A stretch of DNA of 34,110 bases, from positions 1 through 34,110 of the forward strand of contig JAUNGI010000030.1 of the NCBI GenBank assembly GCA_030524525.1. The letters run 5' to 3'. Below, in pieces: positions 1 to 34,110 of the stretch. Position 1 is the first letter of the stretch; each line of letters starts with the position of its first letter. This stretch comes from Lachnospiraceae bacterium (GTDB taxonomy: Bacteria > Bacillota > Clostridia > Lachnospirales > Lachnospiraceae). The position numbers were made by a program, and so were the translations under genes. Under the pieces are notes generated by a model. That model was not told where the DNA came from. It saw only the letters and a program-made list of their open reading frames with translations, and did no database searches.

Positions 1-81
1 TCTCGCACTTTTTTTTCTTGTTCGGGTGTAACACATGTATTGTAAGCCTACAATTTTTCCGTTTCCCCCTCGATTTTCCCC

Positions 82-110
82 TTGACAGCGGGCACATTCG
101 GATATATAAT
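82..110 (+). promoter_or_regulatory. perfect sigma-A consensus promoter
   Basis: TTGACA (82-87) and TATAAT (105-110) match the vegetative sigma consensus at all 12 positions with an ideal 17-base spacer. Transcription would start near 117, only about 10 bases before the terminator at 126-160. The gene at 407 has its own extended -10, so the target of this promoter is unclear. It may make a very short RNA or work by read-through. Confidence 0.7.
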
Positions 111-125
111 AAGCGCGTAAACGGC

Positions 126-160
126 AAAGGTGCTGTGGAGCTTCCACAGCACCTTTTTTG
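126..160 (+). terminator. intrinsic terminator
   Basis: An arm starting AAAGGTGCTGTGGA at 126 pairs with TCCACAGCACCTTT ending near 156, with a loop of about 3 bases, followed by a run of Ts on the + strand. It either ends a gene to the left of the window or caps the short transcript from the promoter at 82-110. Confidence 0.85.
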
Positions 161-238
161 TTCCTCAGGACGCATTTCCTGCGGAACGGGGGACAGGCTT
201 TTCCCCCTGCCCTGAATTTGCCGATATCCCTATCCCAT

Positions 239-282
239 AAAAGAAGAAGCGTCGGAGTTCTGCTCCGGCGTTTCTTCTTTTT
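239..282. terminator. long hairpin, probably bidirectional terminator
   Basis: Arms 239-257 and 263-281 form a 19-bp stem with only two wobble-type mismatches and a 5-base loop. The outer part is A-rich on one side and T-rich on the other, so it can terminate in both directions. It insulates the gene at 407 from whatever lies to the left. The rest of 1-406 holds only the promoters listed here and no convincing gene. Confidence 0.75.
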
Positions 283-332
283 GCGCTTTACAAAGATTTC
301 AGATTTGCCGTATTTCTTTTTCTTTTGCACTA

Positions 333-341
333 TGCTACAAT
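333..341 (+). promoter_or_regulatory. extended -10 promoter of the gene at 407
   Basis: TG at 333-334, one base, then TACAAT at 336-341 is an extended -10 element. No good -35 box is visible upstream, where the sequence is T-rich. It would give a leader of about 60 bases. Confidence 0.45.
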
Positions 342-406
342 GACGGGAAGGAAGCAACGGCGAATACCGCCGTAATTTTGAATCTACGGAAAAGGCGAAA
401 CAAATC

Positions 407-1135
407 ATGGAGATCGAACATAAAAAAACAACCCTAGAGGACGACGCCGCCATCTATCAAAAGGGCGAGGAGCGCGAGGAAAGCAAATCCACCAAGCAAA
501 AGTGGAAAGAGCTGGACGCGAAAGGGAAATGGAACTTCTTTGTTGACTACTATCTTTTTAAGCTTATTATCCTTGCCGCCGTGATCGGACTGGTGGGCAG
601 CCTTTTATATACGACACTGAAGCCGCGCCCCGAGGAGCAGCTCTACGTCATTATGCTCGACAATATTCTCGATCTGGAAGGAACGGAGGACTATTTCGAA
701 AAGGCGATCGAGGGCATCGGCTACGACCCGGACAAGAACCGGATCATGCTGAACGATTCGCTTTCGTCCCAGTCCGCCTCCGACCTGTCCAATATCAGCA
801 CCTACGCCTTTGCCGGAACGCTGGACGTTCTGATCGCTCCGGAGAGCGCGCTGCAAAACTACGCCAAGTCGTCGCTGCTGGCTCCGCTGGAGGGACTGCC
901 GGAAGACATTCTCACCGCCATTCCCGAAGAAAACCGCTTTTATTACACGAACGAGCGAACCGGCGAGCTGCATTTTTACGGCGTCCGTCTTGACGACACC
1001 GAATTTTACAAAACGCTGAACAAGCAGGGCTATGACCGCTCCTATACGTTCGCCATTACGCAGACCGGCGAATATATGGAGAACGCCATTAAGCTGCTGC
1101 GGTATATGCTGGGACTTCCCGCCGTAGAGGAATAA
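407..1135 (+). CDS. membrane-anchored hypothetical protein
   Basis: This is a 242-residue protein that I do not recognise as a named family. The first 45 residues are highly charged (many E and K) and lack a signal peptide. One hydrophobic segment at about 49-70 is followed by a soluble domain of about 170 residues that would lie outside the cell (N-in topology). The soluble part alternates strands and helices like a substrate-binding or lipoprotein-like fold, but no motif fixes a function. The ribosome binding site is weak (an AAGG about 11 bases before the ATG). The gene is alone on its strand, with its own promoter and a terminator shared with the convergent asd gene. The call as a real gene rests on length, codon pattern and isolation between regulatory signals. 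Confidence 0.8.
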   Translation: MEIEHKKTTLEDDAAIYQKGEEREESKSTKQKWKELDAKGKWNFFVDYYLFKLIILAAVIGLVGSLLYTTLKPRPEEQLYVIMLDNILDLEGTEDYFEKAIEGIGYDPDKNRIMLNDSLSSQSASDLSNISTYAFAGTLDVLIAPESALQNYAKSSLLAPLEGLPEDILTAIPEENRFYYTNERTGELHFYGVRLDDTEFYKTLNKQGYDRSYTFAITQTGEYMENAIKLLRYMLGLPAVEE

Positions 1136-1148
1136 CCCGGCAGAAAGA

Positions 1149-1183
1149 AAAGCGGGCGACGAAGCTGCCCGCTTTCTTTTTTG
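1149..1183. terminator. bidirectional terminator between 407 gene and asd
   Basis: A GC-rich 9-bp stem (1149-1157 with 1167-1175) is followed by a T run on the + strand. The A-rich left flank gives a T-rich tail on the - strand. It lies between two convergent genes and probably serves both. Confidence 0.8.
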
Positions 1184-1229
1184 TCAGAAAATTCATTTTA
1201 CGGAAGCAAAACTGCCTGCGGGCAATTCC

Positions 1230-1280
1230 TCATATCATACCGTTGCAGGCAAGCAAAAAGGCATAGCCGATAATCTCCAT
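1230..1280 (-). CDS. possible 16-residue small ORF after asd
   Basis: Just downstream of asd, and on its strand, an ATG (1280-1278) is preceded by AGGAAAGGA at good spacing and opens a 16-codon frame ending in TGA. The peptide (MEIIGYAFLLACNGMI) is hydrophobic. It starts about 15 bases after the asd stop and before the terminator, so it would be co-transcribed. It could equally be chance: only the Shine-Dalgarno fit argues for it. Confidence 0.3.
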   Translation of the reverse strand: MEIIGYAFLLACNGMI

Positions 1281-1295
1281 TGCGTTCCTTTCCTG

Positions 1296-2390
1296 TCAGA
1301 TATACTTCTGCGCTGCCAGAAGCTCGGCGGACAAGATCGCTCCGCCTGCCGCGCCGCGCTTTGTATTGTGGGACAGACCGACAAACTTCCAATCGTAAAC
1401 GCTGTCCTCGCGCAGCCGTCCCGCGCAGACTCCCATACCGTTTTCCGTATCGCGGTCAAGCTTTGCCTGCGGCCGGTTATCCTCCTCAAAATAGGTGATG
1501 AACTGCTTGGGCGCGCTCGGAAGCTCCAGCTCCTGCGGAAGTCCCTTGAAGTTTTTCCAAGCCTCCAAAATCTGCTCCTTGGTCGGCTTCTTCTTAAAGC
1601 TTACGAAAACGGCGGCGGTGTGTCCGTCCGATACCGGCACGCGGATGCACTGGGTCGTAATAAGCGGCGCTTCCGCCTTTACGATCTGACCGTTTTCAAT
1701 GTGCCCCCAAATGCGCAGCGGCTCCTGCTCGCTCTTTTCTTCCTCACCACCGATATAGGGAATGACGTTATCGAGCATTTCGGGCCAGTCCTTGAAGGTC
1801 TTGCCCGCGCCGGAGATCGCCTGATAGGTCGTCGCTACCACAACCGTCGGCTCGAATTCGCGCAGCGCGTGCAGCATGGGCGTATAGCTCTGAATGGAAC
1901 AGTTCGGCTTTACCGCCACAAAGCCCCGCTTGGTACCCAAGCGCTTTCTCTGATCCTTAATGATCTCGAAATGCTCCGGATTCAGCTCCGGCACAACCAT
2001 CGGCACATCGGGCGTCCAGCGGTGCGCGCTGTTATTGGAAACCACCGGCACCTCCGCCTTGGCATAGGCTTCCTCGATCGCGCGGATCTCGTCCTTCGTC
2101 ATATCGACCGCCGAAAACACAAAATCGACCGTTGCGGCTACCGCCTCCACCTCGTTGACGTTCTTTACGATCAGGGGCTTTACCGCCTCCGGCATGGGCG
2201 TGGGCATTTTCCAACGGTCGCCGACCGCTTCCTCATAGGTCTTGCCGGCGCTTCTGGGGCTGGCTGCCACGGTCACGACCTCGAACCACGGATGGTTCTC
2301 CAACAATGCGATAAATCTCTGTCCGACCATTCCGGTCGCCCCAAGAATGCCGACCTTAAATTTTTCCGTTCTCCCTATCTTTTCTAACAT
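1296..2390 (-). CDS. asd: aspartate-semialdehyde dehydrogenase
   Basis: It reduces L-aspartyl-4-phosphate to aspartate semialdehyde with NADPH, the branch point to lysine/diaminopimelate, threonine and methionine, in the cytosol. The 364-residue protein has the N-terminal nucleotide-binding motif GATGMVGQRF at about 15-24, the catalytic cysteine in NCSIQ, and the C-terminal GAAGGAILSAELL segment. NCSIQ and the overall length fit the archaeal/fungal-type enzyme rather than the classical bacterial one. The ATG at 2390 is chosen because GGGAGG sits 6 bases upstream. A longer frame to 2444 lacks such a site and would cover the leader. It has its own promoter and may also receive read-through from dusB, 111 bases upstream. 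Confidence 0.95.
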   Translation of the reverse strand: MLEKIGRTEKFKVGILGATGMVGQRFIALLENHPWFEVVTVAASPRSAGKTYEEAVGDRWKMPTPMPEAVKPLIVKNVNEVEAVAATVDFVFSAVDMTKDEIRAIEEAYAKAEVPVVSNNSAHRWTPDVPMVVPELNPEHFEIIKDQRKRLGTKRGFVAVKPNCSIQSYTPMLHALREFEPTVVVATTYQAISGAGKTFKDWPEMLDNVIPYIGGEEEKSEQEPLRIWGHIENGQIVKAEAPLITTQCIRVPVSDGHTAAVFVSFKKKPTKEQILEAWKNFKGLPQELELPSAPKQFITYFEEDNRPQAKLDRDTENGMGVCAGRLREDSVYDWKFVGLSHNTKRGAAGGAILSAELLAAQKYI

Positions 2391-2417
2391 ATAATCCTCC
2401 CGGTTTGTTCTCGTCAC

Positions 2418-2433
2418 GCGGACAGATGTCCGC
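2418..2433 (-). promoter_or_regulatory. hairpin in the asd leader
   Basis: GCGGAC and GTCCGC form a perfect 6-bp stem with a 4-base loop between the asd promoter and its ribosome binding site. No T run follows, so it is not a terminator. It may stabilise the message. I see no lysine riboswitch here. Confidence 0.35.
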
Positions 2434-2444
2434 AGGTTTTTCAC

Positions 2445-2473
2445 ATTCTACTACAGGGGAACAAAGAATGCAA
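2445..2473 (-). promoter_or_regulatory. promoter of asd
   Basis: On the - strand TTGCAT (-35, 2473-2468) and TAGAAT (-10, 2450-2445) are separated by 17 bases, placing the start of transcription about 45-50 bases before the asd ATG. Confidence 0.55.
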
Positions 2474-2501
2474 GCGTTTTTTTCATTTTGCAACTCCTTT
2501 A

Positions 2502-3467
2502 TCACAGTTCTTTCCCCAGATATTTTCTCAACAGTTCTTTCAGTTCCTCATAGTTGGTAAGGAAATTGGCGTGCTGCCGCAGCTTCGCCGAGCCGGGATA
2601 GCCGCCGAAATACCATGCGACGTGCTTGCGCATTTCGCGCATCCCCATTTCCTCTCCCTTTTGCTCCGTTACCATTCGCGCATGACGCAGACACATGTCC
2701 GCTGTCTCCTGCACGGTCGGCTCCGGCAAAAGCTCGCCGGTCTCCAGAAAATGCTTGCAGCGAGCGAACAAAAAGGGATTTCCACGCGCGGCGCGCGCGA
2801 TCATAACGCAGTCGCAGCCGGTTTCCTCCAGCATCCGCAGGCACTCCTCCGGCGAGGTCACGTCGCCGCTTCCGATCACCGGAACGGACACGGCGTCCTT
2901 TACCTTGCGGATGATCTCCCAATCCGCCTTTCCGCTGTAATACTGCTCCCGCGTCCTTCCGTGTACGGCAATGGCGGAAGCGCCCGCCTGCTCCGCGATC
3001 TTGGCGACCTCCACCGCATTCGTCTCCTGAAAGCCCTTGCGGATCTTTATCGTCACGGGCTTTGGCTGCGCCGCCACCATTGCGGCGACGATCTCCCCGA
3101 TCCGCTCCGGACGCTTCATCAGCGCCGAGCCCTCGCCGTTCCCAACGACCTTGGGAACCGGGCAGCCCATGTTCACGTCGAAAAGATCGAACGGCAGAGC
3201 GCTCAGCGCCCGCGCCTGCTCCGCCAAAATTTCCGGATCTTCTCCAAACAGCTGCAGGGCGACCGGACGCTCGGCGTCGCAGGTCTTCAAAAGCTCCGCC
3301 GTATTTTTATTTCCGTACATCACGCCCTTGGCGCTGACCATCTCCGTATACAAAAGCGCCGCGCCCTGCTCCCTGCAGAGCAAACGAAATGGCAGGTCCG
3401 TTATCCCTGCCATTGGTCCCAGAGCAAGCCGCCCCGGTATTTTCACATTTCCGATAAAAAAACTCAT
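2502..3467 (-). CDS. dusB: tRNA-dihydrouridine synthase
   Basis: This FMN enzyme reduces uridines in the tRNA D-loop. The 321-residue protein starts [12 protein letters not shown], then shows [15 protein letters not shown] (about 14-28), the catalytic-cysteine motif NMGCPVPKV (C102), TIKIRKG (K141), AVHGRT (H169) and a GSGDV flavin-phosphate loop near 199, all typical of Dus proteins. DusB is the usual bacterial form next to coaX or lysyl-tRNA synthetase genes; the exact paralogue is not proven. The ATG at 3467 overlaps the coaX stop as ATGA, with GGAGGA just upstream, which favours it over an upstream in-frame ATG at 3569. The overlap indicates translational coupling to coaX. Confidence 0.93.
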
Positions 3468-4342
3468 TCTTCCTCCATCGCCAAGCGATTGCTCACGGCA
3501 ATCTCCTCTATCCGGGAGCGCTTTCCCAAACCGGCGTCGTTCCTCCGCGAAGATGTCTTGGGCGCGCACTTCTGATACAAGAGCTGCAGCCCCCGCAGCG
3601 TCAGATCCGGGTCGTATACGTCGATCAGCTTCGTCTCCGCCGCAATGATACGCCCCAAGCCGCCGGTCGCCACCACCTTCATTTCGGAAAGCCCGGCTTC
3701 CTCCCGCACCTTCCGGATGATGTACTCGGTCTGCCCGATGCAGCCGTAGATCAGACCCGCCTGCATACTCGTGACCGTATCCTTCGCCAGAATGGAATCG
3801 GGCTTTTCAATGCCGATCTCCGGAAGCTTGGCAGCCTCGTTCCACAGCGCGTTGGCGCTGATGCGGATGCCCGGACTCGTAATGCCGCACAGGAAGGTTC
3901 CGTCCGCCAGCACCAAGTCGTAGGTTGTGGCGGTTCCGAAGTCAATCACCATGACCGGGCCGCCGTAAAGCTCAAGCCCCGCCACCGCGTCAACCACACG
4001 GTCGGCGCCCAGCTCGCGGGGATTCGCCATCGAAATTTTCAGTCCGGTTTTTGTTCCCGCGCCCACCACGATCGGTCTTCTTTCCAGATACTTGATGATT
4101 CCGGAATTCAGCGAATGCATGATGCCCGGTACGACCGAGGCAATGATAACGTCCTGCACCTGCTCCTTTTTTACGCCTCTGGCCTTCAGCAGGTCAAGGA
4201 TCCAGATGCCGAATTCGTCCGAGGTCCGGGGCAGCTTTGTGGTCATCCGAAAAGTGCCGCTGATCGTCTCGCCGCAAAAAATACCGAAGGTCAGGTTGGT
4301 ATTGCCCACATCAACGGCAAGCAAAACAGGTTCGTTGTTCAT
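3464..4342 (-). CDS. coaX: type III pantothenate kinase
   Basis: It phosphorylates pantothenate, the first step of coenzyme A synthesis, and belongs to the ASKHA fold. In the 292-residue protein, DVGNTN (11-16) is the phosphate-binding loop, GADR (112-115) the pantothenate-site motif, and DFGTATT (134-140) the second nucleotide motif. The family usually ends near residue 260 after a segment like [13 protein letters not shown]. Here about 28 extra residues rich in R, S and E follow, in the stretch up to the overlapping dusB start. GGAGGAG before the ATG and a 3-base gap to the preceding gene make the start firm. Type III kinases are not feedback-inhibited by CoA (known for the family). Confidence 0.95.
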
Positions 4343-4345
4343 GGC

Positions 4346-4681
4346 TCACTCCTCCAGCTCCTCGCCCAAAAAGAATACCTTATAGTAAAGCTCCAGCGCC
4401 TCCAAAAGCTCCCGCTTCTTTTGGCGCAGCTCCTTGATCTTCAAAACGCTGCCGATCTCGTCGAACAGCAGGTCGCCCTCGTCCGCGCTGACCTCAAATT
4501 CCAGCGTTCCGTCGTCCTCATACACAAGCGTCAAAACGCCTCCGATCTCCTCGGTATAAAGCACGCACATAATCTGAAGCTCCTGCCGGATCTGCTCCGG
4601 AAGCCCAAGGAAATCCTCGTTCAAATAATATTTTTTCTCGTAGGCGCTGCTGCCGCAGAGAACTACACGCTCCTGATACAT
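4346..4681 (-). CDS. small conserved-looking hypothetical protein
   Basis: This 111-residue acidic protein has no signal peptide or membrane segment. The first two thirds appear as beta strands (VVLCGSSAYEKKYYL, IMCVLYTEEIGGVLTLVYEDD). The last 35 residues form a charged helix (IKELRQKKRELLEALELYYK). I do not recognise a functional family with certainty. It may be one of the small DUF proteins found near coaX/argF in Clostridia. The start is not ideal: AGAGG abuts the ATG, although a GGTGG lies a little further upstream. It sits 27 bases after argF and 3 bases before coaX, so it is clearly part of the operon. Confidence 0.8.
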   Translation of the reverse strand: MYQERVVLCGSSAYEKKYYLNEDFLGLPEQIRQELQIMCVLYTEEIGGVLTLVYEDDGTLEFEVSADEGDLLFDEIGSVLKIKELRQKKRELLEALELYYKVFFLGEELEE

Positions 4682-4708
4682 CCTCTACCACCATTCCCAA
4701 GCTTCCGC

Positions 4709-5644
4709 TCAATCGCCCAACGTAGCGACCATAACCGCCTTGATTGTGTGCATCCGGTTTTCCGCCTCGTCAAAAATAACGTCCGCAAACTTCTCGAAGA
4801 TCTCCTCGGTCACCTCGTAGCCCTTGACCGCAGGCAGACAGTGGAGCAGGATCGTGGAGGCTTTTCCGGTTCGGTCAAACAGTTCCTGATTGACCTGATA
4901 CGGCTTTAACAGCGCAACGCGCTCCGCCGCCTTGTCCTCCTCGCCCATCGAGCACCAAACGTCGGTATAGAGCGCGTCCGCTCCCTTTACCGCGTCCAGC
5001 TCGTCGGTAATCGTGATGCGGCTGCCGCTCTCCTTCGCATATTCCCGACAGGTATCGACCAAACTCTGGGCGGGCCACAGCTCCTTCGGAGCCAAGATCG
5101 TAAAGTGCACGCCCATCTTTGCCGAGCCGATCATCAGGGAATTCGCCATGTTGTTCCGTCCGTCGCCGACAAAAACGAGAGAAAGTCCCTTCAGCTCGCC
5201 GAACTGTTCGCGAAGCGTCAGAAAATCCGCTAGGATCTGCGTCGGATGATATTCGTCGGTCAGACCGTTCCACACCGGCACGCCGCTGTAGCGCGCCAGC
5301 TCCTCTACGGTCTGCTGCGAAAAGCCGCGGAATTCAATGCCGTCGAACATCCGTCCCAGCACCCGCGCGGTGTCCTTGACGCTCTCCTTGTGTCCGAGCT
5401 GAATGTCCTCCCTGCCCAGATATTCCGGATGCCCGCCCTCGTCCACGCAGCCGATCGTAAACGAGCAGCGGGTTCTTGTGGAAGGCTTTTCAAAGATCAG
5501 GGCAATATTTTTCCCTTTCAGACTGCTGCCAAGAATCCCCTGTTTTTTCTTTGCTTTCAGTTCCGCCGCCAGATCCAGCAGCCCGCCGATCTCCTCCGGC
5601 GTAAAATCCTTCAACGTTAAAAACGATCTTCCCTTAATATTCAT
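4709..5644 (-). CDS. argF: ornithine carbamoyltransferase
   Basis: It joins carbamoyl phosphate to ornithine to give citrulline, in arginine synthesis or, run backwards, in the arginine deiminase pathway. The 311-residue protein carries the carbamoyl-phosphate loop STRTR (55-59), HPTQ (133-136) and the ornithine-site HCLPA (268-272), and DVWCSMGE near 228-235. These mark ornithine rather than aspartate transcarbamoylase. A DxxxSMGE-like motif is also seen in some putrescine and N-acetylornithine relatives, but the length and HCLPA favour ArgF. No other arginine gene is present in the window. It follows the SPFH gene by 24 bases and is probably co-transcribed with it. Confidence 0.92.
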
Positions 5645-5668
5645 ATTCTCTCACAATCTCCAAAATCT

Positions 5669-6622
5669 TTAGTTTACTTCCGTATTCTCCGGCGCTTTTG
5701 CGGCGCTCTCCAAAATACCGCTTGCCAGACCCGCAAGCCCTTGGATCTCCGAAGGAATGATGATCTTCGTCGCCTTGCCGTCCGCCGCCTTGGCAAACGC
5801 CTCCAAGCTCTTTAACTGAATGACGCCGGACTGGGGAGCCGCCTCGTTCAGGAAACGAATACCGTCCGCATTTGCCTTCTGCACGGCCAGAATCGCCTCC
5901 GCCTGACCTTCCGCCTCGCGGATGGTCGCCTCTTTTCTTGCCTCGGCGCGCAGAATGGCTGCCGCCTTCTCCGCCTCCGCCTGCAAAATGGCGGATTCCT
6001 TCTTGCCCTCCGCCACGAGAATGGACGAGGTCTTCTCGCCCTCTGCGATCAGGATGGCCTCACGGCGCTCCCGCTCCGCCTTCATCTGCTTCTCCATGGC
6101 GTCGCGAATGGCTGCCGGCGGGATAATGTTTTTCAGCTCCACACGATTTACCTTAATGCCCCACGGGTCGGTGGCTTCGTCAAGGAACGTGCGCATCCGG
6201 GTATTGATCAGCTCGCGGGACGTAAGCGTCTCGTCCAGCTCCAGATCGCCGATAATATTACGAAGCGTCGTTGCGGTCAGGTTCTCGATCGCCATCATCG
6301 GACGCTCCACGCCGTACACATACAGCTTCGGATCGGTGATCTGAAAATACACGACCGTGTCGATCTGCATCGTTACGTTATCCTTGGTGATAACCGGCTG
6401 CGGGGGAAAATCCACAACCTGCTCCTTCAAAAGCACCTTCTTCGCTACCCGATCCAGAAGCGGCAGCTTGAAGTGGATGCCCACATGCCAAGTCGCCTGA
6501 TAACCGCCGAGCCGCTCGATCACATACGCCGTCGCCTGCGGCACGACCTTGATGCACGAAGAAAAAAGAAGCACCAAAATTCCGATTCCTACCAATAAAA
6601 AGATTACCTGTTCTCCAGTCAT
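5669..6622 (-). CDS. SPFH/stomatin-family membrane protein (QmcA-like)
   Basis: This 317-residue protein has one N-terminal hydrophobic segment (about 5-25), then the SPFH/Band 7 domain (about 28-190, with VPQATAYVIERLGGY, VDFPPQPVITKDNV and RVELKNIIPP). A long Ala/Glu-rich helix (about 180-255) follows, with repeated EAEKAAAILRAEARKE-like heptads that should form a coiled coil. A short glycine-rich tail ends it. The family forms large membrane-bound ring or cage assemblies in ordered lipid zones and often works with membrane proteases. The NfeD partner gene sits 9 bases upstream in the same operon, the standard pairing. The ATG follows a GGAGG-type site. Confidence 0.93.
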   Translation of the reverse strand: MTGEQVIFLLVGIGILVLLFSSCIKVVPQATAYVIERLGGYQATWHVGIHFKLPLLDRVAKKVLLKEQVVDFPPQPVITKDNVTMQIDTVVYFQITDPKLYVYGVERPMMAIENLTATTLRNIIGDLELDETLTSRELINTRMRTFLDEATDPWGIKVNRVELKNIIPPAAIRDAMEKQMKAERERREAILIAEGEKTSSILVAEGKKESAILQAEAEKAAAILRAEARKEATIREAEGQAEAILAVQKANADGIRFLNEAAPQSGVIQLKSLEAFAKAADGKATKIIIPSEIQGLAGLASGILESAAKAPENTEVN

Positions 6623-6631
6623 AACGTCCTC

Positions 6632-7087
6632 CTATTTTTCGCTTTCCTTTGGCTCCGCCGAAATCGGCTCCACCAAAACCTTTACGCCGGATATCTCCCG
6701 GACGATCACCTTGCTGCCCACCGGAATGACCGCGTCGGAAACCGCGTTTCTCGCCGTCCACTCCTGCCCCTTGAGGAACACCGCCCCGTGGGAATTGAAA
6801 TTGTCGATCGCCTCGGTCACTCTTGCAGTCTGACCGATGATGCGATTGATATTCGTCCGCTCCCGGCGCGCGTTGAACTTGTCGATAAACATGGGGCGAA
6901 GCGCCAGCAGACAGAGCACGGACACCGCCAAAAAGATCACCCACTCCGCATAGGGATTATCCACGGCAAAGGACAGCAGAAACGTGACCAGCGCGCCTCC
7001 CGCGAACCAAATGCTCGTCAGCCCCAGCGTGGCGATCTCCAACACCAGCATAACTCCGAATACGATCAGCCAAAACAGTGAACCCAT
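6632..7087 (-). CDS. NfeD-family membrane protein
   Basis: This 151-residue protein has about three closely packed transmembrane segments in the first 70 residues (starting LFWLIVFGVMLVLEIATLGL), then a soluble OB-fold-like domain at about 85-145 (IGQTARVTEAI ... GQEWTARNA ... GSKVIVREISGVKVLVEP). This is the short NfeD form lacking a ClpP-class protease domain, and its OB fold is known to contact the partner SPFH protein encoded next to it. The ATG at 7087 has GAGGAGG 7 bases upstream, which rules out the longer frame starting at 7114. Confidence 0.92.
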   Translation of the reverse strand: MGSLFWLIVFGVMLVLEIATLGLTSIWFAGGALVTFLLSFAVDNPYAEWVIFLAVSVLCLLALRPMFIDKFNARRERTNINRIIGQTARVTEAIDNFNSHGAVFLKGQEWTARNAVSDAVIPVGSKVIVREISGVKVLVEPISAEPKESEK

Positions 7088-7117
7088 TTCTCTTACCTCC
7101 TCGTCACATTCCAAAGC

Positions 7118-9760
7118 TTACGCCTGATACCAGCTCTCCCGCGGTCCCAGATAGGTCTCCGGAAGCTTCTCCCCCGCCGGCGCAAGAACAAGCTTCTGCA
7201 GCACCATTCCGGGGTCGATCGCCAAGATCTTCAGCTCGTTCAAGCCCTGCTGCAGCTCCACCTCCGAAGTGCTGTAACGAATATTCCGCAGAACGTCCTG
7301 ACACCACGGCCAGTTGTAGCAGTCGCCGCCGTTGAAGCCTTCGGGGATCGAATCCACAACATCGATGATGCCGTCCGCCACCTGTACGCCGTAGCGGATC
7401 TTTCCGCCGATCTTCTTCGGATTGCTCGGCGCAAGATACAGGGTCAGCGCATACGTTCCCGCCTCCGGCACTGCCACGCGGTAGATAAGCTTCGGCCCGC
7501 TTCCGTCCGGCGCGTAGGTACGCAGATTCGGAAGCACCTTCAACGAGGAAAGCGTCCGTCCGTAGCCCTTGAGCACCCGCCACTCGGCGCCGTCGCCGCC
7601 CTGCGTCTTTTCGGCAAAATGCTCGGCTTCCACGGAAATGCAGCCCTCCGCCAGCGCAAAGGTTCTCGGCGGCAGCGTCTCCCCACACCAGTCCGGCCTT
7701 GCCTTTGGCGTGCAGTCCGCCTCCGTAAGCCGAAGATGTTCCTCCGTCAGCCTCGTTTCGCATTCCCATACGACCGTCTGGGGCTTTTCGTCCAGCGCCT
7801 GCCACTCGGCAAGCGTATAGACCGCCGGATAATCGGAGCCTTCGTCGTTCCAAGAAACAAAGCCGACATGCTTTGAGGACATCATATGATTCCATTTGCC
7901 TCCGGCGCAGTCGTGATACCGCCGGATCAGCTCCCGGTCGTGTTCGATGCAGCGCTTCGTTTTCTCCGCGTAAGCGTCCGCGAGCGGGCTGCCCTGCGTC
8001 AGCAGCATCCCGTTGATCCCCGCATAGATCTGCATCCGCACCAAATTCAGCGAAGCGACCGCCGGAAAATAAACCAGTTCAAAATAGCTGTCCTGCGCCT
8101 CCGGCAGCAGCGCGTTCCGTCCCTGCTCCGCAAGCTCCTCCAGCCGGTCGCAGGCGGCAAGCATCCGGGCGGCTTCCTTTTCATGCGCCGGATGATAGGT
8201 TTTTCTGGAAAGCGCCTCCGGGCGGCGCAGATTGTTGAGGCGCGTATAGCCCGTCAGCACGCTGCGGACGGCTTCCAGCTTCTCTCCGCCGTTTTCCGGC
8301 TCCGAGAGCCAGCCGCCGAACTGCCGTTTGACCCATTCGAGCGTATAGCGCTCGGTCTCGTTCGGATGCTTGATTCCGTAGGTCTCGTAGTCGTATGCCA
8401 AGTCCAGAAAATACGAAAGCGGCAGCTCCTGCGGCTTCAGGTCGCCCACGTTGACGATCCACAGATCGCGCACGCCGTATTCATACGCCTGCGTCATCTG
8501 CTCCCAGACCTTCGCAAGCGGAGTGCTGTTCACCCATTCGTAGGAGATCGGGCCGCCGTGATAATCGAAGTGATAGTACATGCCGTAGCCGCCCCGATGC
8601 TTCCGCATCTGCTCGTCGGGCAGGGTGCGCATATTGCCGAAATTGTCCTCACAGAGCATGAGGATAACGTCCTCCAGCTCCTCCCAGCCGATCAGCCCTT
8701 TGGCGTCCTCGTTTCCGTAAAAATACGCCTCCACCTCCTTATACAGCGCCAGCATCTGCGGCACCTGAGAAAGGTTTGGGTTGACCTCGGCGGCGATCAG
8801 CTTCCGCTGCTCGCGGATGATGTCCCGCAGAAGCTCGATGTTCTGCGAAAGCGTTGCGTCCGGGCCGAGCATCGACGTATCGCGCTCGCCGCGCATTCCG
8901 ATGGTAATAATATTTTCGAAGCGGCCGCTGCGTGCCAGTCCGTCCCGCCAATAATTCAGAAGCCCCTCGCGGTTCGTGTAATAGTTCCATTCACAGCCGC
9001 ATTTTGTGTCGGCTCCCTTTACCTTATCCCACTCCTCGCTGGCGCGCATGCACGGCTCGTGGTGGGAAAAGCTGATGACCACGCCGTATTCGTCCGCCAG
9101 CTCCTCGTTTGCCAGCCCCGGTCCGTCCAGCGGGAACGAAGCCGACCACATGGCGGGCCACAGATAATTGCCCTTTAAGCGAAGCAGCAGCTCAAAAATT
9201 CGTTGATAGCAGACCGCATTGAAGCCGCCGTTTTTCTCCATCGTCCAATTCCCGAAGGACGGCCATTCGTCGTTGATAAAGAAACCTCGGTAACGAACCG
9301 AAGGCTCCTTGGAAACCGTCTCCACCGCCTCGTCCCAGACAACCTCGCTCTGCGGCTTCGGACGAACGTCCGCAAAATCCACCCACGGGGAAACGCCGAG
9401 CAGCTCGGAAAGGCGGAACAGACCGTAGATCGTTCCCCGCTTATCGCTTCCGCAGACAACGAGCGCCTCGGAAATCTCCGGCGAAAGCTCCTTTACCAGC
9501 CTGATCTCATAGACCTCGCGTTTTCCGGCGATCTCCGGGAAGCCGCCCAGCGCCTCCGCAAGCCGGCTGTGTCCCAACGTCATGGGGACGATACAGGCGT
9601 TCTTCGGTACCGCCGGGGCTTTTACCAGCTCCGGACGCTTCCCGGTGACAAGAAAAACGTCGCCCGCAACCGCCTCCGCGACCCGAACCACGCCGGGCAG
9701 CGCCTGCTCTTCCAAATAAATATCCGCAGCCCCCGTCCGGTCTGCCAAAATAAAATTCAT
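7118..9760 (-). CDS. GH115 alpha-glucuronidase
   Basis: GH115 enzymes remove (4-O-methyl-)glucuronic acid from xylan or related side chains. The 880-residue protein has the family order: an N-terminal alpha/beta domain (to about 150), a TIM barrel entered by RGFFINDEWPSFGNW (158-172), LKGNYLWPAMW (195-205) and SHHEPCMRA (232-240), a helical domain around 460-640, and a C-terminal beta-sandwich from about 680. No signal peptide is visible, so it should act in the cytosol on imported oligosaccharides. GAGGAGG precedes the ATG. It lies between truA and nfeD with short gaps (18 and 30 bases), an odd place for a catabolic enzyme, and far from the rhamnose operon. Exact substrate is not readable from sequence. 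Confidence 0.93.
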   Translation of the reverse strand: MNFILADRTGAADIYLEEQALPGVVRVAEAVAGDVFLVTGKRPELVKAPAVPKNACIVPMTLGHSRLAEALGGFPEIAGKREVYEIRLVKELSPEISEALVVCGSDKRGTIYGLFRLSELLGVSPWVDFADVRPKPQSEVVWDEAVETVSKEPSVRYRGFFINDEWPSFGNWTMEKNGGFNAVCYQRIFELLLRLKGNYLWPAMWSASFPLDGPGLANEELADEYGVVISFSHHEPCMRASEEWDKVKGADTKCGCEWNYYTNREGLLNYWRDGLARSGRFENIITIGMRGERDTSMLGPDATLSQNIELLRDIIREQRKLIAAEVNPNLSQVPQMLALYKEVEAYFYGNEDAKGLIGWEELEDVILMLCEDNFGNMRTLPDEQMRKHRGGYGMYYHFDYHGGPISYEWVNSTPLAKVWEQMTQAYEYGVRDLWIVNVGDLKPQELPLSYFLDLAYDYETYGIKHPNETERYTLEWVKRQFGGWLSEPENGGEKLEAVRSVLTGYTRLNNLRRPEALSRKTYHPAHEKEAARMLAACDRLEELAEQGRNALLPEAQDSYFELVYFPAVASLNLVRMQIYAGINGMLLTQGSPLADAYAEKTKRCIEHDRELIRRYHDCAGGKWNHMMSSKHVGFVSWNDEGSDYPAVYTLAEWQALDEKPQTVVWECETRLTEEHLRLTEADCTPKARPDWCGETLPPRTFALAEGCISVEAEHFAEKTQGGDGAEWRVLKGYGRTLSSLKVLPNLRTYAPDGSGPKLIYRVAVPEAGTYALTLYLAPSNPKKIGGKIRYGVQVADGIIDVVDSIPEGFNGGDCYNWPWCQDVLRNIRYSTSEVELQQGLNELKILAIDPGMVLQKLVLAPAGEKLPETYLGPRESWYQA

Positions 9761-9778
9761 ACGAAGCCTCCTCGTTTT

Positions 9779-10543
9779 CTAATACTCCACGCTCCAAAGC
9801 GTCAGACCGTGCGCCGGCGCCGTTGCCCCCGCCTGCTCCCGGTCCCGGGCGGCAAGGATCGCCCCCATTTGTTCGGGAGGGCGCTTTCCCTCGCCGATCT
9901 CCACGAGGGTGCCCACGATGATCCGAACCATATTCTGCAAAAACCCGTTTCCGGTCACCGAGATCACCAGCTCCGGAAACTCGCCGTCCCCCACCACGGG
10001 AACCGTTTCCTCGATCGTGATGCTTTCTATTGTCCGCACGTTGGACTTTTTCCGGTGGCGGTTTCCGCAGAAGCTTGTAAAGTCATGTTCTCCGAGCAGA
10101 AACGCCGCCGCCTGCCGCATCGCCTCGACCGACAGCTCCGCCGGATAATACCAGAGGTACTGCCGCCCGAACACGGGGCGGGCAAAGCCTGTGCCGATGC
10201 GGTACCGATAGGTCTTTCGTTTCGCGTTCAGCCGCGCATGGAACCGCGCGTCCACGATCCGGGCGTCGGTTACAACGATATCCTTCGGCAGATAGCGGTT
10301 CATCTGTTCCACGATCTTTCCGGGCCCGTAGACCGTATTCACATGAAAATTCGCGACCTGTCCGACCGCATGAACCCCCGCGTCGGTTCGGCCCGAACCC
10401 TGTACCTCAACGTCCTGTTCAAACAGCTTGGAGAGCATCGCCTCCAGTCTGCCCTGTATGGTTTCTTCGGTATTGCCCTGCTTCTGCCAGCCGTCGTAGC
10501 GGCCGCCGTCATATTGCAGGGTAATGCATATATTCTTATTCAA
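9779..10543 (-). CDS. truA: tRNA pseudouridine(38-40) synthase
   Basis: It isomerises uridines 38-40 in the anticodon arm. In the 254-residue protein GRTDAGVHA (51-59) carries the catalytic aspartate D54. Other TruA marks are YDGGRYDGWQKQ (11-22), RFHARLNAKRKTYRY and FLQNMVRIIVGTLVEIG near the C-terminus. The start codon is TTG (10543-10541), since no ATG precedes the conserved N-terminus. GAGG lies about 8 bases upstream, inside the end of the preceding gene, whose TAA stop overlaps the first 8 bases. The TTG and overlap suggest translation coupled to the upstream proline-rich protein. Confidence 0.95.
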   Translation of the reverse strand: MNKNICITLQYDGGRYDGWQKQGNTEETIQGRLEAMLSKLFEQDVEVQGSGRTDAGVHAVGQVANFHVNTVYGPGKIVEQMNRYLPKDIVVTDARIVDARFHARLNAKRKTYRYRIGTGFARPVFGRQYLWYYPAELSVEAMRQAAAFLLGEHDFTSFCGNRHRKKSNVRTIESITIEETVPVVGDGEFPELVISVTGNGFLQNMVRIIVGTLVEIGEGKRPPEQMGAILAARDREQAGATAPAHGLTLWSVEY

Positions 10544-11186
10544 AAGCGGCTTCCTCCGGCGTCGGCGAAGGCTCGACAGGCTCCGCCGTCGGCGTGGGAG
10601 TCTCTGCGGGAGAAGGCTCCGGCGAAGGCTCGGCAGGCGAAGGCGACGCTTCGGGCGATACGTCCGGGCTTGGCTCCGGCGAAGGCTCGGCAGGCGAAGG
10701 CGACGCTTCGGGCGATACGTCCGGACTGGGTTCCGGAGAGAGCTCCGGCGTCACGCCCTGCGAAGGCTCCGCCGTCGGCGCAGCCACCGTCGGAGTCGGC
10801 GTATTGCGAACGATCGGGTCCGAACCGCCGGTGGGTCTTGCGGAATAGCTCGGATGCGCGGAAATATACGCGCGGGGCGTGGGGGTCGCCGTCGTTCCGT
10901 CCGGATTGGTCGGAAGCGGCGCGGTGGTTGCCGTCGGCGAAAGCGACACCGACGCGTCGTCGTCCTTGGCCTCCGGCGTTCTGTCCATAAAGGCAAGCAT
11001 CAGGAACAGCCCCAAAAACACCGCCGTCACCAATGCGCCGCCGTAAAGCATCAGATATTTTTTTTGCAGCCACACCGGCGGCTGCCACTCCTCCGGCTGT
11101 TTTTTCCCGTTTCCCTGCGGCTCCTCCGGAAACAGACTGTCCGGGTCCTGTTCTGCCGTTTCGTTTAATATATCGTCAATTTTCAT
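10536..11186 (-). CDS. proline-rich membrane-anchored protein with tandem repeats
   Basis: This 216-residue protein has a charged cytosolic N-terminus (1-43), one transmembrane segment (about 44-66), and an outer region of about 150 residues made almost only of P, S, T, E, A and D. It contains two near-identical 19-residue repeats encoded by 57-base tandem units. Such tails act as cell-wall spacers or glycosylated stalks. No catalytic domain is present. The ATG at 11186 has GGTGAGG upstream; a longer open frame to 11423 crosses the promoter and a terminator and is rejected. It is the first gene of the operon and overlaps truA. Function unknown. Confidence 0.82.
   Translation of the reverse strand: MKIDDILNETAEQDPDSLFPEEPQGNGKKQPEEWQPPVWLQKKYLMLYGGALVTAVFLGLFLMLAFMDRTPEAKDDDASVSLSPTATTAPLPTNPDGTTATPTPRAYISAHPSYSARPTGGSDPIVRNTPTPTVAAPTAEPSQGVTPELSPEPSPDVSPEASPSPAEPSPEPSPDVSPEASPSPAEPSPEPSPAETPTPTAEPVEPSPTPEEAAFE
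10621..10734. repeat. two 57-base tandem repeats inside a coding region
   Basis: Bases 10621-10677 and 10678-10734 are nearly identical, differing only near the end of the unit (GGGCTTGG versus GGACTGGG). A partial third unit begins further left. They encode the Pro/Ser/Glu repeats of the membrane protein and probably vary in number by slippage. Confidence 0.85.
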
Positions 11187-11214
11187 AATTACCTCACCCA
11201 GCGGAGCAAATTTA

Positions 11215-11230
11215 TTTGCGAAGACGCAAA
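11215..11230 (-). promoter_or_regulatory. leader hairpin upstream of the proline-rich protein gene
   Basis: TTTGCG and CGCAAA form a perfect 6-bp stem with a 4-base loop in the 5' leader, about 20 bases before the ribosome binding site. Role unknown. It has no T run. Confidence 0.3.
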
Positions 11231-11253
11231 CCCGCGCTCCGTATTTGGAGTTT

Positions 11254-11282
11254 AGTGTACCACAAACGCCCGAATGAAACAA
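11254..11282 (-). promoter_or_regulatory. promoter of the truA-to-dusB operon
   Basis: On the - strand TTGTTT (-35) and TACACT (-10) are 17 bases apart, about 65 bases before the ATG at 11186. The boxes are imperfect, but they lie in the only intergenic gap at the head of the operon, just after the previous operon's terminator. Confidence 0.5.
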
Positions 11283-11311
11283 GTAAAAAGGCGGAATATC
11301 TTTTCCAAATA

Positions 11312-11350
11312 AAAAACACACCGCTCCACTCAGGACAACGGTGTGTTTTT
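11312..11350 (-). terminator. terminator of the rhamnose/GH operon
   Basis: Arms 11312-11323 and 11339-11350 form a perfect 12-bp stem (AAAAACACACCG with CGGTGTGTTTTT) with a 15-base loop. On the - strand a T-rich tail follows, about 100 bases after the stop of the last operon gene. Confidence 0.85.
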
Positions 11351-11445
11351 CGACCAAATTTCCCGCCGAAAGGCGATGCGCTCCCGGCTTTCTCCGCGAA
11401 GAATTTCGCCGTACGACCACCATAGCACGAGAGCCGTCCGTTCCC

Positions 11446-12861
11446 TCACTCCACCTTCGCCGGAGCCTCGTACCGGATTCGGAACTGCGGCGGTTTTCTC
11501 AGTTCCGCATAGGAATTAAAATTCCAGTCCGCCCTTCCGTCGTCGTGATTTTCCCCGTCCGCCGGAGGCGCGAAGAGCTTTACCGAAACCGTCTGCCCGC
11601 CCTCAAGACGACGCTTATAAAAAGCGGGCATCAGGTCGATGGTGGCGACCTTGGGGGATTTATAAAACCACCGCCCGTTCATTTCGATCATCAGTCCGAT
11701 CGGGTCGTCAACGGTGATCTCGCAGAATTCGGGGTTCCGCTCAAACGCAACGGAAATTTCCACTCCCTCCGCATCCTCGGAGCCGCCCCAGCGCAGGGTT
11801 ACGGGGAACGAAGCCTCCTCTCCCGAAGTCATCTGCGGCATAAAGTACGGATCAAACAGAATCTCCCTGTAATCGTCCATCAGCGGCTGTTCCACGCCCA
11901 CCGCCGGGTTGTTCGGATCCTCCAGTTCCAATCCAAGCCGCCCCCGGTCCCGGAACTGGTACATGGAAATCCCCGAAAACCACTCCGCGTGGCGATCACG
12001 GAACGCATAGGCAAAGCGCTTGACGGACTCGCCCTGCCCAAACGCCCCGGTAACGTCACCGTCCGTATTGAACTCCGCCGTCGTCATGGGCTTTTTGCCG
12101 CAGAGCGCCGTCAGCCGTTCGGCGGTTTTTTGAAAGCGGCTGTAATAATATTCTACGCCGGAATGATTGTATCTTCCGCCGTCCTTTTCGGCAATATCGT
12201 ACGGCCAGCCGAAATGCAGCGCAAGATAACAGTCCGCGGACCAAATATCCGCCGCCTTGTAAGCCTCCAAAAAGTCCCGCTCATGTTCGATTTCCGAACC
12301 GTCGTCCTTCAAAAAGCCGGCGCAGAACACGGTGCTGACATTGGGCGCTTCTTCCTTAATGATATTATGAAAGCGGACGAAAAAATCCGCAACCTCTTTA
12401 TAAGAAAAGCGCCGATTGTGCGTAAACCAGTCCCCCGCGCACTCGTGGTTGATCCGGATGCGCATCCGTCCGAACGGCTTGAGCTGCCTTGCCACTTGGC
12501 GCAAATCCCCGTCGTCCAAGGAGCAGTCAACGGTAAGCGTTAAAAGCACGTCCTGCCCGTGACGGCGGATATCCCGCATCTGCGCAAAGGGCTGGTCGTT
12601 TTCTCCGTACGGGAAATAGTCGTCGTAGGGATAATCCCACTGATAATGGATCTCCATATCCCTGCACGCCTCGCTGATCCTCTGCGGCCACTGCTTATCC
12701 TTCGGGTAAAGCGTGTACATAATATTGACGCAGCGGTGCGGTCTGCCCAGCTTATGCAAAATGTAATCCTGACAAACGTATTCGGCGCGCTCGCTGCCGT
12801 CGCCCAAGTCCAAACCGCATTTCGCGGCTCCCATATGAATTTTCCTAAACCTGCTTGTCAT
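11446..12861 (-). CDS. putative TIM-barrel glycoside hydrolase, family unassigned
   Basis: This 471-residue protein has no signal peptide. INHECAGDWF (138-147) resembles the acid/base region of clan GH-A enzymes such as GH26 (pattern HExxGxWF). TAEFNTDG (261-268) resembles a strand-7 nucleophile region. So E140 and E263, 123 residues apart, are the candidate catalytic pair (inference). The C-terminal part, from about 345, looks like a beta-sandwich. It overlaps the end of rhaD by 17 bases, and CGGAGGA 8 bases before the ATG lies inside rhaD, so translation is coupled. A second possible start is the ATG at 12834. It is the last gene before the operon terminator. A cytosolic enzyme acting on a rhamnose-containing oligosaccharide fits the context, but the substrate is unknown. 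Confidence 0.75.
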   Translation of the reverse strand: MTSRFRKIHMGAAKCGLDLGDGSERAEYVCQDYILHKLGRPHRCVNIMYTLYPKDKQWPQRISEACRDMEIHYQWDYPYDDYFPYGENDQPFAQMRDIRRHGQDVLLTLTVDCSLDDGDLRQVARQLKPFGRMRIRINHECAGDWFTHNRRFSYKEVADFFVRFHNIIKEEAPNVSTVFCAGFLKDDGSEIEHERDFLEAYKAADIWSADCYLALHFGWPYDIAEKDGGRYNHSGVEYYYSRFQKTAERLTALCGKKPMTTAEFNTDGDVTGAFGQGESVKRFAYAFRDRHAEWFSGISMYQFRDRGRLGLELEDPNNPAVGVEQPLMDDYREILFDPYFMPQMTSGEEASFPVTLRWGGSEDAEGVEISVAFERNPEFCEITVDDPIGLMIEMNGRWFYKSPKVATIDLMPAFYKRRLEGGQTVSVKLFAPPADGENHDDGRADWNFNSYAELRKPPQFRIRYEAPAKVE

Positions 12862-13681
12862 ACAAAAAATCCTCCGAAAGCGTTACGTTGAATTCCTTTG
12901 CCAGCGCGCGGAAGTTTTCCGGCTGAATCGTCTGCCGCTTTGCGCCGCCGGTCACGGACATCACCTTTATCAGGATTTCCGCCGCCTTTTCAATGGTGTG
13001 CATCAGCCCGAACGTGAGATCGAAGCTCTCCCCGGAGCAGAACAGCCCGTGATGCGCCCATACCGCCGCGTCGTATTTCCTCATCAGCCGCGAAGTGGCG
13101 ACGGCAATTTCCCGTCCTCCGGGAACCATCCACGGCACAACGCCGATCCCGTCGGGAAAGACCACCGGACATTCCGTAGCCATTTCCCAAAGCTCCCGCG
13201 TGAACACCCTGTCCTCAAGAGGAAGGAGAAACGTCAGCGCAATAATGTTTGCCGGGTGAGCGTGATAAATGACCCGATGCTTTCCGCCAGCAGCGATCAG
13301 CTTCGCCTCATGGTTCATCAGATGCGCCGGCAGCTCGCTTGTGGGTCTGCCGCCGTTTTTCAGCCCCCAGAGGATTTTATAGCTTTCGCCCTTATCGTCG
13401 AGCCGGAGGATACAGAGCGAGGCTTCGGGGTCGCTTTGCACGTTGCGGAAAAATTTCCCGCTGCCCGTAACCAAAAACGTTTCGTTGGCAAGCTGGGGTA
13501 CGCTTGCGCCCACGGCGTTCCACTCGCCGCCTTTATCGAAATCGTCCGCCATTTCCGCCGCCTCTGCGGCAGTCAAACGATAGGAGAGATTTCCGCCGTT
13601 CCGCTCGTGCCACCCCTGAAGCCAGCCGTCGTTTGCCATGGAAATAAAGCCCTTTACCGCGTTGGATTCTAAAACCTTCAT
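12845..13681 (-). CDS. rhaD: rhamnulose-1-phosphate aldolase
   Basis: It splits L-rhamnulose 1-phosphate into dihydroxyacetone phosphate and L-lactaldehyde, a zinc class II aldolase in the cytosol. The 278-residue protein shows GWHERNGGNLSYRL (about 23-36) at the phosphate site, FLVTGSGKFFRN, the zinc-ligand pair in YHAHPAN, and the third histidine in WAHHGLFCSG, in the order expected for RhaD. Length matches the E. coli enzyme (about 274). It starts 3 bases after the rhaA stop, and its 3' end overlaps the following hydrolase gene by 17 bases. Confidence 0.95.
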   Translation of the reverse strand: MKVLESNAVKGFISMANDGWLQGWHERNGGNLSYRLTAAEAAEMADDFDKGGEWNAVGASVPQLANETFLVTGSGKFFRNVQSDPEASLCILRLDDKGESYKILWGLKNGGRPTSELPAHLMNHEAKLIAAGGKHRVIYHAHPANIIALTFLLPLEDRVFTRELWEMATECPVVFPDGIGVVPWMVPGGREIAVATSRLMRKYDAAVWAHHGLFCSGESFDLTFGLMHTIEKAAEILIKVMSVTGGAKRQTIQPENFRALAKEFNVTLSEDFLYDKQV

Positions 13682-13684
13682 CGT

Positions 13685-14929
13685 CTACCGCCCTCTCTTT
13701 GCAAGTACCTCATTCTCATATCTCTTCACCTCGTCCAGCCACTGCATGCCGGTCGGCACTCCGCATCGTTCGCAGAAAACGTCCCATACGTCGCCGAACG
13801 GCATGGCTTTCAGTTCCTCCTGCAAGACCATCAGCTCGGTCATATTGCCGCCATCCTGAAGCTCCGTCAGCTTCCCGTTGGGCTGCAAAAGGGCGTAGAG
13901 CATCGCCTTCTGAACGCTTCTTACTCCCACAACCCACGCGGCGATCCGATTGATGCTCGCGTCAAAATAATCGGTTGCCGCAAACACTCGGTCAAGGGCG
14001 CCGCAGCGGACGATCTCGCGGCAGATCTCGCGCGTTTCGTCGTCAAACAGGACAACGTGATCGCTGTCCCATCTCACGGGACGGGTAATATGCAGCGCCA
14101 GCTTTTCGTTAAAAAGCAGCAGGGCGGAAATTTTATCCGAAACCACCTCGGTGGGATGATAATGACCGTTGTCCATCAGCGGCGTGATCTTGTTTTTTGC
14201 CGAGTAGCTCAGGCAGAATTCCGCGCTGCCCGTCGTGTAGGACTCCGCGCCGATGCCGAAAACCTTCGATTCCAAGGTCACATAGACCTTGCTCTTATCG
14301 TAGTCCACGGAAAGGATCTCATCGAGGCTCTCCTTAAAGCGCTTTCTCGGCAGATAGCGGCTTGCCGGAATGTCCTTGAAGCCGTCGGGGATCCAGATGT
14401 TCATAACGCAGGGGAATCCCGTTTCCGCCGCGAAATATTCGGAGATCCGGAGGCATGCCTTACAATGCTCGATCCAATACCGGCGGACGCTTTCGTCGGG
14501 ACTTGACAGGGTAAGCCCGTCCTTTACCATCGGATGCGCAAACATCGTAGGATTGAAATCCAATCCCATATGACGCTCCTTCGCAAATTCCACCCATTTT
14601 TCAAAATGCTTCGGCGCAACCTTATCCCTGCCCTCCGTATTGCCAATGGCATAGGAAGCGTGGAGATTCAATTTATGAGTCCCGCCGATCAAAGACAGCG
14701 CCCGATCGAGATCCGCCATCAGTTCTTCGGGCGTGGTCGCCCTGCCGATGTAATTTCCGGTGGTCTGAATGCCGCCGCTCAGTTCCTTGCTGCCGTCAAA
14801 GCCGATCACGTCGTCCCCCTGCCAGCAGTGAACGGAAATCGGGAATTTTGCAAGCGCGTCGATCGCCTGCTCCACGTCAACGCCGATCGCCGCATACCTT
14901 TCCTTTGCATATTCATAGCGTTCTTTCAT
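13685..14929 (-). CDS. rhaA: L-rhamnose isomerase
   Basis: It converts L-rhamnose to L-rhamnulose using divalent metal in a TIM barrel. The 414-residue protein has the family N-terminus (ISVHCWQGDDVIGF near 31-44), GTHKLNLHASYAI, FNPTMFAHPMVKDGLTLSSPD and DNGHYHPTEVVSDKISALLLF, which hold the metal and substrate ligands. Length agrees with RhaA of other bacteria (about 418). AAGGAGGG precedes the ATG at ideal spacing, 11 bases after the rhaB stop, so rhaB, rhaA and rhaD are one transcript. Confidence 0.97.
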   Translation of the reverse strand: MKERYEYAKERYAAIGVDVEQAIDALAKFPISVHCWQGDDVIGFDGSKELSGGIQTTGNYIGRATTPEELMADLDRALSLIGGTHKLNLHASYAIGNTEGRDKVAPKHFEKWVEFAKERHMGLDFNPTMFAHPMVKDGLTLSSPDESVRRYWIEHCKACLRISEYFAAETGFPCVMNIWIPDGFKDIPASRYLPRKRFKESLDEILSVDYDKSKVYVTLESKVFGIGAESYTTGSAEFCLSYSAKNKITPLMDNGHYHPTEVVSDKISALLLFNEKLALHITRPVRWDSDHVVLFDDETREICREIVRCGALDRVFAATDYFDASINRIAAWVVGVRSVQKAMLYALLQPNGKLTELQDGGNMTELMVLQEELKAMPFGDVWDVFCERCGVPTGMQWLDEVKRYENEVLAKRGR

Positions 14930-14940
14930 AGCCGCCCTCC

Positions 14941-16326
14941 TTATGAATACTTTTTTATGCCGCAGCTTTTTCCGATCGCCTCGCGCACATCGGACAGGCT
15001 CCCAAACGCGCCGTCCGCCAAAAGCTGCGCCGCCAGATTCCCGTACGCGGTCGCCTCTGCGGGCCCCGCATAAACGGTTTTGCCTGTAAATTCCGCGGTC
15101 AGCCGGTTGAGATAATCCGCTTGGGAGCCGCCGCCGAGGATGTGGATTGCCGGATAGGCTCTGCCCGTCATCCGCTCGATTTCCTCCGCCGTGTTACGAT
15201 AACAGAGCGCAAGGCTTCGATAGATCACGCGGGCAAACTCTCCCGCCGTCACGGGACTTTCCAGCCCGTGCCGCCCACAGTACGTCTCAATCGCCCCCTT
15301 CATGCTGACCGGAGCCAAAAACATTTCGTCGCCGCAGTCGATCAGCGTATCAATGCCGCTGTCCTCCGCCATCCTGCAAAGCTCCGCGAAGGAGTAACGG
15401 TCGTCCAGCTCATGCCGCAGCTGCTGGATCATCCAAAGTCCCATGATATTTTTCAGATACCGGTAACGATGGGCGTATCCGCCCTCGTTTGTAAAATTGT
15501 GCGCCGCGCTCTCTTTGGAGCAGTCGGGCGACGGTCTTTCCACGCCCATCAGCGACCACGTTCCGGAGCTTATGTAAAGGATATCGTCCCGGTTTGACGG
15601 GATGGCCATAACCGCCGACGCCGTATCGTGGGAGGCGGTCAGCACGACCTTCGTATCAAACCCGACCTCCGCCGCGATCTCCGGCTTCAACCCGCCGACC
15701 AGCGTCCCCGGCGAAAAAATCTCCGAAAAGATCGTTTCGGGCAGCCCCAGCGCTTCCATGATCTTCCAATCCCAGTCGCAGGCTTTGGCATTTACCAGTC
15801 CCGTCGTCGTAGCGTTTGTGTATTCCTGCACGGTTTTTCCGGTCAGCAGAAATACAAAATAGTCGGGAAGCATACGCATACGCTCCGCTTTCCGAAGCTG
15901 TTCGGGAAATTTTTCTTTCAGATAGGCAAGCTGATAAACCGTATTGAATTTCTGCTTCTGAATTCCCGTGGCGGCGTAAAGGCTCTCGTCGGAGAGGCAA
16001 AGCTTTACGCCGTCGGTTCGCCTGTCGCGGTAGCTTACGCTGTCCCCAACGAGCGCTCCCGAAGCGTCCGTAAGGACAAAATCCACGCCCCATGTGTCGA
16101 TCCCCATGCTGACCGGGATTTTTCCCGCGTCGCGGCATTTTTTCATTCCCGCGAGGATCTCGGAAAACAACCGCCCGACGTCCCAGCAAAGCACGCCGTC
16201 GGCGTTCTTCCTCGCGCCGTTCGGAAAACGGTGGATTTCCTCCGTAACAAGCCGCCCGACGTCCAAGTGACAGAGAATATGCCGCCCGCTGGACGCGCCG
16301 ATGTCGATCGCCAGATAATACTTCAT
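14941..16326 (-). CDS. rhaB: rhamnulokinase
   Basis: It phosphorylates L-rhamnulose with ATP at O1; FGGY sugar-kinase family. The 461-residue protein begins YYLAIDIGASSGRH (phosphate-1 loop), with GIDTWGVDFVL, RDRRTDGV, LTASHDTASAVMAIP and SSGTWSLMGVE, then ILGGGSQADYLNRLTAEFTGKTVYAGPAEATAYGNLAAQ for the adenosine site. These fit RhaB rather than xylulo- or fuculokinase, and the adjacent rhaA and rhaD agree. GAAGGAG lies just before the ATG. The 105-base gap to the upstream GH78 gene is filled by a dispersed hairpin repeat that may lower read-through. Confidence 0.96.
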   Translation of the reverse strand: MKYYLAIDIGASSGRHILCHLDVGRLVTEEIHRFPNGARKNADGVLCWDVGRLFSEILAGMKKCRDAGKIPVSMGIDTWGVDFVLTDASGALVGDSVSYRDRRTDGVKLCLSDESLYAATGIQKQKFNTVYQLAYLKEKFPEQLRKAERMRMLPDYFVFLLTGKTVQEYTNATTTGLVNAKACDWDWKIMEALGLPETIFSEIFSPGTLVGGLKPEIAAEVGFDTKVVLTASHDTASAVMAIPSNRDDILYISSGTWSLMGVERPSPDCSKESAAHNFTNEGGYAHRYRYLKNIMGLWMIQQLRHELDDRYSFAELCRMAEDSGIDTLIDCGDEMFLAPVSMKGAIETYCGRHGLESPVTAGEFARVIYRSLALCYRNTAEEIERMTGRAYPAIHILGGGSQADYLNRLTAEFTGKTVYAGPAEATAYGNLAAQLLADGAFGSLSDVREAIGKSCGIKKYS

Positions 16327-16356
16327 ACCGTCTCCTTCAACAAACTCTTTTTATAA

Positions 16357-16453
16357 AATCCCGCGCTGCGAGATTTCCCGTCTGCGGCGGGCTGCATCGC
16401 CTGCTTCTTCCTCTCCGCCGCAATGCGTTCCTCAGCTCTGCCGCAATGCGATC
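16357..16453 (-). repeat. dispersed hairpin repeat, copy A
   Basis: On the - strand this reads GATCGCATTGCGG, then a second CGCATTGCGGCGGAGAGGAA, then GCCCGCCGCAG, GGGAA and GCGCGGGATT. Most of these blocks recur in the same order and orientation at 33995-34070. CCCGC and GCGGG arms make an imperfect hairpin followed by TTTTAT. Copy A has an extra internal CGCATTGCGG duplication that reaches into the last codons of the GH78 gene. I infer a small mobile or REP-like element. Confidence 0.65.
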
Positions 16454-19400
16454 CTCCAGCTCCCGCTGCCAACGGTCTTGGTTCCGCAGGGCAGAACCAG
16501 CTCCGCCGTCGTATTTACGGGGATCTTGCAGAAAAACGTCGCCTCCCCGTCGGCAAGCTCATAGCCCGCTTCCACCCGTCCGTAGGGCGTTTCAAAGCCG
16601 CCCGAAATTTTTCCGAACCCGCAGAAGTCGGGCTGAATGAGGAAATGCTTCCAGCCGTCCCCCTTCGGGCGGATTCCCACGGCGTATTCGTACAGCCAGC
16701 TCATAACGCTTCCCAGCGAGTAATGATTGAAGCTGTTCATCGCGTTCATTCCGCCGAAGCCGTTCTCAAGCGTATAGCTATTCCAGCGCTCCCATACGGT
16801 CGTCGCGCCCTGCGTAACCGGATAGAGCCAGCTCGGATACTGGGTCTGCGTCATCATCCGGTACGCCGCCCCGCCAAAGCCGCCCTCGCTCAGCATCGGG
16901 TTTACCAGTCCCGTCCCGAAAAATCCGGTGGTGATTTTATAGCCCGATTCCTCCGCCTTCTCGGCAAGGCGCTTCCGCGCCTTCACGATATTTTCCCCTG
17001 TGAACATTTCATAGGCAAGCCCGATGGCATAGCCGCCCATCGTATCGCTTCTGCCGCCGTCCAAGTTCCGGGTAACGCCCTCCGCCGAATCAAAAAAGGT
17101 TCGGTTAAAATACGCCCTTGCCTCCTCCAGCTTCTTTTCATATTTCGCCCTGTCTTCCGCGTAGCCGAGAAGCTTGGCAAAGCGCGCCATAAGCTGACAG
17201 TCTCTTCCGTAAAAGGCGTTCCATACAAGGTGGCTGTCCGTCGCTTCGGGAGCGAGCCAGTCGTCGATCGGCCCCAGATACGCGCTTCCCGGCAGGTCTT
17301 TTCCCGCGAGGTAGTCCATATATTTGCTCATTGCCGCGTAATTGTCGGAGACGATTTTCTTATCCCCGTAAAACCGGTAAAGGTCGTTTACAAGAAACGC
17401 CATTGCGCTGCCGTAGGTAATTCCGCCGAAGCCGCCGCCCACCGGCGCCACCTCCGGAAGGTTTCCGTCCGCCTCCTGACCGTCGCGAAGGGCTTCCAGA
17501 TAGCGCAGATAAAACGCCTTCCCTTCCGCGTTTCGAATGGCGGTCTTGCAGAAAACGTGCGCGTCCCCCGCCCAGCCCATACGCTCGTTTCGCTGCGGAC
17601 AGTCGGTGGGGATGCTGATAAAATTGCAGAGCTGACTGTACGCCACGTTCTTTATAAAGCGGTTGAGCAGCGGATCGTCGGTCTCCACCGTTCCCGTAAT
17701 TTCCGGCAGACTCGAAAGCTGAACCCCTCTGACCTCGCCAAGGGAGGGGGGATTTTCCACGCCCGAGATCTCAATATAGCGGAAGCCGTGGAACGTAAAC
17801 CTCGGAGAATAGGCCTCTCCCGCCTCTCCGCGCAGAATATATTTGTCCGTGGAGGAAGCGTCGCGCAGGTTTGCAGTCAGCAGCCGTCCGCTCAGCTCTC
17901 CGTATTCCTCCAGATCGGGGTAAAGCATTTCCGCATAGCGGATCACCGCCGTTTCCCCCGCCCTGCCGTGAAAGTTGATTTTGCATACGCCTGCAATTTC
18001 CTGCCCCAGATCGTAAATATACACACCCTCGGCAGGTGAGGTCCTGCCGACCGCCGGAAGCTCCTCCACCGCCCTGACCGGACAGTGGGATTTCCCCGTA
18101 AGGACGGGCGCCGTCCGGTTCAGTTCCGGGTATTTTCGGAAAAATCCGGGCAGCGAATCGTATTCCGGGATCACGTCGGGAACGATCACCGCGGGCTTTT
18201 TGATTTTGTCGCTTGTAAAGCCCGGCGTTGAAAAGCTTTCGTATTCCGCAAGCTGCCTTCCGTCCAGCCGCTCTCCTTGGAAAAAGCCGCCGAATTTGTA
18301 AGCGCCCTCGCCGTAATATTCCCATTCCTCGGCATTGGTAACAAACGTATCCGACGAACCGTCCTCGTAGGTCAGCACGAGCTTCGCCATCACGCTTTCC
18401 CGGTCGCCCCAGAGATTATAGCAGCCAAGCACAAAGGTCTGGGAACCGCTCCACCAGCCCGACGCAAGCGTAAAGCCCACGCCGTTTTCCCCTTCGTTGA
18501 TCAGCCCGGTAACATCGTAGGTCTGATAATACAGGTGCTTGTCAAACTGGCTCGCGCCGGGAGCAAAATATTCCTCGGAAACGAGCCTGCCGTTCATGCG
18601 GCACTCATAGATTCCCCGCGCGGTCGCATAGAGCCGCGCCTTTTTCAGCTTCCCCGAACACCAAAAGCTTCTGCGCAGCATCGGCAGCGCATGACCGTCG
18701 GGGGCGCGCTTGACGACCGTGGGCGTTTCCGCGAAAAGCTCCACGCCGTTCTCGGTATCGCAGGAAAAAAACATGCGGGACGGCTCCCGGAGAAAGCTGC
18801 ATCGAATTCCGTCAAAATGCGCCTTGGTCCCGGCATCCGCAAAATAGCCCAGCGTTCCGAGGCGCGGAAAGGTGGTAACGTCGTTGTCGCCCAGCGGATT
18901 GAGCTGCACGCGCTTCACAAACGCGCCGTTTACATGGAGGTTCACGCAGTTGCCCGTAACGTCGAGCCGGAGCGCATAGGCGCTTCCCCCGGCTTCGCCC
19001 GAAAGCACGATCCGTTCCAGCGGAACGTCCTTTTTATCCTCCGCCGCATATCCCACGCGCCGGATTTCCAGAGCCGCTTCGGACGAGCTTTGTTCCACGC
19101 AGACCGAAATATAATTTTCGCCCTCGACCCGCAGTTCGTTCCGCTCCCGGCTTTCCAGACGGGGATCGTCCGCGCCGAACACGATGCCCGCGCGCCCGTT
19201 TCCGTCGATCGCGACCTCGCTTTCCAAACGGAAAACCCCAAGCGCTTCGGAACAGACATAATATTCCGGCGCGCCGATAAACTCCGCCCCGTCCCATGCG
19301 GAAAGATCGCCGCAGAGCAGCGCCGTTTCAAATTTTGCTTCCAGCTCCGCACGCTCCTCCGCCTGATTTTTCACGACAAGCCTTGCAAAGTATTCCGTGC

Positions 19401-19635
19401 AGGGCGAAAGCGCTCCGCCCGCATACGCGATCCCCTGAGAAGCGTCGGAAACCACCTCCCCGCTGTCCCACAGGTCCCTCATGCCGGATTCGCTGCCGAC
19501 CGTGATCCGGTAGCTTTTCTGCATGACATTCTTTGCGTCGGAAACCAGTTTCCAAGAAAATTCCGGGGTTTCGTTGTCTATGACGGCTCCGTCTTTTAAC
19601 CCGTCTGCTGTAAATTCGGAAATTTGAAAGCTCAT
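16432..19635 (-). CDS. GH78 alpha-L-rhamnosidase
   Basis: It removes terminal L-rhamnose with inversion. The 1067-residue protein has an N-terminal fibronectin-like domain (about 1-105), a lectin-like beta-sandwich insert (about 115-285), the rhamnosidase N-domain (about 310-480), another beta domain, and the (alpha/alpha)6 catalytic barrel (about 640-970) before a C-terminal beta domain. TDCPQRNERMGWAGDAH supplies the conserved D678, E684 and D691. VWERW gives the probable general base E949, and NHY the rhamnose-contacting H971. No signal peptide is seen, so it should be cytosolic. GGAGAG precedes the ATG. It follows the GH5 gene by 51 bases. Its last codons overlap a dispersed repeat. Confidence 0.95.
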   Translation of the reverse strand: MSFQISEFTADGLKDGAVIDNETPEFSWKLVSDAKNVMQKSYRITVGSESGMRDLWDSGEVVSDASQGIAYAGGALSPCTEYFARLVVKNQAEERAELEAKFETALLCGDLSAWDGAEFIGAPEYYVCSEALGVFRLESEVAIDGNGRAGIVFGADDPRLESRERNELRVEGENYISVCVEQSSSEAALEIRRVGYAAEDKKDVPLERIVLSGEAGGSAYALRLDVTGNCVNLHVNGAFVKRVQLNPLGDNDVTTFPRLGTLGYFADAGTKAHFDGIRCSFLREPSRMFFSCDTENGVELFAETPTVVKRAPDGHALPMLRRSFWCSGKLKKARLYATARGIYECRMNGRLVSEEYFAPGASQFDKHLYYQTYDVTGLINEGENGVGFTLASGWWSGSQTFVLGCYNLWGDRESVMAKLVLTYEDGSSDTFVTNAEEWEYYGEGAYKFGGFFQGERLDGRQLAEYESFSTPGFTSDKIKKPAVIVPDVIPEYDSLPGFFRKYPELNRTAPVLTGKSHCPVRAVEELPAVGRTSPAEGVYIYDLGQEIAGVCKINFHGRAGETAVIRYAEMLYPDLEEYGELSGRLLTANLRDASSTDKYILRGEAGEAYSPRFTFHGFRYIEISGVENPPSLGEVRGVQLSSLPEITGTVETDDPLLNRFIKNVAYSQLCNFISIPTDCPQRNERMGWAGDAHVFCKTAIRNAEGKAFYLRYLEALRDGQEADGNLPEVAPVGGGFGGITYGSAMAFLVNDLYRFYGDKKIVSDNYAAMSKYMDYLAGKDLPGSAYLGPIDDWLAPEATDSHLVWNAFYGRDCQLMARFAKLLGYAEDRAKYEKKLEEARAYFNRTFFDSAEGVTRNLDGGRSDTMGGYAIGLAYEMFTGENIVKARKRLAEKAEESGYKITTGFFGTGLVNPMLSEGGFGGAAYRMMTQTQYPSWLYPVTQGATTVWERWNSYTLENGFGGMNAMNSFNHYSLGSVMSWLYEYAVGIRPKGDGWKHFLIQPDFCGFGKISGGFETPYGRVEAGYELADGEATFFCKIPVNTTAELVLPCGTKTVGSGSWRIALRQS

Positions 19636-19686
19636 ATCCTGCTCTCCTCTCAGCGTTCTGAATCTTATGCCTGTGAAAACTCTTTT

Positions 19687-20904
19687 TCAGCGCCCCTCCG
19701 CAGTCAAAACCAAGGCTTCGATCACCGGCTCGCAGTACGGCTTTGCGGCAAGGCGGTCAAAAATCTTCATGGAACCGCCGTCGTCCCACCAAAAGCAGGT
19801 GATTCCGTACTTCTTTGCCGCCGCAACAAAGTAGGCGGCGTATTTCGCCCGCTCCGCCGTGTATTCGTCCGTTTCCGTATGATCCTGCGCTCCGAACTCT
19901 CCTATGATCATCGGAAGCTTCTGTCCCGTAACGATCTCGCGGTTCAGGCGTTCAAAGATCGTGTCGATCACCGCCTCGTCCGCGCTGTCCCAAACGGTAT
20001 CCGTACCGCCGCAGAAGCCGGACGGGTCGTAGATATGGACCTCGGCGATCAGATGCTCCTTTTCCGGATCGGTTGGAGCCGCAAAGCCGGTCACCTGCGA
20101 ATTCGCCGACGAAGCGCCGTAGGTCAGCACAATAATATTCCGCTCCGCGTTGTTTCCACCGGAGCTTCGCACCGTGTCTACGAACAGCTGATTCAGCCTG
20201 TTTACCGTATCGTAGCTGTCCTGATCGGAGCCGCCCCAGTTGGAATTTCTGTCAAGGATCTCGTTCATGCTTTCAAACAGCAGCCTTTGATCGTAATCCT
20301 TGAAATAATCGGCGATCTGCTCCCAGAGGCATACATATTTCTCGCTCATGCCGTTTTCGTACATCTCGCTGTCGGCGCGGAGCCACGCCTCGTCCCCGCC
20401 GCCCGTATCGTGATGCACGTTGACGATGCAGTACATATCCTCCGCCAGAACGTAATCGACGACCTCCCTTACGCGGGCAAGCCACGCTTCGTCCACCCTG
20501 CCGTTTTCGTCCATCTTTTCCAGCCATGTTACGGGAACTCTTACGGCGTTGAAGCCGCTTTCCTTCACCGCATGGATCAGCTCCCGGGTAACGACGGGAT
20601 TGCCCCATGCGGTTTCAAAATTCCTCGGACTGCTTTTACCGATCCACGCCCCCGTACAGTCGAGCGAATTTCCCAGATTCCAGCCGATTTTCATATTGGC
20701 GACGCACTCCGACGCCGTTTCGCTCCGGAACTCCGCAGGCGACGGCTCCGCCGGGGAAGGTGTCAACGGTTCCGCTGCGGCTGTCAAGGTCGCTGCGGGC
20801 GTTTCGGACGCCCCTTCCTTCTGCGGCTGATTGCCGCAAGCGGAAAACAGCATTGCGGCGGCGGTCAAAACACAAAATAATGCTTCGGTTTTCCTTCTGC
20901 TCAT
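19687..20904 (-). CDS. GH5-type glycanase lipoprotein
   Basis: An endo-acting beta-glycanase (cellulase, xyloglucanase or mannanase type; specificity not readable). The 405-residue protein begins with a lipoprotein signal: positive n-region, hydrophobic core, lipobox FSAC with lipidated C23. A short Ala/Pro/Ser/Glu linker (about 30-60) precedes the GH5 barrel with IGWNLGNSLD (73-82), VRVPVTW (121-127), HHD (164-166), MNE with acid/base E215, and IGEFG with nucleophile E336. It is the only exported enzyme of the cluster and would cut polymer at the cell surface. The ATG at 20904 has GGGGAGGA at good spacing; the longer frame to 20997 would cover the promoter. First gene of the rhamnose operon. 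Confidence 0.93.
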   Translation of the reverse strand: MSRRKTEALFCVLTAAAMLFSACGNQPQKEGASETPAATLTAAAEPLTPSPAEPSPAEFRSETASECVANMKIGWNLGNSLDCTGAWIGKSSPRNFETAWGNPVVTRELIHAVKESGFNAVRVPVTWLEKMDENGRVDEAWLARVREVVDYVLAEDMYCIVNVHHDTGGGDEAWLRADSEMYENGMSEKYVCLWEQIADYFKDYDQRLLFESMNEILDRNSNWGGSDQDSYDTVNRLNQLFVDTVRSSGGNNAERNIIVLTYGASSANSQVTGFAAPTDPEKEHLIAEVHIYDPSGFCGGTDTVWDSADEAVIDTIFERLNREIVTGQKLPMIIGEFGAQDHTETDEYTAERAKYAAYFVAAAKKYGITCFWWDDGGSMKIFDRLAAKPYCEPVIEALVLTAEGR

Positions 20905-20939
20905 ATACGTTCCTCCCCGAATTCTTTTTTGTTGCCTAT

Positions 20940-20968
20940 AGCATAAAAGAACTTTCCCCCTCCGACAA
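20940..20968 (-). promoter_or_regulatory. promoter of the GH5-GH78-rhaBAD operon
   Basis: On the - strand TTGTCG (-35, 20968-20963) and TATGCT (-10, 20945-20940) have a 17-base spacer. Both boxes match 4 of 6, a modest promoter consistent with a need for an activator. Confidence 0.6.
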
Positions 20969-20991
20969 GTGTTAAAATTATCCCATCTGTC
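20967..20991 (-). promoter_or_regulatory. putative AraC-regulator operator at the GH5 promoter
   Basis: GACAGATGG, then AATTTTAACACTT on the - strand, directly abuts and slightly overlaps the -35 box. The same two blocks (GACAGATGG ... AATTNNAACACTT) recur at 24320-24348 before the GH3 gene, at almost the same distance from its -10 box. This is the position expected for an AraC-family activator. The regulator gene begins within 100 bases. Binding is inferred, not shown. Confidence 0.6.
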
Positions 20992-21014
20992 TATCAATTT
21001 TTAACATCAGGCGG

Positions 21015-21043
21015 TTGTATTTTTTCGCCCGTCCGGTTATGAT
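21015..21043 (+). promoter_or_regulatory. promoter of the AraC-type regulator
   Basis: TTGTAT (21015-21020) and TATGAT (21038-21043) are 17 bases apart. Transcription would start near 21050, which supports the ATG at 21084 over the in-frame one at 21015. Confidence 0.55.
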
Positions 21044-21083
21044 GGAAGCAGGCTACGCAGAGAAAGGCGGGGAGAAACAAAAA

Positions 21084-22160
21084 ATGGATCTGAACGAAAT
21101 CTATGACGAGCTTGAGCGCTACAATGACGACGAGCTGTTCTATAAGGAGCTGTTTTTGAGCCGCAGGCAGCCGGAAAAATACGCGGAGCTGATGCGGTCG
21201 CTGAACATTGACGAGGTCAACAAACGCGGGCTGATCATTCCCGAATTGCAGCAGCAGGGGTACCGTCCGGCACGTTTTGGAGACGATTTTCTCGATACAA
21301 AAGAACACAAAAACGTGTATCTGTCAAAGCATAACAGATACACGCCTCCCTATGAGCATGACCACGATTTTTTTGAAATTGTATACATTCTTTCGGGGGA
21401 GTGCGAGAACCGCATTTTCGGCAGAACCGACGTCCTCCGGCAGGGAGACCTGTGCCTTCTGTCCCCCTCGGTCAAGCATTCCATCTGGACGGAGGACGGA
21501 CTGCTCCTCAACATCCTGATCCGCCGCAGCACCATCCGGAATATTCTATCGAATATCTTCATAAGAAACACAATCATCTCCGATTTTTTCGGCAGCAGCA
21601 TTTATCTGAGCAATTTCGCGACCTGTCTAATGTTCCGCACAAACGGCGACGACGACATCCGCCGCCAGATCCTCGAAATGTACGGCGAACAGCTCCGTCC
21701 GGACGAATACTCCGAAAACATCATAAGCAGTATGCTGATGATCTTCTTTAACAAGCTCGTACGGGGCTACAAGGACACCGCGGTATATCCCCAGACCGTA
21801 AAGGAGCAAAACGAATCCGTAGCCAAAATTTTAGGAATGATCCTCTCCGATTACGCCGGCATAACCCTTTCGGACCTTGCGGACAGCTTGGGCTATTCCA
21901 CCGTTTACTGCTCAAAATATGTAAAGAAGCTTACGGGCTGTACGTTTTCGGAGCTTCTGAAAAAAGTCCGCCTGCAAAAAGCGGCGGACCTCCTTCAAAA
22001 TACCTCTATGAGCATCAGCGATATCAGCGCCGCCTGCGGATATGAAAATCCGGAGAATTTCAACCGCGCGTTCCGGCAGCGCTACCACACGGCGCCGTCC
22101 GGATTCCGCGAACGTCACTCCAGCCGGAAATCCGCGCCGTTGTCGGTAAGGCTGTCGTGA
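21084..22160 (+). CDS. AraC-family transcriptional regulator
   Basis: A sugar-sensing DNA-binding protein, 358 residues. An N-terminal helical part (1-60) is followed by a cupin-like sensor domain (about 75-150, with YEHDHDFFEIVYILSGE at 90-106 and a GDLCLLSPSVKHSI strand). The C-terminal double helix-turn-helix domain (about 255-345) has LSDLADSLGYSTVYCSKYVKKLTG and the AraC signature ISDISAACGYENPENFNRAFRQRYHTAPSGFR. It is transcribed away from the GH5/rhamnose operon and is the obvious candidate activator of that operon and of the GH3 gene. The inducer is unknown; rhamnose or an oligosaccharide is a guess. Its last 46 bases overlap the convergent GH3 gene, and no terminator lies between them. 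Confidence 0.93.
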   Translation: MDLNEIYDELERYNDDELFYKELFLSRRQPEKYAELMRSLNIDEVNKRGLIIPELQQQGYRPARFGDDFLDTKEHKNVYLSKHNRYTPPYEHDHDFFEIVYILSGECENRIFGRTDVLRQGDLCLLSPSVKHSIWTEDGLLLNILIRRSTIRNILSNIFIRNTIISDFFGSSIYLSNFATCLMFRTNGDDDIRRQILEMYGEQLRPDEYSENIISSMLMIFFNKLVRGYKDTAVYPQTVKEQNESVAKILGMILSDYAGITLSDLADSLGYSTVYCSKYVKKLTGCTFSELLKKVRLQKAADLLQNTSMSISDISAACGYENPENFNRAFRQRYHTAPSGFRERHSSRKSAPLSVRLS

Positions 22161-24244
22161 CCGATCCAGAGGGTAAACGCGCCCGCCTCGCTGACAAAAT
22201 TCATATCCCGATCGTAAAACCGCAGCATTTCCTCGGTGATCTCAAAGCAGACCTCCGTTTCCTCTCCTGCGGCAAGCTCTATCTTCTGTAAGCCCTTCAG
22301 CTCGCGCAGAGGTCTTACCACGCTTCCGGTAATATCGCGGATATAAAGCTGCACGGCCTCCTTTACGGGAAGGCTTCCGCAGTTTTTCACGCGGACGCTT
22401 GCCGTAAGCTTCCCGTCCCGCGTCAGCACGCTGCTGTCGAGCCGAACCGGCGAATAGGCGACTTCGCCGTAGGACAGCCCGTAACCGAACGGGTAGAGCG
22501 GAACGTTCGGCGCATCCATATAGTTCGAAACGAAGGGACAGAAGCCCTGCATATCGGGCTTTGGTCTGCCGGTGGAAAACGCGCCGTAGGAAAGCGGCAG
22601 CTGTCCCGTGCAGTACGGCATGCTCATCGAAAGCCTGCCCGACGGATTGACCCTTCCGAACAGAATATCGGCAAGCGCATAGCTGCCGCAGGAGCCGGGA
22701 AGCCATGCCTCCACCAGCGCATTGGTTTTTTCGGCAAGCTCCGGAACCGCAAGCGGCCTTCCGCCGAAAAGCACCGTCACAATATTTTGATTGACTCCAT
22801 AAACCGCCTCGAACAGCGCCGCGTGCGCCTTGGAAAGCGAAATATCCGCCTTGCTGAAGGACTCGCCGCTCTGGTTCTGGTTCTCTCCGAGAGCCAACAC
22901 GACCACGTCCGCCTTCCCCGCCGCCGCAAGCATCTCCCCGGCGATCTCGTCGGAAGCAAAAAATTCCGTATCGGCGTTTGGATAAAGCTCCTGCACCGCC
23001 TCCCTGAGCGTGACCGTCCGGGACTCGTCCACAAACAGCGCCCAAGAGCCGGTGATTTCCTTATCGTCCGCAAGCGCGCCGACCACGACGATTTTCTGCT
23101 TTTCATCCAGCGGAAGCGCGCCGTCGTTTTTCAGCAGGACCGTCGTCTCCTCCGCCGCCCTCCGGGACAGCTCCCGATGCTCCGGGCAGAAATGAAGGCT
23201 CCGCTCGTCCTCCTCGGAAGCGTCCTTATACGGATTTTCAAAAAGTCCCAGCCGGTTTTTCAAAACAAGAACCCGCATGACCGCCTCATCCAGCAGGCTT
23301 TCGGAAAGCTCGCCATCCTCGATCAGCGATTCGAGGTGGTGCAAATAGCACTCGCTCATCATATCAATATCGCAGCCCGCTTCCATCGCCTTCTTTGCGG
23401 CGTCTCTGAGGCTGGCGGAGCTGCCGTGCGTCACGGATTCGCTGACGGCGGCGTAATCGGAAATCACCACGCCCTCAAAGCCCATATCCTTCCGCAGGAT
23501 CTCCCGCAGAAGCCGCCGGTTGGTCGTACAGGGCTGCCGGTCGATCGTGTTGAACGCCGTCATAACCATGCTCACCCCGGCTTTTACCGCCGCCCGGTAG
23601 GACACGAGATAGTCCTCGAAAAGCGTGTGCTCGGATATTTCGGTAACGTTGTAATCCCGTCCCGACTGCACCGCGCCGTACGCCGCAAAATGCTTTGCGC
23701 AGGCGGCTACTTTGCCCTTTTCGCCGTAGTCCCCGCCCTGAAAGCCGGAGACCATACTTTCCGCCATTCTCGCATTCAGCCACGGATCCTCTCCCGTGGA
23801 CTCCATGCATCTTCCCCAGCGGCTGTCTCTTACAAGGTCCACCATCGGCGAAAAGGTAACGTGAACGCCCGAAGCTGCCGCCTCCTTTGCGGCAGCGGAC
23901 GCGATCTGCTCCGCAAGCGCGGGATTGAAGGACGAGCCGATGGCAATCGGCACGGGAAAGCCGGTTTTATAGCCATGGATCACGTCCGCCATAAACAGCG
24001 CGGGGATCCGGTGCGGCTGCTTTTCCATCATCCGGTTCTGCAAGTCCTTCAAATGCGCCGCGCCGTGCTCGCCCAGCACGCTGCCCGTCCGATAGGGCTG
24101 GTCGGCGGTCATGTGAAAATCCACCACGGGTCCCGTGTAAACGTCAATGTTTCCGAAAAAGCCGCCGTGCAGCTGAACCAGCTGCTCCACCTTTTCCGAA
24201 CGCGACATATCGTTCAAAAGTTCGTTAAGCTCTGCTTGTGTCAT
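22115..24244 (-). CDS. GH3 beta-glycosidase
   Basis: It hydrolyses terminal beta-linked sugars with retention; beta-glucosidase or beta-xylosidase activity cannot be told apart here. The 709-residue protein has the TIM barrel with MVDLVRDSRWGRCMESTGEDP (about 134-154), KHFAAYG (184-190) and VISDYAAV, whose D263 is the nucleophile. It then has the alpha/beta sandwich (about 360-560, with LPLDEKQKIVVVG) and a fibronectin-like C-terminal domain (about 600-705). No signal peptide, hence cytosolic. An AAAGGGG lies upstream of the ATG. Its promoter carries the same operator-like motif as the GH5 operon, so both are likely one regulon. Confidence 0.94.
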   Translation of the reverse strand: MTQAELNELLNDMSRSEKVEQLVQLHGGFFGNIDVYTGPVVDFHMTADQPYRTGSVLGEHGAAHLKDLQNRMMEKQPHRIPALFMADVIHGYKTGFPVPIAIGSSFNPALAEQIASAAAKEAAASGVHVTFSPMVDLVRDSRWGRCMESTGEDPWLNARMAESMVSGFQGGDYGEKGKVAACAKHFAAYGAVQSGRDYNVTEISEHTLFEDYLVSYRAAVKAGVSMVMTAFNTIDRQPCTTNRRLLREILRKDMGFEGVVISDYAAVSESVTHGSSASLRDAAKKAMEAGCDIDMMSECYLHHLESLIEDGELSESLLDEAVMRVLVLKNRLGLFENPYKDASEEDERSLHFCPEHRELSRRAAEETTVLLKNDGALPLDEKQKIVVVGALADDKEITGSWALFVDESRTVTLREAVQELYPNADTEFFASDEIAGEMLAAAGKADVVVLALGENQNQSGESFSKADISLSKAHAALFEAVYGVNQNIVTVLFGGRPLAVPELAEKTNALVEAWLPGSCGSYALADILFGRVNPSGRLSMSMPYCTGQLPLSYGAFSTGRPKPDMQGFCPFVSNYMDAPNVPLYPFGYGLSYGEVAYSPVRLDSSVLTRDGKLTASVRVKNCGSLPVKEAVQLYIRDITGSVVRPLRELKGLQKIELAAGEETEVCFEITEEMLRFYDRDMNFVSEAGAFTLWIGHDSLTDNGADFRLE

Positions 24245-24293
24245 GGTGTATTACCCCTTTCCGTTCCTGATTTTGGTTCCTTGCCTTTCCTTT

Positions 24294-24322
24294 ATTATAA
24301 GCGGAACGCGTCTGCAAGGAAG
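24294..24322 (-). promoter_or_regulatory. promoter of the GH3 gene
   Basis: A perfect TATAAT (-10, 24299-24294 on the - strand) is paired at 17 bases with a poor -35 (CTTCCT). The bad -35 overlapped by the shared motif is typical of activator-dependent promoters. Confidence 0.55.
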
Positions 24323-24348
24323 TGTTCCAATTAACCGATCCATCTGTC
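24320..24348 (-). promoter_or_regulatory. putative AraC-regulator operator at the GH3 promoter
   Basis: On the - strand GACAGATGG and AATTGGAACACTT are separated by 7 bases (3 in the GH5 copy). The proximal block ends 20 bases before the -10 box, against 21 in the GH5 promoter. It lies in the short gap after the DUF3795 gene. Confidence 0.6.
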
Positions 24349-24356
24349 CGATTTTG

Positions 24357-24641
24357 TCATTGCGCCCCGGTCGCTCCGGAGCCCGCGCCGCTCTGCTTCG
24401 CCTCCCGCTTCCACCGCAGCCACTCCTTGTCGAGCACCGTACAGCGCCGCTTTTCCAAAATCGTATCGCAGGGAAAGTCCCCGCACATTCCGCAGGCGGC
24501 GATCTTCCGCTCCAGAACGCAGTCGCGGGTAAAGCAGTCTCCCGGCCCGTTCGCCTCCAAGCATCCGGCGCAGCTGCCGTTCAGATAGGTGGGGCAGCTC
24601 CCGCAGTAAAAGCCGCATTTGCCCAAAAGCCGTTCTTCCAT
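24357..24641 (-). CDS. DUF3795 cysteine-rich protein
   Basis: This 94-residue protein carries a dense cysteine pattern (CGFYCGSCPTYLNGSCAGC at about 9-27, then DCFTRDC, CGMCGDFPC), characteristic of DUF3795 proteins, small putative zinc- or metal-binding proteins common in anaerobes. The function is unknown. AAAGGAG precedes the ATG, and a perfect consensus promoter lies about 45 bases upstream. It is transcribed in the same direction as GH3 but ends just before the GH3 operator and promoter, so the two are probably separate units. Confidence 0.88.
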   Translation of the reverse strand: MEERLLGKCGFYCGSCPTYLNGSCAGCLEANGPGDCFTRDCVLERKIAACGMCGDFPCDTILEKRRCTVLDKEWLRWKREAKQSGAGSGATGAQ

Positions 24642-24683
24642 CTTGGTTTCTCCTTTGCTTTTCCGACTTCTCCGTTGAATTTC

Positions 24684-24712
24684 ATTATATGGTATCGTTT
24701 TCAGGGTGTCAA
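24684..24712 (-). promoter_or_regulatory. perfect sigma-A promoter of the DUF3795 gene
   Basis: TTGACA (24712-24707) and TATAAT (24689-24684) on the - strand with a 17-base spacer match the consensus at every position, so strong constitutive expression is expected. Confidence 0.85.
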
Positions 24713-24726
24713 TGCAGAGTGGGACG

Positions 24727-24862
24727 GGGATATGCCCCGCCCCTTGCGCGTAAGCGCTTCAAGGCTGCGATTGCAGAGGTCAAAGCAGAAAATGCGGCGG
24801 CAAATATGGAAAGACCAGGAGAACTTCCAGATAGACAGACAGACGAAGCAATGATAAAATGA
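24727..24862 (+). pseudogene. possible remnant of a coding region
   Basis: A + strand frame without a start codon ends in TGA at 24862 and reads like protein, including KRFKAAIAEVKAENAAANME then RPGELPDRQTDEAMIK. Its codons (AGA, GGA, CCA, ATA) differ from the GC-rich neighbours and match the AT-richer XRE gene next to it. I read it as the tail of a lost gene, perhaps from a mobile element, but I do not recognise the parent family. It could be chance. Confidence 0.3.
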
Positions 24863-24913
24863 TGTTATGCGGCTGCAGGCAATGCAACCTGTAGTTTACA
24901 TTTAGAACCTCGA

Positions 24914-24967
24914 TAATGGTGGTCTTTCAGACATCAAACAGGTACCATTAACACGAGCAAGATGCTC
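24914..24967 (+). promoter_or_regulatory. inverted repeats in the XRE gene leader
   Basis: TAATGGT (24914-24920) and ACCATTA (24944-24950) are a perfect 7-base inverted repeat with a 23-base spacer. GAGCA and TGCTC (24955-24967) form a tight hairpin just before the GGAGG. The first may be an operator for autoregulation by the XRE protein. I see no clear -35/-10 pair here. The rest of 24713-24984 holds only the remnant above. Confidence 0.4.
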
Positions 24968-24984
24968 AGATCGGAGGACACACT

Positions 24985-25662
24985 ATGACATTGGGTGAGA
25001 AATTATCAAAACTACGAAAAGAAAACAATTACACGCAGGAGCAGCTTGCTGATGTTCTTGGAGTATCCAGACAGGCGATCAGCAAATGGGAAAGCAATCT
25101 TACATATCCGGAAACCGATAAATTAGTACGGATGAGTAAACTCTTTCATTGCACGACGGATTACTTGCTTTTGGAAGAAGTTGAAACGGTTGCAGCCCCA
25201 GAGCCAACTCGTTTCGAACAGCATACTCTGCCAACCAATCAGATCTTCATCGAGTCCCCCCTTACCAAAAATTTGGTTTCGTGTTTTAAGGTAACCGCTT
25301 CTCCAGTGCTTTTTCCGACGAAAAGGCAACCAAAATATTTGTTACTTGGTGTTGATAAGGTTACGCTTCTTGGAGAACACACAACTCAGCTGGGATGGTA
25401 TGAGAATGAAGAGGATATTCAAAGAGAAATATCGGAGATCACGTCAGCCATTCGCGATGGGGAAAACAGTTATACCCTAAAATATAATGTTGAAGTGGAT
25501 GCAGGGAATTTTGACGTTGTTATGAAAAAAGCACGGGATAATGATAAGCACATAAGCTTCCCCAAAATATTGATATGCATGTTGGCACTGATCGCTGTCA
25601 TAATTGTTTTTTGTTTTGGCAGGGACATTATGGAAGCAATCTTTAGTATATTCGGAATATAA
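24985..25662 (+). CDS. XRE-family regulator with C-terminal membrane anchor
   Basis: In this 225-residue protein an N-terminal Cro/C1-type helix-turn-helix (LGEKLSKLRKENNYTQEQLADVLGVSRQAISKWE, residues 3-37) continues through NLTYPETDKLVRMSKLFHCTTDYLL, the standard clostridial form. A middle region of about 110 residues, largely beta, has no recognised fold. A single transmembrane segment (about 194-212) lies near the C-terminus. DNA binding from a membrane tether suggests sensing of an envelope signal, which is inference. GGAGG precedes the ATG. Codon use is AT-richer than its neighbours, which suggests horizontal acquisition. Confidence 0.9.
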   Translation: MTLGEKLSKLRKENNYTQEQLADVLGVSRQAISKWESNLTYPETDKLVRMSKLFHCTTDYLLLEEVETVAAPEPTRFEQHTLPTNQIFIESPLTKNLVSCFKVTASPVLFPTKRQPKYLLLGVDKVTLLGEHTTQLGWYENEEDIQREISEITSAIRDGENSYTLKYNVEVDAGNFDVVMKKARDNDKHISFPKILICMLALIAVIIVFCFGRDIMEAIFSIFGI

Positions 25663-25833
25663 AAATCTCTCTTGCAGACCGAAATAATTATGTACCGCCG
25701 CCTCATGGACAACAGGAAGAACACCCATTCTTGCCGCGTTCCGCTTTAGGGAAACGCATCCGCCGTCAACGCGCCGTCCTGTGAAGAAGCGCTGTCCAAT
25801 TTCTGAATTTGCTGTGAAAAGCCCGATTTTAAC

Positions 25834-25862
25834 TTTACACCGATTTTACAAATAGGTATAAT
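25834..25862 (+). promoter_or_regulatory. promoter of the VTC-DUF4956-CotH operon
   Basis: TTTACA (25834-25839) and TATAAT (25857-25862) match 11 of 12 consensus bases with a 17-base spacer, about 50 bases before the first gene. The stretch 25663-25833 shows no other convincing gene or terminator. Confidence 0.75.
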
Positions 25863-25913
25863 GTCCCTAACAGCCAAAAGCCAAATTCGCATGTTGGGAG
25901 GTGTATTCCGGAA

Positions 25914-26708
25914 ATGCGCCGATATGAAAATCCGTTTTCCGAGCGGCAGAAGCGGCATGAGATCAAAACGCTGCTGACCTATCCGCAGTACCTTGAGCTG
26001 CGGCAGCGTGCCCTGCCCCTGCTGACCCCGGACAAGCATATGAGCGAGCCGGAGGGCTACCGGGTGCAGAGCGTCTATCTGGACGACGCTTTTTGTTCCG
26101 CCTACCGGGAAAAGGACGGGGGCGTTCAGCACCGGAACAAATTCCGCATCCGCGCCTACAACGGCTCGGACAGGTTTCTCGTTCTGGAGAACAAGGAAAA
26201 AATCGACGACCGGATCATGAAGACCTCCCTGCAAATTACACGGGCGGACTACGACGCCGTCCTGTCCGGAGATTTTTCTCCGCTTCTTGCCTACGACCAT
26301 CCGCTGGCGCGGCAGGTCTGCGCGCTCCATGCCGCCCGTCTCCTTCGCCCCGCGGTCATCGTCGAGTACGAGCGGGAGGCGTATGTGCATCCGCTTTCGA
26401 TGGTGCGGATCACCTTTGACAAGAGGATCGCCGCAGGAACCAACAGCTTGGATATGTTCGACCCCCGGCTCGTAACGCGTCCGATCTTTGACCGGCAGGA
26501 GGTCGTGTTGGAGATCAAATACGGCGAGTACTTCCCCCTGTACCTGAAACAGCTTTTGCAGAACAACGGACGGAAGCTGGCGATCTCCAAATTCGTCCAG
26601 TGCTGCGACAAGCTGAAAGCACAGTATATTATTTTAACGCCGCACGGGCCCTCCGCCGATCTGCGGCAGAACGGAGCAAGTCATGAACGACTACATAACG
26701 GAAATTAA
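25914..26708 (+). CDS. VTC-domain (polyphosphate polymerase-like) protein
   Basis: This 264-residue protein is built on the VTC/CYTH-type triphosphate tunnel fold, which in the yeast VTC complex makes polyphosphate from ATP. Visible hallmarks are the N-terminal RHEIKTLL, YRVQSVYLDD (49-58), alternating basic residues in RNKFRIRAYN (R74, K76, R78, R80), LENKEK (91-96), VIVEYERE and EIKYGEYFP near the end. No membrane segment, so cytosolic. Bacterial homologues are linked to DUF4956 and CotH genes; the polymer or product is not established. GGAGG lies 12 bases before the ATG, rather far. It overlaps the next gene by 26 bases. Confidence 0.9.
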   Translation: MRRYENPFSERQKRHEIKTLLTYPQYLELRQRALPLLTPDKHMSEPEGYRVQSVYLDDAFCSAYREKDGGVQHRNKFRIRAYNGSDRFLVLENKEKIDDRIMKTSLQITRADYDAVLSGDFSPLLAYDHPLARQVCALHAARLLRPAVIVEYEREAYVHPLSMVRITFDKRIAAGTNSLDMFDPRLVTRPIFDRQEVVLEIKYGEYFPLYLKQLLQNNGRKLAISKFVQCCDKLKAQYIILTPHGPSADLRQNGASHERLHNGN

Positions 26709-27345
26709 AAATCTGATGAGCCAAGCCGATTCCCTGAGCGCCACGTCCCCGGCGCAGATCGTCGCCTGCCTGACCTTTACGGTTCTGTGCGCGGCGGTCA
26801 TCTATCTGGTCTATCGCTTCTTTTATCGGGGCGCCTGCTACAGCGAGAACTTCGCGGTTCTGCTTGTTATGGTGACCTTGGTCACCGCCATGATCATCCT
26901 GACGATCAGCTCCAGCGTGGCTCTTTCCCTCGGAACCATCGGCGCGCTCAGCATCATCCGCTTCCGCTCCGCGATCAAAGACCCTCTCGACGTGGGCTTC
27001 CTGTTCTGGGCGGTGGTTGCGGGACTGACGACCGGCGCGGGCATGGTGCCCTTCGCCCTGATCGGCTCTCTCTTTCTGGCGTTCGTCTATGTGGCAATGA
27101 CGCTTCTGCGCACATCCGGCGGCACCTATCTGCTGATCGTAAGCTACGAGGACGCCGCCGCCGAAGCCGTGGACGCGGCGCTTTCCGGCATTTCCGGCAA
27201 ATTAAAGAACAAAACGCGCTACAAGGACTCGACAGAGCTGACGTTACAAGTTAAAATAAAGAAAAAGAACACCGCTTTTATGGAGGAGCTGCACGGAATC
27301 GAAGGCGTGAACAACTGTGTGCTTGTAGAGTTTACCGGAGAATAA
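26683..27345 (+). CDS. DUF4956 membrane protein
   Basis: This 220-residue protein has about four transmembrane segments between 25 and 145, including the conserved GTIGALSIIRFRSAIKDPLD loop (about 87-106) that marks DUF4956. A soluble ferredoxin-like C-terminal domain (about 147-220, TYLLIVSYEDAAAEAV to VLVEFTGE) follows. The function is unknown. The basic conserved loop could handle anionic substrate or polyphosphate from the partner VTC protein (inference). It overlaps the VTC gene by 26 bases and sits 34 bases before the CotH gene, so the three are co-expressed. Confidence 0.93.
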   Translation: MNDYITEIKNLMSQADSLSATSPAQIVACLTFTVLCAAVIYLVYRFFYRGACYSENFAVLLVMVTLVTAMIILTISSSVALSLGTIGALSIIRFRSAIKDPLDVGFLFWAVVAGLTTGAGMVPFALIGSLFLAFVYVAMTLLRTSGGTYLLIVSYEDAAAEAVDAALSGISGKLKNKTRYKDSTELTLQVKIKKKNTAFMEELHGIEGVNNCVLVEFTGE

Positions 27346-27379
27346 ACGACGGCTCTTGGGCGGAAGAAACGGAGAAGGT

Positions 27380-29791
27380 ATGGACAGCAATAAACGAAAC
27401 GCATGGATCGGGTTGGGCGTCCTGCTGATTGTGGGGATCATCGCGGGCGCCGTCTTGTTTTCCCAGCGCGACGGGGACGGTTCCGACGCGGAGGCAACGC
27501 CCACGGGAACGCTGACCGGAGAAAACGACAAAAAACCGGACGGAGACGGCAGCATTACGCCTCTGCCGGACTATGAGGACGACGAATTTGTATTTACCGA
27601 AGACATGAGCGACATTATGTTTTCGCATAACGGCTATTTTTACGGCAAGGCGGTCACGCTGAAGATCTACAGCCGCAGAGGCGGCGACCTTTACTATACC
27701 ACCGACGGCAGCGAGCCCACCGCCGCCTCGCAGAAATACGAGGAGAAGGGCATCTCCCTGATGGCAAACGTAAACGGTCAGCCCAAGGTCTATCCGGTGC
27801 AGGTCAAGGCGATCTACGACGACGGAACGGAATCGGACGTATTCGTACATACCTATTTCATCGGCTCTGCGGTCGAAAGCCGCTACACGACGCTGGTATT
27901 CAGCATCGTCGGCGAGCCGGACGATCTGACCAACGCGCCCGACGGCATCTTTTACGGCGAAAACTACAAGCTGCGCGGCAGGGAAAGCGAACGCCCCGTC
28001 CATCTGGAGCTGATCAACGCCGAGGGCGAGGCTCTGGTCTCGCAGTTTGCCGGCATCCGGATCTACGGCGGCGTTTCCCGCGAAAGCTTCCAGAAATCCA
28101 TGAAATTCTATGCCCGCAAAACCTACGACGCCAACCACGGCTCGTTCCGCCTTTCCTGCTTTGACGAGCTGCGTCAGGACGGCACGAACACGCAGGTGCT
28201 GAATTACGACAAGTTCGTTCTGCGAAACTGCGGAAACGATTTTCAGTTTGCCTATATCCGGGACGAGCTGAACCAGACCTTGGCGGCGCGGGCGGGCTTT
28301 CGGGACTATGAGGCGGTGCTTCCCGCCATTGCTTACCGAAACGGGGAATACATCGGCTTCTACTGGCTCCACGCAAGCTACTGCGACGACTATTTTAAGA
28401 CCAAGTACGGGGCGAACCCGACGGCTCCGGAGGCCGAAGCCCCTGCCGGGGAATTTGTCGTTCTTGAGGGCGGCGACACCTTCAAACGGGCGGACGAGGA
28501 CGACGAGCTGCAAACCGGTCTGGCGGAGGAATACGACGCGGCTTACGCGGACTTTACCGAGCGCGGCGCGGCGAACGACGAGGTCTACGAGGAGCTGCGG
28601 GCGTGGATGGACGTGGAAAACTATTTGGACTATTTCGCCTATAACATCTACCTGTGCAATAAGGATTGGCCAAACAACAACTACAAGTGCTACCGCTACT
28701 CTGCGGGCGACGGAGAAGCCTACGCCGCACAGGGCGCTTACGATGGCCGCTGGCGCTATCTTCTGCATGACGTCGATTACACGCTGGGTCTGTATGAGCA
28801 GACGGAGGTGCTTTCCTCCTACAACACGCTGGAGCAGGTCCTCACGCCGGGCACCGACCGGTACTCGCCGCTCTTTGCACAGCTGATGGAGCGGAGCGAC
28901 TGCCGCGAATACTTCGTAAAGAGATCGCTGGATTTCGGGAACGGCGCGCTGTCCGCCTCCAACATTTTGCAGACGCTTGACGCGATGAACGCCGAGCGGG
29001 AAACGGAGATGGAATATTATTACAACTATCTGGAAGGCTCCGGAGATCCTACGGTCTGGACGAACCGCGGGCATTTCGACGGCTATACGGAGGTCATCCG
29101 AACGTTTGCCTCAACCCGCGCCGCGCGTTCCGTCGCCTTTATGAAGTCCGAATGGGAACTTGGCGAAACCTACGAGCTGGAGGCGGAGGCCGGCGACGAG
29201 GTGAAATTGCAGATCAACGGCTATGTGACCGACGCCGGCGTGCATTTTACCGGAACCTACTTTGCCGACTACGAAACCGAGATTTCGGCGCTCCTGCCTT
29301 ACGGTCATGCATTTGATTATTGGGAGGTAAACGGCAACCGCTGCGAGGACGAGGTCCTCCACATCACCGCCGGGGATATCGTAAACGGAGCCGTACAGAT
29401 CACGCTCCATACGTTTGAAACGGCGCTCACGCAGCCGCTCGTTTATGAGGTCAGCTCCAACAACAGCGATTTCGTTACGCTTTGGAACCCTTCCGACGAA
29501 ACGCTCGATCTCTCCGGCTACAGCCTGACGGACGGCAGCTTCACGTTCGCTTTTCCGGACGGAACCCAGCTTCCCGCCGGAGAAAAGGCGACCGTTTATT
29601 GCAGCAATTACAAGGGCGAGCTTCCGGAAAACGCGCTCTGCGCGGACTTCTCTCTTTCCGAGGGCGAGCGTCTGGAGCTTTCGGCAAACGGGGAAGCCGT
29701 TTCCGGAGTGGACATTCCACGGCTCCACAACGGATTTGTTTATCGTTTCGATCCCTACACCGGCGGCTACCGGGAGATCGCGGCAGACTAG
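27380..29791 (+). CDS. CotH-like kinase with chitobiase-type and lamin-tail domains
   Basis: CotH of Bacillus is an atypical protein kinase that phosphorylates spore-coat proteins. This 803-residue protein has an N-terminal membrane anchor (about 9-27), an acidic linker, a chitobiase-C-terminal-like beta domain (about 82-155, DLYYTTDGSEPT), the CotH domain (about 165-570) with RIYGGVSRESFQKSMKFYARK, YDKFVLRNCGND and HDVDYTLG (463-470, likely metal-binding D464/D466), and a C-terminal lamin-tail-like beta domain (about 690-790, VTLWNPSDETLDLSGYSL). It should face outward. The ATG at 27380 has GGAG 5 bases upstream; an in-frame TTG at 27356 is less likely. Its target is unknown: surface or spore proteins are possible. 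Confidence 0.93.
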   Translation: MDSNKRNAWIGLGVLLIVGIIAGAVLFSQRDGDGSDAEATPTGTLTGENDKKPDGDGSITPLPDYEDDEFVFTEDMSDIMFSHNGYFYGKAVTLKIYSRRGGDLYYTTDGSEPTAASQKYEEKGISLMANVNGQPKVYPVQVKAIYDDGTESDVFVHTYFIGSAVESRYTTLVFSIVGEPDDLTNAPDGIFYGENYKLRGRESERPVHLELINAEGEALVSQFAGIRIYGGVSRESFQKSMKFYARKTYDANHGSFRLSCFDELRQDGTNTQVLNYDKFVLRNCGNDFQFAYIRDELNQTLAARAGFRDYEAVLPAIAYRNGEYIGFYWLHASYCDDYFKTKYGANPTAPEAEAPAGEFVVLEGGDTFKRADEDDELQTGLAEEYDAAYADFTERGAANDEVYEELRAWMDVENYLDYFAYNIYLCNKDWPNNNYKCYRYSAGDGEAYAAQGAYDGRWRYLLHDVDYTLGLYEQTEVLSSYNTLEQVLTPGTDRYSPLFAQLMERSDCREYFVKRSLDFGNGALSASNILQTLDAMNAERETEMEYYYNYLEGSGDPTVWTNRGHFDGYTEVIRTFASTRAARSVAFMKSEWELGETYELEAEAGDEVKLQINGYVTDAGVHFTGTYFADYETEISALLPYGHAFDYWEVNGNRCEDEVLHITAGDIVNGAVQITLHTFETALTQPLVYEVSSNNSDFVTLWNPSDETLDLSGYSLTDGSFTFAFPDGTQLPAGEKATVYCSNYKGELPENALCADFSLSEGERLELSANGEAVSGVDIPRLHNGFVYRFDPYTGGYREIAAD

Positions 29792-29817
29792 CCGAGCCTC
29801 CGCCGACCGCTTCGCAG

Positions 29818-29856
29818 AAAACCCCCGAACCATTTTCAGAATGATCCGGGGGTTTT
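29818..29856 (+). terminator. terminator after the CotH gene
   Basis: AAAACCCCCG (29818-29827) pairs with CGGGGGTTTT (29847-29856), with extra pairing of CATT and AATG inside the loop. The T run is short (4). It lies 27 bases after the CotH stop and before the next gene. Confidence 0.75.
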
Positions 29857-29902
29857 GCATAAAAAACAAACTTTGACGCATGCGCTTGCAAAGGAGCAGT
29901 TT

Positions 29903-30439
29903 ATGGAACAACTCGAATTGTACATACCCAAGTTCGAAGATCTTTGGTTCTATCAGAAAATGATGTCCGACCCGGAAACCATGTCCTACAATGCGGGTTG
30001 GGATGTTTCCTATCCGGGCTATCACCGTGACACCGGCTGCATCGACTATCCGGATGAGGTTATGGCAGATTGGTATTCCGGCTGGGTGGGTCATGAGCCG
30101 GAACGCTTCTATGCCTATATCAAGCGCAGCCTTGACGGTGCGTGGATCGGTGATGTGAACTTCCACTACAACCCGGAAAAGGACTGGTGGGACATGGGCA
30201 TCGTGATTTATGCGCCCTATCGTGGAAAGGGCTATGCCGTTCCCGCGCTGAAAAAGCTGCTTGACCACGCGTTCCGCGACTGGGGCATTTCCAGAATCCA
30301 TAACGATTTTGAGGTCGCCCGGAACGAGGTCGCCGCATGGAAAGCACACCGCAAAGCGGGGTTCAAGGAACTGGGCATCGAGAACGGGTTTCTTCAAATG
30401 ATGATTACGAAAGAGGGCTACTTCGCGAATAATTCTTAA
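29903..30439 (+). CDS. GNAT-family N-acetyltransferase
   Basis: This 178-residue protein transfers an acetyl group from acetyl-CoA to an unknown acceptor. The acetyl-CoA-binding motif A is seen as DMGIVIYAPYRGKGYAVPAL (R-G-K-G-Y loop), followed by a helix and the typical late segment RNEVAAWKAHRKAGFKELG. The N-terminal half with many aromatic residues is the variable acceptor side. The fold resembles RimJ/RimL-like or aminoglycoside-type GNATs, and the substrate cannot be told. GGAG precedes the ATG at 29903; the open frame extends to 29855 but starts inside the terminator. The convergent ATPase gene follows; 30440-30605 shows no clear gene or good terminator. Confidence 0.88.
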   Translation: MEQLELYIPKFEDLWFYQKMMSDPETMSYNAGWDVSYPGYHRDTGCIDYPDEVMADWYSGWVGHEPERFYAYIKRSLDGAWIGDVNFHYNPEKDWWDMGIVIYAPYRGKGYAVPALKKLLDHAFRDWGISRIHNDFEVARNEVAAWKAHRKAGFKELGIENGFLQMMITKEGYFANNS

Positions 30440-30605
30440 AAGACCTGCAAAGAGCCAAAGGCAAAATGTTCTTTATGCTTTCATCGCAAGCTTAGCGTGT
30501 TTCGATCTCCCCCGCTTTGCCGGTCAAATTTTTCTCGCAATTACGCAAAACCTCCCCAATATCTCCGGGGCATTATGTTTATTGCGCGCCATTTTTGTCG
30601 CATCT

Positions 30606-31901
30606 TTATTTTTCAAGACACTTCGGGTCAAGCAGAAAATCATAGATATTCACGGTCAGGATACCGAATTCATCATAGTGAGTCGGCACGATGTCCTTGG
30701 TAATGATGATTTTCTTAAAAGAATCGTCAATCTTTCTGAATGGTCTGATCTCCTGAATGTGCTTTGCTTCGTCAGGCAGGGTGTAGGCTGATTGAATATA
30801 GTATCTGGAAGAACCAAGATTACATACAAAATCAACTTCCAACTGCTTACGTGTTACTTTCCCGTTCTGGTCTTTTTCAGCGATAGGTACAACGCCCACA
30901 TCCACACTGTAACCACGCATACGAAGCTCATTGTAAATTACATTTTCCATGGAATGGGTCTGCTCGAGCTGACGAAAGTTAAGTCTTGCATTTCGAAGTC
31001 CAAGGTCAGAAAAGTAATATTTTTTGGGGGTCTCAATATATGCCTTTCCCTTGATGTCATAGCGTTGCGCAGACTCAATCAGGAAAGAATCTTCAAAGTA
31101 ATCCAAATACTTTTTAATGGTATTGGAAGTTATTTTGGATTTCTTCACGGTCCTAAATGTGTTTTTAAGCTTCTCCGGATTGGTCAGAGAACCAATCGCA
31201 GAAGAAAGAATGTTCAACAGATCCTCCAATTCGCCAATGTTCTTGACACGGTTCCGCTTGAATATATCCTGGATATAAATTTCGCTGAACAGGTTCTGTA
31301 ATGCCGTAGCTTTATCATTTGCCCCATCACGCAGAACGACCAAAGGAATGCCGCCATAGAGCATATACTCGGATAATCCCATATACTTATCGCCCCCATA
31401 TACAGACATAAACTCTGCAAAGCTCAGAGGATACATATGAACTTCATCCCCACGACCGGCAAATTCGGTGGCAATATCTTTAGACAGGAGCTTTGCATTA
31501 CTTCCTGTTACAAATACATCCATGTTATCCTTTCGCAGATAACCGTTCAGTACAGCTTCAAAGCAATCCAACATCTGGATTTCATCAAGTAGCAAATAAT
31601 ACATTCCATCGTCAACGACTTTGGATCGGACATAATCCATGAATTTTTCCGGGTCTGCCCCACGCTTTTCTTTTTCAATCCGAATAAGGCTTTCGCCAAT
31701 CAAATACAGATCGTCCGCTGAGTCAAAGGCAAAACGTATGATATGGTCAACATCCACACCGCTATCTAGTAAATGATGATAGAAAAGGTTATTGAGCAGA
31801 TAGGACTTACCACATCTGCGAATACCAGTGACAACCTTAATTAGTCCGTTGTTCTTTCTTTTTATCAACTTATCCAAGTAAAAATCTCTACGAATCTCCA
31901 T
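30606..31901 (-). CDS. AAA-type ATPase with DUF4143 domain
   Basis: This 431-residue protein has an N-terminal P-loop (Walker A GIRRCGKS, residues 26-33) and Walker B-like YYLLLDEIQML. VTGSNAKLLS is a sensor-1 motif, and FAGRGDEVHMYPLSFAEF is typical of this archaeal-style ATPase family. A C-terminal DUF4143 domain (about 215-420) is related to restriction-endonuclease folds in some members. These are widespread single genes of unknown role, often in variable regions. AAGGAGG precedes the ATG. Codon use is clearly AT-richer than the surrounding genes, suggesting recent transfer. Confidence 0.93.
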   Translation of the reverse strand: MEIRRDFYLDKLIKRKNNGLIKVVTGIRRCGKSYLLNNLFYHHLLDSGVDVDHIIRFAFDSADDLYLIGESLIRIEKEKRGADPEKFMDYVRSKVVDDGMYYLLLDEIQMLDCFEAVLNGYLRKDNMDVFVTGSNAKLLSKDIATEFAGRGDEVHMYPLSFAEFMSVYGGDKYMGLSEYMLYGGIPLVVLRDGANDKATALQNLFSEIYIQDIFKRNRVKNIGELEDLLNILSSAIGSLTNPEKLKNTFRTVKKSKITSNTIKKYLDYFEDSFLIESAQRYDIKGKAYIETPKKYYFSDLGLRNARLNFRQLEQTHSMENVIYNELRMRGYSVDVGVVPIAEKDQNGKVTRKQLEVDFVCNLGSSRYYIQSAYTLPDEAKHIQEIRPFRKIDDSFKKIIITKDIVPTHYDEFGILTVNIYDFLLDPKCLEK

Positions 31902-31920
31902 TCAGCAGCCTCCTTGCGAA

Positions 31921-32036
31921 AGATTTTTGCAACCTAACACAGTTTTCTGTTCTATCTTATCACAAAACAGATGCCAACTCAATAGGTTCGCACAGCTTTG
32001 AAAAAGATTTTTGCAACCTTTAGCATTTCTCTGTTC
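31921..32036. repeat. imperfect direct repeat upstream of the ATPase gene
   Basis: AGATTTTTGCAACCT starts at 31921 and again at 32005, 84 bases apart, each followed by a related T-rich stretch ending in CTGTTC. The left copy covers the ATPase leader. It may be a duplicated promoter or operator, or a scar of insertion. 32037-32177 is AT-rich with no gene I can support. Confidence 0.5.
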
Positions 32037-32177
32037 CAGAAATACAGCAACATATAGTATATGCAGGAGGCCGCTTTCGAGATCATATGATTTTCACTTT
32101 TAAGAGCAGGTAGCATTTCATATGATGATTACGGTGATTTATTTCGTATAATGTTGGAAGTAATTGAATCTATTTTC

Positions 32178-33086
32178 TTATAGTTCCTCAAGTACCTTCC
32201 CAATATCCCCATTGATACAAATCGCCCGATCCACGATTTCCCTTGGCGCATAAGCCTCCCCATAATTGACGCAGGCATAAACCGCCTTCGGATTCCGCGC
32301 CGTCATGCGCCAAAACGGGTATTTGATGATTCCCGGGGTGTTGCCGCCCACGCCCAGCTCCAAAAACAGAACGTGCCGATCCTTATGCCTGCGGACAAAC
32401 TCCTGCCAACGCTCCGCCGCCGCATACCAACCATCATCCTGCACGAACGTATCGTCGCAGCGCAGATTCATCGTCATGGGCGCTCCGCAGACCGGACAAC
32501 GGGGAACAAGCTCCGAGGGAATTTTCAGATCGCGCTGCTCCGCCGCCATTCGCCGCACGGCGGCTTCGTTGTCGTAGGTTTTATTGTGGCAGGGCTTGGA
32601 GCACTGCCAGAGCCCGTAGTCGCCCTGTGTGTAAAACAGGCGTTTCTTATCGAAGCCCGCAAGCTGGAACTGATGATCCACGTTGGTCGTCAGGACAAAA
32701 TAATCCTTGTCCTTCACAAGCCGCAGCAGCGCCGCATACGGCTCGCCGACCCCCGCCTCATAACGGTTGAGCAGAATGTGCCGCGACCACCAAGCCCAAT
32801 ATTCCTCCAAGGAGGCATACGGATAAAAGCCGCCGGAATACATATCCGTAAAACCGTATCGTTCCCGAAAATCCGCGAAATTCCGTTCAAACCGCTCGCC
32901 GTCGTAGGCATAGCCCGCAGACGTGGACATTCCCGCGCCCGCGCCGATCACGATCGCTTCCGCCGTCTCCAACTCGGCTCTCAGCGCTTCCCACTCAGGC
33001 TTCCGCGTCTCCGTTTTTTCTTGGAGCGCTTCCGCAGCCTCCGAGCAAATTGCTGTAGATTTGATAATCGCTTTCCTTAAAGACAT
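32178..33086 (-). CDS. class M sirtuin (SirTM), protein ADP-ribosyltransferase
   Basis: SirTM enzymes use NAD to ADP-ribosylate a lipoylated GcvH-like carrier in Staphylococcus and Streptococcus. The 302-residue protein has the NAD loop GAGAGMSTSAGY (48-59), the class M signature YGFTDMYSGGFYPY (77-90), TTNVDH (133-138), and Q154 in TQGDYG where deacetylating sirtuins have the catalytic histidine. The zinc cysteines are C162, C166, C197 and C200. This combination indicates ADP-ribosyl transfer, not deacetylation. The ATG at 33086 has GAGGTGA upstream; no later start would keep the N-terminal helix. It overlaps the macrodomain gene by 92 bases, an unusually long overlap implying coupled translation. 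Confidence 0.93.
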   Translation of the reverse strand: MSLRKAIIKSTAICSEAAEALQEKTETRKPEWEALRAELETAEAIVIGAGAGMSTSAGYAYDGERFERNFADFRERYGFTDMYSGGFYPYASLEEYWAWWSRHILLNRYEAGVGEPYAALLRLVKDKDYFVLTTNVDHQFQLAGFDKKRLFYTQGDYGLWQCSKPCHNKTYDNEAAVRRMAAEQRDLKIPSELVPRCPVCGAPMTMNLRCDDTFVQDDGWYAAAERWQEFVRRHKDRHVLFLELGVGGNTPGIIKYPFWRMTARNPKAVYACVNYGEAYAPREIVDRAICINGDIGKVLEEL

Positions 33087-33810
33087 TAAAAATCACCTCG
33101 ATCTCATTCTTTGTCTGCGCCTGATACGCCTTCACCGTCCGCACTGCAATCTCCGCCGCCCGCTTGTTCGGAAAATGAAACTCCCCTGTGGAAATGCAGC
33201 AGAAGGCAACGCTTTTCACGCCGCTTTCCTCCGCCAGCGCCAGACAGGAGCGATAGCAGGAGGCAAGCTGCTCCTCCTCCCGCGGCGTCACCGCTCCGCG
33301 GACGATGGGTCCCACCGTATGCAGCACATACTTACAGGGCAGGTTGAAGGCGGGCGTGAGCTTTGCCCCGCCGGTGGCCTCGTCATGCCCCTGTCGGCGC
33401 ATCAGCTCCGCACACGCCTCCCGGAGCTGGACGCCGGCAAAGGTGTGGATCGCATTGTCTATGCAGCCGTGGTTCGGGCAAAAGCAGCCAAGCATTCCGC
33501 TGTTCGCGGCGTTTACGATCGCGTCGCAGCGCAGCGTCGTAATGTCGCCCCGCCATAGATAGATCCCCGGCTGCACGGGCTTCAGGTCGGCAAGCTCGGT
33601 GACGCCCTTTCGTCGGGTCTCCTCCTGCAAATACGCGTCCTGCACACGCAGGAACGCGTCGTCGGCAGGCTGGGGCATCCGCACGTTGAACAGCGCGCGA
33701 AGCAGCTTCTTCTGCTCCTGCTCCCCCGCCGGAACGGGCGCTCGCGCATATTCCTGCCGCTCGCGAAGCAGCGCCTCCAGCAAATATTTTCTTCTCTCCC
33801 CTTGCGTCAT
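32995..33810 (-). CDS. zinc-dependent macrodomain ADP-ribosyl hydrolase
   Basis: It reverses the modification made by the sirtuin encoded next to it. The 271-residue protein has an N-terminal helical extension (1-80), then the macrodomain with WRGDI (86-90), IVNAANSGMLGCFCPNHGCIDNA in which C109, H114 and C116 fit the catalytic zinc ligands of the SirTM-linked class, TGGAKLTP (147-153), HTVGPI and STGEFHFPNKRAA (208-219). Family length and signatures agree with the streptococcal and staphylococcal partners. GGGGAGG precedes the ATG at 33810; a GTG at 33843 is less likely. It is first in the two-gene unit. No gcvH-like or lipoate ligase gene is visible between here and the window edge. Confidence 0.93.
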   Translation of the reverse strand: MTQGERRKYLLEALLRERQEYARAPVPAGEQEQKKLLRALFNVRMPQPADDAFLRVQDAYLQEETRRKGVTELADLKPVQPGIYLWRGDITTLRCDAIVNAANSGMLGCFCPNHGCIDNAIHTFAGVQLREACAELMRRQGHDEATGGAKLTPAFNLPCKYVLHTVGPIVRGAVTPREEEQLASCYRSCLALAEESGVKSVAFCCISTGEFHFPNKRAAEIAVRTVKAYQAQTKNEIEVIFNVFKESDYQIYSNLLGGCGSAPRKNGDAEA

Positions 33811-33878
33811 ATTCCTCCCCACTCCTTTCTGCCGTCCCGGCACACAAACGGATCGTCCTCTCCTCCGTTTCTGCGTTT

Positions 33879-33907
33879 ATTATAAACCGGCGCTTTTCGC
33901 CCGTAAA
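33879..33907 (-). promoter_or_regulatory. promoter of the macrodomain-sirtuin operon
   Basis: TTTACG (33907-33902) and TATAAT (33884-33879) on the - strand have a 17-base spacer. Within the spacer GGCG and CGCC form an inverted repeat around a 5-base centre, where a repressor could sit. The start of transcription is about 65-70 bases before the ATG. Confidence 0.55.
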
Positions 33908-33994
33908 GTACGCACATTCTTGTAGCATAGTTACCGCGAGGAAACCGTTCTCCCGCGCCCGGTCCTCCTTCCCGATTCCGCTTTTTTAAGAGAG

Positions 33995-34070
33995 AATCCC
34001 GCGCCGCGGAATTCCCTGCCTGCGGCGGGCTGCGCAGCGGCACAGTTCCTCTCCACCGCAGTGCGATCCC
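33995..34070 (-). repeat. dispersed hairpin repeat, copy B
   Basis: It shares with copy A (16357-16453), in the same order on the - strand, GATCGCANTGCGG, GGAGAGGAA, GCCCGCCGCAG, GGGAA and GCGCGGGATT. The CCCGCCGC and GCGGCGCGGG arms form a GC-rich hairpin. The remaining bases to 34110 and those from 33908 to 33994 show no gene. Confidence 0.65.
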
Positions 34071-34110
34071 CGCGGAGCGTTTTTTGTTCTATAGGGAACG
34101 CAGTTTCCTA

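Follow-up and report, generated by a model that had tools for sequence, protein, structure and literature searches.

A rigid 41-bp element at a GH5–rhamnose operon and a GH3 gene, a probable operator for the intervening AraC-family regulator

Two promoters in a glycan-degradation cluster of a Lachnospiraceae bacterium carry the same two sequence blocks close to their −35 positions, raising the question of whether they form a small regulon with a common operator, as the initial annotation proposed. The window, that is, the whole stretch of DNA analysed, comprises 34,110 nt (assembly GCA_030524525.1, contig JAUNGI010000030.1, positions 1 to 34,110, forward strand). Gene domains were called with Pfam, and NCBIfam models were used for closer assignment. 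The cluster contains:

12845..13681, minus strand, rhamnulose-1-phosphate aldolase, RhaD type (NF002963, above the cut-off)
13685..14929, minus strand, L-rhamnose isomerase, RhaA (TIGR01748, above the cut-off)
14941..16326, minus strand, rhamnulokinase, RhaB type (TIGR02627, 493.8 bits, just under the cut-off of 527.95)
16432..19635, minus strand, GH78 alpha-L-rhamnosidase (Pfam)
19687..20904, minus strand, GH5 enzyme (Pfam Cellulase), first operon gene after candidate operator A
21084..22160, plus strand, AraC-family regulator of 358 aa (Pfam AraC_binding/cupin sensor and HTH_18 DNA-binding domain)
22115..24244, minus strand, GH3 beta-glycosidase (Pfam GH3 N, C and Fn3), alone after candidate operator B

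Gene order and strand suggest that the GH5 and rhamnose genes are carried on one transcript, and the isomerase, kinase and aldolase expected of an L-rhamnose catabolic regulon are all present behind candidate operator A. The GH5 enzyme has a lipoprotein-like N-terminal signal (judged by eye), and among solved structures its nearest chains come from endoglucanases and xyloglucanases. For the GH3 enzyme the nearest NCBIfam model is BglX (602.5 bits, under the cut-off of 666). The AraC-family gene reported between the two promoters is indeed there; its product scores above the cut-offs for HTH_18 (80 bits), HTH_AraC (45.9) and AraC_binding (40.2), combining the double-HTH DNA-binding region and sensor domain of AraC/XylS proteins. 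Its nearest NCBIfam model is RhaS (NF010028), at 71.6 bits far under the cut-off of 288, so that it does not qualify as a RhaS equivalog, and the second-best match to it in its own genome is only 25% identical. The cluster is accessory, as both the AraC gene (E up to 1e-20) and a GH3 of this kind (E up to 1e-100) are absent from all 21 other congeners of the genus.

Exact searches of the window found GACAGATGG only at 20983-20991 and 24340-24348, and AATTNNAACACTT only at 20967-20979 and 24320-24332, all on the minus strand, in agreement with the initial annotation that both promoters share the blocks and that there is no third copy. Nor is the motif scattered at random sites genome-wide: the pair, with a gap of 1–10, occurs twice in the 2.65-Mb genome, against none for a reversed-pattern control. 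Single blocks with 1 or 2 mismatches were at chance level (6 found against 5.91 expected, and 4 against 6.10). When the whole upstream regions were compared, the best ungapped 29-mer matched at 22/29 positions, a value reached by 0/1000 dinucleotide shuffles, and the best 40-mer at 28/40, reached by 1/1000.

A gap-free alignment anchored on AATTNNAACACTT reveals one rigid element common to both promoters, with a 29-bp core, GAYAGAYRGATSGGWTAATTKKAACACTT, that extends to around 41 bp once the upstream TGWYAAAA is included. Its distal part reads TGWYAAAA..GAYAG and its proximal part G.WTAATTKKAACACTT. The gaps between the two blocks are 3 and 7 bases, in agreement with the difference of 4 given in the initial annotation. 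However, the best ungapped alignment sets GATAGACAGATGG over GACAGATGGATCG, leaving GACAGATGG as a common 9-mer 4 bases out of register; the apparent change in spacing is thus a register artefact, and the conserved unit is rigid. The likeness of the two sites ends at the element and its distance to the −10, and the flanks differ. The sites lie on one strand, with 3.4 kb between them:

20966..21006, minus strand, candidate operator A, 41 bp, rigid 29-bp core at 20967-20995, upstream of the GH5 operon; top genomic profile site
24319..24359, minus strand, candidate operator B, 41 bp, rigid core at 24320-24348, upstream of GH3; second genomic profile site

A 41-bp profile search of the same genome (E up to 10), in which 150 of 221 first-look candidates were scored, returned A at 36.4 bits, B at 32.6 bits and nothing else.

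The promoter elements were read from the sequence as follows:

20940..20945, minus strand, predicted −10 of the GH5 operon promoter, TATGCT, 21 bases from the core
20963-20968, minus strand, −35 of the GH5 operon promoter, TTGTCG (4/6), spacer 17
24294..24299, minus strand, predicted −10 of the GH3 promoter, TATAAT, 20 bases from the core
24317-24322, minus strand, −35 position of the GH3 promoter, CTTCCT (2/6, poor)

The claim that the proximal block ends 21 and 20 bases from the −10 holds for TATGCT and TATAAT. The claimed overlap with the −35 boxes stands at A, where block and TTGTCG share 2 bases; at B, CTTCCT matches at only 2/6 positions, and the overlap is therefore one of position only. 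Neither promoter passes a promoter scan with a sigma-70 filter. Site A lies within the gap common to the GH5 operon and the divergent araC, and so faces two genes. Class II activation by AraC/XylS proteins uses sites overlapping the −35. Judged from sequence, both elements resemble such sites: the proximal end meets or runs into the −35 position, and its distance from the −10 is constant.

To this pair we added the loci of three AraC relatives, L047, L048 and L049 (AraC 69, 48 and 39% identical; locus lengths 11.5, 18.7 and 18 kb), giving five founder sites: A and B from one genome and one from each relative. In every one of these loci, the top rank under a matrix built from A and B alone went to an intergenic site lying between araC and what is divergently transcribed next to it: GH5 in L047, an ABC transporter together with GH78 in L048, and a GH78-like gene in L049. 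Gene order in L049 also settled the orientation of araC in L005 as divergent. Each of these sites stands 20–21 bp before a −10, so that all five founder sites (5/5) have 20–21 bp between core end and predicted −10, the kind of fixed distance expected of class II sites. Conservation upstream of GH5 orthologues is borne out in L047, where the site precedes a 50%-identical GH5. Chance matches expected at the observed score are 0.006 (L047), 0.055 (L048) and 0.79 (L049) for the 29-bp core matrix, and 2e-6, 5e-4 and 1e-3 for the 41-bp form, whose length was picked after all five sites had been seen. With leave-one-out matrices, 5/5 sites rank first in their own locus at p values per position of 4e-10 to 1e-15 (5e-10 for L048); a matrix trained without B places B first in the window (p 4e-10 per position). 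Gap-free alignment of A, B and the three relatives shows the same columns conserved in three other genera, beside orthologous regulators. The element itself, its restriction to two places in the genome and its conservation beside AraC relatives at a constant distance from the −10 are observed.

The element does not follow every related regulator. Six of nine AraC loci examined (L047-L055, 11–19 kb; AraCs of the six 32–42% identical) lacked a clear site, among them that of G110, whose AraC, at 39% identity, is as close as that of G148 yet siteless. A contig scan yielded one relative, L047, and the one other genome in the genus of G148 had no further orthologue (0/1). The three closest AraCs group as a clade in the tree (99/95), and a CSxY motif in the first recognition helix, spotted post hoc, is present in 5/5 site-bearing AraCs but in 1/26 others. 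The 41-bp profile found one strong site per relative's genome (for L047, one site at E up to 5) and no second target in any of them, so the GH3 branch comes from the window's genome alone. In a family sample of 397 genomes, only G000, G148 and G241 exceeded 23 bits, with the sites that trained the profile. Weaker matches of 17–22 bits occur elsewhere (G190, G029, G184 and others); on comparison with the window's proteins, just one of 18 such loci (L061, in G114) carries an AraC homologue, and the others were put down to chance. Operator A had no match in plasmids. An RNA element was also rejected, with no Rfam match at 19500-24800 and with the sites lying upstream of the −10.

We consider it probable that both A and B serve as operators for the AraC-family regulator whose gene lies between the two, acting as activator sites at the edge of the −35. 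Each operator would be one rigid element of around 41 bp with a distal and a proximal part, rather than two sliding blocks, the proximal end abutting or overlapping the −35 position 20–21 bp from the −10. The regulator is predicted to bind it, probably as a dimer with one subunit per part, and may sense rhamnose or a rhamnoside via its cupin domain. It would then assist RNA polymerase where the −35 is weak, switching on the GH5–GH78–kinase–isomerase–aldolase operon together with the GH3 glycosidase, and perhaps also act on its own divergent promoter. The proposal of a small regulon with a common operator thereby gains support from conservation beside AraC orthologues and from the presence of exactly two genomic sites, while its two-block, variable-spacing form is abandoned.

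Alternatively, the element could be a repressor operator, whose protein blocks the −35 until released by inducer, or could serve mainly in araC autoregulation. In favour are its contact with the −35 position and, at A, its place between divergent promoters; however, the −35 is poor at both promoters (4/6 and 2/6), the 20–21 bp to the −10 is constant, B has no adjoining araC promoter and AraC-family proteins are mostly activators, making this reading unlikely. A regulator encoded elsewhere might instead bind the element, with the AraC gene a bystander. The binding of AraC to the site is a prediction, and the site directly precedes genes for enzymes, but it accompanies the AraC gene in three further genomes, where the target genes differ, and weaker forms accompany more distant homologues; we regard this as distinctly improbable. 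The original proposal of independent boxes, GACAGATGG and AATTNNAACACTT, spaced flexibly and bound by two proteins or flexible subunits, draws on exact sharing of the 9-mers at both gaps and on the excess of the pair over its control. The relatives, however, retain the rigid register and lack GACAGATGG in their conserved sites (L047, L048 and L049); these true sites rank 37th, 17th and 76th with gap 3, against 3rd, 1st and 8th with gap 7, the rigid register. The trimmed two-block pattern, found once each in G239, G250 and G086 among 299 genomes, scores poorly there with the rigid motif. The variable-gap motif was therefore dropped, and we give flexible boxes very little credence. That A and B are alike through recent duplication of promoter DNA during cluster assembly, with no common regulator, is hardly credible: their proximity, shared strand and accessory setting would suit it, but the sequences flanking them differ, and three other genera keep the same columns. 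Duplication could still be the origin of B, which is compatible with function.

For the favoured AraC operator, the relation between the two parts was examined as a repeat. Across the five sites, p was 0.15 for a direct and 0.78 for an inverted repeat, and conservation autocorrelation at offsets 21/22 gave p 0.12. Among 16 sites, a direct-repeat offset of 22 had p 0.02 taken alone and 0.48 over all offsets, and 21 had p 0.90. Internal symmetry of either type thus did not reach significance. AraC-family RhaR regulons of Bacillales, Bacteroides and Enterococcus are described as having direct-repeat motifs with 21-bp periodicity (Rodionova et al. 2013, PMC3870299). As there described, they share with the present system an AraC-family regulator beside L-rhamnose genes, small regulons found via promoter comparison, and a lineage-specific operator with, here putatively, around two helical turns between its parts. 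They differ, in a comparison by description, in that direct repeats define their motifs; the lineages in the figure legends of that paper do not include Lachnospiraceae. Escherichia coli RhaS and RhaR, also of the AraC family and the rhamnose pathway, with RhaS the nearest model to our regulator, are described as using inverted repeats of two 17-bp half-sites at rhaBAD and rhaSR (PMC3870299), in contrast to the inverted-repeat result and sub-threshold RhaS score found here. Rhamnose AraC regulons with direct-repeat operators have been published for other lineages, as that source describes, and the present system would add a rhamnose AraC regulon from Lachnospiraceae.

In a one-per-genus sample of Lachnospiraceae genomes, weaker versions of the element lie upstream of certain AraC homologues that are more distantly related, and a −10 follows them at the same spacing with higher frequency than in controls. 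Refinement of this subfamily set alternated between 15 and 16 passing regions up to the iteration limit; the araC starts of L021, L025, L030 and L032 were estimated from partial matches, and the extended reading frames of L025 and L032 look faulty. It is conceivable, at somewhat less than even chances, that the element is one case of a 41-bp operator architecture, 20–21 bp before the −10, common to a whole Lachnospiraceae subfamily of AraC proteins divergent from glycan uptake or glycosidase genes. The same tentative reading includes a subfamily consensus, TnTTAAAAA..gtCA.ttAAA.tGaTtAA.tttAACAaTTg, and letters specific to the target, GAYAG in this case and GTCA in relatives, that track the recognition helices.

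For an AraC regulator that is so far uncharacterised, from a gut-type member of the Lachnospiraceae, the analysis thus yields an operator open to testing and a predicted regulon of two promoters, which connects GH5, GH78 and rhamnose-pathway genes with a GH3 enzyme. The corrected register decides which probe or mutation suits its testing. The weaker, similarly placed sites beside distant homologues suggest a route to target prediction across the subfamily; if the subfamily reading is true, sequence could reveal the regulons of many gut glycan regulators yet to be characterised.

The window is C60, one of the 62 contigs that make up a 2.65-Mb draft genome, and carries the following genes and candidate operators.

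16432-19635, minus strand: GH78 rhamnosidase
19687-20904, minus strand: GH5
20966-21006, minus strand: operator A, before the GH5 operon
21084-22160, plus strand: AraC-family regulator
22115-24244, minus strand: GH3 glycosidase
24319-24359, minus strand: operator B, before GH3
minus strand, as GH5: rhamnulokinase, L-rhamnose isomerase and aldolase genes

The cluster is accessory, as both the AraC regulator and a GH3 of this kind are absent from all 21 other congeners. The convergent 3′ ends of araC (plus) and GH3 (minus) overlap by 46 bases (22115-22160), coding on both strands. Antisense inside the araC reading frame (21309-21349, minus) lies a hairpin of 18 pairs with T-rich sequence after it. 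Downstream, on the same strand as the GH5 operon, is a GH115 (alpha-glucuronidase family) gene (7118-9760), preceded by a tRNA pseudouridine synthase and two proteins (10536-11423, 11446-12861) with no Pfam or NCBIfam match. The stretch 27332-30397 (minus) encodes two large proteins, of 580 and 428 aa, neither with a Pfam or PADLOC match.

The initial annotation described two shared blocks, at A and at B, whose spacing differs by 4 bases; the gaps are 3 and 7 bases. Both block positions are correct, and the exact pair has two copies in its own genome, against none for a reversed-pattern control. Ungapped comparison of the upstream regions of A and B (179 and 156 bp) gave a best 29-mer with 22 identities, closing with AACACTT in each of the two, equalled by 0 of 1000 dinucleotide shuffles; the best 40-mer (28 identities) was matched by one in 1000. 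The 29-mer alignment sets GATAGACAGATGG in A opposite GACAGATGGATCG in B.

Relatives' sites decide between sliding blocks and one rigid element. A scan of GTDB genome contigs returned one close relative of the regulator (69%; locus L047), in a MAG of the Lachnospiraceae obtained from the caecum of water deer. AraC matches at E ≤ 1e-40 occurred in 33 of 299 family genomes sampled, the best after the window's own gene being in G241 (48%), G148 and G110 (both 39%). The best match of the 29-bp A+B consensus falls between araC and its divergently oriented neighbour at L047 (22/29), L004 of G241 (22/29) and L005 of G148 (20/29), with runner-ups of 19, 19 and 18; L006 (G110), L007 and L011 had no araC-gap match. 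A matrix from A and B only ranked the site first in L047 (11.5 kb), L048 (G241; 18.7 kb) and L049 (G148; 18 kb). Chance expectations for the 29-bp core were 0.006, 0.055 and 0.79, the L049 core on its own being non-significant unless its location is counted; for the 41-bp form, a length picked after all five sites had been seen, they were 2e-6, 5e-4 and 1e-3. The five sites align gaplessly over 41 columns, 16 of them invariant. Two-block scoring with gap 7, the rigid register, ranked the L047, L048 and L049 sites 3rd, 1st and 8th, whereas gap 3 placed them 37th, 17th and 76th, and GACAGATGG is kept in none of the three. Variable spacing is thus rejected in favour of one rigid element.

At all five sites a -10 follows the end of the core at a distance of 20 or 21 bp (TATGCT at A, TATAAT at B, and TATAAT, TATGAT and TATAAT at the relatives' sites). 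The L047 site precedes a GH5 50% identical to the window's, the L048 site genes for a binding protein and two permeases along with a GH78-type gene, and the L049 site a GH78-like gene. With the same site beside the regulator and differing enzyme sets, the site tracks the regulator, while enzymes vary around rhamnoside use. The L048 cluster (G241:C110, 1-18690) holds two AraC paralogues of the subfamily within 18 kb, one 48% and the other 34% identical to the window's regulator. It also contains one GH3, a pair of GH78-type genes and two sugar transporters; the operator occurs only beside the 48% AraC.

The five-site profile scored A at 36.4 bits and B at 32.6 bits in its own genome, with no third match at E ≤ 10 among the 150 of 221 candidates scored. 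Nineteen of 32 genomes with AraC homologues matched at E ≤ 1, the only strong sites being the AraC-linked ones of G148 and G241 (next, 18.7 bits). At E ≤ 0.05 the profile matched 20 of 397 family genomes; scores above 23 bits were confined to G000, G148 and G241, all through profile-training sites. The L047 genome has one site at E ≤ 5. Site B, ahead of GH3, has therefore so far been seen in one genome. The window's genome has no second AraC of the subfamily (next match, 25% identical).

In a tree of 31 AraC homologues, the window, L047 and G241 proteins form a clade (99/95); G148 branches next to it at a fork that is not resolved, and G114 sits in another part of the tree on a long branch. 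All five of these proteins have CSxY in their first recognition helix, compared with 1 of 26 others, a feature noticed post hoc. The araC gap of G114 also holds a site, a weaker one, 21 bp before TATACT and preceding ABC transporter, GH3 and GH31 genes.

With a rigid, rare, regulator-linked element at a fixed distance from the -10 established, we infer that the AraC regulator binds it, probably activating from a position that borders a weak -35 (TTGTCG, 4/6, at A; CTTCCT, 2/6, at B), with rhamnose or a rhamnoside as the likely signal. Both promoters fail a simple sigma-70 filter, which fits a need for an activator but would also fit a wrong promoter call; the same scan flags TTAAAA-16-GATAAT within site A. 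The conserved parts are separated by about two helical turns, which suggests a dimer on two half-sites, one per part, but repeat tests for half-site symmetry were not significant.

The founder matrix (A, B and the three relatives' sites) was applied to gaps before 27 further AraC homologues, sampled one per genus. The median best score was 2.0 (300 column-shuffled matrices: mean -2.4, maximum 0.3); 11 homologues scored negatively. Twelve of the 27 best matches had a -10-like hexamer 19-22 bp further on (shuffled matrices: mean 4.0, maximum 9), and for seven of 27 it was a 5/6 match (mean 1.2, maximum 5). After refinement, 11 of 27 non-founders passed the 1% control threshold (16/32 with founders). 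In G107 (L032, ~2590-2680), the AraC gap has AAAAATGATAAG, then ATTAATAAG about one helical turn beyond the usual position, followed by TATAAT at near-usual distance, possibly a stretched site. This one-per-genus sample points to an operator architecture common to part or all of the AraC subfamily.

None of the literature titles listed concerned this Lachnospiraceae operator; our comparison is with Rodionova et al. 2013 (PMC3870299). That paper describes AraC-family regulators of rhamnose genes in Bacillales, Bacteroides and Enterococcus, whose motifs are lineage-specific and have a 21-bp direct-repeat structure; for RhaR/RhaS of E. coli it gives 17-bp half-sites in inverted orientation.
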